Positions 1-62,051 of a stretch of 62,051 nt of DNA are shown piece by piece. The notes below the pieces were generated by a model. The model saw nothing but the letters and a program-made list of their open reading frames with translations. It made no database searches and had not been told where the DNA came from. The DNA lies in the IMG/VR virus record IMGVR_UViG_3300030098_005428, positions 1-62,051 of that record; one strand, 5' to 3'. Each line of letters begins with the position of its first letter. Positions within the stretch are counted from its first letter, which is position 1. The stretch is from a virus. The position numbers and the translations under genes are program-made.

Positions 1-2
1 TT

Positions 3-1190
3 GTTGAAGGTGAAATGGATGTATTAGCATTTGTAGAAGCTGGTATTAGAAACGTTGTATCTGTTCCTAACGGAGCAACATTAAACCAAAATAACTTAGA
101 TTATCTTGATAATTGTATAGATTATTTTGAGAATAAAGAAAAAATAATATTAGCTGTTGATCAAGATGAAGCTGGTACAGCATTACAACAAGAATTTATT
201 CGTAGGTTAGGTGCTGAAAATTGTTATTTAGTAGATTTTAGAGATTGTAAAGATGCTAATGAGTATTTACTCAAGTATAGTGTTGAAGATCTTAGAAATG
301 TTATAGCAATAGCTAAACCTGTGCCTCTTGAAAATGTATCTACATTAAAAGATGTTGAAGAGGATTTAAAGGATTTTGTGAAACATGGTTTTAAACCTGG
401 ATTTCAAGTTGGACTTGAAAACTTTGATGATATATTCAGTACATATACTGGACAGTTCATTACAGTAACAGGTATACCATCATCAGGTAAATCAGATTTT
501 GTTGATCAAATGGTAGTTGGATATAATAAAAACTACGGTTGGAAAACAGCTTTCGCTTCTCCTGAAAATGCGCCCACATATTTACATGCACATAAGCTTA
601 TGCGTAAGGTTTGGCAAGACATGCCATTACCAAGTGATATAGGTGGTAATACATGGAATAATGTAGCTGATCATGTTAATGATAACTTCTTTTTTATTGA
701 TATGGATAAATATAGTTTAGAATCAGTTTTAGCTAAAGGAGCTGAGCTAGTTAAACGTAAGGGTATTAAATGCCTTGTAATTGATCCATATAATAAGGTT
801 AGAGACACAAACGCGGTATCAGATGATGTAAATCGTTATACGATGGATTATCTGTCTAAGATTGAACAATTTTGCAAGAAGTATGATGTATTAACATTTA
901 TTGTAGCACATCCAACTAAAATGTATAAAGGACAAGATGGTAAGATGGAAGAACCTACAATGTATAACATTAAGGGTGGAGGAGAATGGTATGATGCAAG
1001 TTATCATGGTTTATTAGTACATAGAAATTATGAGGATAAAAACACTAAGGTTAAGGTATTGAAAGTTAAGTTTCAAAACTTAGGTGAAAATGGTGGTGAA
1101 GCATTTTTTACTTGGGAACCTAAATCAGGTTGTTATATACCTCAAGTTATTGAAGAAAAACAAAAAGAAGATTTACCATGGGAAGCTTAA
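3..1190 (+). CDS. DNA primase/DnaB-like helicase, 5' end cut by window
   Basis: Replicative primase-helicase of the T7 gp4/DnaB type. The reading frame is open from the first bases of the window, so the gene starts upstream; the ATG at 15 is internal. The left part is the end of a TOPRIM domain: V-E-G-E-M-D at the very edge, then D-Q-D-E-A-G about 49-54 residues after the ATG at 15. A RecA-type helicase domain follows, with Walker A G-I-P-S-S-G-K-S at residues 153-160 and Walker B C-L-V-I-D-P near 253-258. The zinc-finger and catalytic primase parts, if present, lie outside the window. The end overlaps the next start by 13 nt, indicating a compact operon. The family is clear; the exact primase competence is not visible. 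Confidence 0.9.
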   Translation, partial: VEGEMDVLAFVEAGIRNVVSVPNGATLNQNNLDYLDNCIDYFENKEKIILAVDQDEAGTALQQEFIRRLGAENCYLVDFRDCKDANEYLLKYSVEDLRNVIAIAKPVPLENVSTLKDVEEDLKDFVKHGFKPGFQVGLENFDDIFSTYTGQFITVTGIPSSGKSDFVDQMVVGYNKNYGWKTAFASPENAPTYLHAHKLMRKVWQDMPLPSDIGGNTWNNVADHVNDNFFFIDMDKYSLESVLAKGAELVKRKGIKCLVIDPYNKVRDTNAVSDDVNRYTMDYLSKIEQFCKKYDVLTFIVAHPTKMYKGQDGKMEEPTMYNIKGGGEWYDASYHGLLVHRNYEDKNTKVKVLKVKFQNLGENGGEAFFTWEPKSGCYIPQVIEEKQKEDLPWEA

Positions 1191-1837
1191 AACAGAATTT
1201 TTATAATGCAAATCACGCGTTTAATTTTCTTTGGGATTATATAAAAGATAACGGTGTGGATTTTGATAATACAAAAACTATATTCAACTGTGGATTTTAT
1301 ATGCATCACCCAGAAGAAAATACTATAGACGTGGATTTTAGAGAATGGAGTAAAGAATACGCAGAGGCTGAATGGCAATGGTATTTATCAGGTGATCCTA
1401 GTATAGATAAGTTAGGTAAAATCTATGGTAAAATACCTCCAATATGGGAACGTATGGCTGATGCAAAAAGAGAAGTTAGATCTAATTATGGGTGGCAATG
1501 GAATCGTGAAGATCAGTTAGATCAGGTTGTTCAAAAACTAAAAGAAAAACCAGATACACGTCACGCTGTAATTAGTATTTATGACGGTAAGGAAATAGAT
1601 CAATATACATATGATACACCGTGTACTTGTGCTATACACATGCAGATAGTAGATGGTAAGTTATGTATGAGCGTTATGATGCGTAGCAATGATCTTTGGT
1701 ATGGGTTTTGTAATGATCAATATTGTTTTAGTGAATTACAAAAACTAGTTGCTAAAAGATTAAAATTACCAATAGGTTGGTACTATCATTATGCTTCAAA
1801 CATGCATATTTATAACGATAAACTAAATAAAAGATAA
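1178..1837 (+). CDS. Thymidylate synthase family enzyme, possibly dCMP hydroxymethylase
   Basis: A 219-residue member of the thymidylate synthase/dCMP hydroxymethylase family (E. coli ThyA is 264). The nucleophile is Cys149 in D-T-P-C-T-C; the R-S-N-D phosphate motif is at 169-172 and the terminal H-I-Y motif at 210-212. From R169 the sequence aligns without gaps to the ThyA motif R-S-C-D...F-N-I; this puts Asp180 where ThyA has the uracil-selecting Asn177. Family knowledge: that Asn-to-Asp change favours dCMP and is found in T4 dCMP hydroxymethylase. I infer that a cytosine-modifying role is at least as likely as dTMP synthesis. Downstream MazG-like genes fit nucleotide-pool remodelling. The start overlaps the helicase gene. 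Confidence 0.82.
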   Translation: MGSLKQNFYNANHAFNFLWDYIKDNGVDFDNTKTIFNCGFYMHHPEENTIDVDFREWSKEYAEAEWQWYLSGDPSIDKLGKIYGKIPPIWERMADAKREVRSNYGWQWNREDQLDQVVQKLKEKPDTRHAVISIYDGKEIDQYTYDTPCTCAIHMQIVDGKLCMSVMMRSNDLWYGFCNDQYCFSELQKLVAKRLKLPIGWYYHYASNMHIYNDKLNKR

Positions 1838-2664
1838 TGACATATTATTTATACCATATACCAGGTAAAAAGATTGGAGTTACCTGTGATCTTAATAACC
1901 GGGTCACTGTTCAACAAGGCTACGGTCCTGATGAATATGAAATACTAGAAGAATCTAAAGATATAGATTATATATCTAATAGAGAGATAGAATTACAAAA
2001 AGAATACGGTTACAAAGTTGATCGTAAACTATACAAATATTTAAAACCAAAAACCAATATGAGAATAAATGTAACAGAACAAACAACTACATTTCCATGT
2101 CCTAAATCAGATTTAAAAAGAAATCTGCTCAGAAACAGTGGCTTAGTTTGGGAAACTGAACATGGGGAATTTCAAGTCAACGAACACACAATATCTTGGA
2201 TATTAGAAAATGCTAAAACATCAATGTATAACGACCAAAGGTGTTATATATATAATAAAGCATTTGCTTATAATTTTCCTAAAAATTATATTGTTAAAGA
2301 TAAAGATAATAAAAAATCTAAGTCTATATTTAGTGATATAAGAAAATGGGCAAGAGTAAGAGGTATCTACGATAGTGGAGATCAAAAAACTCAATACATA
2401 AAACTACAAGAAGAGGCAGGGGAATTAGCTAAAGCTATATTAAATAAAGATAAAGCTGAAGTAGAAGATGCTATAGGCGATATGGTAGTTGTATTAACTA
2501 ACCTAGCCGAGCTATCTGAGCTTAGGATTGAAGATTGTATTGATTCAGCTTATAAAGAAATAAGTAACAGAAAAGGTAAAATGATAAACGGTACATTTGT
2601 AAAAACAGATGGTTTATCAGAAGCAGAAATAACATTATTAATGGACGAACCAGATGGAAATTAA
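1837..2664 (+). CDS. Fusion of GIY-YIG-like N-domain and MazG-like NTP pyrophosphohydrolase
   Basis: A 275-residue two-part protein. The first ~75 residues (Y-L-Y-H-I-P-G-K-K-I-G, then a conserved R-E near an E-L-Q-K-E-Y-G-Y stretch) resemble a GIY-YIG nuclease fold with a weakened signature. Residues about 185-260 are an all-alpha MazG-type pyrophosphohydrolase: L-Q-E-E-A-G-E-L supplies the ExxE metal motif and E-D-A-I-G-D-M-V the second acidic motif. MazG-type enzymes hydrolyse (d)NTPs to monophosphates; phage members include dCTP/dUTP pyrophosphatases. The start shares one base with the preceding stop (TAATG). The MazG half is well supported; the nuclease-like half could be non-catalytic. 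Confidence 0.72.
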   Translation: MTYYLYHIPGKKIGVTCDLNNRVTVQQGYGPDEYEILEESKDIDYISNREIELQKEYGYKVDRKLYKYLKPKTNMRINVTEQTTTFPCPKSDLKRNLLRNSGLVWETEHGEFQVNEHTISWILENAKTSMYNDQRCYIYNKAFAYNFPKNYIVKDKDNKKSKSIFSDIRKWARVRGIYDSGDQKTQYIKLQEEAGELAKAILNKDKAEVEDAIGDMVVVLTNLAELSELRIEDCIDSAYKEISNRKGKMINGTFVKTDGLSEAEITLLMDEPDGN

Positions 2665-2914
2665 AACAAAAGATTCAATAGTTAGAAAGGTCCTAAAGAA
2701 AATGGACAAACGTAGCTTAATAGGTCAACGTAAATACGGTGACACTATGGAATCAGAAATAAAAAGAAGACAAAAAACTCTTTATCACTTTATGGAAGAT
2801 GTACAAGAGGAGTTGATGGATGCGTTGTTATATCTTGAATCAGCAAAGTATTGCCTACGAGATGAGATACAATATATGGCTAAAATGATGGATAAAGGTG
2901 AGAAGAAGAATTAA
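2654..2914 (+). CDS. Small MazG-like/all-alpha NTP pyrophosphatase-type protein
   Basis: An 86-residue helical protein with an R-K-Y-G-D-T motif near residues 26-31 followed by an acidic helix (M-E-D-V-Q-E-E-L-M-D-A-L-L-Y). This pattern occurs in short phage MazG-like (d)NTP diphosphohydrolase proteins, where the Glu/Asp residues bind magnesium. It overlaps the preceding MazG fusion by 11 nt and the following endonuclease by 17 nt, so it belongs to the same nucleotide-metabolism block. Family assignment is from the motif only; catalysis is not certain because the protein is short. Confidence 0.55.
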   Translation: MEIKTKDSIVRKVLKKMDKRSLIGQRKYGDTMESEIKRRQKTLYHFMEDVQEELMDALLYLESAKYCLRDEIQYMAKMMDKGEKKN

Positions 2915-3338
2915 GAGAAAACGAGGTCCTGTCGTTAGTAAAAAAGTTACTATCGATGGGATTAAGTTTGCTAGTGGACTAGAGGCTTATATGTATAAGG
3001 CATTAAAAAAAGCAAAAGTTAAAGCAGACTATGAAAAAAGAACATTTGAGGTTTTTGAAGGATTTAATTTTAAAAATGAATCTTATGAGAGACAATCAAA
3101 TGGTAAAGGTAGTATGGTTAATAGGGGAAACAAAAAGGTTTTAGCTATTAAATATACACCAGATTTTGAGGGTAAAAACTTTATAATTGAATGTAAGGGT
3201 AGACCAAATGATACGTTTCCTTTACGTTGGAAAATGTTTAAGAAATATGTTTCTAAATATTTAAAAGGTTATAAGTTATATAAACCTCAAAGACAGAGTG
3301 AGTGTGATGACGTTATAAATTTAATAAAACATGGCTAG
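2898..3338 (+). CDS. T7 endonuclease I-like Holliday junction/structure-specific nuclease
   Basis: A 146-residue PD-(D/E)xK nuclease. Visible active-site elements in order are S-G-L-E near residue 28, Y-T-P-D-F near 91-95, and F-I-I-E-C-K-G near 99-105, the Glu..Asp..Glu-x-Lys arrangement of phage T7 endonuclease I. Such enzymes resolve branched DNA before packaging and can degrade host DNA. The long basic N-terminus (R-R-R-I-K-R-K-R-G) suits DNA binding. The start lies inside the preceding gene and has a purine-rich AAAGGTGAG stretch upstream. Confidence 0.75.
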   Translation: MRRRIKRKRGPVVSKKVTIDGIKFASGLEAYMYKALKKAKVKADYEKRTFEVFEGFNFKNESYERQSNGKGSMVNRGNKKVLAIKYTPDFEGKNFIIECKGRPNDTFPLRWKMFKKYVSKYLKGYKLYKPQRQSECDDVINLIKHG

Positions 3339-3474
3339 AAAAACATTTGGAATAAACACGTATTTTTTTAGACCAAAGAAAAAACGTCCAGGTATTCACT
3401 CTAAAAACAGACATACTAATCAAAAGCATGGTAAATACTATGCTGGAACTAAATATAAAGGACAAGGAAGATGA
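3331..3474 (+). CDS. Small basic protein of unknown function (47 aa)
   Basis: A 47-residue open frame starting at an ATG inside the end of the nuclease gene and ending TGA at 3472-3474. It is rich in Lys, Arg, Gly and His (for example R-P-K-K-K-R-P-G) and has no hydrophobic core. The 8-nt overlap with the previous gene and the ATGA-type overlap with the next start are the same close packing seen across the arm, which is the main reason to call it a gene. I recognise no family. Confidence 0.5.
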   Translation: MARKTFGINTYFFRPKKKRPGIHSKNRHTNQKHGKYYAGTKYKGQGR

Positions 3475-3635
3475 GAATAACAAGATGGGAATTAAGTTTT
3501 GGTTTATATGAAGGTTTATTATTTGGATATAGAAATTATCCAGATTGGGATAATTATAAAATAGATCATGTATTTTATTTATTTATATTTGATATTTGTT
3601 TAACATTATTTTACGAAGACGATGGGCTTATTTGA
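3471..3635 (+). CDS. Small hydrophobic protein of unknown function (54 aa)
   Basis: A 54-residue frame beginning with the ATG of an ATGA overlap at 3471 and ending inside nrdB. It is aromatic-rich (Y-E-G-L-L-F-G-Y-R-N-Y) with a C-terminal hydrophobic stretch (V-F-Y-L-F-I-F-D-I-C-L-T-L-F) that could be a short membrane segment. The overlaps on both sides fill the only gap between the nuclease and nrdB, which supports translation. No family recognised. Confidence 0.5.
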   Translation: MRITRWELSFGLYEGLLFGYRNYPDWDNYKIDHVFYLFIFDICLTLFYEDDGLI

Positions 3636-4581
3636 CAATAGAATACCGTATAAACCTTTTGAATACCCTGAGTATTACACTGAGGGTTGGTTACCACAAG
3701 CTCAAGCATTTTGGTTACATACTGAAATACCAATGAGTGGTGACGTTAAAGATTGGAATGAAAAATTAAAGCCAGCTGAAAAAAATTTAGTTGGTAATAT
3801 ATTATTAGGATTTGCGCAAACTGAATGTGCTGTATCAGATTATTGGACGCAGAAAGTTGTAGGATGGTTTCCTAAACACGAAATACAACAAATGGCTATG
3901 ATATTTGGATCACAAGAAACAATACATGCTGTTGCATACTCCTATTTAAACGAAACGTTAGGTCTTGAAGACTTTGAAGCGTTTTTACACGAACCTGCTA
4001 CTGCAGAAAGGTTCGATAACTTAGTAAGTTATGATGGCACAGATCCTGTAGAGATTGGAAAGTCATTAGCTGTATTTTCAGCTTTTGCAGAGGGAGTAAG
4101 TTTATATTCAGCTTTTGCGGTGTTATATAGCTTTCAACTAAGAAACTTATTAAAAGGCGTGGGACAGCAAATGAAATGGTCTGTGAGAGATGAATCTTTA
4201 CACAGCAAAATGGGTTGTCGATTATTTAGACATATGTGTGAGGAAAAACCAATGCTATTAAAAGCTTGTAAACCACATATAGAAGAAGCAGCTATGACAA
4301 TGGTAGAATTAGAAGAAAAATATATAGACAAGATGTTTGAAATGGGGGATCTGGAAAATCTAACTAAATACGATTTAAAACAATTTATTAGAAAAAGAGC
4401 AAATGAGAAACTTAAAGAACTCGGATACAAAGAGATCTTCGAATATGATAACAAAGGTGCTAAGAATCTTGACTGGTTCTATCATCTCACTGGCGGTCAT
4501 ACTCATACTGACTTCTTTGCGATCAGGCCTACCGACTACAGCAAAGCAAATGAGGGAGAAGATTTCGAAAATATCTGGTAA
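3622..4581 (+). CDS. nrdB: Ribonucleotide reductase class I small subunit (R2)
   Basis: A 319-residue ferritin-like R2 subunit that generates the tyrosyl radical for NrdA. The motif E99-T-I-H102-A-V-A-Y106 reproduces the metal-ligand and radical-tyrosine spacing of E. coli R2 (E115, H118, Y122). Other ligands lie in F-A-Q-T-E68, E-G-V-S and R-D-E-S-L-H. The first ligand position is Glu rather than the Asp of E. coli, a variation known in several R2 subgroups. It pairs with nrdA at 5035-6759; two small exported-protein genes separate the subunits. Confidence 0.95.
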   Translation: MGLFDNRIPYKPFEYPEYYTEGWLPQAQAFWLHTEIPMSGDVKDWNEKLKPAEKNLVGNILLGFAQTECAVSDYWTQKVVGWFPKHEIQQMAMIFGSQETIHAVAYSYLNETLGLEDFEAFLHEPATAERFDNLVSYDGTDPVEIGKSLAVFSAFAEGVSLYSAFAVLYSFQLRNLLKGVGQQMKWSVRDESLHSKMGCRLFRHMCEEKPMLLKACKPHIEEAAMTMVELEEKYIDKMFEMGDLENLTKYDLKQFIRKRANEKLKELGYKEIFEYDNKGAKNLDWFYHLTGGHTHTDFFAIRPTDYSKANEGEDFENIW

Positions 4582-4803
4582 ATGAGAAAATATTTATTGT
4601 TATTATTACTTGGTTGTAATGAAGATAACTTTATAATACCATCAGGTTGTTTAAATGAACCTGATAATGAATTAGTATGCACTATGGAAATAGATTATGT
4701 TTGTGGTTGTAATGGTTATTTTTATGCTAATGAATGTTGGGCGATGAGAGATGGTAATACTAGCTGGACAGCAGCTACAATAGAAACAGATTGTAAAAAA
4801 TAA
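4582..4803 (+). CDS. Kazal-type domain lipoprotein, putative protease inhibitor
   Basis: A 73-residue exported protein. The N-terminus M-R-K-Y-L(6)-G-C is a short lipoprotein signal with a lipobox cysteine, followed by acidic N-E-D-N, resembling the acidic outer-surface export signal of Bacteroidota lipoproteins. The remainder has a Kazal-like cysteine pattern: C-x(10)-C, then V-C-G-C-N-G-Y-F-Y-A-N-E-C-W-A and a final Cys. Kazal domains inhibit serine proteases. The start codon directly follows the nrdB stop codon. The signal and Cys pattern are visible; inhibition of any particular protease is inferred. It interrupts the nrd operon, like a small accessory (moron-like) insertion. Confidence 0.68.
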   Translation: MRKYLLLLLLGCNEDNFIIPSGCLNEPDNELVCTMEIDYVCGCNGYFYANECWAMRDGNTSWTAATIETDCKK

Positions 4804-4814
4804 AATAAAATAAA

Positions 4815-5045
4815 ATGAAAAAATTGTTAGCAATTATATTAATGGTTATTATAACCGCGTGTGGTTCTACAAGAAATTGGTTTAGAACATATTATGATGA
4901 TATATTATACCTTGAGTTTAAACATTTTGGAACTGATTCAGTGTATATATACACACCTGATGAATTACGTTTGATTGATGATAGACTTTTTTATGATGAT
5001 AATTTTGATTTAACAGCAATAGTATATAAGAGTAATGTGGAGTAA
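4815..5045 (+). CDS. Small lipoprotein of unknown function
   Basis: A 76-residue protein with a clear lipoprotein signal: M-K-K-L-L, a hydrophobic core, and the lipobox I-T-A-C-G-S at about residues 14-19. The mature part is short and rich in Asp, Tyr and Phe, with no recognised domain. It follows the Kazal lipoprotein after 11 nt and overlaps nrdA by 11 nt. Being expressed with early nucleotide genes, it could alter the host envelope after infection (for example superinfection exclusion), but nothing in the sequence proves this. Confidence 0.65.
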   Translation: MKKLLAIILMVIITACGSTRNWFRTYYDDILYLEFKHFGTDSVYIYTPDELRLIDDRLFYDDNFDLTAIVYKSNVE

Positions 5046-6759
5046 TAGATGGAAAAAAGGTATTGACTACCCAGAGTGGGCAGATGCCGAAGTATATAAA
5101 AAAACTATAACTGGAGGATACCTTTATAATGGTGAGACACCTAAAGAGGCATACGAGAGAGTGGCTAAGGCCGCGGCAAAAAGACTAAACAAACCTGAAC
5201 TTGCAGATAAATTCTTTGAATATATTTGGAAAGGATGGTTATGTTTAGCTTCTCCAGTATTATCTAATATGGGAACTGATAGAGGTTTTCCTATTAGCTG
5301 TTTTGGTATTGATGTTGCAGATTCAATCTACGACATCGGTAACAAAAATTTAGAAATGATGTTGTTAGCTAAACATGGTGGTGGAGTTGGTATTGGTGTA
5401 AATCAAATAAGACCAGCTGGATCTACAATTACAAACAATGGAACATCAGATGGTGTTGTACCTTTTTGTAAAGTATATGATTCAACTATATTAGCTACAA
5501 ATCAAGGGAGTGTCAGACGGGGAGCTGCATCAGTTAATTTAAACATAGATCACCCTGATTGGGAAGACTGGTTAGAAATCAGAGAACCAAAAGGCGATGT
5601 AAATAGGCAATCATTAAACATGCATCAATGCACTGTTGTTAGTGATAAGTTTATGAGAAAGTTAGCTGCTGGAGATAAAGTTGCAAGACGTAAATGGAGT
5701 AAGTTATTACAAAAACGCAAAGCAACTGGAGAACCTTATGTAATGTTTAAGGGTAATGTTAATAAACAAAATCCTAGTATGTATAAGGATAATGCTCTTA
5801 AAGTCTTTATGACTAATATATGTTCAGAGATTGTATTACACACTGATGAATCACATAGTTTTGTGTGTTGTTTATCTAGTTTAAATCTAGCTAAATATCA
5901 TGAGTGGAAAGATAGTAATTTAATTTATGATAGTATATGGTTTTTAGATGGTGTATTAGAAGAGTTTATACAAAGAGCTAAAAACGTAAGAGGGTTTGAA
6001 AATGCTATAAGATCTGCTGAGAAAGGTAGAGCTTTAGGATTAGGAGTTCTTGGATGGCACACATATTTACAACAGAAAGGATTTCCTTTCGAAGGATTAT
6101 TAGCACAATATGAAACTAGAAGAATATTTAGTCAAATTAAAATTGAAAGCGAAAGAGCCTCAATGGTACTTGCTGAAACATTTGGTGAACCTCTTTGGTG
6201 TGTTGGTACTGGTATGCGGAACACTCATCTTAGGGCTATTGCTCCTACTGTTAGCAATAGTAAGCTTAGTGGGAATATCAGCCCTGGTATTGAGCCTTGG
6301 GCCGCTAATGTTTTTACTGATCAGTCTGCTAAGGGGACTTTCATACGTAGGAACCCTACGCTTGAAGCTACATTAAAAGAACATAATTTAAATACTGATA
6401 AGATATGGAATCAGATTTTAAAAGATGGAGGTTCAGTGCAGGGTATAAAAGCTTTAGATAAAGTTATGTTAGGTCCAGAAAAGGACATACCTATAAAAGA
6501 AGTTTATAAGACTTTTAAAGAGATTAATCAATTAGAGTTAGTTAATCAAGCTGGAATAAGACAACAATATATAGATCAAGCTGTTAGTTTGAATCTAGCT
6601 TTTCCAGCTCAAGCTGATCCTAAATTTATTAATAAAGTTCACCTAGAAGCTCATAAAAAAGGTATTAAAACCTTATATTATATGAGAACTGAATCTGTAT
6701 TAAGAGGAGATATAGCTGAACAAGCTATGCAGGAAGATTGTTTAAGTTGCGATGGGTAA
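5035..6759 (+). CDS. nrdA: Ribonucleotide reductase class I large subunit
   Basis: A 574-residue catalytic subunit reducing NDPs to dNDPs. The radical-site triad N261-I-C263-S-E265 is intact; the partner redox cysteines are in P-I-S-C-F-G (N-terminal part) and the F-V-C-C-L-S-S-L-N strand. The C-terminal tail ends C569-L-S-C572-D-G, the swinging cysteine pair that thioredoxin or glutaredoxin re-reduces. The protein lacks an obvious N-terminal ATP-cone and is shorter than E. coli NrdA (761), as is usual for phage enzymes, so allosteric dATP shut-off is probably absent. It overlaps the lipoprotein gene upstream and the oxygenase gene downstream. Confidence 0.95.
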   Translation: MWSNRWKKGIDYPEWADAEVYKKTITGGYLYNGETPKEAYERVAKAAAKRLNKPELADKFFEYIWKGWLCLASPVLSNMGTDRGFPISCFGIDVADSIYDIGNKNLEMMLLAKHGGGVGIGVNQIRPAGSTITNNGTSDGVVPFCKVYDSTILATNQGSVRRGAASVNLNIDHPDWEDWLEIREPKGDVNRQSLNMHQCTVVSDKFMRKLAAGDKVARRKWSKLLQKRKATGEPYVMFKGNVNKQNPSMYKDNALKVFMTNICSEIVLHTDESHSFVCCLSSLNLAKYHEWKDSNLIYDSIWFLDGVLEEFIQRAKNVRGFENAIRSAEKGRALGLGVLGWHTYLQQKGFPFEGLLAQYETRRIFSQIKIESERASMVLAETFGEPLWCVGTGMRNTHLRAIAPTVSNSKLSGNISPGIEPWAANVFTDQSAKGTFIRRNPTLEATLKEHNLNTDKIWNQILKDGGSVQGIKALDKVMLGPEKDIPIKEVYKTFKEINQLELVNQAGIRQQYIDQAVSLNLAFPAQADPKFINKVHLEAHKKGIKTLYYMRTESVLRGDIAEQAMQEDCLSCDG

Positions 6760-7732
6760 TTTAAAATTTCCAGGACAAAATAATCCTCATTTTACAGATA
6801 GAGGTTTAGGAGATACGATAGACAGGTTTACACAAGCCACTGGTATAAAATGGTTAGTTGTTACTATTACCGGTTGGTTTGGTTTGTCCTGTGGTTGTAA
6901 ATATAGAAGAGAATTATTTAATAAATGGTTTCCATATAAACAAAAAAAGAAAATGAATAAACGAATAACATTAGAGGATATATTAGATCCTATAAGCCCT
7001 AAAGTATTTTTTAGTGAATATTGGGGTAAAAAACATTTAATAATAAGAAGAAATAAATTTAAAAATCTTTTTACTTGGGCGGATTTTAGTCATTATATGA
7101 ATCAATATCCGGCTATGAAAGGAATGCAAATTTTAGATTATAGAAAAGAAAATGATGGTAGGTGGTGTCTTGATAAAGTTAGGAAAGGACAATTAAAACT
7201 TCCAATGTTATCTAAAAGGGATGTGTACCACCAGTGGAATAATGGTAAATCAATTGTATTACCATTCGCGGAATATCAAAATAAAGATATGGTTGATATA
7301 TGCCATGAGTTTGAGAGGTATTTTAGAAACGGACAATCAAATATATATTGTTCACCAAGAGCTAATTCTAAAAGTTTTCCAGCTCATTCTGATCAGACAG
7401 AAAACTTTTTATTTCATACTGAAGGTAAAGTTAAATGGACTATATATAAAGAATTTGCTCCAGCTAAACCTAAAGAAATATTAGAAGAAGCTATATTAGA
7501 AGCAGGAGATTTTCTATATATACCGCAATATCAATATCATAAGGTTGATACAGTTGGACCAAGAATATTAATAAGTGTTCATTTTGCTAATAAAGATAAA
7601 CAATGTCTATCTAATTTTAAAATAGGTAAGTTAGGTGATACTAATAGATCTAAGTGGTATAATTGGACACCACAAAATAAATCAAATGGTAAGAAATTAC
7701 CTTTATTTCCTAGAAGACAAAGAAGTTGGTAA
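6752..7732 (+). CDS. JmjC/cupin-type 2-oxoglutarate oxygenase with fused N-terminal small domain
   Basis: A 326-residue protein in two parts. Residues 1-67 resemble a stand-alone phage protein type with G-L-G-D-T, A-T-G-I and C-G-C..F-P-Y elements. From the in-frame M68 (ATG at 6953) a JmjC/YcfD-like fold follows: F-S-E-Y-W-G-K-K-H-L, then the iron ligands H212-S-D214 and H263 (Y-H-K-V) on the double-stranded beta-helix. Family members hydroxylate proteins, typically ribosomal proteins or other side chains, with Fe(II) and 2-oxoglutarate. Whether translation also starts at 6953 is open. It overlaps nrdA by 8 nt and precedes the sugar cassette; the substrate is unknown. Confidence 0.72.
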   Translation: MGNLKFPGQNNPHFTDRGLGDTIDRFTQATGIKWLVVTITGWFGLSCGCKYRRELFNKWFPYKQKKKMNKRITLEDILDPISPKVFFSEYWGKKHLIIRRNKFKNLFTWADFSHYMNQYPAMKGMQILDYRKENDGRWCLDKVRKGQLKLPMLSKRDVYHQWNNGKSIVLPFAEYQNKDMVDICHEFERYFRNGQSNIYCSPRANSKSFPAHSDQTENFLFHTEGKVKWTIYKEFAPAKPKEILEEAILEAGDFLYIPQYQYHKVDTVGPRILISVHFANKDKQCLSNFKIGKLGDTNRSKWYNWTPQNKSNGKKLPLFPRRQRSW

Positions 7733-7733
7733 T

Positions 7734-7973
7734 ATGAGAGTAGCAATAATAAATTGTCCTAGAGAACTAGGATTACATTGGAGATTAACACAGGCATTTT
7801 GCGCTAAATGGATACCGTATCATATAGAAGATGAGGGTGGTTTAAAAGAAGGCAAACATACGGGTGTTATATTTTTTGATGAGAAAAACCCAGAATTAGT
7901 TAATAAAATTATAAATTTAATACAAGATGAAAGCAGGAAAAATATGGGGAAAGACGGAGAAGATCCACGCTAA
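7734..7973 (+). CDS. Conserved-looking hypothetical protein (79 aa)
   Basis: A 79-residue frame. I chose the ATG at 7734, just after the oxygenase stop, over an upstream in-frame ATG at 7635 that would overlap that gene by ~100 nt. The sequence (M-R-V-A-I-I-N-C-P-R-E-L-G-L-H-W) looks like the beta-alpha start of a Rossmann-like or thioredoxin-like fold, but I do not recognise a family. It overlaps the cupin gene by 47 nt in another frame, unusually long for this arm. Confidence 0.55.
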   Translation: MRVAIINCPRELGLHWRLTQAFCAKWIPYHIEDEGGLKEGKHTGVIFFDEKNPELVNKIINLIQDESRKNMGKDGEDPR

Positions 7974-8271
7974 TGGCGTCTTCGAATTTCACAGAATAGA
8001 ATTTAATAAAGGATTTAAATGTTCAGAACATGAACATGAATTTAAATGGAATGGATTTTTTGTAGAATCAGGAGAGATGTTAGTTAGAGTTTGGCAAGAT
8101 GATCAAGGATTGGTTGATGAGACAATATTAAAAGCAGGAGATTTTACTATGGTTAAACCAGGTAAGTACCATCAATTTGAAGGATTAAAAGATGGTGTGG
8201 CTTTTGAATTATATTGGGCTGAATTTAATCACGATGATATAAGAAGAAGAACTGTGGGTAAAAAATCATGA
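7927..8271 (+). CDS. Single-domain cupin protein
   Basis: A 114-residue cupin. Motif 1 is visible as C-S-E-H-E-H-E-F...G-E-M-L (H-x-H...E metal site) and motif 2 as G-D-F-T-M-V-K-P-G-K-Y-H (P-G-x-x-H). Small cupins of this form include sugar isomerases/epimerases and metal-dependent dioxygenases. Lying directly before kdsB (4-nt ATGA overlap), it may process a sugar precursor in this cassette. That is context-based inference; the metal and substrate cannot be read from sequence. The start could also lie a few codons downstream. Confidence 0.68.
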   Translation: MKAGKIWGKTEKIHANGVFEFHRIEFNKGFKCSEHEHEFKWNGFFVESGEMLVRVWQDDQGLVDETILKAGDFTMVKPGKYHQFEGLKDGVAFELYWAEFNHDDIRRRTVGKKS

Positions 8272-8915
8272 ATATATGTATTGCAATACCAGCAAGATTA
8301 AAAAGCACTAGATTAAAAGAAAAAATGCTTATCAACATTGATGGTGAACCACTTATTAGATATATGTTTGATAGAGTTAGAACTATGGGTTATGATACGT
8401 ATGTAGTAACTGATAGTAAAAAAATAGCACAACATATAACTAATGAAAACGTTATAATGTCTAACAAAGCAGAAAATGGAACAGCTAGAATAGCATCAGT
8501 GTTAGATAAACTCAAACAATACGATATTATAATAAATATTCAAGGTGATATGGTTGATATGGATGTTTGGCATTTAAGAACAATTACTGATAGATGCAAA
8601 CAAGGTTTTGATTATATGTTAACAGCTTACACAGAAAGTTACGAACCTAATGGTGTTAAGTGTATACATCAAGAAGGTAAAGCACTATGGTTTACTAGAA
8701 AAGATATAGGTTATGGAGATAGACACATTGGTATTTATGCTTATAAACCTGAGCTTTTAAGATCATATGATTTATTTCATGATCAATATCCAGAAGAAAA
8801 TTTAGAACAAAATAGAATATTAGGATACTACGATGTAGATGTAGTTAAAATTAAATACAATGGAAAAGAAATCAACACAGAAGAAGATATTAATAGCTGG
8901 ACCATGCAGCATTGA
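8268..8915 (+). CDS. kdsB: 3-deoxy-manno-octulosonate cytidylyltransferase (CMP-Kdo synthetase)
   Basis: A 215-residue nucleotidyltransferase that activates Kdo with CTP to CMP-Kdo in the cytoplasm. The family signature I-P-A-R-L-K-S-T-R-L-K-E-K-M-L is at residues 7-21, followed by D-G-E-P-L-I and I-N-I-Q-G-D (E. coli V-N-V-Q-G-D), which holds the magnesium-binding Asp. It is about 30 residues shorter than the E. coli enzyme. Its last 56 nt overlap kdsA in another frame, so the two are probably translated together. It supplies the donor for Kdo or related transferases, plausibly those encoded in this phage. Confidence 0.88.
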   Translation: MNICIAIPARLKSTRLKEKMLINIDGEPLIRYMFDRVRTMGYDTYVVTDSKKIAQHITNENVIMSNKAENGTARIASVLDKLKQYDIIINIQGDMVDMDVWHLRTITDRCKQGFDYMLTAYTESYEPNGVKCIHQEGKALWFTRKDIGYGDRHIGIYAYKPELLRSYDLFHDQYPEENLEQNRILGYYDVDVVKIKYNGKEINTEEDINSWTMQH

Positions 8916-9627
8916 AAGTGAAGTACAAGCTTTAACTTTAGCCCATGATCTTAGTTTATTAGCAGAAAAATATAATTTTGATTATATATTTAAAGGATCT
9001 TTCGACAAAGCTAATAGAACATCTGTACATTCTAAAAGAGGTATTGGCTTAGAAAAAGCTGTAAAAATATTTGACAAGATTAAAACTCACGTGGGTTGTA
9101 AAACTACAACAGACGTTCATGAAACTTGGCAGGTGGATAAACTTGAAGATGTAATTGATGTAATACAAATACCAGCGTTTTTATGTAGACAAACTGATTT
9201 GTTAGTTGAAGCTGGTCAAACTATGAACACTGTTAATATTAAGAAGGGTCAATTTGTTGAGGGTAAGAATATGATTCACGCAGTTAATAAAGTTAAAAGT
9301 ACAGGTAATAATAATATTATGCTCACTGAGCGAGGATCAATGTTTGGTATGGGTGATTTAGTTGTAGACTTTAGACAAATTGTTGATATGAAAGAATTAA
9401 AAGTACCAGTTATAATAGACTGTACACATTCAACACAAAGACCTAATTCAGGTGATACAACAGCTGGTCAACCAAAATATGCTATACATATTGCTAAATG
9501 CGCTAAAGCGGTGGATGTTGATGGTTACTTTTTTGAGGTTCATGAAGATCCAAGCGCGGCATGGAGTGATGGATCTAATATGATACAATTAAATAAATTT
9601 GAAGAAATATTAAAACAATTAGTATGA
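8860..9627 (+). CDS. kdsA: 3-deoxy-8-phosphooctulonate synthase, metal-dependent type
   Basis: A 255-residue aldolase condensing phosphoenolpyruvate with arabinose-5-phosphate to Kdo-8-phosphate. Visible motifs are I-A-G-P-C16-S-I-E-S, F-K-G-S-F-D-K-A-N-R, T-T-D-V-H-E, Q-I-P-A-F-L-C-R-Q, the D-C-T-H-S loop and F-F-E-V-H-E-D. The Cys in A-G-P-C plus the later His, Glu and Asp mark the metal-dependent class (Aquifex type) rather than the Asn-bearing E. coli class. The ATG at 8860 is the only ATG close upstream of the conserved core. No Kdo-8-phosphate phosphatase (kdsC) was seen next to it; the host presumably supplies this step. Confidence 0.93.
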   Translation: MEKKSTQKKILIAGPCSIESEVQALTLAHDLSLLAEKYNFDYIFKGSFDKANRTSVHSKRGIGLEKAVKIFDKIKTHVGCKTTTDVHETWQVDKLEDVIDVIQIPAFLCRQTDLLVEAGQTMNTVNIKKGQFVEGKNMIHAVNKVKSTGNNNIMLTERGSMFGMGDLVVDFRQIVDMKELKVPVIIDCTHSTQRPNSGDTTAGQPKYAIHIAKCAKAVDVDGYFFEVHEDPSAAWSDGSNMIQLNKFEEILKQLV

Positions 9628-10280
9628 AAATATATATAGGACACGATTCAAAATACCCACAGGCAACTAGAGTTTGTAGGAAATCTATTGAGGATCATTC
9701 AGAAAAAGGAGAACATGAGATAAAATATTTAGATAAAAAATCATTAACAAAAGTTGGTGTATATGGTAGAAAAGATATTTCTGGAGAATCAACAGAATTT
9801 TCTTTTACTAGATTTTATGTTCCTTTATTATCTCACTATGATGGTATATCATTATTCTGTGATAACGATTTTGTTTGGAAATGTAATCCTAGTGAAATAG
9901 AGCAATATTTGAGAAATAAACCAGTAGCATGTGTAAAGCATAAATTAGAAAAATCTCCTAAATTAAAAATGGATGGTACACCTAATATTTTTTATCCTAG
10001 AAAATGCTGGAGTTCTTTAATGTTGTTTGATAATAGTAAACTTAAAAAATTATCTAAAGAATATTTAGACAAAGCATCTGCTCAAGAACTTCACCAATTT
10101 ATGTGGGTTGAAGATAAAGAAATAGGATCAATACCTTTAAAATACAATCATCTTGTGGGGTATTATAATAGTCATAAGTATATTAAAGCAATACATTATA
10201 CTAATGGCGGGCCTTGGTTTGAAAAGCATAAAGAAGGAGAATTATCTGAAGAATGGTGGAACGTATACAACAGCTTGTAA
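9624..10280 (+). CDS. Glycosyltransferase, GT8-like
   Basis: A 218-residue GT-A glycosyltransferase. It opens M-K-I-Y-I-G-H-D-S, contains T-E-F-S-F-T-R-F-Y-V-P-L-L and the DxD metal motif C-D80-N-D82-F, and ends with H-Y-T-N-G-G-P-W-F, a pattern similar to the late H-x(2)-G-x-x-W region of GT8 and related stealth-type enzymes. Such enzymes transfer hexoses from nucleotide sugars, manganese-dependent. The ATGA overlap with kdsA and 28-nt overlap with the next gene tie it to the sugar cassette. Acceptor and sugar are unknown. Confidence 0.75.
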   Translation: MKIYIGHDSKYPQATRVCRKSIEDHSEKGEHEIKYLDKKSLTKVGVYGRKDISGESTEFSFTRFYVPLLSHYDGISLFCDNDFVWKCNPSEIEQYLRNKPVACVKHKLEKSPKLKMDGTPNIFYPRKCWSSLMLFDNSKLKKLSKEYLDKASAQELHQFMWVEDKEIGSIPLKYNHLVGYYNSHKYIKAIHYTNGGPWFEKHKEGELSEEWWNVYNSL

Positions 10281-11038
10281 AAAATAAGAGAGTAGTTTTT
10301 GTTGGTAACTCAGTAGAAATAATGAATCATAAATTAGCTGATAAAATTAACAGTTATGATATTGTGGTTCGTTTTGGAAGGGCAATAGAAGCAAATAAAC
10401 TACAAGAAGAATCTTTAGGCACAAAAGTAGATATGTGGGTGACAGGTCAGTTTAGGGCACCGTGCTATAATAGATTAAGAAAAGAATTTAAAGTTGGTAG
10501 ATTTAGAAATGTAGAAATACTAGTCAATAGATGTAGAGGAAACTTTATGTTAAAGGATTGGGTTTTTGAAGATCATTTACCTAAAGATATGCCACACACC
10601 CAAATGTATTCAGATCAGGAAATCACTGACATCATGAAGTCTTTTGACAAAGACATATTAAATCCCAATCATTTAAGGCCATCAGCAGGATTTTTAACAA
10701 TATTATGGTTTGTTAATAAAGTTAAGACACATAAAAGTTTAGACTTAATAGGTTTTGATTTTTTTGCTAAGACTGTTAAGCATAGAAGTGTTGATAAGCA
10801 AGGTGTTCTTAGCGCAGCAGATCCACATAGTTGGCATATGCCTGTATATATGATGCCTATGGGTGCTCATGATAGAGAACTAGAAAAAAGATATGTTTCT
10901 TTCTTAGAAAGAAGAGGTTTAGTTAATTGGCATATATTAAGTGACCTTAAACCAGGTAGTGTAAAATATAACCACTGGATGAAAGGTATTAAAAGAGTAA
11001 AATCTGCACCAAAGAAATCTAAAGTAAGTAAAATTTAA
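10253..11038 (+). CDS. GT29/sialyltransferase-like glycosyltransferase
   Basis: A 261-residue protein with features of CMP-sugar-using GT29 enzymes: V-V-F-V-G-N-S at residues 14-20 and I-N-S-Y-D-I-V-V-R-F-G at 32-42 resemble the large sialylmotif, and P-S-A-G-F-L-T-I-L-W at 143-152 the small sialylmotif, with a late D-P-H-S-W-H region for the catalytic His. GT29 enzymes move sialic acid from CMP-sialic acid. With CMP-Kdo synthesis encoded just upstream, CMP-Kdo is a possible donor here (inference). The Lys-rich C-terminus ends at the convergent junction. Confidence 0.72.
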   Translation: MVERIQQLVKNKRVVFVGNSVEIMNHKLADKINSYDIVVRFGRAIEANKLQEESLGTKVDMWVTGQFRAPCYNRLRKEFKVGRFRNVEILVNRCRGNFMLKDWVFEDHLPKDMPHTQMYSDQEITDIMKSFDKDILNPNHLRPSAGFLTILWFVNKVKTHKSLDLIGFDFFAKTVKHRSVDKQGVLSAADPHSWHMPVYMMPMGAHDRELEKRYVSFLERRGLVNWHILSDLKPGSVKYNHWMKGIKRVKSAPKKSKVSKI

Positions 11039-11343
11039 ATCTTTCTTCTTCTTTCTATTAATCTTTTTTTCTTTTTACTCATCCCAACTCCTTCTTCTCT
11101 AATCTTCGAACTTAACTTCTTGTATCTTTTATCCCTTATTTTTCCAACTAGCTTTTTAGCACCTCTCTTCACTGCTCTAGCCCCTTTGGTAATTAAAGTT
11201 CCAATCGCTGTTCTACCAGTGGCTTTTCTTTTCACACCTCTAATTTCCCTTCCTGAGGTTTTACCCATATCACTAATCTTTCTATTTTTATTTTTACGTT
11301 TAAGTAAACCCTTACGGTTTCTTTTTGCTATTGATTTTCTCAT
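11035..11343 (-). CDS. Highly basic small protein, last gene of the late arm
   Basis: A 102-residue protein dominated by Lys and Arg from end to end (K-R-N-R-K-G-L-L-K-R-K-N-K), with no hydrophobic core and a few Gly turns. It resembles small basic proteins found in phage genomes that may bind nucleic acid or the capsid interior; I recognise no family. Its stop codon (TTA on +, 11035-11037) overlaps the stop codon of the rightward arm's last gene. Similar basic proteins sit at the opposite end of the late arm (59008-61511). Confidence 0.6.
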   Translation of the reverse strand: MRKSIAKRNRKGLLKRKNKNRKISDMGKTSGREIRGVKRKATGRTAIGTLITKGARAVKRGAKKLVGKIRDKRYKKLSSKIREEGVGMSKKKKRLIERRRKI

Positions 11344-11353
11344 AATTTTAAAT

Positions 11354-11569
11354 TTATTTTTTTATTTTTTCAAAAGAACTTATCCCGAAGCAACCTAATG
11401 TAACCCATACAAATGAGTTATAAACTACTTCGTTTATAATAAGATCTTTATCTGCTATTAAACTTGTTAATAAATCAGCTATGGCAAATAATACCATAAC
11501 TATAAATGAGATAAACCCAACTAGATTTTTCTCATTAATATCGTTTTTGTCTTTAAATAATGCCCACAT
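11354..11569 (-). CDS. Two-helix membrane protein, holin-like
   Basis: A 71-residue protein starting M-W-A-L-F-K-D-K-N. I chose this ATG because it lies one base from the preceding stop; a start nine codons upstream would overlap that gene. Two hydrophobic segments are visible (F-I-S-F-I-V-M-V-L-F-A-I-A-D and S-F-V-W-V-T-L-G-C-F-G-I) with charged ends, as in small class II holins. It sits with the endolysin and other envelope genes, so a lysis role is likely, though a second holin candidate exists at 54925-55332. Confidence 0.6.
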   Translation of the reverse strand: MWALFKDKNDINEKNLVGFISFIVMVLFAIADLLTSLIADKDLIINEVVYNSFVWVTLGCFGISSFEKIKK

Positions 11570-11570
11570 A

Positions 11571-12035
11571 TTAATTATTTTTCTTTTTACCACCACCAGA
11601 TGTTACTGGATTTCTAGATATAGGATTATCACCATTATTTGTTGTTCCTCTATTTACAGGCGCAAAGTTTTCTAATGGATGCCAATTATTATAAGGTTGA
11701 TTAATATAATTTGGTCGATCTACAAAAGCATGATTGGTATAATATCTATAATGATTATCATACACATGGTATCTTGTCCATGGATTATAATAAGGGTTAT
11801 TATATCCCCTTGTAAAATCATAACCAATCACGTTATATATTTGTGTTGGTTTAATATCTCTAATTGATACTTTAATAGTGTCTCCATTTTCAGTTAAAGC
11901 TAAAACATGTGTAACTTTAATTTGATTACTTTTATAAATCATGGGTGTACAACCAAATAAAGCACCTACTAATAATATTGATGCTAATATTGCTATTGTT
12001 ATTACTTTACCCCAATCTCTTTGTTCTTGTGTCAT
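11571..12035 (-). CDS. Tyr/Asn/Pro-rich lipoprotein, possible outer spanin-like protein
   Basis: A 154-residue protein. The ATG at 12035 makes a 4-nt ATGA overlap with the GT17 gene; the longer reading would need a TTG start. A signal segment with lipobox A-L-F-G-C (about residues 23-29) is followed by a short beta-like region and then a Tyr/Asn/Pro-rich stretch and a Gly-Lys-Asn tail. It probably sits in the outer membrane. Proline-rich lipoproteins near an endolysin are often outer spanins; this is context only. Confidence 0.6.
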   Translation of the reverse strand: MTQEQRDWGKVITIAILASILLVGALFGCTPMIYKSNQIKVTHVLALTENGDTIKVSIRDIKPTQIYNVIGYDFTRGYNNPYYNPWTRYHVYDNHYRYYTNHAFVDRPNYINQPYNNWHPLENFAPVNRGTTNNGDNPISRNPVTSGGGKKKNN

Positions 12036-12790
12036 GTGTTCCAATATTTATAATTTTTAGGAAGATAATTATTATCTTTTATTTTAATTTTATTAAACTT
12101 AATATTTTTGTGTTGTATTAAATTATCAATACTACCTTTAAATTCTGGATGAGAATAATTATTTAATTTATCCTCAATCATTTTAGACTTCATAAAAAAT
12201 GTTAAATGCCAACCACCTTTATCCCAATCATAAACATCTATGTAATTAATTCTAAACTTATGCATTTGTAATAACGAATCAACAAACGCTTTATAATAAA
12301 ATATTTTTATACCAAAAGTTTTATGATACTTTAATTTACTGTGCTTATCATAACCACTGTATGCTAATGCTTTGTTTTTAATATTAAAGTAATATGTATC
12401 TTGAGCTGGTGATATAATTGGGTTAGGTAAACCTTGTTTTTTAAATTTAACTAACTCGTTAGCATCTGGTATTTCATCAATATCACTAGCAATAATAATA
12501 TCGTTATCTTTTGCTATACACCTTAACGCATGACCAGTAGCATTTCTTTGATATATCTCTCTAGACCAATGATTACCGTTCGGCATATCATCTAATATAA
12601 CGTAATCTATTTTGTGTAGATATTTATTAAATCTACTTTTATTTTTTTTAAAATACAATGGCTTGTCATTATTAGCAAAGCTCTTTGTTGCTTCAACTAA
12701 TATAAATCTATCTACAATATGATCAAGTTCTTTCAATCTAAACTCAAGCATATCAAGCTCATTATAGAACATAAATGTATCTATAATCAT
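12032..12790 (-). CDS. Glycosyltransferase family 17 (GT17)-like
   Basis: A 252-residue GT17-type enzyme. Signature elements are M-I-I-D-T-F-M-F-Y-N-E-L-D-M-L-E-F-R-L at the start, V-D-R-F-I-L-V-E-A near 26-34, Q-R-N-A near 81-84 and the metal motif A-S-D103-I-D105-E-I-P. The family prototype adds beta-1,4-GlcNAc to glycoproteins; bacterial and phage members are mostly uncharacterised. It is the only transferase inside the envelope/lysis block, between a 32-residue membrane peptide and a lipoprotein. Family assignment is strong; the acceptor is unknown. Confidence 0.82.
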   Translation of the reverse strand: MIIDTFMFYNELDMLEFRLKELDHIVDRFILVEATKSFANNDKPLYFKKNKSRFNKYLHKIDYVILDDMPNGNHWSREIYQRNATGHALRCIAKDNDIIIASDIDEIPDANELVKFKKQGLPNPIISPAQDTYYFNIKNKALAYSGYDKHSKLKYHKTFGIKIFYYKAFVDSLLQMHKFRINYIDVYDWDKGGWHLTFFMKSKMIEDKLNNYSHPEFKGSIDNLIQHKNIKFNKIKIKDNNYLPKNYKYWNT

Positions 12791-12804
12791 AAAATTTAAT
12801 TTAA

Positions 12805-12903
12805 TTATTTATTTTGATCGTTATAAATTTTTATTATAAGAAAGAAATACCAAAATATAGTACATATAAAAAATACTGTAAAATAAGGATTTTCTTCAAA
12901 CAT
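12805..12903 (-). CDS. Tiny single-span membrane protein (32 aa)
   Basis: A 32-residue frame starting ATG at 12903, one base after the endolysin stop, and ending TAA at 12805-12807. Nearly the whole peptide after M-F-E-E-N-P is one hydrophobic aromatic span (F-F-I-C-T-I-F-W-Y-F-F-L-I-I) followed by K-I-Y-N-D-Q-N-K. A GAGGT stretch about 9 nt upstream could serve as ribosome-binding site. Placement right behind the endolysin makes a lysis accessory plausible. It fills an otherwise empty gap of ~110 nt. Confidence 0.5.
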   Translation of the reverse strand: MFEENPYFTVFFICTIFWYFFLIIKIYNDQNK

Positions 12904-12904
12904 A

Positions 12905-13360
12905 TTATATTACCTCATATACAGTCTTTCCGTTGCTCCTAGAAGCCCTTAGACATCTGTTTCTGTTAGTTTCTCTATCTACATAGCTAACATGCACCCA
13001 ATCAGGATTTTCATCGTCTCCGAACTCCCAAATCATTTGATCAAAATCAAGATTTTCTTTGATCCAATGGTACATTTGTGAATTAGTTCTATGACCAAAC
13101 ACATCATCTATATCCATTGCTTGTCCGTTACAATGTTGTGATTTTTTAGATCCACCAATTGCTTTGTTAAGTTCAGGTCCACGATAAAATGAATTTATCT
13201 TAATTGGACCACCAACATAAACTCTTAATGGTTCAAATACTTTTTTAGCTATCATTTGCATATTAAACAAATGGTCTTTACTTGGAGCGTTAGGTAAACC
13301 TAAACGCGCAGCAGTAGCACTAAAAGTTCCTTCTTTAAAACTTATATGTTCGCTTATCAT
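12905..13360 (-). CDS. Endolysin, peptidase M15-type (L-Ala-D-Glu/D-Ala peptidase)
   Basis: A 151-residue zinc peptidase that cuts peptidoglycan stem peptides for lysis. The M15 signature S-Q-H76-C-N-G-Q-A-M-D83 and W-V-H123-V give the two His and one Asp zinc ligands, and the S-F-Y-R-G-P-E-L-N motif precedes them as in peptidase M15_3 proteins. No signal peptide is visible, so release depends on a holin. It is flanked by small membrane proteins and lipoproteins, consistent with a lysis module. Confidence 0.88.
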   Translation of the reverse strand: MISEHISFKEGTFSATAARLGLPNAPSKDHLFNMQMIAKKVFEPLRVYVGGPIKINSFYRGPELNKAIGGSKKSQHCNGQAMDIDDVFGHRTNSQMYHWIKENLDFDQMIWEFGDDENPDWVHVSYVDRETNRNRCLRASRSNGKTVYEVI

Positions 13361-13411
13361 TGTTTATTATTTTATTTTACAAATACATATTGGGCAAAAT
13401 GGGCACATAAT

Positions 13412-13810
13412 TTAAAATTTATCTCCTACAAGCTCATCAATAACAGCTTGTATTTCTTTAATATCTACATCAAGTTTTAACATTAAACCTGGTAAAAATC
13501 TTTTTATTTCTTTTCCATTGTGGTATATCACTATTGTTGGCACAGCCATAACATTATGTTTTGTCATAAGACCAGGATCTTGAGACATATCAACTCTATA
13601 CTTTTTACAATCATATATTTTTTTTAAGTTAACTTCATTTACAGAATTAAAGCTAGCCCAAAATTCTACTACTACAATACCTTGTTTTGTTTTTTTATCA
13701 TAATCATCAACATGTAAAAAGTCTTGTGATTTTGCGCTCAAAACCATCATAAATATAAAACCCAAAATAGCGGCGCATGTTTTAAATACAATTCCTTTTT
13801 TAATTTTCAT
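13412..13810 (-). CDS. Exported thioredoxin-fold protein lacking the CxxC pair
   Basis: A 132-residue protein with an N-terminal hydrophobic export/anchor segment (residues ~8-26) and a thioredoxin fold: V-V-V-E-F-W-A-S-F-N-S-V-N-E, then V-D-M-S-Q-D-P-G-L, and the cis-proline loop V-M-A-V-P91-T. Where thioredoxin has W-C-G-P-C this protein has no cysteines (S-F-N-S-V), so it cannot be a disulfide oxidoreductase. A structural or protein-binding role in the periplasm is likely. Its ATG overlaps the preceding stop (ATGA). Confidence 0.68.
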   Translation of the reverse strand: MKIKKGIVFKTCAAILGFIFMMVLSAKSQDFLHVDDYDKKTKQGIVVVEFWASFNSVNEVNLKKIYDCKKYRVDMSQDPGLMTKHNVMAVPTIVIYHNGKEIKRFLPGLMLKLDVDIKEIQAVIDELVGDKF

Positions 13811-14187
13811 CGGTCTCTCTTTTTTGCTAATTCAATTTTAATTTCTTCTATATCTTCTTCCATTTCTTCAACTTTCTTAACAAGTTGATCTAATGTCATT
13901 CTACTCATTTGATCCTTCATGTTAAATTCAACTCTTGTTGGTGGATATGTGTTTAATGCTTGTGGATCACCTTGGTCAATTATATATGTACCTGTACCAA
14001 CTTTAGGTAGTTCCTTAGCTAATTGTATTTCTTCCATTATTTGATAGTAAAACATAGTTCCTGCTACAATTGCAGCAACAACCATACCAATTGCCCGTAA
14101 ATTAATTTTAAAATCTGGTTTACCGTCACCATCAACATCTAAACCAATTTGAGTATCTTCACCTAAAGTTGTTAAATCTTTTGCCAT
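13807..14187 (-). CDS. Single-span membrane protein with DxDxDG loop and coiled coil
   Basis: A 126-residue protein. Residues ~16-25 (D-V-D-G-D-G-K-P-D-F) form a calcium-loop-like DxDxDG motif, followed by one membrane helix (M-V-V-A-A-I-V-A-G-T-M-F-Y-Y) and a C-terminal acidic/basic coiled coil (V-E-E-M-E-E-D-I-E-E-I-K-I-E-L). Anchor plus coiled coil resembles an inner spanin, but the long N-terminal part is unusual for one. It shares bases with the barrel gene's stop (TAATG). Confidence 0.55.
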   Translation of the reverse strand: MAKDLTTLGEDTQIGLDVDGDGKPDFKINLRAIGMVVAAIVAGTMFYYQIMEEIQLAKELPKVGTGTYIIDQGDPQALNTYPPTRVEFNMKDQMSRMTLDQLVKKVEEMEEDIEEIKIELAKKRDR

Positions 14188-15278
14188 TATCTAAAGTTTA
14201 TATTAAATCCCACTTTTGCGTTATAAATTTTCTTATCCCATAATTTAGAATATTCACCTTCAGCAAACAAACCAAACCATTTTTTTATTTTTAATCCCAT
14301 TACTAAACCAACTTGATAATCTGTCCAGTTCTTACCACCATCTTGTTGGTAATATTGTTCGTATCCAAAATCTTTATTACCTGATATTTGACCGTGAAAA
14401 GGCATTATACTTAAGTAGTTATGAAACCAAAAATTATCGGTATAATGATAAAAATCAATTCCCATAACAGCAGATAAATAACCCATTCTACCTATCTCAG
14501 AAAATATTTCACCATTATATCTGTTTACTAAATCTTTGTAAATATGTCTTCTAAATTCACCATCTGAATCAGCAACTTTATTACCATTTGCATCTTCCCA
14601 ATACCAATCAATTTCTCTATCAGGATCTCCATCCACCCAATATCCATAATCAGAATATTCATAATCACGTGCTAGATCCCACCAGTTTACAGTATCTGGT
14701 CTTAGGTACTCTTCTATAGGGTTAAGTCCAAAAACCTTATCAGATGTTCTATAAATCGCACCCATAGATAAGTTTAATTTTTCTCCTAATTTAGCTCTAA
14801 CCCTTACGTCAGCAGCTGAATAATTAAAATTAATTGCACCTTCTTCTCTTACTTCTCCTTTAATTATATACCAAGGACCTAAGTATCTTAAGAAGTATCT
14901 TTGATTATTAAACTCACGACCCATACGTCTAGCCCAATCGTAATTAAACAACCATTCCCAATTATCAACATTTCCTACTCCAGCTGATAAAGTAACTTGT
15001 TTTTCACCTCCATCATAAAAAGCGTTTTGTCTATTTTCGTAATCAAATCTAGCAAGCTTTCTCCAACCTATTGAATATCTATAATCAAATTTAGGTTCTC
15101 TTGTGATGTCCCTTACTTCACCCTCTTGTGTTACGTAAAATTCTTTTCTATCGTCTATTAAAGGCATAGATATATTACCTGATGTATATATAGTTGAATA
15201 TTTAAATATTTTTTTAAAAAACTGTGCATTAGCATTCAGACTAATGAACATAAAAATAAACATTAATAATTTTTTCAT
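14187..15278 (-). CDS. Phage-encoded outer-membrane beta-barrel protein
   Basis: A 363-residue exported protein. I start it at the ATG at 15278, which gives an ATGA overlap with the upstream gene and places a classical signal peptide (M-K-K-L-L-M-F...N-A-N-A, cleavage before Q-F-F) at the N-terminus. The mature part shows alternating aromatic/polar strands, many Tyr/Trp girdle-like residues and a terminal strand ending V-G-F-N-I-N-F-R, typical of outer-membrane barrels. Possible roles are receptor masking (superinfection exclusion) or membrane disruption; the sequence does not decide. Confidence 0.65.
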   Translation of the reverse strand: MKKLLMFIFMFISLNANAQFFKKIFKYSTIYTSGNISMPLIDDRKEFYVTQEGEVRDITREPKFDYRYSIGWRKLARFDYENRQNAFYDGGEKQVTLSAGVGNVDNWEWLFNYDWARRMGREFNNQRYFLRYLGPWYIIKGEVREEGAINFNYSAADVRVRAKLGEKLNLSMGAIYRTSDKVFGLNPIEEYLRPDTVNWWDLARDYEYSDYGYWVDGDPDREIDWYWEDANGNKVADSDGEFRRHIYKDLVNRYNGEIFSEIGRMGYLSAVMGIDFYHYTDNFWFHNYLSIMPFHGQISGNKDFGYEQYYQQDGGKNWTDYQVGLVMGLKIKKWFGLFAEGEYSKLWDKKIYNAKVGFNINFR

Positions 15279-15571
15279 TGTGTTCCTTTTATAAAATCCC
15301 AAACATGTTTTCCGATTAAACTAAATACACCAAAACCTAAAGCATTTCTCCACTTTATAGTTTCTTTTCTAAAATTTGAATTTTCTTTTACTTCTGTCCA
15401 TATTCCCTCTTTTGGATCAAAGAGATTGTTCTTGATAAAACGTAGGTCATCTTTTACCTCATCATGGGCAGTTCTGTTGTCTTTTTTAATTTTTTCTACC
15501 TCTGTAAATATTTGCTCTATTTGATATTCTACAAGCTTTAATATTTCTTTAGTTGTTTGATTTTTATTCAT
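15275..15571 (-). CDS. Coiled-coil protein with C-terminal hydrophobic helix (XhlA-like)
   Basis: A 98-residue protein: residues ~8-60 are a charged heptad-type helix (E-I-L-K-L-V-E-Y-Q-I-E-Q-I-F), and residues ~75-94 (A-L-G-F-G-V-F-S-L-I-G-K-H-V-W-D-F-I) are a moderately hydrophobic segment. This order resembles XhlA-type holin accessory proteins. It overlaps the end of the giant ejection protein by 8 nt and the barrel gene by 4 nt. Function is inferred from shape and context. Confidence 0.5.
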   Translation of the reverse strand: MNKNQTTKEILKLVEYQIEQIFTEVEKIKKDNRTAHDEVKDDLRFIKNNLFDPKEGIWTEVKENSNFRKETIKWRNALGFGVFSLIGKHVWDFIKGTQ

Positions 15572-18500
15572 CTATTCCTAAATCTTTTAGTAATTGCTCG
15601 TATTCATTTACTGCACTACTTTTCTTTTGTTTTTTCTTATTTTTGATAGCATCGCGTTTTCTATTTGGTATACCAACGTTCCACGTGTTCCAACCTAACA
15701 TAGTTGCTATTCTTTGCCAAGCTTCATTTCTATCATCTAAAGCAGCTCGAACATTGTTTACTTTTTTAATTACCCTATCTAATGGTATATTAGTTGTTCC
15801 TGCTGTTATCTGGCCTAAAGCTAACCAAGCTGGATTATCAATGTCAGGTCCCATTTCGTTAATTGCATCCTTATTATATTTATATGTTTGAGTAGCACCA
15901 TATATTTGTCTAGCTTTAATACCAACTGGTGGAGAAATATTTAAAGCTTGAACCATAACCTCTGCATAATCTGAATTCCAATCTTTTTGATTTTGCTCAC
16001 CAAACTCTATTATCATATTTTTAAGTGTAGATATAGTAGCACCTCTTATACCCAACCCTCTTAATATAGTATCACTCATACTATTAATGGTATTAATCTT
16101 TTTACTTAAATATTTATCATCTTCACCCTCGCCCTCATCTGGATCAAATATCATTGCGAATAAAGCATTTTGCATAGAAGAGAACATAAAGTTTTGAACA
16201 GCACCATAATATATTATTTTAGATATATTAGTTCTATGATCACCTCTATTGTTAACTAAGTCTAAATATGATTTCTTCATCAACCTGTTATACTGCGCTG
16301 GTGTATTACCAAAAGCTAATATTAACCTACCTAAAGGACTTGCTTGCTCAGCTGACAACATGTGTTCTCTTGCTGACTGTTGAGATGCTTCTGTAATCTC
16401 CTGAAAATCTAACCAAGCTTTTTTCTGAGCCTCTTTTAAACTTAATCCTTGTTTAGTATATGTGTTTATTCTATTTCTGTACATACTAGCACCACCAAAA
16501 GCTATAGCAAAACTATCTGCCATTTGCGTAGGTAAAAATCCTTTTCTTAATAAATACTGTATCGCTGCTCTAGCTTTATCACCACTCTTTTGTACCGCTG
16601 TTGCTAATTCGTTTGCTGTTACTTCAAAAGCCAAATTGGTTCTTCTTTGTTTTAACATGTCAGATTGAAATATATAAACAAAATCTTTCCAAAACTGTGG
16701 TTGGTTTGCAAATGCTGCACCGGCTTTTATAGGATTATTATCACTCCAATTAACATAGTTTATAGCTGATATTGTTTGTAAAACAGCTGATCTTGTATTT
16801 AAAAACATCGTTGTTCCAATGGAACCGTTAATAAATTGATTAAAATTATTTACAAATTTATGACCACTATCTGGGCTCATACGCCCATTTTCCATTCTAT
16901 ATAAAACATCTGTTAAAGCATCTTTAAAATTAGTACCGTAATTAGCTTGTATAACTCGTAATGTTTGTGCATCAAAAACTAAATCTTTATTTCTAATCCA
17001 ATTTGTTAAAAACATTTTTCTATATTCATCACCTATGTTTCTAAAGTCTTGTCCTATAGTACCTGTAACCCACCATTCAGTTGGTTGAACATAACCAGCA
17101 TCTAATTTCGTTATTTGACCTAGTTCGTTTGCAAAGTCAACTAAGTTTGGATCTGATGTTACAATACCGTTTAAATTTCTTAAATCTCTTTTAGATATAC
17201 CAGGAATTGCTATGCCATTTTTATCCCACAAGAATACTCTCAATGCTGATTCATAGGTAAAACCACCATATCCAGTATCTTTTTTTAATATCTTTACTAC
17301 ATCTTTATGTTTATTTTTTAATGTTCTATAGCTATCAACTAAAGTTTGTTTAGCGGTATCAACATCTCTCATAGCCTTACTATATGGTCTTATTAATGTT
17401 TTTACTAACCATTCTTTATGAGCATCTCCTTGCTTTCCTTTACCCATAAATTGATATAATAATCCTAAGAAATCATCAGCTGATGGAGGCATAAGACTAA
17501 ACTCATCAGCGACTACACCCCTTGCTTCCGCTTGAGCACCCGATATATTATCAAATACATTTACACCTTTAGATTCAAATAATATTTGTCTAAACTCTTC
17601 GTTCATTTGTTCACTAAAGTTTGTTCCAGCTTGTTGTACTTCTGAATCGATATCTAACCAGCTTATTAAATTATTTGCTGCGTCAATTACACCACTGTGA
17701 TCATCATATACTCCAAAATCATTATATCCTTCAGCTGCTTTACTAAGTAACCACTGTGCTTTTGCTTGTGGTGTTCCATCTTGTAGTGTGATAATATTAT
17801 CTAATTTAATATCAAATCCCATACCTCTCATGAAATTATATATATTATTTTTAGCTTCATGAGATCTTGCGGTTACAATAAATATATCATTCCATCCTTT
17901 TTTACCAGCTCTTGCTTTAGCCATATCAAAGAATGGTCCTTTTTCTGCGTTGATAATATCATTAAATTCAGTGAAATCAAATGTAGCGCCCATTGCAATT
18001 AAATCAGTTGCTTGTTCCGCAAAATCAGCACCATCTATTCTGGTTTCAGTGCCATCAGGCATTATAACCTTAATTTTTTCTGTAGTATTTAATAATGTAA
18101 AATCAAGATCAAACATTGATATTCCTTTTCTTTTTGCCTTAGGATCATTTGCTATATTTCTTGCTTTATCTATTACTTTAAATATTTCAATTTGCTCTTC
18201 AACACTTTCATTACCTGTTAGTACGGATTTATAGAAATTCTTTTCACGAGTAATTTCATTTAATGCTCTATTTCTTTTTGATTTTTGTTCCAATGCTAAC
18301 ATTCTTGTTTGAAAATCAATTATAACTTCACTCATTGGCCTACCATCATAACCATAAATATTTTCTTGTTGTTCTTTTGATAGTAATTTTACCACCCTAT
18401 ATATATTATCAGGGTTTATCTTAAGTGTTTTAAAGCCAGTTTCTGGATTAGTATCTAATATATCAGCAATTTCACCACTTGTTAATAATTGCGTATGAAC

Positions 18501-21500
18501 TAAAAATATTTTTTCTAATTCCGTTTGAATGTCCATGTTAGGATCTTCTAGTGATCTAAAAGCAACCTCGGCAATACCAGCCATTGTGAGAGAGTTTGCG
18601 CCCATGTGCTCACCGTAGTTTTTTATATCAGCATTAATGAATTTTTTAATTCTATAATTAAAATATTCTTCTCTTGAAACCTTAACGCGTTTCTTGTTTT
18701 TTACAATTGTGAGCTCTTTAATTTTTTCATTACGTCCAGCAAGTATATCATCTATTTCTTTATTTACTTGTGGTATATATTTATTTTTTATATCTTCGTA
18801 TCTTGAATTTTCTTCGTTTACAGCTTGCGAACCTTCTCTTATTTCTATAAAATCTAATGCAGATAATCCCTTTATACCACCAACCGCATTACTTTGAACT
18901 TGTAATAAATCTAAAAACTCTACTTTAGTAATTCCATTTGGATCCTTAAGTAAATTAATTAAATCTGTCGTAAGAGCCTTTGCAACTTCAATATTAACTC
19001 TATTTGCCTCTTCTATTTCAGGTGCTAATTCTTTTAACTTAGCTAATTTTTCAGTTTTACTTGTTAATTTTAATATTTTTTGAACATCTTTATATAATTT
19101 AAATCTAGTGTTCATTAATCTCATGCCAGTAAGATCCACACCATCTTTATATTTTACTTTTTTTATTTTATTTATTAATTTATCTCTATCTTTTCTAAAC
19201 GGTCCAGGGTTTTCTTTAGAGCCTGGGTCCAATGCTCTTTTTATATACCCGAACGTTTCTAAGAATTTAATTATTTTTGTTTCAGCGGTGGTTCCTTCGT
19301 AAACATCAATTATACCATAACCATATCTTTCTAACAATCTATCAATTACTTTTACACTTGCTTTTTGTACATTTTTTAATGCCTTCATGTTTGTACGTAA
19401 TGATTTTGTAGGTTGAGCGTCAATGTATTTGTTTCTTTCTACAAGTTTACCATAGTTTCTGTTGATAGTACCATCAAACTCAGAGACTTTAGTGTTAGCA
19501 TATATAACCGCTTTAACTACAAACGGGTGGTACTCTAGTGATTTTTTTTGAAACTTAGCACTTTCAATACCTTTAGTTGTATTAAGATAACTAGTTAATT
19601 CTTTAGCTTGTTTATTAACGTCATCTGGAGTAATATCTGTTGGTATTGTACTAAAGCCGCCAAATTTTTCCATAAACACAACATCAGTGTCTTTATCTAT
19701 TGATGTTGCAATTCTACCAATTAACTCACTAGTTTTTAACTCTTCATATTCTTCTAAATCACGAGTTGTTTGAATTTTGTTTACAACATCAGGATCATTT
19801 AATAAAGAAGCCAATCCCTCAAATCTTAACTGTACTTCTATTTCTTTCATTAATTTATCCCACCTTGTATCACCAGTTGTATTTGTTTTTTTATAACCTG
19901 ATTCATCTACTATCGCAGCAACTTTTCCTTCATATTCTCCTAGAAAATAATTTACCCAGTCATCTGCGGTAATATCTTTTGCTTCAAACTGCCAATCATT
20001 ACCTATACGTATATGTTTTCCGTTCTCATCTAGCTTAGGTTGTTTAAGATCTTGAAAGTTTTTGTTTAATACTTTTTGTGGTAAGTTAGGAAATATTGTT
20101 GAGAATTTATCTCTAAGCCATTTCTCTCTTAAATCAATTCTCGCTAAACCATTAATTTGTTTTTGAGTTAATTTCTTTTTTCTTTTCTCGTTAATTTGAT
20201 TAACTTTAGATTTAAATTTATTAGAATTAATATATGTGTTGTATTGTTCTTCTGTGTATTGTAAGTTTTCAACAATTGGATTTAAGTAAGAACTATAAAG
20301 ATTTTTCATTTTAGTATAAAATCCTTTAAAGTCTGGTATTAATTTTGCTTTGTTTTTTACCTCATCTTTAATTAACTCAGCATCTTCATCGGTGATTAAA
20401 GTTCTAAATGGTGGTGTTTTCTTTTCTATAAAATCAAATCCTTCAGGTTCAACAGGAAGTAGTTGTGGTTCTTTTGGTGTTAACTCACCTAAATATACTT
20501 GTGTTGTTACCTTACCACTTTTTAAAGCATCCATTGCTCTATTCGTTAAATTACGTCTTATATATGAAAAGAAATTATCATTAACATTTGGATCAAATGC
20601 TTTATCACCCCATATAAATTGACTAATACCTCGCATTTTACCAGTCTCCTCATTTACACCATACAGTGTTTCTTTAACAAATTCTTGCATATCAAAACCT
20701 GGTAAATCAACCCAACGAATACCACTTGCTCTAGTTCTATATGCTTCTTTTTGTATTATCTCAGAAAATAACTCATTAATTTTTTCTAAGTTTTGTAAAT
20801 CAGGTGTATACGCTTCATTTATTTTTGCTTCGTACTCCTTTTCAAATGTTTCAGAGAAAGCAGTTTCATCTTCAGATAACTCTTCAAGTTGTTTTTTATC
20901 CAACAAAGGCATATCTAAAAACTCTAATTTTGGTAATGGTTTATTAATATGTGATCCTGCTGTAAGAAAATTAATAAAATTACTACCATCAACTGTATTT
21001 ATTGATTTCGTTCTAGGTCTATAAAGCCCAAACCATTTTTTTACTCCATCAGCTATTTTGTCAAATGACGATATTGTTTGAAAATTACCTTCTTGTAATT
21101 GTAAAAGAGCTGCAACATCACCTAAGTTGGTTATATATTCTTCTATTCCTTTTCTTGAATTTCTATTTAATTTTCTTCGTGCTCCCTTACCAAAGTATCT
21201 TTGTTCACTTAACTGTGCTATTGTTAATAATTTAGCTATGAATGGATCGTTTTTTGCAGCTTCTTTTAATCCACTTTCTAAATCTTTTTTAAATTTTCTA
21301 AGTTCTTCTAAACTAGCTCTACGCATACTAACATGTAACGCACCATGACTTAAACCATTAAATGCAAAGAGATCTCCTTTATCAATAAGATCATAAGCAT
21401 TACCTTTAATTACGTACAAAGCGTTAGGTGTTGTAGCTTCTACATTACCAACCTGAAATAAACCCTCATATGCTACATTAATATTAGATTCATATGATCC

Positions 21501-24140
21501 TTTTTTTGGATTTCTATAAATATATCCGTTTTTAATATTTTCATTAATGATTTTAGTAGCACCACTTTTTGTCATACCAGTCTCAACTAATCTACTAATT
21601 GCATCATTTTTTACGTGATTTTGAAAATCATTTTTGTCTTTAAATAAATAACTAGGCGTATCTAAATTTTCAGCATTTAAAGCTTGTACCTGCTCTTGTG
21701 CTGTTTTGTTAAATGCTGCTTTCATCATTAGTTTTATAAAAGAACTATGTGCTTCTTCTGTAGACTTTTTTAAAGCTTCTTTTTTCTTTATTAATCCATA
21801 AATTTCAGACTGTACTGATTCAGGTAGTTTTTTAAAGTTTTTCTGAAACTCATCACTCATTATATCTACATCAGCAATATTAAGATAACTTTGTTTTATA
21901 TCAATAGTGGGATAAGCTTCTTTAAGTTTTTCAAATTCATCTAAAATATCTGCGCTTGATTTTGTATCTTTAACTATTTGTAAAACACTTTCATGCATTT
22001 CAGTAATTTGATCATTTGATCCAGTTTCTAAAAGAACTTTAGCAAACTTAGAGTGTTTTAGTTTTGGACTTGCTTCAACTATCATTCGCATTGCCTCGAT
22101 ATTATCTAGTTGTTGTAGATATTCTTGATTAGAAATTTTACCATTTTCTAAATCTTTATCCATTCGCTGTCGTTGGATACTAAAAGCGTGTTCAATATCT
22201 TCTTTATTTCTAAGTTTTCTTATTTGTCTCCAAGTATTATTTACTACTGTACTTCCTACTCTACCAGCTCCCCAAAGAAAAGGAGTTGCTATTATTACTT
22301 CAGCGGCTGTAGCTATCCACGACTTATTATTAAACCAACTATATTGTGGCCACATTGTTTTACCTAAAGAACTTTGTTGTCCAAATTTTAAAGTTAAATC
22401 CTGAGCCCACTCAGTACCAACTTCCCAACCTATTAACTGTCCAACTTCACCACCAGCTGCAATAACTCGCTTAAGATTATTCGTAATACTATCTTTTGTT
22501 GCAATTTGAAAAAGATTATTAAGACTTTTCATTGCTGATTTTGTTATTTTTCTAGTTATAAGAGCATCTAAAGCAGTCGCAATACCTCCAGAAAATAATG
22601 CCTTACCCTCAGCGCCTCTACCAGATTCTATAACATTTAACATGTATTCATTTTGTTCTTTAATCTCAAGGTTAAAGAAAGCTTTTCTTGATTTGTTAGT
22701 TATTTTGTTTACATTTCCACTATGATATTTATCTGCTACAGCTTGTTCTTTCAGTGTATTCATATAAATTTCAGACGTATGTTGTGCCATTGATGAATAA
22801 CCTAATGTAAATATCAATCCTAACATTTGGCCACCTTGTTTACCTATTATAGTTTGAGCTTTATCCCAAGTAATATCAAACTCACCCTCCTCATTAAATA
22901 CGTTTGTCTCTCCTATTTTTTCAAGTTGTTGTTGAACGCCCTCATTGTCAAGCATTATTTCAAGCATTTCTAATTCTAAATCTAGTATTTCCTGGAATCT
23001 TTCTTTTAGATTTTCATCTATATCAAGAGAGCGATTTTTAAAAAGGAAATCTTCTCCTAATATATCAAGTCTTGTTAATTCTTCACCAGTGAACATTTTA
23101 GACCATATGTTTTGTATCGCTTCTTTTTTAAGTTTAATTTCATTACCAGTTAACATTAGCTTCATACCATTATGTCCCATTTGGTACATTTTGGTAAATT
23201 CCCATATACCGGTTAAGAAATCAGAGTTATGTAGTGGCATCCCAAGTAATGATTCCGCTGCTCTATTTTCTCTTGTTGTAGTTTCAACTATCATATCTGA
23301 GAAAAATTCATCAATATCTTCAACTAATGCTTGATTTTTCCACAAAAGATCTTGTCCTGAGTTTGCAAGATAAAACTCAAATAATTCATTCATTCTATTT
23401 GTAAACAAAGCATCTAGTTCTTTAGCTTCTTCTGAATCCCAGTTGACTTTTTTTAGACGTTTATAATGCTCTTTCATTATATCATTTGATGCTACTTTAA
23501 AACCATCTAAGCTTGTAATAGAATTAAATATTGCTTCTTGTGATATTTTAGAACCTTCACGTTCTTTTATGTGATAATAAAAGCCAGTTTTCATAGCTAG
23601 AATCTCCTCACTTGAATACATCCCTCTTTTTTTAAAGTGTTTTTTTCCTTCACGCGCATCATCACCATAGCGATGTTCTGTTGGTAATCCTATTAATTTA
23701 TTATGTTCCCTTTGTTTTTTGGTTAATGGAATATCATCGTGAGCATTATCATAATCTTCTAATAATTTTGCCATCATATTAAAGTTATCTTCGTGCTCTT
23801 CTAAATCTATTAACTCTCCAACCTCAACATCTCTTTTATCACCTGTTTCTGGGTCTGTAATCTCATATACAATTACCTCTTCACCATTATAAGTTTTAAT
23901 ATAATTTTCTACACGATCTTCACGGTTTTTATATTTAGGACCTGCTGCTTCAAAAGTTATTTCATCAATCTTGTCTTCAGTCATGTAGCTAAAGCCTCCG
24001 TCTTTGAAAATCTTCCACTTCTTTCTAGCATTAGGATCAGCTACCTTTATATTACGATATTGGTTAGCATTATTTGGAATTACGTCTTGCGGATTATATA
24101 TAGTTTCATAATCCGGTAATGTTGATAATCTTGTAGACAT
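15564..24140 (-). CDS. Giant internal virion/ejection protein with embedded HAD phosphatase domain
   Basis: A 2858-residue protein, the largest here, placed after tail and internal virion genes where podoviruses encode the gp16-like DNA-ejection protein. Much is helical and charged, like phage large polyvalent proteins, with a Gly/Ala/aromatic region near residues 480-640. Residues ~2000-2160 form a HAD domain: M-F-D-L-D-F-T-L-L-N (nucleophile and acid), I-V-T-A-R, a later Lys, and V-Y-D-D-H. No lytic transglycosylase motif was recognised. It is probably carried in the capsid and injected, so the HAD enzyme could act in the cell at the start of infection (inference). Confidence 0.75.
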   Translation of the reverse strand: MSTRLSTLPDYETIYNPQDVIPNNANQYRNIKVADPNARKKWKIFKDGGFSYMTEDKIDEITFEAAGPKYKNREDRVENYIKTYNGEEVIVYEITDPETGDKRDVEVGELIDLEEHEDNFNMMAKLLEDYDNAHDDIPLTKKQREHNKLIGLPTEHRYGDDAREGKKHFKKRGMYSSEEILAMKTGFYYHIKEREGSKISQEAIFNSITSLDGFKVASNDIMKEHYKRLKKVNWDSEEAKELDALFTNRMNELFEFYLANSGQDLLWKNQALVEDIDEFFSDMIVETTTRENRAAESLLGMPLHNSDFLTGIWEFTKMYQMGHNGMKLMLTGNEIKLKKEAIQNIWSKMFTGEELTRLDILGEDFLFKNRSLDIDENLKERFQEILDLELEMLEIMLDNEGVQQQLEKIGETNVFNEEGEFDITWDKAQTIIGKQGGQMLGLIFTLGYSSMAQHTSEIYMNTLKEQAVADKYHSGNVNKITNKSRKAFFNLEIKEQNEYMLNVIESGRGAEGKALFSGGIATALDALITRKITKSAMKSLNNLFQIATKDSITNNLKRVIAAGGEVGQLIGWEVGTEWAQDLTLKFGQQSSLGKTMWPQYSWFNNKSWIATAAEVIIATPFLWGAGRVGSTVVNNTWRQIRKLRNKEDIEHAFSIQRQRMDKDLENGKISNQEYLQQLDNIEAMRMIVEASPKLKHSKFAKVLLETGSNDQITEMHESVLQIVKDTKSSADILDEFEKLKEAYPTIDIKQSYLNIADVDIMSDEFQKNFKKLPESVQSEIYGLIKKKEALKKSTEEAHSSFIKLMMKAAFNKTAQEQVQALNAENLDTPSYLFKDKNDFQNHVKNDAISRLVETGMTKSGATKIINENIKNGYIYRNPKKGSYESNINVAYEGLFQVGNVEATTPNALYVIKGNAYDLIDKGDLFAFNGLSHGALHVSMRRASLEELRKFKKDLESGLKEAAKNDPFIAKLLTIAQLSEQRYFGKGARRKLNRNSRKGIEEYITNLGDVAALLQLQEGNFQTISSFDKIADGVKKWFGLYRPRTKSINTVDGSNFINFLTAGSHINKPLPKLEFLDMPLLDKKQLEELSEDETAFSETFEKEYEAKINEAYTPDLQNLEKINELFSEIIQKEAYRTRASGIRWVDLPGFDMQEFVKETLYGVNEETGKMRGISQFIWGDKAFDPNVNDNFFSYIRRNLTNRAMDALKSGKVTTQVYLGELTPKEPQLLPVEPEGFDFIEKKTPPFRTLITDEDAELIKDEVKNKAKLIPDFKGFYTKMKNLYSSYLNPIVENLQYTEEQYNTYINSNKFKSKVNQINEKRKKKLTQKQINGLARIDLREKWLRDKFSTIFPNLPQKVLNKNFQDLKQPKLDENGKHIRIGNDWQFEAKDITADDWVNYFLGEYEGKVAAIVDESGYKKTNTTGDTRWDKLMKEIEVQLRFEGLASLLNDPDVVNKIQTTRDLEEYEELKTSELIGRIATSIDKDTDVVFMEKFGGFSTIPTDITPDDVNKQAKELTSYLNTTKGIESAKFQKKSLEYHPFVVKAVIYANTKVSEFDGTINRNYGKLVERNKYIDAQPTKSLRTNMKALKNVQKASVKVIDRLLERYGYGIIDVYEGTTAETKIIKFLETFGYIKRALDPGSKENPGPFRKDRDKLINKIKKVKYKDGVDLTGMRLMNTRFKLYKDVQKILKLTSKTEKLAKLKELAPEIEEANRVNIEVAKALTTDLINLLKDPNGITKVEFLDLLQVQSNAVGGIKGLSALDFIEIREGSQAVNEENSRYEDIKNKYIPQVNKEIDDILAGRNEKIKELTIVKNKKRVKVSREEYFNYRIKKFINADIKNYGEHMGANSLTMAGIAEVAFRSLEDPNMDIQTELEKIFLVHTQLLTSGEIADILDTNPETGFKTLKINPDNIYRVVKLLSKEQQENIYGYDGRPMSEVIIDFQTRMLALEQKSKRNRALNEITREKNFYKSVLTGNESVEEQIEIFKVIDKARNIANDPKAKRKGISMFDLDFTLLNTTEKIKVIMPDGTETRIDGADFAEQATDLIAMGATFDFTEFNDIINAEKGPFFDMAKARAGKKGWNDIFIVTARSHEAKNNIYNFMRGMGFDIKLDNIITLQDGTPQAKAQWLLSKAAEGYNDFGVYDDHSGVIDAANNLISWLDIDSEVQQAGTNFSEQMNEEFRQILFESKGVNVFDNISGAQAEARGVVADEFSLMPPSADDFLGLLYQFMGKGKQGDAHKEWLVKTLIRPYSKAMRDVDTAKQTLVDSYRTLKNKHKDVVKILKKDTGYGGFTYESALRVFLWDKNGIAIPGISKRDLRNLNGIVTSDPNLVDFANELGQITKLDAGYVQPTEWWVTGTIGQDFRNIGDEYRKMFLTNWIRNKDLVFDAQTLRVIQANYGTNFKDALTDVLYRMENGRMSPDSGHKFVNNFNQFINGSIGTTMFLNTRSAVLQTISAINYVNWSDNNPIKAGAAFANQPQFWKDFVYIFQSDMLKQRRTNLAFEVTANELATAVQKSGDKARAAIQYLLRKGFLPTQMADSFAIAFGGASMYRNRINTYTKQGLSLKEAQKKAWLDFQEITEASQQSAREHMLSAEQASPLGRLILAFGNTPAQYNRLMKKSYLDLVNNRGDHRTNISKIIYYGAVQNFMFSSMQNALFAMIFDPDEGEGEDDKYLSKKINTINSMSDTILRGLGIRGATISTLKNMIIEFGEQNQKDWNSDYAEVMVQALNISPPVGIKARQIYGATQTYKYNKDAINEMGPDIDNPAWLALGQITAGTTNIPLDRVIKKVNNVRAALDDRNEAWQRIATMLGWNTWNVGIPNRKRDAIKNKKKQKKSSAVNEYEQLLKDLGIDE

Positions 24141-24144
24141 GTTT

Positions 24145-26001
24145 TTATTTAATTAATTTTCCGACATCATCACTTCTCAATACCTTGTATTTATAATCAG
24201 GTTGATTAATAAATTCTTTTACCTCATCTGGGAATGTATCAATATTTTTCTTACCATCAAATAATAATCCCCATAATTTTTTAGTTGTACTAGGTTTTCT
24301 AACATCAAATGAATATGATGATCCTAATTTTCTAGGAACATACTCACCTGATGATCTATCATACATACCAATCCAAATATCATACTCATAATGAACCGCT
24401 TGACCATCTTTTGTTTTTGGAAAAATGTACATAGGTCTTTTTGATCCTTGATATGTTACGTCTCTTTCTAATTCTTTTAATTGAGTTGTTCTATTTGCAT
24501 GATCAGCATCTTGATTATATCCCATAGAATAATCATCAAAGTTACTAAATGCCGCACCCATAATATCAAGACTTTCTGTTGGTACGAATATTACTTCATC
24601 TTTTCCTTTTCCTCCAGTTCCACCACGACCGGTATTCTTTAGTCCTTTTGCGATTCTATCTCTTTCTTTTTTAGCTTCACTATTTATAAAATTATTAGCT
24701 GCTCCTTCTAACGCATCATATGCACCACCACCGTAATGAATGTGCATCGCATGTTCTAATAAATTATTTCCAGAAAAGTTTTCTCCGTAAAGATTAGGAA
24801 TATCAATATCACCAAAAGCAAAATCATCATCTAATATCCAAAATGGTTTACCCATAAAATTTTGATCTCCACTATTCATCATAGCTAGTACTTGATCTTT
24901 AGATAAATCATCTCGCTCTGCTAACCACTCTATATAATAATTTTGTATTAACATTGCCTCAGCTGATTCTGCAAATGTTGTTTGACCATATGCTGATCCA
25001 TCAGGATCATAATCAAACGCCATTGCTTGTAGGTTTGTTCTTACGTTTCTATTAACTGTCATTGTTGTACCATCAGCAGTTGTAATGGTTTTTTCTTTAG
25101 TAAAGGTATTTCTCCAAGGATACATTGAAATAAATTCATCTCTAGTAAATTTTTGTTTTATACCTTGCTTATCTGTAAAATACATGTAATTAGATTTACC
25201 TGAAATAACATCACCTTCCATTTTCTTCCAATCGGCTTCTATATCAGCATCTCTACCTTTATTCTTTAAGAAAAATCCACCGTGGTCAGCAATAAAATCA
25301 CTTAAAAGTATACCATAAACTTCTTCATTAGTATCTGGATCTGTAACACGGTATTTTGAAACACTTGCTATTTCTTCATCATATGGGTTATCAAAAATAA
25401 AAGCAATATCTTCTTTACCAGCATCATTTTGTACAAATCGAATTCTATGATTATCTGGTAAAATCATATTATAAAACAAAGCTCTATCCCAATCGTGAGC
25501 TCTTGATAAATCATCATTATCTGGATTCATTGCTTCTCTTAATTGATCAGCTAAACCTTGGTAGTCATTAAACAAACCTTTCCACTCTGTAAATGTTTTA
25601 AGAACGCCATCTTGTATATTAGTTGCTATAGAAAAATCTGGTGATAAAGGGTTACTTGTTGATTTTGTACCTGTTGCTTGAACAAAATTTTGATACATAC
25701 TACCAATTTGATCACCAACATCGCTTAAGTGTGCAGGTAAAATACCAACGTCATTATATTTTTCATGATACCTTTTCATATCCTCCCTATTGAGTTTGTT
25801 AGTATTTTCTATTTGTTTCATTTGATCACTACGTAGTTTTGAGGCTGCTGCAATTTGCGACATTTTTATATTATATGCTCTATCTCCTAATTTATCTAAA
25901 CCATAGAACATACTTCTAATCCACGCGGAAAATTTATATGGATCTGTTATTTTTGCTCTACCAACATCACGAGCACCTCTTACTAATATACTGTTTGCCA
26001 T
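24145..26001 (-). CDS. Internal virion protein (618 aa), function unknown
   Basis: A 618-residue acidic, Asp- and Tyr-rich protein with a helical first 130 residues (S-Q-I-A-A-A-S-K-L-R-S-D-Q-M-K-Q) and then mixed sequence. It lies between the S74-type internal protein and the giant ejection protein, separated by only 2-4 nt from each. By order it corresponds to the middle core/ejection protein of T7-like phages (gp15 position). No catalytic motif recognised; the call rests on position and size. Confidence 0.55.
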   Translation of the reverse strand: MANSILVRGARDVGRAKITDPYKFSAWIRSMFYGLDKLGDRAYNIKMSQIAAASKLRSDQMKQIENTNKLNREDMKRYHEKYNDVGILPAHLSDVGDQIGSMYQNFVQATGTKSTSNPLSPDFSIATNIQDGVLKTFTEWKGLFNDYQGLADQLREAMNPDNDDLSRAHDWDRALFYNMILPDNHRIRFVQNDAGKEDIAFIFDNPYDEEIASVSKYRVTDPDTNEEVYGILLSDFIADHGGFFLKNKGRDADIEADWKKMEGDVISGKSNYMYFTDKQGIKQKFTRDEFISMYPWRNTFTKEKTITTADGTTMTVNRNVRTNLQAMAFDYDPDGSAYGQTTFAESAEAMLIQNYYIEWLAERDDLSKDQVLAMMNSGDQNFMGKPFWILDDDFAFGDIDIPNLYGENFSGNNLLEHAMHIHYGGGAYDALEGAANNFINSEAKKERDRIAKGLKNTGRGGTGGKGKDEVIFVPTESLDIMGAAFSNFDDYSMGYNQDADHANRTTQLKELERDVTYQGSKRPMYIFPKTKDGQAVHYEYDIWIGMYDRSSGEYVPRKLGSSYSFDVRKPSTTKKLWGLLFDGKKNIDTFPDEVKEFINQPDYKYKVLRSDDVGKLIK

Positions 26002-26003
26002 AA

Positions 26004-26945
26004 TTATATTGCTTTAAAATTAACGTCAATTTTGGTATAATCTACAGTATCATAACCATCTTTGTGTTTTGTTACTGCATAAGAAGGAATTTCATCAGAC
26101 ATTACACCTTCAAATAATCCTTTACCAAATTTTATATCTTTATATTTAAAACTGTATATTTTTAATCCACTTGGTGAGTATCTTAAAAATTTAATATCAG
26201 TTTTTAAATTCCTATCTGATGCTGCTACTTGTGCAATACCACCAGCTGTTTGCGCTATACCACCAATTAAACCTTCAGTTGCAGCTTTTCTTGCTTCATC
26301 TGCCGCTGCTTTTCTTTGCTGTGCCATTCCATACATAGTTTCAGCTTGTTCTCTTTTCATTTGTCTTTCTGCCATAACACCCTGCTCATCTCTTCTTGCT
26401 GTAAACTGTGCTTGTGTCATCATATTTTGTCTTTCTTGTTGACCTATATCAGCTGAAGCTCTTTGTAAATTTCTTGATTGTTGATTTGCCATGGCTTGTG
26501 CTAGTGATGCAATACCAGATCCTCCAGCCGCGCCTTGCATTGCTTGCATAGTATTAGCCATAGATTGTTGCTCTTGTTGTGCTTGAAATTCAGCCATTTG
26601 TTTATTAATCGTAAGATCTTCATAAGGATTTTCTAGTTGAGCATATGGATTACTAGTATCAAGTTGAGAATACTTTTGTTTCATTCTAGCATGTTCAATA
26701 TTTGCTGATCTTTGTTCTCTTCTTCTTTGTCCACCACCTATAATACCCATTGCGATACCACTCACACCAGCGGCAATATCACCAATACCACCAGCTGTTA
26801 ATCCTGCTGCTGCATCCATTCCACCACCACTAGCAGAACCACCAGCAAAAGTGGGAACCTTTAAGTTTTGAGCACCTGTTATTTGAGGTGTTTGTATTGG
26901 CGAATAGTTAAATTGCGGATTAAATGTTCCTGTTCCGTTGCCCAT
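26004..26945 (-). CDS. Internal virion protein with C-terminal S74-like chaperone domain
   Basis: A 313-residue protein. The first ~85 residues are Gly/Ala-rich and partly hydrophobic (G-I-A-M-G-I-I-G-G-G), the middle is a long Gln/Ala/Met/Arg helix, and the C-terminus reads S-D-R-N-L-K-T-D-I...G-L-K-I-Y-S-F-K-Y...G-V-M-S-D-E, the peptidase S74/intramolecular chaperone pattern often seen at the end of fibres and internal proteins. In position it matches T7 gp14-like ejection proteins. The SD..K pair could allow self-cleavage as in S74 domains. Confidence 0.68.
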   Translation of the reverse strand: MGNGTGTFNPQFNYSPIQTPQITGAQNLKVPTFAGGSASGGGMDAAAGLTAGGIGDIAAGVSGIAMGIIGGGQRRREQRSANIEHARMKQKYSQLDTSNPYAQLENPYEDLTINKQMAEFQAQQEQQSMANTMQAMQGAAGGSGIASLAQAMANQQSRNLQRASADIGQQERQNMMTQAQFTARRDEQGVMAERQMKREQAETMYGMAQQRKAAADEARKAATEGLIGGIAQTAGGIAQVAASDRNLKTDIKFLRYSPSGLKIYSFKYKDIKFGKGLFEGVMSDEIPSYAVTKHKDGYDTVDYTKIDVNFKAI

Positions 26946-26994
26946 AATTTTTAATTTTTAGTTTTATACATATTATAATTACACTTTTTTTTAT

Positions 26995-27375
26995 TTATTT
27001 ACTACTTTCAAATAATTCAGAGCTTACAGCAAATAATTCTGCTTCATCTGTTGTTTCATTTTTCATTTCTACTTCAAAGTAATAACCTGTTACACCTGCC
27101 ATACCAACACCTTCATTTTTACCGAAAAAGATAAAATTACCATTTGCTGGTTGTTCAGTTGTATCATCCGCATATACCGTAATACTTTTTCTATCACTAC
27201 TTATTGTTAAACAATCACCTAATCTTATAATAGTGCCAGATGAATTTTTAAAGTATATAATATCCCAAGCACCCGCGTCTACATGTGCACTATCACTAGT
27301 GACATTAGTAGGTTTAGGTTGTAGTGATACATTTATTGGATATGCGAAATTTAATGTTAATGTTATCTTTGCCAT
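26995..27375 (-). CDS. Small beta-rich structural protein
   Basis: A 126-residue beta-rich protein (I-T-L-T-L-N-F-A-Y-P-I-N-V-S-L-Q-P-K) without signal peptide, lying between the tail nozzle and the internal virion proteins. The alternating hydrophobic pattern suggests a small virion or tail accessory protein. I do not recognise a family. It is followed by a 49-nt AT-rich leader before the next gene. Confidence 0.5.
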   Translation of the reverse strand: MAKITLTLNFAYPINVSLQPKPTNVTSDSAHVDAGAWDIIYFKNSSGTIIRLGDCLTISSDRKSITVYADDTTEQPANGNFIFFGKNEGVGMAGVTGYYFEVEMKNETTDEAELFAVSSELFESSK

Positions 27376-27387
27376 AATATCTTAATT

Positions 27388-30300
27388 TTATGTAGCTGTA
27401 AATCTAGTTCCATATATATCCCAACCAGTAGATCCAGCAGCACTTTTTGCAGTAACCCTTATGTATGCCCTAGTTGATGTTGAAGATGGTTTGCTGTATT
27501 CTAATGTGGCGTTACCATCATCTTCAAATAAGTATGCGGAAGAATCAGCAGCATCGTGATGTGTTTTTGTATTTGATGTAAACGCAGCGGCGTTAGCGTA
27601 GTAATAACTTGTTAAACCACTTTGACCATCGTGGTTAATACCTTCACCATCTCCATCAGGATCACAAGCATCTCTCCAAGCTGCATTAGTTGTGTCAGGT
27701 GAATTACTAGCTGGACCTGCAATAACAGAATCTGAAATTGTTATTAATGTTGTCCCGTTTGTATCCCATTCTGGCATTGCTGAACCATCTGACTCTTTAG
27801 TAGCATTACCACCTTCCCCAACATACATAAATTTATTCATAGTATGATCTCCAATAGTTTGGGTTCTAAAGTGTCCTCTTTGACCATCAGATGTACCCGC
27901 TGTTCTTAAATGATCACCAATATAGAACGAATCAGCTACAACAGTCATGTCACTTATATTATTTGATGTTTTATTTGTAGAATCAAATAATATTTGAAAT
28001 CTATCTGGTCTTGCTGCGGCATTAACAGAAACTTCAAAAGTTCCAGCACCTGTTGGTAGTGTTATTGGTATTTCATAAACACCATCATTAACAGCAGATG
28101 TTGCTACTGCATCCCCAACTGCTAATTCAAAACCAACAAGTGATTCCCACGCGATACTAAGATAATCATCTTTTGTGCCGTATTTATGAATATTCATTGA
28201 GCCTGTTAATGTTGCTGTTGCAAGAGCAGGTGTATTATTAAGAGCAACTTGCAAGTTATTAAAAGAAACAATACCACCATCTGTCGTTGTAATTTTTTCA
28301 CCAACAAGCTCCCTTACATCACCACCAACAATACTAAGAGGTATAGCTTCACTAATACCATCTCCATCAGTATCTAAAGCATCTAAGAATTTAAAATCTT
28401 TACCAGATGAACTTGAAGTTAAAACAGAACTTATTGTTACCTCATCTGGGACATTAGGTTCTAGTAGTGATCTTTTCTCATAATTTCCACTTGTAGGGCT
28501 AAGTGTAGTTACTGCAGCGGCACTTGATAATCCCTCAGTAACTTCCACGTCTACTATAGCATCTTGGTATTGTATAAATCTCATTTGCTCTGGAGAACTT
28601 AATGGAGAAATAAAAACACTAGTTCCAGTTATTTCTTCTAGTTTTAATGTATATGTTTGTTTTAATGTTGATTCGTCACTCACGTCTTTATCTACAATCT
28701 TAGGAAAATCAAGTAACTCTTCATAATATGCGTTTGTACTTCCAGCAGCAGGTATTTCACCTTCTATGCTACTTACTGTTAATCCATCACTATCCGTTAA
28801 TAAACTAGTGCTATCAGAATCTTTTGTAAGATATATTTTAAATTTAGCACCAGCTTCTCCATACACTTTTAACGACACATCATCCTCACCTTGTTTAGAT
28901 ATTATATTTGGTTTTGCAAATGTATACGTGTCACCAGCTGTAGTGGTTATTGATTCAGATAAAACTACTACTGTACTACTTGTAATGCTATTAATAACAA
29001 CTAGTGAATTTAGTGGAATACCATTTCCAGTTACAGCCATACCCGCATTGAGATTAGCAGTACTAGCAAGTGTTTGTGTAGCACTGGTTGCACCAGTTGC
29101 TATTGTTGTTTCAAATTCCTCATATGATTCAACGTCAATACTCCAACTTGTTATGTTTGTACCTGCTGCTACTTCATTATTTTCAGCTTCAGCAATAAAA
29201 TCTATTCTATCGTTTTCAACACTTCTATTAGGTATTTTGTATGTTATTGCAAATGATTTAGTAGATATATCGCCAGTTGATCCTAAAGCGGGTGTTTCTG
29301 TTACTCTATAATTACTACCAAAATACAATGTATTTTTTAAATCAACACTAGGATGTGAACCTTCTTTAAATATGTGATCTGTAGCAGCTGTGAATGTTGT
29401 TGTTGTAACACCTGCATCGCTAGTATCTAAATCAATTGTTACTGTTTCACCTTCAAGACCTGAAGCAGAATATGCAGCACCAAGTAAATTAGAGGCTGTA
29501 GGTACTGAGGTATTTCTAGCAATAGAGTACCATCTACCAGAAACAGTATATATGTGTTTTGCTTTACCTGTTATCTTTACAACAATTGTTTGATCGTTAG
29601 TTGGCATTGTAAACGATATTGGTACTGTCATAGTAACTTTATTGTCATCAGCGTATGCGCTAGTTGTATTTGCAAAAGCAACACTAGCATCTGTTACGGC
29701 GTTTGTTACCGTAGAACTACTTTCACTAACAAAAGCAAAATCTGCAGCTTTCATAACAGAAGCACCAGCGGTATTTGCATCATTTGGTTCAAATGTAAAA
29801 ATTACATTCTTACTTACAGTTGCACCACCAGCTACATGATAACCATCACTTACAGTATTATCATACGTTGTACCATCAATTGTAAATGATGTAGGTATTG
29901 CAAAAAGATTATCAGAAGTATCATCAGATGAATCCATTTCTACACTTATCTTAACATGATACCCAGCTCTTGATGGACCAGATGATGAACTTAATTCTCC
30001 TATACCTTGTACTTTAAATTCTTTAGCTGCTTGTTTCGTTTCTAAATCTGTAGTTGTAATTCCTGATCCATGTAAATTAGCAAACCACTTACCTTCTTTA
30101 TTTATGAAATAAGGTACATCACCATCTTGTTCACTAGTTGTGAAAGAGTTACAATACCACCCTTCTTTTTCAAGTGTCGTATCTGTTCCAGCTGCATAGC
30201 CCCTTTGAGTAGTCTTGTATAATCTTGATGTAGTACCTTCATAATTTAATGTTTTAAAATTCTTAATTGTTGATGGGGTATCATTAAATATCAATTTAAT

Positions 30301-33300
30301 TGTAGAATCATAACTTGTCCCATAAAATTTATTTCTAAGACTATTTTTATTATGTTCCCAAAGATCACCATTGTAAAAACTATAATATGTATTATTTAAT
30401 GTTAATGCACTTTGTGGTATAAAAGATTTAAAACTTGTCCAACCACCTACTAGTTCAGTATAACTAATAGTATTATTTGATGAACCTATTAGTGTTAAGT
30501 TGTAATTATCTTTCTTATCATCATAACTTCCCAGAATTGTCTTAGGTTGTCTTAGATTGTCAGAAAACCAATCTCGCATGCCTTTATATGCAATATTAGT
30601 TAAACCATCCCTAGATAACCTTAAAACAGCTCCTCGGCGTTTATCAGTAAAATATGCTCTAAAACCATGACTAGCAAATGATTCAGGATTTTCAGATATA
30701 CCGTAATCTCCAACAAAAGGATCACTAGTTCCTAAAACCCTATTACTTGATAATAAGTTTGTGCTGCCATCAGCATTATACAAGGCGTCTTTATTAGCGT
30801 AAACTCTTAAACATTTATCTTCACATAATACTAAAACATCAGAATCTCTTGTGTATAATTTTTGTATACTACCATATTCTGGATTAACATCTTTAGTTAT
30901 TTTTTCTGCTTGTATAAATTGATTTAATCTATTTACTCCAGAAGAAGAATTATATATCCCAGAGTAAATCATTCCACTAGCTCTTCTTTCTTCTGCATAT
31001 TGTTCCGCGAGTGTAGATGAAACCTTAGGACCTTTATCAACAAATATAGCGTTATAATCATCACGTATTCTATTTGATTCAGCCCCATTACCAAATGACC
31101 AGCAATTCATATATTCTATATCATCACCATTGGCATCACCTAAATCTGCTATAGGATATGTTTTACCAGCTTCATAATAAATCTCTAAATCTGGAGATTC
31201 TTTTGGTTCAGTTTCCCATATCGCAGGGCTTTTACTAGAATAAGTTAATTCATTAAAAATTTCTTTTACTATTTCAATTGTTTCAGAAGCACCTCCACTA
31301 TTATCAATTTTCCATCCCATGGTATTCCTATAATTATGTGTACCATATTGATCTATCCTTGGCGCGTTTGGTGATATAGGCGCCCAACCAATATTGTTTT
31401 GTTCAACACCATCTATAGTTGTTTTTAGTGTTAATATCATTTGTAAAGCATGGTTTGAATCATACTTTTTAATCTTATCAGAAAGATTACCATTGTCTTT
31501 TAAGTAATTATAACCTACTCTAGGATAACCATCTACACCATTTTGAGAAACAATTTCATGAATACTACCACTTGGATCACTTTCAAATCTAAATTTTGTT
31601 CCAGTTTGTAATAACTTTAAATATGTATTATACTCGCCATCACTTTTAAAAGCACTTCTTCCTATTGTTGTATTAGGAAGACTTCCATCGTTTCCACCTA
31701 ACCATCTCAATCGAATCATTCTCTTTCCATCAATACCGTTTTTATCAACATTTCCATTACCAAACCAAACTGATTTATCTGTAGTTGGATTTGGTTGAGA
31801 TTTGTTACCACCTTCCCATTTTAATTCTGTCCCTTTCCACTCACCTAAAGAATTTTCATTTTTATAAAACGCAGCATGATCAATACATAGTGTAGCATTA
31901 CCAGCGCCAATACCCGCGTACACCTCTTGTTTTGCTGGTCTAAAACTATATTGATAATCAACTCGTTTCGGATCATCTTCACCCACATCTGATTTTAAGT
32001 AATTAATATAAAATAATCTACACGTGTGTTCAACACCATAAGTTGGATTTTGAACAAAAGATAATAAACTCTTATCTAAATCATTATCTCTTTTAATTTT
32101 AACAAAAAATCTTCCATCAAATTCTTCTAAATCTTCAGTTTCTTCTTTATAAAATTTAGCAGATAATCCAGCAACTTCAACGCCAGCGCTAGTTTTTAAC
32201 ATGTTTACATCACTTCCTAATGGAACTTTTAAATTGAATTTCCAATAACCGTTAGGTGTACTACCTGCACCAACAACTGTACCTTGTGTTGGTGTACCAA
32301 TAGGTTCAATACCAGTTAATTGATACCTTTCTGTTTCCCCGCCAGTTTTAGCTATTCTTATATATAATTCATTAGGATTTTCATCCAAAAAACTTTCTAC
32401 AGGCGTATCTTTAATTGTAGCATAAGGTATATTAATATATAAACCAAGTTCTTCTGGAAATCCATTACCTGTATCAGCTTCTGTTTTACCAAACTGAGTT
32501 GTTAACGTAGTAACTAAATTTTTTCTTTTACGTATTGATTTAGGTGCTTCATTTTTAATATCAAGTATTTTATATTTTAAAGTTTTACCTTTTGTTATTT
32601 CAGGCGCTTCATCAACGTCATGTTTCTTTTTTAATATTAAATATGTTTCTTCATCAATTTTGTTTCTTTCTGCTGACGGAAATGATAACCAAATATGATC
32701 ACCTTCTTGTGTATAAAACCTATCCATAGCTAGATTATAATATTCAAGAGATGGTTCTTTAATAAAATACCTATAATGTGTTGCCCACTCTGGTTTTACT
32801 AAATCTCCTTGTCTGTTGTTTTTTACTTTTACATTTAGTTTATTTGCTGTTTCAGCATAACTTTGATCTAACTTAATAGCACCAGAATCATTTGACAGCA
32901 CAGGGGTTTGTCTAGCAAATTTATCTAAAAACACAATACCAACTTGATAATTTCTAATTGACTTTAATGATTGTGTTGCTGTACTATCTTCTATTTCAGT
33001 TTTACCAACATTTATTACAAAAGACGGTTCTTCTGGTATATTATAGTTTTGTAAATAATTACCATAAATAACTCTATTTTTTGTAATCTCTTGCGCTTTA
33101 GCCATTCTTGGTACATTATCCCAAGGCCTTAATAATTGATTACTAGGAACCAATGCGTGTACTTGTTCTGATGTTATTGAATATCCATCACCACCACTTT
33201 CAACAGAATCCATATCTTCTTTTGTCTTTAAAGTGGTAACAGTATATACACTCGTGTGATTTGATTCTTTATATAATACATCTACCTCAACAACATCTTT

Positions 33301-34566
33301 TGGTCTAACATCAAATGGTATTGTTGTTCCTCCACCAACAGTAACGGTTCTTGCTGTATTTACCATAGATAAGTTATGAGCTTCTACTGGGTTATACTCA
33401 AATCCATTGTCTTGATTTGGTAAAAATGCAACTTTAGAAAATGGTGAAAAACAAGAATATTCACCATCTGCATATTTCCATCTATATCCAAATCTTGGAA
33501 ATTTTAATTCATATATGGGATCTCCTTGTATTAACTCAACTTTCCACGTTAATGATTCTAAGGTTAAATTACTTGAAATCGAAATAACATCACACCAATA
33601 GTTTTTTGAGGTAGCGGTTTCACCAAGTGTATCTCCACTACCAGTATTTGTCGTAGAAACTATTTGTAATGTTGCTGAGTATGTTTCTTGTAAACCAGTA
33701 TCTGTGGTTGATGCTGTTAATTGAACTTTATCTCCTTCTTTAAATATAGGTTTTGAATTTGCAGTAAATGTAATACCAGCAGCTTTACGTATTTGATAAC
33801 CTTTTGGTCTAGGTTCGATTACACTTTCTGAACTAGAAATTGTTCTGGTTTCTGTTAATTCACCTGCTTGTGATACATATGTTGCTGTTGTGGATCTTGT
33901 TTGATCTCTACTAGCGTCTGATGTTTTATACAACGCTATGTCTGGGGCGTTGAGTGGTGATTTTTTTATTGTAGTAATATGTTCTTCTAGTATGTTACCT
34001 TTATCTACACCACTAATAAATAATTTTGTCATTGTAGAATACGAACTAGCACCGGTAGCACAACCTGATTTACAACGTTCTATATTTATTTTTTTAGGTT
34101 CGTTTTTATTATCTGTCCACAATAAAAATGTTGTAGCAGCATTATCTTTATCTTCATCAACTATTAAATTAACCCCAGTAATTAGGTTGTCATTTTTTCT
34201 ATTTAACGCTTCTGTTTGAAAATTTAAAATACCACCTGATGTAGATTTTACATCAACTAAAACTGGTTTAATTTGTTTTGTAATAGTACTATACTCTACA
34301 ATAGCATCAACCGCTGTACCCGCAATAAACCAATAAATTTTATCATTTTTTGTATCAGCTATTGAACCAATACATTTTTGGCCAGTAATACCTAATGTAG
34401 ATATTCTTTCTGTACCCAAAACGTTTTGAGCAGTACCTACATTACCTGTTTCAGACGTGGCTATATCAATGTTTAATGCATCTCTATATTCACCTTTAGG
34501 AAGTAATCTTTCATCAAGATCTTTATTCATTCGACCTGATGTAAAGTTATTTTTTATTTCTGGCAT
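27388..34566 (-). CDS. Giant tail nozzle/stabilisation protein
   Basis: A 2392-residue structural protein. Its start (N-F-T-S-G-R-M-N-K-D-L-D-E-R-L-L, then P-K-G-E-Y-R-D-A-L-N-I) is the typical opening of podovirus nozzle/gp10-type tail proteins. The first ~1400 residues look like the usual nozzle fold; the last ~1000 are Thr/Ser/Ala/Asp-rich and beta-like (repeated T-I-S-S/T-V-T segments), resembling stacked Ig-like adhesion modules. T7 gp12 is only 794 residues, so this is a large extension, probably outward-facing and host-contacting. It is preceded by the tail-connector gene. Confidence 0.75.
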   Translation of the reverse strand: MPEIKNNFTSGRMNKDLDERLLPKGEYRDALNIDIATSETGNVGTAQNVLGTERISTLGITGQKCIGSIADTKNDKIYWFIAGTAVDAIVEYSTITKQIKPVLVDVKSTSGGILNFQTEALNRKNDNLITGVNLIVDEDKDNAATTFLLWTDNKNEPKKINIERCKSGCATGASSYSTMTKLFISGVDKGNILEEHITTIKKSPLNAPDIALYKTSDASRDQTRSTTATYVSQAGELTETRTISSSESVIEPRPKGYQIRKAAGITFTANSKPIFKEGDKVQLTASTTDTGLQETYSATLQIVSTTNTGSGDTLGETATSKNYWCDVISISSNLTLESLTWKVELIQGDPIYELKFPRFGYRWKYADGEYSCFSPFSKVAFLPNQDNGFEYNPVEAHNLSMVNTARTVTVGGGTTIPFDVRPKDVVEVDVLYKESNHTSVYTVTTLKTKEDMDSVESGGDGYSITSEQVHALVPSNQLLRPWDNVPRMAKAQEITKNRVIYGNYLQNYNIPEEPSFVINVGKTEIEDSTATQSLKSIRNYQVGIVFLDKFARQTPVLSNDSGAIKLDQSYAETANKLNVKVKNNRQGDLVKPEWATHYRYFIKEPSLEYYNLAMDRFYTQEGDHIWLSFPSAERNKIDEETYLILKKKHDVDEAPEITKGKTLKYKILDIKNEAPKSIRKRKNLVTTLTTQFGKTEADTGNGFPEELGLYINIPYATIKDTPVESFLDENPNELYIRIAKTGGETERYQLTGIEPIGTPTQGTVVGAGSTPNGYWKFNLKVPLGSDVNMLKTSAGVEVAGLSAKFYKEETEDLEEFDGRFFVKIKRDNDLDKSLLSFVQNPTYGVEHTCRLFYINYLKSDVGEDDPKRVDYQYSFRPAKQEVYAGIGAGNATLCIDHAAFYKNENSLGEWKGTELKWEGGNKSQPNPTTDKSVWFGNGNVDKNGIDGKRMIRLRWLGGNDGSLPNTTIGRSAFKSDGEYNTYLKLLQTGTKFRFESDPSGSIHEIVSQNGVDGYPRVGYNYLKDNGNLSDKIKKYDSNHALQMILTLKTTIDGVEQNNIGWAPISPNAPRIDQYGTHNYRNTMGWKIDNSGGASETIEIVKEIFNELTYSSKSPAIWETEPKESPDLEIYYEAGKTYPIADLGDANGDDIEYMNCWSFGNGAESNRIRDDYNAIFVDKGPKVSSTLAEQYAEERRASGMIYSGIYNSSSGVNRLNQFIQAEKITKDVNPEYGSIQKLYTRDSDVLVLCEDKCLRVYANKDALYNADGSTNLLSSNRVLGTSDPFVGDYGISENPESFASHGFRAYFTDKRRGAVLRLSRDGLTNIAYKGMRDWFSDNLRQPKTILGSYDDKKDNYNLTLIGSSNNTISYTELVGGWTSFKSFIPQSALTLNNTYYSFYNGDLWEHNKNSLRNKFYGTSYDSTIKLIFNDTPSTIKNFKTLNYEGTTSRLYKTTQRGYAAGTDTTLEKEGWYCNSFTTSEQDGDVPYFINKEGKWFANLHGSGITTTDLETKQAAKEFKVQGIGELSSSSGPSRAGYHVKISVEMDSSDDTSDNLFAIPTSFTIDGTTYDNTVSDGYHVAGGATVSKNVIFTFEPNDANTAGASVMKAADFAFVSESSSTVTNAVTDASVAFANTTSAYADDNKVTMTVPISFTMPTNDQTIVVKITGKAKHIYTVSGRWYSIARNTSVPTASNLLGAAYSASGLEGETVTIDLDTSDAGVTTTTFTAATDHIFKEGSHPSVDLKNTLYFGSNYRVTETPALGSTGDISTKSFAITYKIPNRSVENDRIDFIAEAENNEVAAGTNITSWSIDVESYEEFETTIATGATSATQTLASTANLNAGMAVTGNGIPLNSLVVINSITSSTVVVLSESITTTAGDTYTFAKPNIISKQGEDDVSLKVYGEAGAKFKIYLTKDSDSTSLLTDSDGLTVSSIEGEIPAAGSTNAYYEELLDFPKIVDKDVSDESTLKQTYTLKLEEITGTSVFISPLSSPEQMRFIQYQDAIVDVEVTEGLSSAAAVTTLSPTSGNYEKRSLLEPNVPDEVTISSVLTSSSSGKDFKFLDALDTDGDGISEAIPLSIVGGDVRELVGEKITTTDGGIVSFNNLQVALNNTPALATATLTGSMNIHKYGTKDDYLSIAWESLVGFELAVGDAVATSAVNDGVYEIPITLPTGAGTFEVSVNAAARPDRFQILFDSTNKTSNNISDMTVVADSFYIGDHLRTAGTSDGQRGHFRTQTIGDHTMNKFMYVGEGGNATKESDGSAMPEWDTNGTTLITISDSVIAGPASNSPDTTNAAWRDACDPDGDGEGINHDGQSGLTSYYYANAAAFTSNTKTHHDAADSSAYLFEDDGNATLEYSKPSSTSTRAYIRVTAKSAAGSTGWDIYGTRFTAT

Positions 34567-34577
34567 ATTTTTAAACT

Positions 34578-35738
34578 TTATTTAATCCACTTAGATTTAC
34601 CACGCATAACCTGCGCAAGCTCTTCAGCTTTAAGATTTGATAATCTTAATTTAGCTTTTCTTGTTGCTGCAAATCTTTCTTTTCTATATCTATTAACAAT
34701 ATACTCTGGAATATTAGATCTTGTAGATACTAAACCATATATAATCCATTTATATAATGCTTCTTCTGCAAATTTGTGTATTTGCATTTCTCCATCTGTA
34801 CCTAATGTATCACTTACATATCTTAATACTATTATTTTATTACTTAAATTGGAACTAAAATGTATTTTACCTCTAACATTATCAATAAAGAAAGTTCCAT
34901 TAGCTTGTGCGTATTGCGGGTCAATACCATATCTACCACCAACATTATGTGCTTCTAAATCTTTTAAGGTATCTTTAGCATCTGTAGCTTCTGATGTAGT
35001 TTCAGATTTAAATCCCTTCCAAGTCTCAGAAGGATCACCCTCAAGTAGTTCACCACTTGTATCATCAAATAAATAATTATAATCAGAATCTTGTAATAAT
35101 GCTTTTGGATTACCTGTAACTCTTACTGGATATAAAATACGCTCAATACCAGTAGTTGTTTCTAACCATGATAATTTTACGTAATTCACATAATCATGTG
35201 GTAAAATCATAGTTAATGAATCAGGTACTTCAATTTCTTGAGATTTTTCTACTCTTAATGTATCATAACTTAATTCTGCTAAACCACGTTGAGCATGAAA
35301 AGCTACATCACTTCTATTAGCTCTTGGAATTATTTTATCTTGACCAACATATGAAAACAAAAAATTATTAATAATATTATCCATACTAACATATTGATAT
35401 TTTCCATGTCTTTCAGCGCTTGATCTTTCTCTAACTACTAAAGTAGCTCCATTGATTGGAGCGTTGGTTGTAGTACCACCAGTACCATCCGCTAATACAC
35501 TTTCATTTCCTGATCTACCTGTAAATGTTAAAGTTGGTTGAGAAAAGCTATAATTAGCTGTATCAATTTCAACATCATTGACAAATACTCTAATTTCGGT
35601 TTTTACTAAATCGGTTAATGTGGGAAAGTAACTAGTTGTTAAAGTAAAAGCAGTTGCTGTTCCATTTGGAGCGGTACTCCATTTACTCTGACTTTGCTGA
35701 TAATATGATTCTTGTGTTGTTGTTCCTAATAATCCCAT
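34578..35738 (-). CDS. Head-tail connector/tail tube-type protein
   Basis: A 386-residue protein. Residues ~15-110 are beta-rich (A-F-T-L-T-T-S-Y-F...V-F-V-N-D-V-E-I), similar to the N-terminal domain of T7-like tail fibre/tubular proteins; the rest is mixed with E-E-A-L-Y-K-W-I near the C-terminus and a basic tail. Its position between the adaptor and the nozzle protein suggests a neck or tail-tube component. Assignment is from order and shape, not from a decisive motif. Confidence 0.55.
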   Translation of the reverse strand: MGLLGTTTQESYYQQSQSKWSTAPNGTATAFTLTTSYFPTLTDLVKTEIRVFVNDVEIDTANYSFSQPTLTFTGRSGNESVLADGTGGTTTNAPINGATLVVRERSSAERHGKYQYVSMDNIINNFLFSYVGQDKIIPRANRSDVAFHAQRGLAELSYDTLRVEKSQEIEVPDSLTMILPHDYVNYVKLSWLETTTGIERILYPVRVTGNPKALLQDSDYNYLFDDTSGELLEGDPSETWKGFKSETTSEATDAKDTLKDLEAHNVGGRYGIDPQYAQANGTFFIDNVRGKIHFSSNLSNKIIVLRYVSDTLGTDGEMQIHKFAEEALYKWIIYGLVSTRSNIPEYIVNRYRKERFAATRKAKLRLSNLKAEELAQVMRGKSKWIK

Positions 35739-35742
35739 TTAT

Positions 35743-36444
35743 TTATGATTTTTCTTGTTGAACATCTTTGTTTTCTTCTGTTGCAGCAACTTGATATACG
35801 TTTGGATCTTTAACTAATACACCAGCTAATGCTAATATTTTTATAACTAAATTTTTCTCTTCTGAAGGATGAAGTTCAAAATTAGTACTATTGTTCGCGT
35901 TATATAATGGATGATTATTTACGTTTGTATATGCCCATTCTATCGATGCGGGCGCAGATATTAAATTACATGTTACACCAGATGTAATTGTTGTTGGGTA
36001 AACTTGTATTGCAGTAGCACTAGTTTGCACATAAATTGGTCTAGCTACTCTTGGTTCAAGTAAAGGTGAATTAATATAATGATTTAAATTATTTTGTGAT
36101 ACTTTTTCTACTTCAACATAAGTTCCTCCATTATTGTATGATAACTCTCCCATTCTATAATGTGTTGGTAATGCACCTACACCACCACTTGTCATACTTA
36201 CGTCTTGTCTAAATTTTTCAAATACGTCAATTTTTTCTTGTGTTATATCTACTTGATCAGCATATGTTGTATCATTCCCTGGTATTCTCATAAACTGATT
36301 TAGATCATAAAAATATTGCTCAAATATATCTAATTGAGCTTGATTAGCCAATAAGTTGAATTCTTGAGGCGTTAGATAACCTCTTTGTTCTTTGTTAAGA
36401 ATACTTAATACTCTTTGATAAACTGTATCTACATTTACTGCCAT
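35743..36444 (-). CDS. Head-tail adaptor-like protein
   Basis: A 233-residue protein read from M-A-V-N-V-D-T-V-Y at 36444; a longer reading nine codons upstream would enter the hairpin region. The first ~60 residues are helical (Y-L-T-P-Q-E-F-N-L-L-A-N-Q-A-Q-L-D-I-F), then beta-rich, a layout common in podovirus head-tail adaptors (T7 gp11 or gp8-adjacent proteins). It ends 5 nt before the next gene. Function is inferred from gene order. Confidence 0.55.
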   Translation of the reverse strand: MAVNVDTVYQRVLSILNKEQRGYLTPQEFNLLANQAQLDIFEQYFYDLNQFMRIPGNDTTYADQVDITQEKIDVFEKFRQDVSMTSGGVGALPTHYRMGELSYNNGGTYVEVEKVSQNNLNHYINSPLLEPRVARPIYVQTSATAIQVYPTTITSGVTCNLISAPASIEWAYTNVNNHPLYNANNSTNFELHPSEEKNLVIKILALAGVLVKDPNVYQVAATEENKDVQQEKS

Positions 36445-36463
36445 AATTTCTTTTTTATATAGT

Positions 36464-36488
36464 GTAGTCACCTCATAGAGATGACTAC
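36464..36488 (-). other. Intergenic RNA hairpin upstream of the adaptor gene
   Basis: On the leftward transcript GTAGTCA pairs with TGACTAC, extended by a wobble and a CTC/GAG pair, leaving a 3-nt UAU loop (11-bp stem). There is no U-run after it, so it is not a classic terminator; it may be a processing or mRNA-stability element between the 269-residue protein gene and the adaptor gene. Confidence 0.55.
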
Positions 36489-36501
36489 TCTATAAAGATG
36501 A

Positions 36502-37311
36502 TTATACTTGTTTTTCTATTGTTTTATAAATTTCTAAACCTTCATCTGTTTTAAAGAACGCTGCTAATGCAGAATATGGATGTTCATCAAAAGGAACGGT
36601 CATAACCTTCCTACCTGTGTCTTTCCATGTAAATGTTCTTTGGTCATCTGAAAGTATCAAAATTCTAGCTTCTACCGCTTTGATACCAAAGTTTCTAAGC
36701 TTTACATTATCATCACTTGCTAACTCTAAAAATAATGAAGGTTTATTTGTAGCAAAAACTAAAATATCCCTTTTTATTTCTTTAGATGTCATTTTAGCAA
36801 CTGAGCTTCCTTGTTCAACCCTAAGTATTGCTTCTGCTTCATCAATCTCTAGATTTCTAGCAGAACTTAAAGCTTGGAATCTCATTTCTAATATATCCAA
36901 ATCTTCTTCTGCTTCTCGAATTTCATCTCTTTCGAAAAACAATTTATTTTTATCTGGATGTATTGTTAACAAACGTTGTAATGTTTGTTTTTCTTTTGGA
37001 ACGAATAACATTCCTTGTTCAAATACAATATGACCTAATCTCGCTTCACCTTTGAATTCATCTACAAACGGCGTTCTTTGATTAAGAGTATATTTAATTT
37101 CTCTCTCATATCCCTTTTCAGCATCATACCAATAAATACCTCGTGATCTAATTGTATATGTTAATGGAGACATACCATCACGTAAATAATACATACGATC
37201 TTTTATCTCCCAAGAATCCTTTTTAGGTTCTTCTTTTTTAACAGCAGTCTCTGCTTGTACTGCTAAAGGAGTTTCTTCTAAAGAAACTTCTTCTTTCTTT
37301 TTCTTTGCCAT
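36502..37311 (-). CDS. Hypothetical virion-region protein (269 aa)
   Basis: A 269-residue protein with a Lys/Glu-rich N-terminus (M-A-K-K-K-K-E-E-V-S-L-E-E), a beta-like segment (Y-Y-L-R-D-G-M-S-P-L-T-Y-T-I) and a helical, charged C-terminal half. It directly follows the capsid-gene terminator in transcription order, between capsid and adaptor. No family recognised; a neck or completion protein is possible. The first gene past a strong terminator may be expressed at lower level than the capsid. Confidence 0.5.
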   Translation of the reverse strand: MAKKKKEEVSLEETPLAVQAETAVKKEEPKKDSWEIKDRMYYLRDGMSPLTYTIRSRGIYWYDAEKGYEREIKYTLNQRTPFVDEFKGEARLGHIVFEQGMLFVPKEKQTLQRLLTIHPDKNKLFFERDEIREAEEDLDILEMRFQALSSARNLEIDEAEAILRVEQGSSVAKMTSKEIKRDILVFATNKPSLFLELASDDNVKLRNFGIKAVEARILILSDDQRTFTWKDTGRKVMTVPFDEHPYSALAAFFKTDEGLEIYKTIEKQV

Positions 37312-37334
37312 AATATAATATAATTAAATAAGTT

Positions 37335-37375
37335 AAAAAAAATAAAGGGCTAGGTGCCGAAGCACCTAACTCTTT
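37335..37375 (-). terminator. Rho-independent terminator after the major capsid gene
   Basis: On the leftward transcript, TAGGTGC (positions 37368-37362) and GCACCTA (37357-37351) form a perfect 7-bp stem closed by a UUCG tetraloop, continued by AAAG/CUUU pairs around a small mismatch, then a run of eight U (complement of 37335-37342). This is a textbook intrinsic terminator, 12 nt after the capsid stop codon. It probably sets a high capsid-to-downstream ratio. Confidence 0.88.
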
Positions 37376-37387
37376 AAAAATAATGTA

Positions 37388-38836
37388 TTAGTTAAGAATC
37401 ATGAAGTTATTAGCTCCTTGAACAACTAAACATCTTTCTGATAAGTAATGGACCTCCATTGCATCAAGATCAGAAGTGATGTTTCCACCAACTGAACCTG
37501 TGATCCAAGTTTTTAGTCTTCTATTATCAGCTTGAGACGCTCTATATCTTACGTGTAAGAAAGGTCTCTTAATGTTTCTACCCATACCTTGGTCATAAAC
37601 AGTTGAAACACCAGCTGGGATAATTACCCCTCTAACGTCATCAAATGCTGCTTGACCTCTTAAAGTAGCGTCATTTAAGTATTTCCAATCAGATTTATAG
37701 AAGTCATAAGAACCTCTTCTAAATCCAGCAAATCCTAAGTTAAGTGCCATTTCTTCTGAGTTATTAAAAACTCCCCAAGAAGTACCACCTGAGCCATAAG
37801 AATTTTGTGAAGCTAACATATCGTCAATAGCTAAAGATACAGATCTATTAGCATATAACATGTTTTCTTCAATTGCTCCTTGCTCATCAAACTTTTTAAG
37901 GATTTCATCGAAAGAACCTAAATCATCAGAAGCGCTAGTTCCAGCTATACCAGAAGTAACGTGTCCTCTATTTTCGATTGCTTCGAATAAACCTTCAGTA
38001 CCGAAATCTTTACCAGCGTTACCTAGCTCTGTATCTACTGTAGAGCTTCCAGGTACACCAGAAACACCTTCTATACATGCCATTTCTAAGTAATCAGCGT
38101 ATCTAGATCTTGTATCACCTTCAGCTTTTAAATACCATAGGTAACCATTTTGACCTTCTTCACCTGAAACTTCGACCCAGCCAATAGATGCTGTATCAGA
38201 ACCACTAACCTCATACTTATCTTTAATGATAATTGGTTTGTTAGTGTATGATTTGAATTCCGGATTTACCGCGTTGCTCATTCCGTTGTCACCTTTCTTG
38301 AACTCAGAACCAAATACAAATATTCTAATAGATGTACTTGAAGTATTGAATCCCGAAACGTTTGCAACAGCTGCAACTTTATACGGAAGAATTGTTAATG
38401 TAGTTGTGTTAGGAACAGCTGAAACATATCCTTTGAATATCACAGGAGATGCCGCACCGTCACTTACAACAACCATTTGTCCTACTCTTATACCGTGAGT
38501 GTTAGTAGTATCAGCTGTACCAACAGAAGTTCCGATGGTAAAAGTGTTTGTACTAACGCTACAACCTTTATAAGACAGGTGTAATCTACCTTGTTCTGAC
38601 CAAACTACTTGATCCGATGCCATTGATTCTTCTGCACCAACTTGAGAAAGAAAACCTGAGATGCTTCTGTTTCCAAAAATCTCTGCTTCTTCTTCTATAA
38701 GCTCAGGTAAATATTGTTGAGCCCAAGTTGTGTCAGTAGTACCAGCGAAATCCAAATAGTTTCCAGACAAAGTCTGCTTTTGCGGAGAGGGAGTTAAGTT
38801 TAAACTACCACCCGCGGTTGGAGTTATTGCTGCCAT
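37388..38836 (-). CDS. Major capsid protein
   Basis: A 482-residue protein placed directly after the scaffold gene and followed by a strong terminator, the usual setting of the most expressed virion gene. It begins M-A-A-I-T-P-T-A-G-G-S-L-N-L and includes E-E-E-A-E-I-F-G-N-R-S-I and beta-rich sequence compatible with an HK97-type fold. GC and codon use look a little less extreme than its neighbours, consistent with high expression. The fold cannot be proven from sequence alone. Confidence 0.78.
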   Translation of the reverse strand: MAAITPTAGGSLNLTPSPQKQTLSGNYLDFAGTTDTTWAQQYLPELIEEEAEIFGNRSISGFLSQVGAEESMASDQVVWSEQGRLHLSYKGCSVSTNTFTIGTSVGTADTTNTHGIRVGQMVVVSDGAASPVIFKGYVSAVPNTTTLTILPYKVAAVANVSGFNTSSTSIRIFVFGSEFKKGDNGMSNAVNPEFKSYTNKPIIIKDKYEVSGSDTASIGWVEVSGEEGQNGYLWYLKAEGDTRSRYADYLEMACIEGVSGVPGSSTVDTELGNAGKDFGTEGLFEAIENRGHVTSGIAGTSASDDLGSFDEILKKFDEQGAIEENMLYANRSVSLAIDDMLASQNSYGSGGTSWGVFNNSEEMALNLGFAGFRRGSYDFYKSDWKYLNDATLRGQAAFDDVRGVIIPAGVSTVYDQGMGRNIKRPFLHVRYRASQADNRRLKTWITGSVGGNITSDLDAMEVHYLSERCLVVQGANNFMILN

Positions 38837-38863
38837 TTGTTATAAATTTTAAATTGTTTAAAG

Positions 38864-40093
38864 TTATTGTTTAAGTTTAAATCGGAGTTTATTAGCATTA
38901 TCACCAGTAACCACTCTCATTTTAAGTCCTCCTGCCTCAACTTTTTCATGAGCTGATCTAGGATTCATGTCGATGTTTTTAGATTTAGAAATATTTTCTT
39001 TAATCCCATCGGCTTTACCTTGTTCATAAAAGTGATTTGCGACTGCATCAGCGTTCATAGCTGTAAATAAAGATTTATGATAACCAGTGGCATCATTCAT
39101 TGTATTATTTCTTTTATCAAGAAATTTTCCAACAAAATTATTAATGTCACTTTGTGTTGTTTTAACTTCATTTGCATCTTTAACATTAAATCTATATCTT
39201 TTTTCACCAACATTATATTCAAAACCTTTGAATTTGTCGTTAAAAACACTATCTGTTTTTTCTAAAAAGACTGATTTTTGTTTTTCTACTTGCTTTTGCG
39301 TTGCTTCATTCTCCTTTTCATATCTATTAAAAAAATCTACAGCTTTTTGTTGATCTTGCGTAAGCTTTGATCCAGCTTTGATTTCTTCATAGTATTTAGA
39401 CTTTAACCCGTCTAAGTGGGTTCTAGCGTCGGCAACCTGCTCTTTAAACGCTAATTTCTTTCTCTTAATTACGTTTTCTTCATCAGCATCTTTATCATAT
39501 GAAAACTGATCTTCCATCAAGAAACTTATCTCTTCATTATTTAAATGAGGTTTAGTTTGTTGATAGTATTCTCTTAATAATTGTTCTTCATTAAGTTTAC
39601 TATAATCCTGATTTAATTTAACGTAATCATCAAGACTTCCACCAGTATCATTCATAAAGTCTACAACTTTTTGAATATTTTCTGGTAAAGGTTCTCCAGT
39701 TTCTTTAGCTTCTTCAACAGCTTCAGTAACTTCTTCTTTAACATCTTTTACCTCTTCATTAACTTTTTCATCAGTTACTTCTTCTAAAACAGGAGTTTCT
39801 GTTTCTTTTTCTTTAACTTTTTCAGTAGGTTTTTCTTCTTCTTTAACCTGTTCAACAGGCTTTTCCTCTACTTTTTCCTCTACTTTTTCCTCTACCTTTT
39901 CTTCTACTTCTTTAGTTAAATCTACTTTTATTGGTTCATCACCAATATTCATCTTTTTCATTTTAGGTTTCTTAACCTTAATTTTATCACCCATTGGTTT
40001 CTCGTCAACAGGTGTTTCTTGAGGTTTAGTTTCTTCTTTAGTTTCAACTTTAGGTTCAACTACCTCTTCGACTTTTTGTTCTTTTTTAGCCAT
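38864..40093 (-). CDS. Scaffolding protein
   Basis: A 409-residue, highly charged protein: the N-terminal ~150 residues are almost all Glu, Lys, Val, Pro and Thr, with tandem V-E-E-K units around residues 60-80, followed by helical sequence (F-N-R-Y-E-K-E-N-E-A-T-Q-K-Q) and a basic C-terminus (L-R-F-K-L-K-Q). Composition and position between portal/decoration and capsid genes mark it as the assembly scaffold. No protease motif seen. The start is preceded by a mini-ORF (40111-40122). Confidence 0.7.
   Translation of the reverse strand: MAKKEQKVEEVVEPKVETKEETKPQETPVDEKPMGDKIKVKKPKMKKMNIGDEPIKVDLTKEVEEKVEEKVEEKVEEKPVEQVKEEEKPTEKVKEKETETPVLEEVTDEKVNEEVKDVKEEVTEAVEEAKETGEPLPENIQKVVDFMNDTGGSLDDYVKLNQDYSKLNEEQLLREYYQQTKPHLNNEEISFLMEDQFSYDKDADEENVIKRKKLAFKEQVADARTHLDGLKSKYYEEIKAGSKLTQDQQKAVDFFNRYEKENEATQKQVEKQKSVFLEKTDSVFNDKFKGFEYNVGEKRYRFNVKDANEVKTTQSDINNFVGKFLDKRNNTMNDATGYHKSLFTAMNADAVANHFYEQGKADGIKENISKSKNIDMNPRSAHEKVEAGGLKMRVVTGDNANKLRFKLKQ
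39861..39910 (-). repeat. 12-bp tandem repeat encoding V-E-E-K units
   Basis: About four copies of a 12-bp unit (TTCCTCTACTTT on the + strand) inside the scaffold gene, giving repeated Val-Glu-Glu-Lys. Copy number could vary between relatives by slippage without breaking the frame. Confidence 0.75.
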
Positions 40094-40110
40094 AATATAA
40101 TATTATATAA

Positions 40111-40122
40111 TTAATTAAACAT
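40111..40122 (-). promoter_or_regulatory. Leader mini-ORF (Met-Phe-Asn-stop) before the scaffold gene
   Basis: ATG-TTT-AAT-TAA on the leftward strand, 17 nt before the scaffold start. It matches the first three codons of the elements at 40503, 56504 and 58731 but is one codon shorter. The mini-ORF lies next to a small GTAC-GAAA-GTAC hairpin (40125-40138). Confidence 0.4.
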
Positions 40123-40143
40123 AATGTACTTTCGTACAATTTC

Positions 40144-40491
40144 TTATTTTCCCCAGTATGCTATAATTGTTCCACCAGCTACATCTATTTCGGTATACCT
40201 ACCATAAATAGTTACACCAGCTGGAAAACTATTACTAGCATCTATTTCAACACCACCAGATCCTTCAATTGTTGTTTCTGAACCAGCAGCTAAATCACCA
40301 GCAGCATCTTCTGTGTTTGCGTATACAGTTGCATTTTCCGCAACCAAACCACCCTCAGCATCAAATGTTGCCGCGGCTAACACAGTAAATCCAATAAATA
40401 CGTGACCTGTAGGAGGTTTGATAGCGTCTCCACCATCTGTACATACTGATCCCATTATTTTAGCAGTCCAATCGTTTGTTACTATTGCCAT
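40144..40491 (-). CDS. Small structural protein, possible capsid decoration protein
   Basis: A 115-residue Ala/Gly/Thr-rich beta-type protein (G-H-V-F-I-G-F-T-V-L-A-A-A-T-F, ending T-I-I-A-Y-W-G-K) between portal and scaffold genes. Such short proteins in this position often decorate the capsid or form head fibres. No family signature is certain. The start at 40491 lies 11 nt behind the mini-ORF element at 40503. Confidence 0.55.
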   Translation of the reverse strand: MAIVTNDWTAKIMGSVCTDGGDAIKPPTGHVFIGFTVLAAATFDAEGGLVAENATVYANTEDAAGDLAAGSETTIEGSGGVEIDASNSFPAGVTIYGRYTEIDVAGGTIIAYWGK

Positions 40492-40502
40492 TTTACTATT
40501 AT

Positions 40503-40517
40503 TTATTTGTTAAACAT
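40503..40517 (-). promoter_or_regulatory. Conserved leader mini-ORF before the decoration-protein gene
   Basis: ATG-TTT-AAC-AAA-TAA on the leftward strand (Met-Phe-Asn-Lys-stop), ending 11 nt before the gene start at 40491. The same pattern with the same spacing occurs at 56504 and 58731. Confidence 0.5.
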
Positions 40518-40518
40518 G

Positions 40519-42936
40519 TTATCTAGGATCAAATGCTCCTAAATCAAAATCACCGCTTATAACATCATTATTAGCAGATTCAAATTTCTTTGGTGCTTTA
40601 TCCTTATTTCTTTGATCTATCATTTCAGATTGTTGAGATGCTTGAATTCTAGTTCTTTCATCTTTACGATCTTCTTTGGCGGTTTCTTTTTCTTTAGCAG
40701 ATTCAAGTTCCATTTCTTTTAATCTCATATTAATTTGAAACTCATGATCCATTAGTTCTTTTTTAAGAGCCGCTTCTTGTTGTAATTTATTAGATTCCAT
40801 TTGTGCCTCAGCTTGAGCTAATTGAATTTTTGATTCTGTTAATGCTTGTTGTTTTTGCACTTCAGCTTGAGCTGCTACTTGTTGTGCTTCAGCGTTAGCT
40901 TGTGATTGTGCTTGTATATTTTGTTGTTGTTGAGCTTGATCTCTTTCTATTTTTCTTTTTCTTCTAATTTTTAATACTTGATTAGCTAACTTAACATTTT
41001 TTATAGAACGCACGTCAATAGCATCTTCTAGTTCAATATTTTCTTTTGATAAAGCAACTTGTATATTATTTTCTAACATTTGTTTTTCTTCCTCATCTGG
41101 TTCTAATTCTATAAATATACCAAAATCATATAGATGTAATTCTTTCATCTCTTCTAACGTTGCTACATTATGTCCACCAATTTTTTGAATAAATGCTTCT
41201 TTTGCAGGAGAATATTCTATTATATCAGATACTCTCAACGAGATACATTCCGCTACTTCAGCAGTTAAAAATAATCCAGACTGTAATATATGTCTTGTTG
41301 CAGTGTTACTATTAGCAGCTGCCATTTTTTGTATACCAACTAAAGCATTTTTATCTGGCATAGCAGCATCTCTTGCTTCATTTAACCCAGTCACATCTCT
41401 TATCATTTGTAAATAATAATTATATGTTTGAATTAAATTTTGTAACTTTCCACTACCAGATCCGCTTTGTATTTCTTGAATAGGTATTTTACCTGGATTC
41501 ATATCGCCTTCAGATGTCAACGATCGACCAATAATACTACCGGTTTGGAAAAACATGTTTAACGCTTCTTGTGGATTATAATTTGTTCCGTTACCAAGAT
41601 CAACCTCAGCTAAACCATCAGCATCTAAATATACACCATCAGGAACCATTCTTGCTAGCACTTGCTGTATCTTTAAATGAGTTAATTGAATCATATCAGC
41701 AAAACCAGTTATACGTTTTACTAATGATTCAATTCTACCTTTATATATTCTTGGTGCAACAAGTGAATAATTTAATTTAACCTTTGTGCTATCACTTTTT
41801 GGGCGCATCATGTTTTTTGCCATACCCCACTTAAGTAATTTTTCTTTACCAACTACATAAGCTCCTTCAAATAATACTTCCACAGGTCTAGATATTCTTG
41901 AGAAATTATCAGATTCAGGTGGATTAAAGTTATCATCTTTTTCTAAAGCTTTATCAGCTCCACTTCCAGTTGTTTTTACTTTATATACTTCGTTAATATA
42001 ACTTTTATAACTAAAATATAAGATTTGTATAATATTATTATCAATAGTACTTGTGTCTGGAAGATTTCTATTTGAAATATTATTATTAAATATACCCTGT
42101 TGTTTAATGTCTTCTAACTCATCAACAGTTAAATTAGGAAACTCTTTTACTAACTCATTAATTGGGACAGATTTAACCTCACCAACATAATATAAATCAT
42201 CAAAATACGGTGACGTACTATATGAATATACTACATTAGCTGGATCAACATATTCTACTTTTATGCCATCAGCTTGAGTAAAATTACTTTTTACCGCAGC
42301 AATACCAATAGTTGTTAAATCATAATATAATCTCTTTTTAGTTAGTTCATATTTGTTATCATCAAATATTGTATTAATTGCTTGTTCTTCTGCTAATTCA
42401 ACTGATTGTTTGTAATCCAATTGCATGTGAACAGCTAATTCATCTTCATCCTCTGGTAATTTACTTGGATCATTATTAAACATATTCATACCAAAAGATT
42501 CTTGCATCATGTTATTAATATCACCCATGCGCATATCTTGTAAAATACCCTCCATGTATGAAGTTCTTTTACTTAAACCGAATGGATCTTGTGAGTATGC
42601 TTTTATATCATATGTTCTTTCTGCAATACCATTAACAACAATATCTACAAACTTTGGTATAATAGGTACTGGTTTCCAATCTAAATTTAAATAAGATAAA
42701 TCACCATTAATTGATAATTCATTTTTGTATTTTTCTATAGGTTGTTCTCCTCTTGCATATAAACGAAGTTTGTGGAAATCATCTTTATTAGCATCAAATC
42801 TATTACCGCCAGCATCCTTACTAAACCATTCATGTTCAATTGCTTTAGCTACACTTAATCCATATTCTGCAGATATTTTTGTAGCGTTATCGGCTATTTG
42901 ACTAGGAAAGTGACTTTTTATATCCTTTTCAATCAT
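40519..42936 (-). CDS. Portal protein
   Basis: An 805-residue protein overlapping terL by 8 nt, in the standard TerL-portal-scaffold-capsid order. The N-terminal half has portal-like mixed sequence (I-I-P-K-F-V-D-I-V-V-N-G-I-A-E-R-T-Y-D), and the C-terminal ~170 residues are a long Gln/Ala/Glu coiled coil (A-Q-Q-Q-Q-N-I-Q-A-Q-S-Q), suggesting an extended barrel into the capsid, as in podovirus portals. Twelve copies would form the packaging vertex. Confidence 0.8.
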   Translation of the reverse strand: MIEKDIKSHFPSQIADNATKISAEYGLSVAKAIEHEWFSKDAGGNRFDANKDDFHKLRLYARGEQPIEKYKNELSINGDLSYLNLDWKPVPIIPKFVDIVVNGIAERTYDIKAYSQDPFGLSKRTSYMEGILQDMRMGDINNMMQESFGMNMFNNDPSKLPEDEDELAVHMQLDYKQSVELAEEQAINTIFDDNKYELTKKRLYYDLTTIGIAAVKSNFTQADGIKVEYVDPANVVYSYSTSPYFDDLYYVGEVKSVPINELVKEFPNLTVDELEDIKQQGIFNNNISNRNLPDTSTIDNNIIQILYFSYKSYINEVYKVKTTGSGADKALEKDDNFNPPESDNFSRISRPVEVLFEGAYVVGKEKLLKWGMAKNMMRPKSDSTKVKLNYSLVAPRIYKGRIESLVKRITGFADMIQLTHLKIQQVLARMVPDGVYLDADGLAEVDLGNGTNYNPQEALNMFFQTGSIIGRSLTSEGDMNPGKIPIQEIQSGSGSGKLQNLIQTYNYYLQMIRDVTGLNEARDAAMPDKNALVGIQKMAAANSNTATRHILQSGLFLTAEVAECISLRVSDIIEYSPAKEAFIQKIGGHNVATLEEMKELHLYDFGIFIELEPDEEEKQMLENNIQVALSKENIELEDAIDVRSIKNVKLANQVLKIRRKRKIERDQAQQQQNIQAQSQANAEAQQVAAQAEVQKQQALTESKIQLAQAEAQMESNKLQQEAALKKELMDHEFQINMRLKEMELESAKEKETAKEDRKDERTRIQASQQSEMIDQRNKDKAPKKFESANNDVISGDFDLGAFDPR

Positions 42937-45157
42937 AATTCTTTATTAATTTCGATATTGTACCTTTATTACTATATTTAGCAATACTGATGTTTACTTT
43001 TTCTTTTTCTATTGTTGCGTTTGGTTTATACAAATGTCTATTACATGCCATAATAGCTAAACCTGAACTTATCGTGGCATCAAACGCTGTTCTTTTATTT
43101 ATATCAAACCTAGCCCAATCATTTAACGTTGCATTAAAATACATATTACCATAACCCTCACCCTTATGTCCAACGTGTTCTTGAATATACATTTCAATTG
43201 CTGCTGCGTGAGCTTGTTTTATATCTTCACTTGAGTTTGGTATACCACCTATTTCCTTTTCAGCTACAGATAATTTGTTCCAAACTTTATCAGGTCTATT
43301 CATACTAAACCCTCTATAACCTCTTCTTCTTAAATAATATAATAATCGAGGTTTATTATTTTCAGCTAGTATTGGCATACCATAAAAATGCAATGCCATT
43401 AAAACATCTTCAAAAAATATTTCAGCCGTTTGGGGTCTAGCTATATATTCTAAGAAAAAATGATTAGCAGGAACCTCTTCCATACTAAATTTTGTTAACC
43501 CATGTAAAGAACCTTTTGAACCCTTACCATCTACTGTTCCTGATATATCATAACTATCACAACCAAAAGCACCTATATGTTCATTTGCTGGATATTTAAT
43601 ACCGTTTTTTACAGTATATTTATTTTGTAAATGTTGTGGTGGCACCCAACTAACCTTAAATCTTCCTTTTGGATCAGGGTAAAATATTACATTAGAATCT
43701 TTTATACCACTAACCCATTGAAAATTTCCTTTAGATATATCTGCTGCACTTTTTGCTTCTTCATTATAATCAATTTGCTCGTATATTTTAACAAGATTAA
43801 ATATACTATTATTTGCCTCATCTCTAAAAGCGTGTTCTTCGGTTCTTGGAAATTGACGATAAAATTCATTCAAAGCATCTTGATCACTTTTTAAACCATC
43901 AACTTCATTTTCCCAATGATCTATAACACCAGTATCAATTAATTCATCATAAAAATCATATTCAGGTTTGCTTGGTGTATCAAATACTGGAATACCGTGT
44001 TTATTCATAAAACCCTCATAGTTCCATTCCATTGGTATAAACAAACTATATAAACCAGATTTAGTTTGTCCATTTTTATTTCTTTTTGTTACATCAGAAT
44101 CTCTATATAATTTTTTAAAATTATCACCACCTTTATCTAATGCGTTCGATGTACTTCCCATCATACACTTACCGATAACTCTACTACCTAATCGTAAACA
44201 TGTTTTTGTTACTCTCCAGTTGTTTAATATATTATCAGGTCTTTCCCATTTACCACTCTCATCATGTACTAATAAATTAAGTTTTTCTCCATCATAACTA
44301 TTATCACCAGTATTTTTCCAATCAATTGTTGTATCTAAACCTACAATTTCCTCAATCTGTTCATTCGTTTGAAGTTTCTTACGAGTAAATTTTTGAGCCG
44401 GGACCCTATATGCAAGTTCAGTTTTTGGTCGATCCATACCATCCTGAATCGGTTTAAAGAAAAACGGGTAATTAACAGATATTGGTACAACCTTATCTGT
44501 AAACATCTTTTTAGCATCCCAACCAGTCTTTGATAATATACCATATCTTGCATCACTCGAGATAGTAGCAGCATTAACTGCTTCCGCGCTTGCCATAAAC
44601 GAGAAACCAGATCGTCTATTTTTAAGGTAACATATTCCATAAGCGCGTTTATCTGCTTTGCAAGCTTCCCAAAATATATAGAATAATCTGTTAGATTCTC
44701 TAAACTCAGGAGCACCCACGTCAATTTTTGACCACTGAAGATACATATAGTGAGTACCGGTAATGTAAGTAGGCTTACCATTATTATTAAACCAAAAACC
44801 ATGTTCTCTACGATTGAATTCTTCATTTATGTAATCAAACCATTTATCTTTATGTTCGTTGGGATAATCTCTCCAGTCAAAAATGGTTTTTACATTTTTT
44901 AATGCTTTTGGATATTCAAACTGTTCCCAATACTGCTCTTGTTTCTTTTTAGATCTACTATAAACTTTAGTAGCAGGAGGTAAAGCTATTTTAAGATTTT
45001 GTATCTCATATATTTCTCCTATCACTCCTGTTTTACTTATGACTATAATATCGTGTTCTTTATTATAACCATATTTCCATTTCTTACTTTTATTAAGTCT
45101 TTTAAGTGTATTAATTCTTATTGGCTCAATAATTTTATATAAAGTCTGTTTGTACAT
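42929..45157 (-). CDS. terL: Terminase large subunit
   Basis: A 742-residue packaging ATPase/nuclease. A variant Walker A (L-K-N-R-R-S-G-F-S) lies near residues 175-185, Walker B with catalytic acid (L-L-V-H-D-E-S) near 290-297, and the nuclease domain begins near 530 with G-A-F-G-C-D-S-Y-D-I. The Walker A lacks the usual GK(S/T) but keeps the R..G.S form seen in many TerL families. The protein is longer than most (450-650). Its start abuts the small upstream gene. Confidence 0.88.
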   Translation of the reverse strand: MYKQTLYKIIEPIRINTLKRLNKSKKWKYGYNKEHDIIVISKTGVIGEIYEIQNLKIALPPATKVYSRSKKKQEQYWEQFEYPKALKNVKTIFDWRDYPNEHKDKWFDYINEEFNRREHGFWFNNNGKPTYITGTHYMYLQWSKIDVGAPEFRESNRLFYIFWEACKADKRAYGICYLKNRRSGFSFMASAEAVNAATISSDARYGILSKTGWDAKKMFTDKVVPISVNYPFFFKPIQDGMDRPKTELAYRVPAQKFTRKKLQTNEQIEEIVGLDTTIDWKNTGDNSYDGEKLNLLVHDESGKWERPDNILNNWRVTKTCLRLGSRVIGKCMMGSTSNALDKGGDNFKKLYRDSDVTKRNKNGQTKSGLYSLFIPMEWNYEGFMNKHGIPVFDTPSKPEYDFYDELIDTGVIDHWENEVDGLKSDQDALNEFYRQFPRTEEHAFRDEANNSIFNLVKIYEQIDYNEEAKSAADISKGNFQWVSGIKDSNVIFYPDPKGRFKVSWVPPQHLQNKYTVKNGIKYPANEHIGAFGCDSYDISGTVDGKGSKGSLHGLTKFSMEEVPANHFFLEYIARPQTAEIFFEDVLMALHFYGMPILAENNKPRLLYYLRRRGYRGFSMNRPDKVWNKLSVAEKEIGGIPNSSEDIKQAHAAAIEMYIQEHVGHKGEGYGNMYFNATLNDWARFDINKRTAFDATISSGLAIMACNRHLYKPNATIEKEKVNISIAKYSNKGTISKLIKNYD

Positions 45158-45429
45158 TATTTAGATCTTCTTTCCGCAAACCCTTGAAAAGTACTTTCTT
45201 TTTGTGTTGTGGGTTTATCTTCTAATATATTTTTTTCTTCTTCAATTCTGTTTAATATCTCAAACGCGTCAAAAATAGCTAATTTTTTAGTAGCTGCAGC
45301 ATTTTTTAATCTATCAGCAGAAACATCATCCTCTGAATCAACTATTTTTTCTTTTGCTACTTTAATTAATTCATCAACCGCTTTATAACCAGCTTGGATT
45401 ATATTCTTTTTCTTGTCCTTGATATTCAT
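45157..45429 (-). CDS. Small helical protein before TerL, possible small terminase
   Basis: A 90-residue helical protein (N-I-I-Q-A-G-Y-K-A-V-D-E-L-I-K-V-A-K-E-K) whose stop shares bases with the terL start and whose start overlaps the previous gene by 47 nt. Position suggests a small terminase subunit or packaging factor, but I see no helix-turn-helix, so the assignment is tentative. The residues after ~70 are disordered-looking (K-P-T-T-Q-K-E-S). Confidence 0.5.
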   Translation of the reverse strand: MNIKDKKKNIIQAGYKAVDELIKVAKEKIVDSEDDVSADRLKNAAATKKLAIFDAFEILNRIEEEKNILEDKPTTQKESTFQGFAERRSK

Positions 45430-45973
45430 ATTTAATTGAAATTGAATTTGTTAATACTCTATATAATCTCTCTCCATTAATAATAAACTCGTATTTACTA
45501 TTAGGAGTAAAACCTATTAAATCTTCTGATTTAATATCTTTAAGGCTATTGTCACAATATTTCATTATACCGATTAATGGTTGTTCTTTATCAATACTAA
45601 ATTTATCATATGATTTAATTGGTTTAACAAAACAATATCCACTTAAAGCTTTCCAGTTATTATTTCTCTTGTATGCAAATATTTGATCTTCTTTTACCGC
45701 ATACATATTTTCGTTAATATAACTTCTACTGTTTTGTTCTCTACCATGTACATTATGAAATCTTCTAAAGACATTATGGTGAACAATTACCTCATCATTT
45801 ACTTGTATCTCTGTTTTACCTATAGAAGGTAAAGATAAAACAACACCAATTCTATTAACATATTGATGGTGTGCTATTTCACTATTTAATATTAATTCTT
45901 TATCACCTATTTTCTTTTTATTATTATACCTACTTCCCTTTGGTTTAATAATAAAATCATATAAGCTTTGCAT
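45383..45973 (-). CDS. Beta-rich protein, possibly a two-domain GroES-like fold
   Basis: A 196-residue protein. Residues ~35-105 (N-R-I-G-V-V-L-S-L, then V-N-D-E-V-I-V-H-H, and M-Y-A-V-K-E-D-Q-I-F-A-Y) follow the strand order of a GroES/Cpn10 barrel (G-x-V...v-G-D-x-V...I-l-A); a second similar half may follow (K-P-I...I-G-F-T-P-N-S-K). Phages are known to encode GroES-like capsid-assembly cofactors (T4 gp31), and a short GroES is also encoded at 56554. It could equally be another virion beta-barrel. Confidence 0.4.
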   Translation of the reverse strand: MQSLYDFIIKPKGSRYNNKKKIGDKELILNSEIAHHQYVNRIGVVLSLPSIGKTEIQVNDEVIVHHNVFRRFHNVHGREQNSRSYINENMYAVKEDQIFAYKRNNNWKALSGYCFVKPIKSYDKFSIDKEQPLIGIMKYCDNSLKDIKSEDLIGFTPNSKYEFIINGERLYRVLTNSISIKYEYQGQEKEYNPSWL

Positions 45974-46191
45974 TAATATTCTAAATTATACTCAATTGAT
46001 ACTGCCATATTTTTATTAAAATCTTTCCATGGTAGTACGTCATCTTGTTTTTTGATATAAATACTGTATTTAGTATCTTCTTCGATTATATCACAAATTG
46101 TATGTCCCCCGTAAACTTCTTGACCTACAGCATAATGCATAGCTTCGTTTTTATAATCTTTACCGATACTAATTTTTCTTATTAGTTTCAT
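45973..46191 (-). CDS. Hypothetical protein (72 aa)
   Basis: A 72-residue mixed protein (M-K-L-I-R-K-I-S-I-G-K-D-Y-K) with G-Q-E-V-Y-G-G-H-T-I and a beta-like C-terminus. Stop and next start share a base (TAATG), and its start overlaps the previous gene by 23 nt, so the three short genes before terL are translationally coupled. No family recognised. Confidence 0.5.
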   Translation of the reverse strand: MKLIRKISIGKDYKNEAMHYAVGQEVYGGHTICDIIEEDTKYSIYIKKQDDVLPWKDFNKNMAVSIEYNLEY

Positions 46192-46441
46192 CTGTAGGTA
46201 TTTCTTTTAAAGTTCCATCTTCTACGTTAACACTAACTTCTCCGTATTTATTTTTCAATTTAGCTTCTAATTCAACTAAATCTTTTCTAAATTGATTAAA
46301 TCTTTCAACTGCCATTGATTTATTAATTTCTAATTCACCAATTTGCATTCTAAGTTTGTTAACTGCTGTTACTAATGATTGAAGATCTTGCAATTCATCA
46401 CTGGTAACTTTTAAATCTTCAGTTTTCTTTTTATTTGCCAT
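46169..46441 (-). CDS. Coiled-coil protein (90 aa)
   Basis: A 90-residue protein whose residues ~15-65 form a long charged heptad-type helix (L-Q-S-L-V-T-A-V-N-K-L-R-M-Q-I-G-E-L), followed by a short beta-like tail. It opens the packaging block after a 61-nt AT-rich gap (46442-46502) that holds a GTGACAATTG stretch but no terminator. Function unknown; an assembly accessory is possible. Confidence 0.5.
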   Translation of the reverse strand: MANKKKTEDLKVTSDELQDLQSLVTAVNKLRMQIGELEINKSMAVERFNQFRKDLVELEAKLKNKYGEVSVNVEDGTLKEIPTDETNKKN

Positions 46442-46502
46442 AATTTTCTATTTAATTTAAATTAATTCACTCGTTTATATTATCACGCAATTGTCACACT
46501 TT

Positions 46503-47411
46503 TTACTTCTTAACAACTTTCTTTTTTGGCTGAACAATAAACCAGTCCTTGTATACATCACGTTTTTCACAAATATAATCCATATACTTATCTACTTTTT
46601 CTTTCCAATTCTTATCTACCATTGGATTAACAATGCCAGATTTAGGACTAGAAAAACATTTATTTATATAATCTTTTATATGATGTTGATTTGTAAATAA
46701 ATATTTATTAATAGATTCGAAAGATCCTGCTGTTAAAGTATTCCATGTATCAATAGGTTCTATTCTTTTTCCTAAAACAGCCGCGTAAATGGCACTTTCA
46801 CTTATATGTGTTGTATATACCGCTTTAGCTTTTTGTAAATAATAATACATATCAACTTCTCTAGGTAAAATGTTACTTTCACCAAAAAAATCTTTTAACT
46901 CACCAATTATTTGATGTGTTGTTATTGGATGTGGTTTAAAATATACATTATTACCATGTTTCTTAGATATAGCTTTCAATCTATTTAAGCAAACATTAGT
47001 TTTAACTTTATTTGAACCAGGTAAAACAACTAAATAATCTTTAGCTGGCCATTTTTCTATTTCTTCTTTTCTACCCTCATATTTATTTGCTAGCTTTGAC
47101 TGTATGTTATTTACTAAGTATGATGACCAATCATCTGGGTTTTTAACATTATCATCCCAAGCATCCATTAATTGTTCTCCTCTGAGCTTTGAATTTAATG
47201 GTTGAAAGTAAAAATTAGTAGCAAATTCTGTATATCCCATAGTTTTAAAATAAGGCATTTCTTCTGCCATTACATCATAACTAGTTTCTAAAAATCTTTC
47301 ACTACACTTACGTAAGCAATAACCCTCAACTTGTTCTAATTCATCAAGAGCTTTACTTTTTTTAAGTCGTCCTATTCTTTGAGATAAGACCTTTTGATTA
47401 AACATTTCCAT
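46503..47411 (-). CDS. GT-B-like glycosyltransferase, resembling capsule Kdo transferases
   Basis: A 302-residue protein. The centre reads V-Y-F-K-P-H-P-I-T-T-H and later A-K-A-V-Y-T-T-H-I-S-E-S-A-I-Y-A-A-V-L-G-K-R-I, matching the K-P-H-P and late S..E-A-l-l-x-G-k patterns of GT-B capsule transferases (KpsC/KpsS, CDP-glycerol transferase type). KpsC-type enzymes use CMP-Kdo, which this phage can make. It lies directly downstream of the Thr/Ser-repeat proteins on the same transcript, suggesting it may modify them. The sugar is inferred. Confidence 0.55.
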   Translation of the reverse strand: MEMFNQKVLSQRIGRLKKSKALDELEQVEGYCLRKCSERFLETSYDVMAEEMPYFKTMGYTEFATNFYFQPLNSKLRGEQLMDAWDDNVKNPDDWSSYLVNNIQSKLANKYEGRKEEIEKWPAKDYLVVLPGSNKVKTNVCLNRLKAISKKHGNNVYFKPHPITTHQIIGELKDFFGESNILPREVDMYYYLQKAKAVYTTHISESAIYAAVLGKRIEPIDTWNTLTAGSFESINKYLFTNQHHIKDYINKCFSSPKSGIVNPMVDKNWKEKVDKYMDYICEKRDVYKDWFIVQPKKKVVKK

Positions 47412-47470
47412 ATTATTAAATTTAATTTATATTCGTATTTATATTATTACATATTTTTTAAGTTTTCTAC

Positions 47471-49732
47471 CTATCCAGTAGATCGAATCAAATTTTCTCT
47501 TTCTGTAGAATAATCTGTTCGATAAGTATTGTACCAAGATTTTGTTGTATTATAACTAGTTGTAGTATTATAAGTTGTAACTGTAGCTGTAGTTGTATTA
47601 AATGTTGTGGTTGTACTTTTAGTAGTATTATACGCTGTACTAGTAGATCTAGTTGTTTCATAAGCAGTAGAAAACAAAGTTATGGTATTGGTTGTTGTAT
47701 TAAACGTAGTTGTGGTTGATTTACTAGTTGACCATGTTGTAGCAGTTGCAGTTTGCGTATTGTATGTAGTTGTAGTAGATTTTGATGTTATGGTTGATGT
47801 GTTAAATGTTGTTGTTGTACTAGTTGACGTATTATATGCAGTTGCTGTTGTTTTAGATGTTTCATACGCAGTTGTAGTACTTCTACTTGTCGCCCACGTT
47901 GTTACAAAAATTGTTGTAGTAGCTGTTTGAGTATTAAATGTTGTAGTTGTATTAGTGCTAGTATTGTATGTTGTTGAAGTTGTTTTACTTGTCTCAAACG
48001 TTGTGGTTGTGTTAGTGCTTGTATTGTATGTTGTGTTAAACGCGGTTGTGGTTGCTGTTGTTGTATTAAATACTGTACTTGTAGATTTATTTGTTGCCCA
48101 TGTGGTTGTAGTGGACTTACTAGTTATTGAACTTGTTTCAAATATTGTTGTTCTACTTGTTTCCCATGTGGTGGTATAAACTGTATTTGTTGCTGTTTGT
48201 GTATTGTATACCGTTGTCGTGCTCTTACTAGTGGACCACGTGGTTGTTGTTCCAGTAGAAGTATTAAATGTTGTAGTTGTGTTTGTACTCGTATTATAAG
48301 TTGTACTAGTAGCTTTACTTGTAATAGTTGACGTATTAAACGTAGTGGTTGTAGCTGTTTGTGTATTATACGTAGTTGTAGTATTAGTAGTTGTATTATA
48401 CGTAGTTGTAGTGTTTTTGTTGGTACTCCATGTTGTTGTAGTAGATTTACTTGTTATAGTACTAGTATTAAAAGCAGTTGTTGTGCTTTTACTTGTAGAC
48501 CAAGTTGTAGTGGTTGACTTACTTGTTGATACAACTGTGTTTGTACTTTTACTAGTTGTAGTGGATGTATTAAACACCGTTGTTGTTGCTGTAGAAGTAT
48601 TGTATGTTGTACTAGTTGCTTTTGTGGTATTATAAGTCGTTGTGGTAGATTTACTAGTTGATACAGTTGTGCTTGTACTAGTATTATACGTAGTTGTTGT
48701 TGCAGTTGATGTATTGAATGTAGTAGTAGTTGCCGTGGTAGTATTATATACCGTCGTTGTACTTTTAGATGTAGAAACTACTGTATTTGTACTTCTTGTT
48801 GTAGCTGTTGTTGTGTTAAATGTAGTTGTTGTGCTCTTTGAAGTTGACCACTCAGTAGATGTTGATTTACTAGTACTTACCACCGTTGCAGTTTGTGTGT
48901 TATATGTTGTGGTAGTGGCAGTTGATGTGTTAAATGTAGTTGTTGTAGCGGTTGTTGTATTATAAGCTGTTGATGTAGCTTTTGACGTAGATACAACCGT
49001 GTTAGTACTTTTGCTTGTTACCGTACTGGTATTATATGCTGTTGATGTAGATTTTGATGTAGACCAAGTTGTGGTTGTACTCTTTGTAGTTAATGTACTT
49101 GTGTTATATGTAGTTGTGGTGCTAGTGCTAGTGTTGTAAGCTGTGGTTGTATTAAATGTTGTTGTTGTGTCGTATGTTGTAGTTGTATTTGTGCTGGTAT
49201 TAAAAGTTGTAGTCGTGCCTATTGTAGTTGTGGTTGTTGTATTAAATGTCGTTGTGGTAGCTGTACTAGTATTATAAGCTGTTGCTGTGGTTTTTGATGT
49301 TGATGTACTTCTAGTTGTTGCTGTTGATTTAGTAGTATTGTAAGTTGTAGTTGTATTTATTGTAGTGGTTGTTGAGGTATTAAACGTGGTAGTTCTACTA
49401 GTTGCCCAACTAGTTCCTGTAGAGCGAGAAGTTGATGTTGATCTTGTTGTTTGTTTAGAAGTACTTTGACTTGTTGACCACGTGGTTGTGAAAGTAGTTG
49501 TAGTATTAAATGTTGTTGTGGTACTATGACTAGTTTGCCATGATGTAGTTGTACTTCTACTAGTAGCCCAAGTCGTAGTAGTATTAAACGTTGTAGTTGT
49601 ATTTTGACTTGTAGCATATGTGGTTGATCTACTAGTACCAACAGTATAATTTGTTTGTGGTGTGGTAATTGTAGTACTTGTGTTTCTTGATGTATTTTTT
49701 TGAGTTGATACACAGGTTTGAGTATTAGGCAT
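47471..49732 (-). CDS. Giant Thr/Ser/Asn decapeptide-repeat protein 2
   Basis: A 753-residue low-complexity protein, by eye over 60% Thr+Ser. The unit is 10 residues, [N/S]-T-[S/T]-x-x-T-T-T-x-[F/Y/W/V] (for example N-T-S-T-N-T-T-T-T-F), with some 14-residue units; an aromatic or Val recurs every 10 or 14 positions. The start holds one Cys (M-P-N-T-Q-T-C) and the end is charged (Y-S-T-E-R-E-N-L-I-R-S-T-G). It is near-equal in length to its paralogue at 50829. A beta-type fibre or glycosylated stalk is likely; no enzyme motif exists. A good Shine-Dalgarno precedes it. Confidence 0.75.
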   Translation of the reverse strand: MPNTQTCVSTQKNTSRNTSTTITTPQTNYTVGTSRSTTYATSQNTTTTFNTTTTWATSRSTTTSWQTSHSTTTTFNTTTTFTTTWSTSQSTSKQTTRSTSTSRSTGTSWATSRTTTFNTSTTTTINTTTTYNTTKSTATTRSTSTSKTTATAYNTSTATTTTFNTTTTTTIGTTTTFNTSTNTTTTYDTTTTFNTTTAYNTSTSTTTTYNTSTLTTKSTTTTWSTSKSTSTAYNTSTVTSKSTNTVVSTSKATSTAYNTTTATTTTFNTSTATTTTYNTQTATVVSTSKSTSTEWSTSKSTTTTFNTTTATTRSTNTVVSTSKSTTTVYNTTTATTTTFNTSTATTTTYNTSTSTTVSTSKSTTTTYNTTKATSTTYNTSTATTTVFNTSTTTSKSTNTVVSTSKSTTTTWSTSKSTTTAFNTSTITSKSTTTTWSTNKNTTTTYNTTTNTTTTYNTQTATTTTFNTSTITSKATSTTYNTSTNTTTTFNTSTGTTTTWSTSKSTTTVYNTQTATNTVYTTTWETSRTTIFETSSITSKSTTTTWATNKSTSTVFNTTTATTTAFNTTYNTSTNTTTTFETSKTTSTTYNTSTNTTTTFNTQTATTTIFVTTWATSRSTTTAYETSKTTATAYNTSTSTTTTFNTSTITSKSTTTTYNTQTATATTWSTSKSTTTTFNTTTNTITLFSTAYETTRSTSTAYNTTKSTTTTFNTTTATVTTYNTTTSYNTTKSWYNTYRTDYSTERENLIRSTG

Positions 49733-50810
49733 CTGTAAATCCTCCTTTCTTAATTAAAATATTATTAATAAAATAATTATAATCACTTTGCACGTGGCTA
49801 ATATTATAAGCATTATCATCACTACTATCAAATTCTAATTTTGTTATTTCAACTTCAGTGTTATCCACTCTATATAACTTATCTCCAACCACTAATTCGT
49901 TTACATTCTTCTCAACCCAAGATCCATCGCGCTTTACTACCATGGGTTGATTACCAGATACTATTAGTAAATCATCATTAATTTTCCACATACCATAACA
50001 TACAACACTCCAACAAGTAAGATCACTTCCCGCATATGTTAAAACGGGATTCGCAGGATCTTCACATGTTAATACACTATATGCTTGTCCAGCTTTTTCA
50101 ATTTCAATTTGTCCAACTAATTTTTCTGAATAATGAAGGAGTTTAGACCCATTAACAAAACCAGGTATTTTCTTTAATTCAGGTGTTAAAGTTAAAACTG
50201 GTAACTTCATTGTAGTTTGATTAAAATATGTATTTTCTGGTGGATCAACTGTAATGTTTGTAAATTGAACATCATTTGCCCATGATGTTGGTTCAGTACA
50301 ATCAAAAAGCATAAAGGGATCTGTTGTACCAGCTGTAAAATTCCACCATGTTACCTTACAATTTGGCTTAGCTTTATTTCTAGCAAAATGACGAAATTTA
50401 GTATGTAATAAATCGTCTGCATATGCAAATAGTTGAAATATTGCATCGTAACGAGTATAGTGTTCAGACATTAAAGTCCACCAAGTATCTTCAACAATTC
50501 TAACATTTGATTTACCAACAGCCCAAGCTTTTGCTTTTGTTATCAACTCAGGGTGTGATTCTGTTATAGTATGTGATGCAGGATTTCTTGCTTGAATAGC
50601 ATCAGCTAACATACCCATACCAAAACCACATTCTAAAACATGATCACCAGCCTCGACGCATAGCTCGGCCGCCTTAGTGTGTATCGGTTGTTCCCATGAC
50701 ATTTGAATTTCTCTTGTGTCATTTAAATCCGAAGCCCAAGTAATCTTATCACTAGCAAATGTTAAATTTGCTTCTAAATACGCCTTTCGTCTAACTGCTG
50801 GATCTACCAT
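49725..50810 (-). CDS. SAM methyltransferase-like protein with C-terminal Hint/intein remnant
   Basis: A 361-residue protein. The N-terminal part (W-E-Q-P-I-H-T-K-A-A-E-L, then V-L-E60-C-G-F-G-M-G66) is a Rossmann methyltransferase resembling guanidinoacetate/arginine N-methyltransferases. Residues ~271-361 match the second half of a Hint domain: N-D-D-L-L-I-V-S-G-N-Q-P-M-V-V, L-V-V-G-D-K-L-Y, and F-I-N-N-I-L-I-K-K-G-G. The intein block B His and the final His-Asn are absent, so splicing is unlikely. It sits exactly between the two repeat-protein genes and could be part of the same structure or modify it. Confidence 0.65.
   Translation of the reverse strand: MVDPAVRRKAYLEANLTFASDKITWASDLNDTREIQMSWEQPIHTKAAELCVEAGDHVLECGFGMGMLADAIQARNPASHTITESHPELITKAKAWAVGKSNVRIVEDTWWTLMSEHYTRYDAIFQLFAYADDLLHTKFRHFARNKAKPNCKVTWWNFTAGTTDPFMLFDCTEPTSWANDVQFTNITVDPPENTYFNQTTMKLPVLTLTPELKKIPGFVNGSKLLHYSEKLVGQIEIEKAGQAYSVLTCEDPANPVLTYAGSDLTCWSVVCYGMWKINDDLLIVSGNQPMVVKRDGSWVEKNVNELVVGDKLYRVDNTEVEITKLEFDSSDDNAYNISHVQSDYNYFINNILIKKGGFTDA
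49741..49748 (-). promoter_or_regulatory. Strong Shine-Dalgarno for repeat protein 2
   Basis: AAAGGAGG on the leftward strand, 8 nt before the ATG at 49732. It is encoded by the K-K-G-G codons ending the Hint remnant, where inteins normally have His-Asn. Most other late genes lack such a strong site. Confidence 0.75.
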
Positions 50811-50828
50811 ATTTCTTATATTTACATG

Positions 50829-53081
50829 TTATATACAATTTCTAAAGCATCCACCAAATTGTGTCATCCAACATGAATGATAGTATGTTGTCCATGATGT
50901 ACTAAATGTATATCCTGTGGTGTCTACGTCTAATAAAATTGTAGTATTATAATGTGTTGTTCTTGTTGTATTCCACGATGTTGAAGTGGATCTACTTGTT
51001 GATGTACTTTGTGAAGTATTAAATGTTGTAGTAGTACTCTTACTAGTATTATAATAAGTAGTTGTGCTTTTTGAAGTTGATGTTGATCTTGAAGTAGATG
51101 CACTAGTATTCCATGACGTTGTATACGTGGTTGTAAATGTTGTTGTGGTATTAAACGTTGTAGTTGTATTTTGACTTGTGTTAAATGTTGTTGTTCTTGA
51201 TGTTGCCCAAGTGGTTGTATAGGCAGTTGCGGTTGATTTAGTAGTTTCATATGTTGTTGTGGTATTAAACGTTGTTGTTGTATCATATGTTGTTGTAGTA
51301 TTAGTACTTGTATTATAATTTGTGGTAGTATTTTTGTTAGTTGACCAAGTTGTTGTATAAGCAGTTTGGGTTGTTGTGCTTGTGTTATATGTTGTAGATG
51401 TGGTTTTTGAAGTAGCGGTACTTCTAGTAGTAGCGGTTGCTGTGCTTGTGTTATATGTTGTTGTAGTATTTTTACTAGTTGATTTAGTTGTAGTATATTG
51501 TGTTGTTGTACTTTGTGAAGTATTAAATGTCGTTGTGGTGTTTTTACTAGTTTCCCAAGTAGTTGTATATGCCGTTGTGGTTGCAGTGGTTGTGTTATAT
51601 ACGGTGGTTGTATTTGTCGACGTATTATATGCTGTGTTTGTATTTTTAGAAGTAGACCAAGTTGTTGTAGTAGATTTACTAGTGCTAACAACAGTTGTTG
51701 TAGATGTATTATATGTAGTAGTGGTGTTAGTTGACGTATTAAACGTTGTAGTTGTATTCTTATTAGTAGACCAAGTTGTATTAAAAGTTGTGGTAGTTGC
51801 GGTCTGTGTATTATACGTTGTAGTAGTACTTTTAGATGTACTAGAAGTTTCGTTTGTAGATTTCGATGTAGACCAGGTTGTAGTAGTACTTTTACTCGTT
51901 GAGATTACCGTTGTAGTACTAGTATTATATGTGGTAGTTGTTGATTTACTAGTCTCGTATGTAGTGGTAGTATTAGTACTTGTGTTATAAGTTGTAGTTG
52001 TATTTTTATTAGTACTCCATGTTGTTACATAAGCTGTAGTAGTTGCAGTTTGTGTATTATAAGTTGTGGTAGTAGCTGTACTTGTGTTAAATGTGGTAGT
52101 TGTACTTTTTGACGTTTCCCACGTGGTTGTATATGTTGTGGTAGTAGCTGTCGATGTGTTAAAAGTAGTGGTAGTGCTTGTTGTTGTATTGTAAGCTGTC
52201 GATGTAGCTTTGCTGGTTGATACAACTGTATTTGTTGATTTATTTGTACTCCAAGTTGTTGTATACGCGGTTGTTGTATTAGTTGCAGTATTATATGTGG
52301 TTGTGGTAGCTCTACTGGTAGACACAACAGTGTTAGTTGTTGTACTAGTATTAAATGTTGTTGTTGTAGATTTACTTGTTGAAACTACAGTATTAGTAGA
52401 TTTATTTGTTGTTGTTGATGTATTAAATATTGTAGTTCTACTAGTATTCCATGTTGTAGTATATGTTGTTGTTGTGTTAGTACTAGTATTAAATGTTGTG
52501 GTTGTTGATTTATTTGTACTCCATGTTGTATTTGTTGACTTACTAGTTGTGGTGCTAGTGTTGTATGTTGTAGTGGTAGCTTTAGTTGTATTATATGTAG
52601 TTGTAGTATTTGTAGATGTATTATAAGCAGTACTTGTACTTCTAGTTGTACTAACCACTGTATTTGTAGATCTTTGGGTTGCTGTGCTAGTATTAAAAGC
52701 GGTGGTAGTATTAGTTGACGTATTATACGTAGTAGTAGTATCAGTTGATGTATTGTACGTAGTGGTAGTATTTTTACTTGTAGCCCAACTAGTAGAATAT
52801 GCCGTTGTAGTCGTTGTACTTGTATTAAACGCGGTTGTAGTATTAGTTGATGTATTAAAGGTAGTAGTTGTAGATTTACTAGTTGAAACAACTGTTGCTG
52901 TTGATTTCTGCGTAATAGTACTAGTATTAAAAGTTGTAGTAGTATTAGTTGATGTGTTATATGTTGTGGTAGTAGCCTTATTTGTAGACCAAGTTGTGTT
53001 TGTATTTTTACTTGTGGCTGTTGCTTTTGTTGTTGCTGTTACCCAATTATCTTTCTTTGAAAATCCTAGTAAATTCCTCAT
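50829..53081 (-). CDS. Giant Thr/Ser/Asn decapeptide-repeat protein 1
   Basis: A 750-residue paralogue of the protein at 47471, built from about 70 units of the pattern [N/S]-T-[S/T]-x-x-T-T-T-x-[aromatic/Val], with Lys or Arg appearing in many units (S-T-S-K-S-T-T-T-T-F). The N-terminus (M-R-N-L-L-G-F-S-K-K-D-N-W) and the C-terminus are non-repetitive; the latter has three Cys (C-W-M-T-Q-F-G-G-C-F-R-N-C-I) and may be a trimerisation or attachment tip. No signal peptide, so a virion component is more likely than a secreted one. DNA copies differ at synonymous sites, so the repeat is old and under protein-level selection. Confidence 0.75.
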   Translation of the reverse strand: MRNLLGFSKKDNWVTATTKATATSKNTNTTWSTNKATTTTYNTSTNTTTTFNTSTITQKSTATVVSTSKSTTTTFNTSTNTTTAFNTSTTTTTAYSTSWATSKNTTTTYNTSTDTTTTYNTSTNTTTAFNTSTATQRSTNTVVSTTRSTSTAYNTSTNTTTTYNTTKATTTTYNTSTTTSKSTNTTWSTNKSTTTTFNTSTNTTTTYTTTWNTSRTTIFNTSTTTNKSTNTVVSTSKSTTTTFNTSTTTNTVVSTSRATTTTYNTATNTTTAYTTTWSTNKSTNTVVSTSKATSTAYNTTTSTTTTFNTSTATTTTYTTTWETSKSTTTTFNTSTATTTTYNTQTATTTAYVTTWSTNKNTTTTYNTSTNTTTTYETSKSTTTTYNTSTTTVISTSKSTTTTWSTSKSTNETSSTSKSTTTTYNTQTATTTTFNTTWSTNKNTTTTFNTSTNTTTTYNTSTTTVVSTSKSTTTTWSTSKNTNTAYNTSTNTTTVYNTTTATTTAYTTTWETSKNTTTTFNTSQSTTTQYTTTKSTSKNTTTTYNTSTATATTRSTATSKTTSTTYNTSTTTQTAYTTTWSTNKNTTTNYNTSTNTTTTYDTTTTFNTTTTYETTKSTATAYTTTWATSRTTTFNTSQNTTTTFNTTTTFTTTYTTSWNTSASTSRSTSTSKSTTTYYNTSKSTTTTFNTSQSTSTSRSTSTSWNTTRTTHYNTTILLDVDTTGYTFSTSWTTYYHSCWMTQFGGCFRNCI

Positions 53082-53093
53082 ATCGTTTCATAA

Positions 53094-54923
53094 TTAAGCA
53101 AAGTTACCAACATAATTTACAAGAACTTTATCCGTAGCATGAACGTAATAAGAAATCATAGATATTGCGTTTGCGGTTGTTACAAAATTTACAGTTGCGC
53201 CGTCTGGCGTGAGCATATAACTTGGAAGTGCTACAAAGGACAAAGATCCAACACTTGAAGGATTAACAATTGTAATTGTACCAGATTGACCAACATTTTC
53301 AGATGCTACAGTTAATGCAATTGTTGTGGCTGCATTATTACACGCTATATTAAAGTTATCATTTAAACTTAAATCACAAGTGTGTGTATTACTTGATTCT
53401 GTCGCTGTTGTTATTGTTCTTCTTAAATTTTGCGTACACTTAATACTACCTGTTACATCTACATCACCACCAGCACTAACACCACCAGCAGAAGCTATTT
53501 GTAAATGTCCAGTTGGTGTACCATCACTATCATTTGCCCAAAAGTGTAATGTTTCGCTTGTGTCAAAGGCTATCATCCTTTTACCAGTCCAATCTAAGAA
53601 ACCTGGTTCTGATGTTGCTGTTCCAAAAAATATACCTTGATCGTCATTATTACCTTTTTGTGGAAATAATCTTAAACTACCTATTTGACTTGAATCACCT
53701 CTCCAGTGGCCAATTTCTTTACCGTCTAATGTAAATCCTATTTTAGTTGTATTTGCTTCGTTATTATAATCTGCTGCAATAGCAAGAGATCCAGCGCTAC
53801 TATTAGCTGTTAAATAAGAATCACCATTAGTATCTGAATCTGTAAAGTATAAAGTTGGCGCTACACCTTTTAAATGTAAATGACATTTATTAGGATTATA
53901 TTCAAAACCTCCAGTATCATCATGTAAATTACTAGATTCATCATGAAACACAACTGGATATTCATCGCATGTATCTTTGTCTGCGACTGTAACTTTTGAA
54001 GTTTCGCCTTCTATATTCGCCACTAATGTACCCACCGCATAACCAGTTCCACCTGTATTAACTGTTGTTGTTGGTGCTGCTTGTAAATCTTTAAATAATT
54101 TCCATTTACCTGAATCATTAGCGTCTCTAAATAAACCACTATACAGATCTTGTGATCCACTAGTATCATATAATCCATAAAATCCTATATCTACAGTATC
54201 AGATGAATTGTTACCACTTGCTAATATCATCAATGGATCTTCAACACTTAATGTTGCTGTGTTTACTGTTGTGGTATCACCGTTTACAGTGAGATCACCA
54301 CCTACCGTTAAATTATCGTTTATTGTTGTTTCTGAGGTCGAATGACCAATTGATATAGGTACACCTGAGGTAGCAGTACCTATAGTAATACCATTTGAGG
54401 TATTAGAATTGTCTATGTTAAATGATGTTGTTGCGTCTAATGATATTGTAGTTCCATCAACCGCAAATGTTCCATCAATATCTGTATTATCTAAATTAGT
54501 TGTGCCGTCTACATCTAAATCACCATTAAAATCAGCATTACCGGCTAACGTTAAAGTTGATGCCATATCTACAGCACCGTCTATGTCTACTGCATCTAAA
54601 TTAGAAGTTCCATCCACGTCTAAATCACCATTAAAATCAGCGTTACCAGATAGTGTTAAACCAACAAATGTAGGTGAATCACCCGTACCAATACCTAAAT
54701 CAACTGTATCAGTACCACCATCAACTTCTGTCATAGTTAAGACACCGGTGCTTGTATTAAACGCAATATTATTATATCCTTCTGATCCGTATGTAGAATG
54801 AATAAAATTACCTAATTTTTCTACTGTATAATTTTTCGTTAAAGTACCAGAAACATCAGTACCAATTACTCTATCACCAGCTTCAACGGTTGCATCGGTA
54901 TCATATACACTAAGTCTTGCCAT
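53094..54923 (-). CDS. Tail fibre protein with beta-solenoid-like repeats
   Basis: A 609-residue fibre read from M-A-R-L-S-V-Y at 54923 (a longer reading would overlap the holin by ~30 nt). Residues ~80-180 hold degenerate repeats of the form G-N-A-D-F-N-G-D-L-D-V-D-G-T-x-N-L-D, twice nearly complete, typical of phage fibre shafts. The later part is beta-rich, with no S74 chaperone ending. It precedes the Thr/Ser-repeat proteins in the transcript, so the three may build one adhesion apparatus. Confidence 0.72.
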   Translation of the reverse strand: MARLSVYDTDATVEAGDRVIGTDVSGTLTKNYTVEKLGNFIHSTYGSEGYNNIAFNTSTGVLTMTEVDGGTDTVDLGIGTGDSPTFVGLTLSGNADFNGDLDVDGTSNLDAVDIDGAVDMASTLTLAGNADFNGDLDVDGTTNLDNTDIDGTFAVDGTTISLDATTSFNIDNSNTSNGITIGTATSGVPISIGHSTSETTINDNLTVGGDLTVNGDTTTVNTATLSVEDPLMILASGNNSSDTVDIGFYGLYDTSGSQDLYSGLFRDANDSGKWKLFKDLQAAPTTTVNTGGTGYAVGTLVANIEGETSKVTVADKDTCDEYPVVFHDESSNLHDDTGGFEYNPNKCHLHLKGVAPTLYFTDSDTNGDSYLTANSSAGSLAIAADYNNEANTTKIGFTLDGKEIGHWRGDSSQIGSLRLFPQKGNNDDQGIFFGTATSEPGFLDWTGKRMIAFDTSETLHFWANDSDGTPTGHLQIASAGGVSAGGDVDVTGSIKCTQNLRRTITTATESSNTHTCDLSLNDNFNIACNNAATTIALTVASENVGQSGTITIVNPSSVGSLSFVALPSYMLTPDGATVNFVTTANAISMISYYVHATDKVLVNYVGNFA

Positions 54924-54924
54924 G

Positions 54925-55332
54925 TCATTTCTTTTTAAATTGATTAAACTTTTCAACGCTTCGTCCGCCGAAATAGGCCCCGATGGTAGTCATTAAAACT
55001 AACTGAAGTAAATCTGTCCATTTTTGCTCAACGTTGAATGTTATTGAACCACTATCAATAAACACCATGATTACAGTAGATATAATTAAAAAGATTAAAA
55101 CCAGTGGACGTACTGATCTTGTTAAAAAGTTACCATGTTCTAGATCTGCTTTCCATCTATCGGTAACATTTTTCTGCATTGCTGCCTCAGCATCAAGAAA
55201 AATTTGTTCCATATCTTTTTGAAACGCTCTCTTCTCATCGCCTGTTGTTATAAATTTATCGGCGACGCCGGATAGTTTTTGTAATACACTACCTCCGGCA
55301 TTGCCAAATATTTTTCCTAAAATTTTACTCAT
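54925..55332 (-). CDS. Holin-like membrane protein (GTA 3TM holin type)
   Basis: A 135-residue protein similar in layout to the 3TM holin family of gene-transfer agents: amphipathic N-terminal half, W-K-A-D-L-E near the middle, T-R-S-V-R-P-L-V-L-I-F-L-I-I-S-T-V-I-M-V-F as the first clear span, then L-L-Q-L-V-L-M-T-T-I-G-A-Y-F-G-G and a basic tail. Holins time lysis by opening the inner membrane to endolysin. It is far from the endolysin (12905) but on the same long transcript. Confidence 0.7.
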   Translation of the reverse strand: MSKILGKIFGNAGGSVLQKLSGVADKFITTGDEKRAFQKDMEQIFLDAEAAMQKNVTDRWKADLEHGNFLTRSVRPLVLIFLIISTVIMVFIDSGSITFNVEQKWTDLLQLVLMTTIGAYFGGRSVEKFNQFKKK

Positions 55333-55694
55333 TATCCTTTAGTCCAGTATCCATATTCAAGTACAGCTGTACTAGCAGCTGACTTAGCTCTAACACCTTT
55401 TGTACCTTTCACTGGAAAGAAACAAAATTCTCCAGGGCTTAAATCTGCAAACGCTTTAGCATCTGCTGTTTGTTCTAAAACAACCGTTTGACTTGAATCA
55501 GTGTTTTTAGCATATAAATATACTATAGCTGAACTGCCTGTGCCAACTAAATCCGTTGTACTTGTTGTTAATGTTATTCTAGCCACGTCAATCATAGGTG
55601 TTTCTACTGTTAAGCTATCAGTTACTGATATACTTAACGAATCTGTTGACGTATCTGTACTTACTAATGTTAATGTTGGGGTTAATGTTGCCAT
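55332..55694 (-). CDS. Small beta-rich virion protein (120 aa)
   Basis: A 120-residue Thr/Ser/Val-rich beta protein (T-L-T-L-V-S-T-D-T-S-T-D-S-L-S-I-S-V) with Y-L-Y-A-K-N-T-D-S-S and a C-terminal G-E-F-C-F-F-P-V-K-G...Y-G-Y-W-T-K-G, a pattern I associate with small structural proteins of marine phages, without a named family. Its end overlaps the holin start by one base. Confidence 0.55.
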   Translation of the reverse strand: MATLTPTLTLVSTDTSTDSLSISVTDSLTVETPMIDVARITLTTSTTDLVGTGSSAIVYLYAKNTDSSQTVVLEQTADAKAFADLSPGEFCFFPVKGTKGVRAKSAASTAVLEYGYWTKG

Positions 55695-55695
55695 A

Positions 55696-56136
55696 TTATC
55701 TTTCTTTGTCTTTAATCATATCATCAATAGATTTGTTATAAACCTTATCAGTATATGATTTATTATTATAAAATACACTTCTTTCTGAAGTGGGTAAATC
55801 TTCCTCACCTAATAAAATTCTATATATTCTACTTATGAGTTGACTACATTTAAATGATGTTTTAAAAATACTATATTTAATTGTAGTTCTGTTTCGGTGT
55901 CTCCACGCTTCTATCCAACCATTTCTTCTTAATCTTTCCCACCTGTTTTTATCCCATGAGTATGTATATACCCCATCAATAAAATCATTACGTGTGAATT
56001 TTCCTTTACAATCTAAATATATAAGTAATTCTAGATCCGCGTCTTTTAATTCATAAGTTTTACAGGCCCACTTTCGTACGAGCCTGTAATACTTAAGAAT
56101 TTTCAGTTCGCGAATATCGCTAGCCGATAACTTCAT
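55696..56136 (-). CDS. Winged-helix-like small protein
   Basis: A 146-residue basic protein with helices and a W-D-K-N-R-W-E-R-L-R-R-N-G-W-I-E-A-W-R pattern followed by R-T-T-I-K-Y-S, resembling the recognition helix and wing of MarR-like winged helices (L-I-Y-L-D-C-K-G-K-F before it). It could bind DNA and regulate late genes or act in packaging. It is tightly coupled (1-nt overlaps) to structural genes. The domain call is by pattern only. Confidence 0.5.
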   Translation of the reverse strand: MKLSASDIRELKILKYYRLVRKWACKTYELKDADLELLIYLDCKGKFTRNDFIDGVYTYSWDKNRWERLRRNGWIEAWRHRNRTTIKYSIFKTSFKCSQLISRIYRILLGEEDLPTSERSVFYNNKSYTDKVYNKSIDDMIKDKER

Positions 56137-56492
56137 TAAGAAGCATCAACGATTGCGATAGATGCGCATGCTGTAACGTGTGCACTAGCATATTTGCTAT
56201 TCACCTCGTCAGCTATTACTATAAATGGATCACCATTTGGGTGAGCATTTATTGCAGCTGTGATGTCTTGTAAAGCTTCTTTGTATTTTCCAGAAGCAAT
56301 AGTAAGAACAGCGTGAGCTGCATCAATACCTGAATCAGCATCATTTTCTTGACTTGACTCAAAGTAAACTCTAAGTGAAGTTGCTGACGCCATCTCAAAG
56401 TGAGATAGTTGAGCTACAGGAAACATAACTACTTGTTCAGTACTTGCTGTTCCATCTGGAGCCGCAGCTGCGAAATATAACATTTTATCCAT
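56136..56492 (-). CDS. Small structural protein (118 aa)
   Basis: A 118-residue Ala/Thr-rich protein (M-L-Y-F-A-A-A-A-P-D-G-T-A-S-T-E-Q) with alternating beta-like segments, next to other small virion-type genes. No signal peptide, no recognised family. The start at 56492 is 11 nt behind the conserved mini-ORF element at 56504. Confidence 0.5.
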   Translation of the reverse strand: MDKMLYFAAAAPDGTASTEQVVMFPVAQLSHFEMASATSLRVYFESSQENDADSGIDAAHAVLTIASGKYKEALQDITAAINAHPNGDPFIVIADEVNSKYASAHVTACASIAIVDAS

Positions 56493-56503
56493 TGTCTTAT
56501 ATT

Positions 56504-56518
56504 TTAATTGTTAAACAT
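56504..56518 (-). promoter_or_regulatory. Conserved leader mini-ORF before the 118-aa gene
   Basis: ATG-TTT-AAC-AAT-TAA on the leftward strand (Met-Phe-Asn-Asn-stop), ending exactly 11 nt before the ATG at 56492. Same layout as 40503 and 58731. Confidence 0.5.
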
Positions 56519-56553
56519 ATTTAGTATAAAGTATATAGTTTAAGGGTTGCGGT

Positions 56554-56811
56554 TTAGTCTATTAACACCACATCACCGACTTTGATGACATAGTATAATA
56601 TTTCTTTATGTTGTATACTGTGACCAGCGTGCTTATCATAATATACAACATCATTTTCTTTTATGCCTTCCACTAAATTACCTATACTGAATACTTTAGC
56701 TTTAACGTATCTATTATCTTCATCTACGTTATCCATAATATCTAAACCAGCTATTTTCTTTGGTTTTTCCTTTATGTTTTCTACTACAAGATAATAATTA
56801 ACTGCTTTCAT
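56554..56811 (-). CDS. groES: Co-chaperonin GroES-like protein
   Basis: An 85-residue Cpn10. The barrel pattern V-E-N-I-K-E-K-P-K-K, a mobile-loop-like I-A-G-L-D-I-M-D, the V-K-A-K-V-F-S-I-G-N strand, N-D-V-V-Y-Y-D-K and the final Y-V-I-K-V-G-D-V-V-L-I-D are visible. It is about 10 residues shorter than bacterial GroES. It overlaps groEL by 14 nt and follows it on the transcript, so the pair is made together to fold capsid or other virion proteins. Confidence 0.82.
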   Translation of the reverse strand: MKAVNYYLVVENIKEKPKKIAGLDIMDNVDEDNRYVKAKVFSIGNLVEGIKENDVVYYDKHAGHSIQHKEILYYVIKVGDVVLID

Positions 56812-58381
56812 TCTTATTAACTCTTACGTTAGAAATAACACAATCTGCTGAGATAATAGTGTTTACTACACTCACAGCATTTTGTAATGCAGTTTTTGTA
56901 ACTAAGACGGGGTCTACGATTCCAGCTTTAACCATGTCGACTTGATTACCAGAGATTACATTAAAACCAACACCTTTAGTGGTAGGTGTTTCGTAGTTTT
57001 CAATACCAGCATTTTCCATAATAGTTTTAAATGGAGATTTTATGGACTTTACTAATATTTTCTCCCCCATATTTTTGGGTTTTATATTACTAGCCGCATT
57101 TAATAAAGCTATTCCACCACCAGGTACAATACCTTCTTTTAATGCTGCTTTAGTAGCGTAAATTGCATCTTCAACCCTATCTTTTTTTTCTTTCAATTCT
57201 ACTTTAGAATGTGCACCCACTTTAATCATCCCCACAGATCCGGATAACATGCCTAATCTTTCTTCTATCTTACTTTTAATAAAAGTATTTCCTTCTTTTT
57301 TAATTGCTTTTTTAACTTCTTTAATCCTATCTTGTAATTCTTTCACATTTTTATCAACTGTTAATACAGTATGTGAATCATCTGTTACTGCTGTTTTAGC
57401 ATAACCAAGTACATCTGGTTGTATTAAATCCAAATCATCACCTAATTCTTCATTTAATACTTTTGCTCCTGTTAATATACCTAAATCTTCCATGGTATCT
57501 TTTTTGGTTGGACCAAAGCCAGGTGGATCAATAATATTAATTTCAATATTACCTTTTACTTTATTCATTAATAATGCGGATTTTGCTTGTTGTTCTATAT
57601 CCGCTATAATTAATAAACTTCTTCTATTCTTTATAACATATTCAAGTATGTTTTGTATTTTCCTTACACTAGGTATTTTAGAATCTACAATAAGAACACA
57701 TGGTTCTTCAAGAACAGATCTATTTTTATCTTTATCGGTTACAAAATGAGGTGAAGTTAATCCTGATTCGAATTTTACTCCATCTACTATATCAGCATAC
57801 GTTTCACCAGTATCTGATTCTTCCATTAATACTACACCATCTTTACCTACTTTTTCGTAAGCTTCTGATATAATTTTTCCAAGCTCGTTATCGTTATTGC
57901 AAGATATTGAGCTGACGTGTTCCAAAAGATCTCCTTCAACTTTAATACTGGTTTTATCAAGATATTTCTTAATTTTTGCCAAACCTGAATTAATGCCTTC
58001 TTTGATTTCTCTAATAGAACACTTATTTTCTTTAATATTTTTCTCATTCAATACATTTTTTAATAATGCTTCTGCTAGTACGATTGCTGTTGTTGTACCA
58101 TCACCTGCTTCTTTTACTGTTTTTTGAGATGCTTCTTTGATTAATGTCGCTCCCATGTTTTCAACCGGATCATATAAGACAACCGATTCAGCTACGGTTA
58201 CACCGTCTTTTGTAATCACCGGTTTGCCCATGGCATCTTCGTATATTACGCATTTACCAGAGGCACCTAGGGTGGATTTGACTGCCTCAGCAAGTTTATC
58301 CACACCTAAAATTATCCTCTTTTTAGCATTGTCGCTAAAATTTAAATCTTTAACGATTTGACTAGGGTTATTATATTCCAT
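56798..58381 (-). CDS. groEL: Chaperonin GroEL, phage-encoded
   Basis: A 527-residue group I chaperonin. The nucleotide motif G93-D-G-T-T-T-A99, the T-L-G-A-S-G-K start region and the later V-P-G-G-G-I-A-L-L motif are intact, so it should hydrolyse ATP. The E. coli-like G-G-M repeat tail is missing; it ends K-N-E-S-S. Phage GroELs assist folding of phage proteins such as the capsid. With the GroES partner and possibly a second Cpn10-like protein (45383), the phage looks self-sufficient in chaperonins. Confidence 0.93.
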   Translation of the reverse strand: MEYNNPSQIVKDLNFSDNAKKRIILGVDKLAEAVKSTLGASGKCVIYEDAMGKPVITKDGVTVAESVVLYDPVENMGATLIKEASQKTVKEAGDGTTTAIVLAEALLKNVLNEKNIKENKCSIREIKEGINSGLAKIKKYLDKTSIKVEGDLLEHVSSISCNNDNELGKIISEAYEKVGKDGVVLMEESDTGETYADIVDGVKFESGLTSPHFVTDKDKNRSVLEEPCVLIVDSKIPSVRKIQNILEYVIKNRRSLLIIADIEQQAKSALLMNKVKGNIEINIIDPPGFGPTKKDTMEDLGILTGAKVLNEELGDDLDLIQPDVLGYAKTAVTDDSHTVLTVDKNVKELQDRIKEVKKAIKKEGNTFIKSKIEERLGMLSGSVGMIKVGAHSKVELKEKKDRVEDAIYATKAALKEGIVPGGGIALLNAASNIKPKNMGEKILVKSIKSPFKTIMENAGIENYETPTTKGVGFNVISGNQVDMVKAGIVDPVLVTKTALQNAVSVVNTIISADCVISNVRVNKNESS

Positions 58382-58404
58382 TTAATTAAATTTAAAGTTA
58401 TTAG

Positions 58405-58719
58405 TTATTTAAACGTTTTAACAATCTTTGGACCTTTTATAAAGTCTATGCGTTTTGCATAATGCTCTACACTACCATCAATGGCAGATTCAGCACTCTC
58501 AATTGTTTCACGTCTTGTAACATCATACCAGTCATCATTTTTTTCGATGTCTCGGTATTCAGTTTGATAGTATCCATTTGGTAACTGGACTATTCTCCAG
58601 TTCTTTTTATCTGCAAGATGTTTCCATAATTCTACAGTTTCATCTTCGGTTTTTGTTTTCTGGATATATTGTGGTTGACCATTCCACGTATTCGTCGTCT
58701 TGTAATAAAAATACGTCAT
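58405..58719 (-). CDS. Hypothetical protein (104 aa)
   Basis: A 104-residue polar protein rich in Tyr, Asp and Lys (M-T-Y-F-Y-Y-K-T-T-N-T-W-N-G), with no signal or membrane segment and no recognised domain. It precedes groEL after 23 nt. The start at 58719 is 11 nt behind a conserved mini-ORF leader (58731). Confidence 0.5.
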   Translation of the reverse strand: MTYFYYKTTNTWNGQPQYIQKTKTEDETVELWKHLADKKNWRIVQLPNGYYQTEYRDIEKNDDWYDVTRRETIESAESAIDGSVEHYAKRIDFIKGPKIVKTFK

Positions 58720-58730
58720 AATTTTGGTAT

Positions 58731-58745
58731 TTATTGGTTAAACAT
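58731..58745 (-). promoter_or_regulatory. Conserved leader mini-ORF before the 104-aa gene
   Basis: ATG-TTT-AAC-CAA-TAA on the leftward strand (Met-Phe-Asn-Gln-stop), ending 11 nt before the ATG at 58719. An imperfect palindrome (GTGAACTAGTCAC) lies just upstream. Confidence 0.5.
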
Positions 58746-58786
58746 CTGTGAACTAGTCACATTATCTTGGTTTCATCAATTTTTTT

Positions 58787-59011
58787 TTAAATGCTATCTT
58801 TAGCTATTTTTAAGCTATCAAATTTAGCATCAATTTTAGCTTTCTTCTCTGTCCATCTGATTTCTCTATATTTTCTTATAGAATCAGGGTGTAACATTTT
58901 TATGGTATCTTCTTTCTTAATCTTTCTTTCCCATTTTCCTTGTTTTTTAAAATCACACCCCATAAAATGTAGTGCTAATAGTGTATATATTAAGTATGTT
59001 AGTAATTTCAT
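58787..59011 (-). CDS. Small lipoprotein of unknown function
   Basis: A 74-residue protein with signal M-K-L-L-T-Y-L-I-Y-T-L-L-A-L-H-F-M-G-C, the last Cys being a plausible lipid attachment site (residue 19). The mature part is a charged helix (K-K-Q-G-K-W-E-R-K-I-K-K-E-D). Its start overlaps the previous gene's stop. The exposed charged helix resembles the short periplasmic segments of envelope-modifying phage lipoproteins; function unknown. Confidence 0.55.
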   Translation of the reverse strand: MKLLTYLIYTLLALHFMGCDFKKQGKWERKIKKEDTIKMLHPDSIRKYREIRWTEKKAKIDAKFDSLKIAKDSI

Positions 59012-59250
59012 CTTTTTTTCTCGTTTTTAGTTCCTTTTCCATAGTTGCCTCTGTTTTTTTTAACTTTGACAAACTTTTTTTTCTTGTGATCGTAGTCTTT
59101 TCCTTTAATATTACGACCTGCTTTTTTTGCGGCACGTCTCAAGCGTTGATTTTCAGCCTTTTTTTCCCTTCTATCTTTACGCATTGCTCTTCTTTTGTCT
59201 CTTATAGACTTTTGTCGCGCTGCGGTTGGGGTTAAATTTTGTTGTGCCAC
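59008..59250 (-). CDS. Highly basic small protein (80 aa)
   Basis: An 80-residue protein almost entirely Lys/Arg/Ala/Asn (R-D-K-R-R-A-M-R-K-D-R-R-E-K-K-A), with a K-K-K-K-F-V-K-V-K-K stretch. It fits DNA-condensing or capsid-interior peptides, but no family is recognised. It is coupled to its neighbours by an ATGA overlap on one side and a 5-nt gap on the other. Confidence 0.55.
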   Translation of the reverse strand: MAQQNLTPTAARQKSIRDKRRAMRKDRREKKAENQRLRRAAKKAGRNIKGKDYDHKKKKFVKVKKNRGNYGKGTKNEKKR

Positions 59251-59255
59251 TACTT

Positions 59256-59876
59256 TTATTTAAAACTTCTTTTAAAAGCACTTCTAATTGACTTTCTTGC
59301 CCTTCTTGTAACGTCTCTAATAGCTTTTATACCACCATATGATGCTTTTCTCTTAGCATACTCTGATTTAAAGTACTTATCTATCCCTAATTTCTTTCTT
59401 TCTCTTAATTTTGCACCAAAAGTTTTCTCAAACTCCCTCATTAAGCGTATTCTATTTGCTTTTTTTGTGGAGCTTCGAAGCTTGTTGGCCATAAGATCAC
59501 GTTTTTTAGATAATCTATTAAATTTATTTGCGCCAATTTCTCTATAATTTAAACCGGCTTCTCTTACTTCATCTTTTTCAATTAAAGGCGCTAAGTAGTT
59601 ATCAAGCTTTCCTTGCTTCTTTTGTAGTTTACCTTCTCTTCGTTTTGCTCTTACTTCAAACGTTAACTTAGGACTTTTCCATGTATTTGATATTTTATCA
59701 TAATATTGACCACTGCCTCTTTCTCTACCACTCATTGTTATACTTTTTCCTGGATTTTTGGCTCTTCTAGCTTCTCTATCACTCCTATTAGCTTTTCTAG
59801 TTTTTCTTCTTGCAGCTCTAAATCCTTTTTTTAAAAGCTTTCTTTGTTCTCTTTCTTTTTTTTGTTTTTGTGCCAT
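59256..59876 (-). CDS. Large basic protein (206 aa)
   Basis: A 206-residue Arg/Lys-rich protein starting M-A-Q-K-Q-K-K-E-R-E at 59876; the longer reading upstream overlaps the previous gene by ~70 nt and is less likely. Its AAAGGAGG Shine-Dalgarno (59885-59892) is encoded in the previous gene's K-G-G codons. The whole protein is basic and helical (R-K-T-R-K-A-N-R-S-D-R-E-A-R-R-A-K). Possible nucleic-acid binding virion protein. Confidence 0.6.
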   Translation of the reverse strand: MAQKQKKEREQRKLLKKGFRAARRKTRKANRSDREARRAKNPGKSITMSGRERGSGQYYDKISNTWKSPKLTFEVRAKRREGKLQKKQGKLDNYLAPLIEKDEVREAGLNYREIGANKFNRLSKKRDLMANKLRSSTKKANRIRLMREFEKTFGAKLRERKKLGIDKYFKSEYAKRKASYGGIKAIRDVTRRARKSIRSAFKRSFK

Positions 59877-59877
59877 A

Positions 59878-60177
59878 TTACATTCCTCCTTTTCTTTTTT
59901 TAGGTTTTGGTGGTGCGTCAACTCTTTTCTCAGAGACTTTTTTGCCACCTTTTGTTATTCTCTGATAATATTGACCTGTTAAATCTTTGTAATATATAGT
60001 ATCAACTTCTTTTGCTTTCTGATCTCTTAAATATTCAGAAAATTCATACTCAAAAGGTTTCATACCTTTTTTTGTCATGTATGCAGCATAGTCTTCAAGA
60101 TGCTCAGATCTTGTTTTTTTCTTCTGATTATTTGTGCTATCTAAATTTTTTAAAGGATCTGGTTGTCTATATGCCAT
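59878..60177 (-). CDS. Hypothetical charged protein (99 aa)
   Basis: A 99-residue polar protein (M-A-Y-R-Q-P-D-P-L-K-N-L-D-S-T-N) with an E-Y-E-F-S-E-Y-L-R-D-Q-K helix and a basic Pro/Lys C-terminus ending K-R-K-G-G-M. The terminal K-G-G codons carry the Shine-Dalgarno of the next gene. No family recognised; a virion or assembly accessory is likely from its place in the late arm. Confidence 0.5.
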   Translation of the reverse strand: MAYRQPDPLKNLDSTNNQKKKTRSEHLEDYAAYMTKKGMKPFEYEFSEYLRDQKAKEVDTIYYKDLTGQYYQRITKGGKKVSEKRVDAPPKPKKRKGGM

Positions 60178-60179
60178 AA

Positions 60180-61190
60180 TTATCTATTTAATTGATTTGG
60201 AAAGTTATTTTTTCTTCTTTGCATAAAGGTATTAGAAAAAGTTTCAGGATTTCTTGCTCTTAAATTTCCTGTTAATTTTTCTCCAGCTGCTTCATCACGC
60301 GCTCTTGCAACGTCAATTTGTTGTTCTGCTTGTTCTTGAAAACCACCTGGCCCGTAAAACTGTCCTCTTCCACCAGTATATACCACTCTACCAGATTTAA
60401 AATCCTCAATCATTTCCTTGCCTTTTGCAATTTTTTCTTTACTCGTTAAATTAGGATCATTATTAATATCATCTATCATTTGTTTGTGCTCTAATGGGTC
60501 TGCATGAATCCAATGTCCCCCTTGTTCTGTTCTTATATAACCACCTTGCATCACTGGGCTTTGCATTACCGAAAGATTTGTGCCAACTTCACCAGGTACT
60601 GCTCCATCAGATGACGTATAGCTTTCAAATGTTTTTGATAGTTTGTTCATATCACTATCTTTTAATCCAAGCGCTTTTTGGTTTTTCTTTACAAACTCTA
60701 ATTGAACTGGTGTAATTTCAGATTCTGTTTGTAACCAGTGATTAAGTATTTGTCTCGTTTCATCTCCTCCTGGTTTACCAACTGTGCCCTTCTGAATCGT
60801 ATTAGTTAATTGTTGAATAAATGTTGCATCCCTATTACCTTCTTCGCCGAATTGATAAAAGAATGGGTTTACATTTGCTTCACTAGCGGTTGTTGGTTGG
60901 TATACGTTGTCTCTTATTTTTTTTGCTAACGTGTTTTCTCTAAATGAACGCACATCATCTATTGTAGCGTTAGGGTTTGCTGCTAAATACTCATCAAAAT
61001 CTTTTTTTATTTCCTCTTGAGAATAAGGGATATTATCATCAGTGATCTGAGGGTTTAATTTGTCTTTAACCATTCCTGCTACAGAGCCCCCAAGTTTAAC
61101 TGTACTATTTTCGTTGAACTCTTTTCTTTTCTCACGTTCTTGTTTAATAATACTTTTAGCTGTCTTCTTAGCTTGCTTCTTGGTAGACAC
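60180..61190 (-). CDS. Hypothetical late protein (336 aa)
   Basis: A 336-residue polar protein with a basic N-terminus (M-S-T-K-K-Q-A-K-K-T-A-K-S-I-I-K-Q-E-R-E-K-R), a central helical region (K-K-N-Q-K-A-L-G-L-K-D-S-D-M-N-K-L) and a Gly/Arg-rich C-terminus. I recognise no domain. It is the second gene of the late arm and is separated by only 2-6 nt from its neighbours. A structural or DNA-binding role is a guess from charge and position. Confidence 0.5.
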   Translation of the reverse strand: MSTKKQAKKTAKSIIKQEREKRKEFNENSTVKLGGSVAGMVKDKLNPQITDDNIPYSQEEIKKDFDEYLAANPNATIDDVRSFRENTLAKKIRDNVYQPTTASEANVNPFFYQFGEEGNRDATFIQQLTNTIQKGTVGKPGGDETRQILNHWLQTESEITPVQLEFVKKNQKALGLKDSDMNKLSKTFESYTSSDGAVPGEVGTNLSVMQSPVMQGGYIRTEQGGHWIHADPLEHKQMIDDINNDPNLTSKEKIAKGKEMIEDFKSGRVVYTGGRGQFYGPGGFQEQAEQQIDVARARDEAAGEKLTGNLRARNPETFSNTFMQRRKNNFPNQLNR

Positions 61191-61196
61191 GATTAT

Positions 61197-61511
61197 TTAT
61201 TTTTTCTTTCTACCTGTAAGTGCTACTTGTCCTCTAGCTTTTCCTTTACTAACAAGTTTTTTAGCTCTTTTTATACTGATTGATTTGGTTTTTTCTTTAC
61301 CTTTTTTTACAGTAGTTTTATAAGCTCCTTTGAGTTTTTTATTTTTTGAATCCCATATGGTGTTCTTTAAACCTACATATACTCTCTTTTTAGGTGTAGA
61401 TTTCTTTGGTGGTCCTTTTTTAATAGAAGCACGCCTTGCTGGACTAATTTTTTTAACTCTTTTAGTCGGTCTACCTCTTTTAGATCCGTATGTTCCTTTA
61501 CCTTTTGGCAT
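61197..61511 (-). CDS. Basic MPKGKGTYGS-type protein, first gene of the late arm
   Basis: A 104-residue basic protein read from the ATG at 61511 (M-P-K-G-K-G-T-Y-G-S-K-R-G-R-P-T-K); a start further upstream would add a non-basic leader unlike the family. Short MPKGKGTYGS-type proteins occur in many phage genomes, with no assigned role. It is Lys-rich to the end (T-G-R-K-K-K). The upstream region is the AT-rich control region of the window's right end. Confidence 0.6.
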   Translation of the reverse strand: MPKGKGTYGSKRGRPTKRVKKISPARRASIKKGPPKKSTPKKRVYVGLKNTIWDSKNKKLKGAYKTTVKKGKEKTKSISIKRAKKLVSKGKARGQVALTGRKKK

Positions 61512-61689
61512 GATGTTAAATTTTAGTTTTAATACAAAAGTGTACACTTTAATTATTACATGTTATAAATATTATTTAACCTGTCGATGTTAGGATGTTT
61601 TATACAGTGTGACATTTGCCTATTACTAGAGGACTATATAAGGCTATTGTCATATAAAAAAAGTTATTATAAATATTGGAGTACTGTGT

Positions 61690-61752
61690 TGCCCCTCCTC
61701 CCTCTACCTCGCCTAGCCCCACAAAAACAGATTTATTTAGCCCAGCCCCACT
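61690..61752. other. G-rich/C-rich strand-skewed island in the control region
   Basis: A stretch unlike its AT-rich surroundings: C-rich and T-rich on the + strand (CCCCTCCTCCCTCTACC), G-rich on the other. AGCCCCAC occurs twice. The purine-rich strand could form a G-quadruplex or triplex. No gene is supported here (the short leftward frame through it is rejected). Confidence 0.5.
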
Positions 61753-61883
61753 AACTTTATAAACACATTTCAAAATTTTTTTACGTTTTGAATTATATTT
61801 CAACACTTAACTAACTATCTCAACACAACTATAATTTCATATTAAGTAGAATTCCAATATATATTTCACATATTGCTATAATG

Positions 61884-62006
61884 ACACAAAGTAAATACAT
61901 TCTCACTTGGATAATATATATAAATAACTTAACAATTAAATAATTTATATATTAATTAAATAACACAAAGTAAATACAATTTAACTTGGATAATATATAT
62001 AAATAA
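61884..62006. repeat. Two copies of a 44-bp direct repeat (61884-61927 and 61963-62006)
   Basis: Both copies begin ACACAAAGTAAATACA and continue to ACTTGGATAATATATATAAA; 41 of 44 positions agree, with 79 bp between starts. They lie just upstream of a rightward ATG at 62037 and are likely tandem promoters, operators or origin iterons. The rest of 61512-61883 holds no supported gene. Confidence 0.7.
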
Positions 62007-62036
62007 ACTAATAAATAAAAAAAAAGAAATGATATA

Positions 62037-62051
62037 ATGAGAGTAAGTGTG
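62037..62051 (+). CDS. Possible start of a rightward gene, cut by window
   Basis: ATG followed by four open codons (M-R-V-S-V) to the window end, preceded by an A-rich stretch and the repeat copy ending at 62006. Its placement suits the first gene of a rightward operon divergent from the late arm. Only five codons are visible, so this is tentative. Confidence 0.3.

Follow-up and report, generated by a model that had tools for sequence, protein, structure and literature searches.

Mirror-image Thr-rich repeat proteins as proposed antiparallel partner chains of one long phage fibre

The stretch of DNA considered here, a single virus record of 62,051 bases referred to below in its entirety as the window, encodes two large Thr-rich repeat proteins of nearly identical length, designated A and B, and the question raised by this locus is what such a closely matched pair might build. 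We consider it probable that A and B run antiparallel to each other as partners within a single long fibre of the phage. The computed features on which this reading draws are a mirrored register between the two chains, their co-varying length, compensating indels at mirrored positions, even indel sizes, the order of the genes, and the predicted glycosyltransferase fold and adjacency of a neighbouring protein.

A minus-strand cassette of two Thr-rich repeat chains

All genes of the cassette are located on the minus strand and follow each other, in the direction of transcription, as a 620-aa protein (53094..54956), protein A (750 aa; 50829..53081), a middle gene M (361 aa; 49725..50810), protein B (753 aa; 47471..49732), a 302-aa protein directly downstream of B (46503..47411), four small genes and TerL. 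The last 8 bp of M coincide with the first 8 bp of B. Protein A starts with MRNLLGFSKKDNW and ends with HSCWMTQFGGCFRNCI, while B starts with MPNTQT and ends with RENLIRSTG. The preliminary description of this locus, as two ORFs of 753 and 750 aa flanking a methyltransferase/Hint gene, was confirmed, both ORFs being found at the stated position on the minus strand. The 620-aa protein, given its weak match to the phage structural family phrog_697, is treated as a neighbour gene of the cassette, and no place in the fibre is claimed for it.

The TerL and portal proteins of the window match phage families, with the TerLs of Flavobacterium, Cellulophaga, Tenacibaculum and Maribacter phages being the kin of its TerL. 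The Thr-rich pair was not found in the genome stretches examined of isolated TerL relatives (elemo phages, phi46:3 and Gundel_1) or of the closest assembled genome, MW202828. Neither A nor B matched a Pfam or PHROG family or, by sequence, a solved structure, and searches of the open-access literature returned no description of the pair.

Both proteins consist of 48-49% Thr and 14-15% Ser, and are nearly devoid of His (two residues in A and one in B). Autocorrelation of the aromatic and aliphatic anchor residues, run as a check of the repeat period, bore out the earlier observation of anchors at every ten, sometimes 14, residues, with a signal at lag 10 (r 0.39 and 0.40 for the two proteins) as well as at lags 20, 24 and 34. 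Units of exactly ten residues number 42 in each protein, the main other lengths being 4, 6, 8 and 14. Beneath this decapeptide lies a strict dipeptide parity: for Asn/Ser, all even lags tested gave a positive autocorrelation and all odd lags a negative one. Of the two faces of the chain, one has a Thr content of 61% and bears almost all of the aromatic and Lys/Arg residues, the other being made up of Thr, Ser and Asn. Extended beta strands show this two-residue alternation, and both chains may accordingly be predicted to adopt such a structure.

At the DNA level, the unit NTSTNTTTTY of A occurs in five different encodings, which are 80% identical where 79% is expected from random synonymous choice, while the commonest recurring unit of B shows 86% identity versus 80% expected. 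Given these varied synonymous codons, the repeats do not stem from recent slippage, and the earlier suggestion that they are maintained by selection at the protein level is supported. Gene conversion was likewise considered, but finds no support in the codons of the two genes, which are close to synonymous-random.

Length, register and indels across related cassettes

Relatives of the cassette were reached through M, through peptides of A itself and through the gene of the 302-aa protein, the last of which, used as bait in IMG/VR, yielded 80 loci. In complete A-M-B cassettes the two chains measure, for example, 750/753, 1203/1210, 1667/1661 and 576/577 aa (A/B), most cassettes encoding chains of about 500-1,667 aa each. 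Some have an A that is approximately 150 aa longer than B (963/814 and 1304/1139), and this excess is made up of non-repeat domains. When only the repeat regions are compared, the lengths of A and B correlate with r = 0.9987 and a slope of 0.99 over a span of 251-1,630 aa (31 cassettes, leaving out L016, whose A is frameshifted). Apart from this frameshift, the apparent exceptions in length are explained by a globular domain in B (L023 and L074) or by a tip domain without S74 (L080). The same pattern is observed in L104 (NHFY01000092; A/B 932/780 aa), an 11.7-kb contig that carries the full cassette together with TerL and was binned into the Flavobacteriales MAG TMED123, which is a weak hint of a Flavobacteriales host; phages with the cassette probably infect marine Flavobacteriia.

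A reversed relationship between the two chains becomes apparent when A is read from N- to C-terminus against B read from C- to N-terminus: the anchors then coincide ungapped over the whole length, with a z score of 14.7 in the window, and of 18.0 and 18.2 in the related loci L003 and L008, against nulls of 4-5. When the unit order of B was reshuffled 1,000 times and 60 offsets were searched, z reached at most 8.3. In the window, 44 of the 74 aromatic residues of A lie opposite an aromatic residue of B, compared to an expectation of 6.8 (hypergeometric 3e-33 for this offset), and while such single-offset and single-genome statistics ignore relatedness, the window alone already gives the register. 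The register offset is about -10 to -20 residues in nearly all genomes, and in 29 of 32 related cassettes the cognate partner is the top-scoring one, with a mean score of 9.6 for cognate versus 2.9 +/- 1.6 for non-cognate pairs; when A is paired with the B of another genome the signal is lost, except among close relatives. Residue pairs counted over 22 cassettes include 777 aromatic-aromatic pairs versus 132 expected and, at shift +2, 415 pairs of Lys/Arg with Lys/Arg versus 68 expected. A gapped alignment in a reduced alphabet had given mixed parallel and antiparallel signals, and it was the ungapped test that decided for the antiparallel orientation.

Periodic strings correlate at many offsets, and a wide offset search gives self-antiparallel scores of up to 9.4 for A and 8.2 for B of the window, and 14.4 for B of L046, so that the mirrored register might be suspected to be a statistical effect of the periodicity and low complexity of these sequences. 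The unit-shuffled and non-cognate controls, the constant offset across genomes and the independent evidence from indels and length speak against such an artefact, to which we assign a negligible probability. RNA pairing and DNA inversion were dismissed as sources of the mirror by reasoning, a reversed amino-acid order not being a reverse complement. Since neither duplication nor inversion of DNA can reverse the order of amino acids, the mirror symmetry does not derive from gene duplication, and with no DNA route available, selection for antiparallel contact is therefore its natural cause.

Matching of aromatic residues over all cassettes is equally good at shift 0 (mean r 0.42) and shift -10 (0.41), and drops to 0.13 at shift +10. 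Either two B strands, ten residues apart, border each A strand, or the aromatics are staggered by half a unit, and this tie leaves the exact physical register two-valued, which constrains modelling. Some divergent relatives (L065, L069, L082 and L086) show a weak register, and alignment ambiguity or a looser rule may account for weak or unmatched registers. Furthermore, in a group of about six relatives typified by L031, the correlations in parallel orientation equal those in antiparallel orientation, albeit at large offsets; this parallel similarity reflects internal or ancestral duplication, which thus also contributes to the sequences as they stand.

The indels that separate related cassettes provide a second line of evidence. 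Among 83 indels in A, 24 are accompanied by an indel of the same size in B within ten residues of the mirrored position, where 1.6 such matches are expected at random positions and a single one was found at the parallel position, these counts being derived from 18 genome comparisons that share genomes and are thus not independent. Among close relatives, for example, L063 and L046 differ by +14 at position 682 in both A and B, while both chains exhibit changes of -10, -10, -82 and +12 between L063 and L041, of +12 and +12 between L082 and L086, and of +80, -20, +20 and -12 between L079 and L009. In more divergent comparisons most A indels lack an exact match in B, partly due to ambiguous gap placement in repeats.

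These data bear directly on the possibility that the two proteins are paralogues, similar through gene duplication, that fold independently into homo-oligomeric fibres, e.g., two types of tail fibre, and owe their equal length to the same span. The shared composition and unit types, as well as the clear parallel similarity seen in relatives such as L031, L046 and L048, would be in line with this explanation, yet it accounts neither for the reversed register nor for same-size indels that are found at mirrored rather than parallel positions (24 versus 1), nor for a globular domain that occupies the same axial position whether it is borne by A or by B (see below), and we therefore regard it as unlikely. 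The preliminary description had proposed paralogous fibre or stalk proteins. Its assignment to a fibre or stalk is upheld indirectly, by S74 domains in relatives, the neighbourhood of virion genes and the adjacent glycosyltransferase, whereas paralogy explains the equal length less well than partner chains do: what stands out in the window is the relation of A to reversed B, and indels are compensated at mirrored positions.

Indel sizes are even in 74 of 83 cases in A and in 81 of 85 cases in B, while only 22 and 27, respectively, are multiples of ten, the others often being 12, 14, 22, 36 or 82. This preference for even sizes that are often not multiples of ten argues for a strand parity in both chains, as opposed to the 10-residue beta-solenoid that had initially been suggested. 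The strong 10-residue aromatic period and the alternating Thr would suit an arrangement with A and B as separate stalks, each folded by itself into a beta-solenoid or triple beta-helix with ten residues per coil; the even indel sizes, however, do not, and the mirrored co-evolution would be left unexplained. An AlphaFold prediction of A alone, based on an alignment of seven orthologues, returned neither a fold nor a solenoid (pLDDT 27), which is weak evidence in itself: such a failure is expected if A needs its partner, but is equally uninformative. Separate solenoids are thus not supported and appear quite improbable.

Fibre ends and neighbouring enzymes

A domain search detected no Peptidase_S74 in A of the window, which ends in GGCFRNCI, while A of L009 carries a C-terminal Peptidase_S74 domain with a Pfam match above the curated cut-off. 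In this S74 group A ends in a domain of ~75 aa followed by an S74 chaperone-like C-terminus, and the remaining members of the group exhibit, as judged by eye, the same SDxRLKxxI-type motif or a conserved C-terminus. As the window's own A has no S74, we infer its identity as a fibre protein from these relatives. In another group, a globular domain of ~155 aa is located 88-115 residues before the C-terminus of A, while in L023 and L074 a globular domain of ~180-200 aa is instead located 69-89 residues after the N-terminus of B. If the chains are antiparallel, the same axial place is decorated whichever chain bears the domain. Homology between the A-borne and B-borne domains is at most suggested by hhalign (probability 41, P 3e-4), and hmmsearch returned no match between them.

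The 302-aa protein has a confidently predicted GT-B fold (pLDDT 86). Foldseek matched it to a Kdo transferase-CMP complex (9yfx; E 1.1e-4, prob 1.0), to TagF and to UDP-GlcNAc 2-epimerases, among many GT-B matches with an overall TM of about 0.3, from which the GT-B class of the model is clear and the substrate is not readable. A Thr-rich ORF ends just upstream of this gene in 72 of the 72 loci with enough upstream sequence, an adjacency which suggests that the 302-aa protein is a candidate fibre glycosyltransferase and that the fibre would be coated with sugar.

In the Caulobacter phages Lullwater, BL198 and Cr30 and the Vibrio phages KVP40 and VS2, a short alternating Thr-rich protein is encoded a little upstream of a distant homologue of this glycosyltransferase, while homologues in three other Vibrio phages have no Thr-rich neighbour. 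These short proteins measure about 116-217 aa and are single, with no partner gene. In a test for self-hairpin symmetry of the Thr-rich proteins of all five phages, only that of VS2 scored slightly above its 95% null. The association of a GT-B gene with a short Thr-rich protein recurs in L091, L092, L093, L099 and L100, which represent T7-like Caulobacter phages and Cr30, and KVP40-like Vibrio phages, suggesting that this pairing may be a general module for the modification of Thr-rich fibres.

The ever-present GT-B gene, the near 50% Thr content and the absence of a predicted fold for A alone would equally befit a disordered, heavily O-glycosylated mucin-like stalk or capsid coat without defined pairing. 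A disordered chain, however, would not be expected to keep a strict parity of even and odd positions, to hold its aromatics in register for 740 residues or to show matched indels, which makes this explanation very improbable. Glycosylation by itself also fits antiparallel partner chains, and mucin-like glycosylation of A and B is thus possible under that arrangement.

M encodes a guanidinoacetate N-methyltransferase (GAMT)-like domain followed by a Hint/intein-like domain. The former spans about residues 37-204 (50199..50702, minus strand; profile positions 35-200), contains the motif VLECGFGMG and matches the SAM domain of GAMT 3orh with a profile value of 8e-17. The Hint-like region covers about residues 270-356 (49743..50003, minus strand), as delimited by alignment and by the match of the C-terminal part of M to intein 9hth (3.9e-5). 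In the window, the TxxH position of this region reads SGNQ, there is no terminal His-Asn and the protein ends in KKGGFTDA, so that its Hint domain is probably inactive. The motif TGNHPM is retained in several relatives (L016, L017 and L022 were compared) where the window has SGNQPM. In the S74 group, i.e., L009 (6949-7518) and 14 relatives, the middle slot is occupied, in place of the GAMT-like/Hint protein, by a different protein of ~187 aa that exhibits weak similarity to methyltransferases (PDB 3dtn, E 0.016; Spermine_synth, 0.025). A GAMT-like homologue is also present in the 635-kb jumbo phage LR745206 (L094:12001-12576), directly downstream of three long Ser/Thr-enriched ORFs of 1075, 1169 and 762 aa, and this type of enzyme may thus serve other fibres too.

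Proposed architecture and comparison with known fibres

In the proposed fibre, A and B would lie side by side as extended beta strands, antiparallel over their whole length, with each aromatic-bounded unit of A opposite a defined unit of B. The N-terminus of A and the C-terminus of B would meet at one end, presumably that which binds the virion, while the C-terminus of A and the N-terminus of B would meet at the tip. A would thus represent the outgoing strand and B the back strand, as separate proteins. Several A:B pairs, three if S74 homology is taken as a guide and thus perhaps A3B3, could associate into a thin six-stranded antiparallel needle by analogy to T4 gp37, as if the hairpin of a gp37-type needle had been split into two genes and the needle made enormously longer. 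At ~0.33 nm per residue, the fibre would measure ~240 nm in the window and ~540 nm in its longest relative. In relatives, a globular domain would be located at the tip, joined in one group by an S74 trimerisation chaperone that cleaves itself. Glycosylation of the Thr/Ser arrays would probably be the task of the adjacent GT-B enzyme, and the methyltransferase encoded by the middle gene may modify the fibre or its glycan.

The tip of the T4 long tail fibre, formed by gp37, is a six-stranded antiparallel beta needle (PMC9659904, PMC7291167, PMC3004832) of about 150 Å, in which one chain turns back at the tip and histidines bind iron (PMC6957217). The out-and-back antiparallel strands in a thin needle and the tip domain at the turn would be common to gp37 and the proposed fibre, for which antiparallel pairing is predicted from sequence register and indels. 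Unlike gp37, which is a single polypeptide with iron-binding His residues, A and B are encoded by two ORFs on either side of M and are Thr-rich, with almost no His. Tail fibres with an S74 chaperone share this domain with A of relatives such as L009, and we know of no S74 fibre with a length-matched mirror partner. The Caulobacter and Vibrio phage pairs resemble the cassette in combining a Thr-rich protein with a GT homologue, but consist of a single short protein with no partner. Serine-rich repeat glycoprotein adhesins are bacterial surface proteins with dedicated glycosyltransferases; a Ser/Thr array with an adjacent glycosyltransferase gene is common to both systems, while the glycosyltransferase families differ and the adhesins have no antiparallel partner. 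Freshwater glycofibrils (CryoSeek II, cited in PMC12967142) are reported to be environmental fibrils in which sugars coat linear peptide repeats, as would be the case in the fibre proposed here, with tetrapeptides in place of the units of A and B.

To our knowledge, no other separately encoded pair of proteins is known in which the two are mirror images in register, with compensating indels over hundreds of residues. Whether the pair typifies a new class of filament is, in our estimation, evenly balanced; in such a class mirror-image proteins would pair antiparallel like a protein duplex, with paired indels in two genes setting the length and a dedicated enzyme adding a coat of glycans, to form marine phage fibres hundreds of nm long. 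By function, i.e., phage adhesion, this would be a variant of a tail fibre, and it is the architecture that appears to be new. The co-change of A and B, readable from sequence alone, would parallel at the level of proteins the compensatory changes that occur between the strands of a duplex molecule. If correct, it would constitute a new principle for building and tuning fibres of great length (about 250 to 1,630 residues within one family) and a simple repeat code that is testable for filament design, while the short Thr-rich Caulobacter and Vibrio proteins would be simpler relatives, and the fibre a candidate source for glycan-coated fibrils seen in water.

Elsewhere in the window, two giant ORFs of 2858 aa (15564-24140) and 2392 aa (27388-34566) are located in the structural/ejection region. 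A phage-encoded GroEL-like protein (56798-58381) is found near the fibre cassette, and GroEL/GroES are also encoded by related Flavobacterium and Manatee Spring phages.
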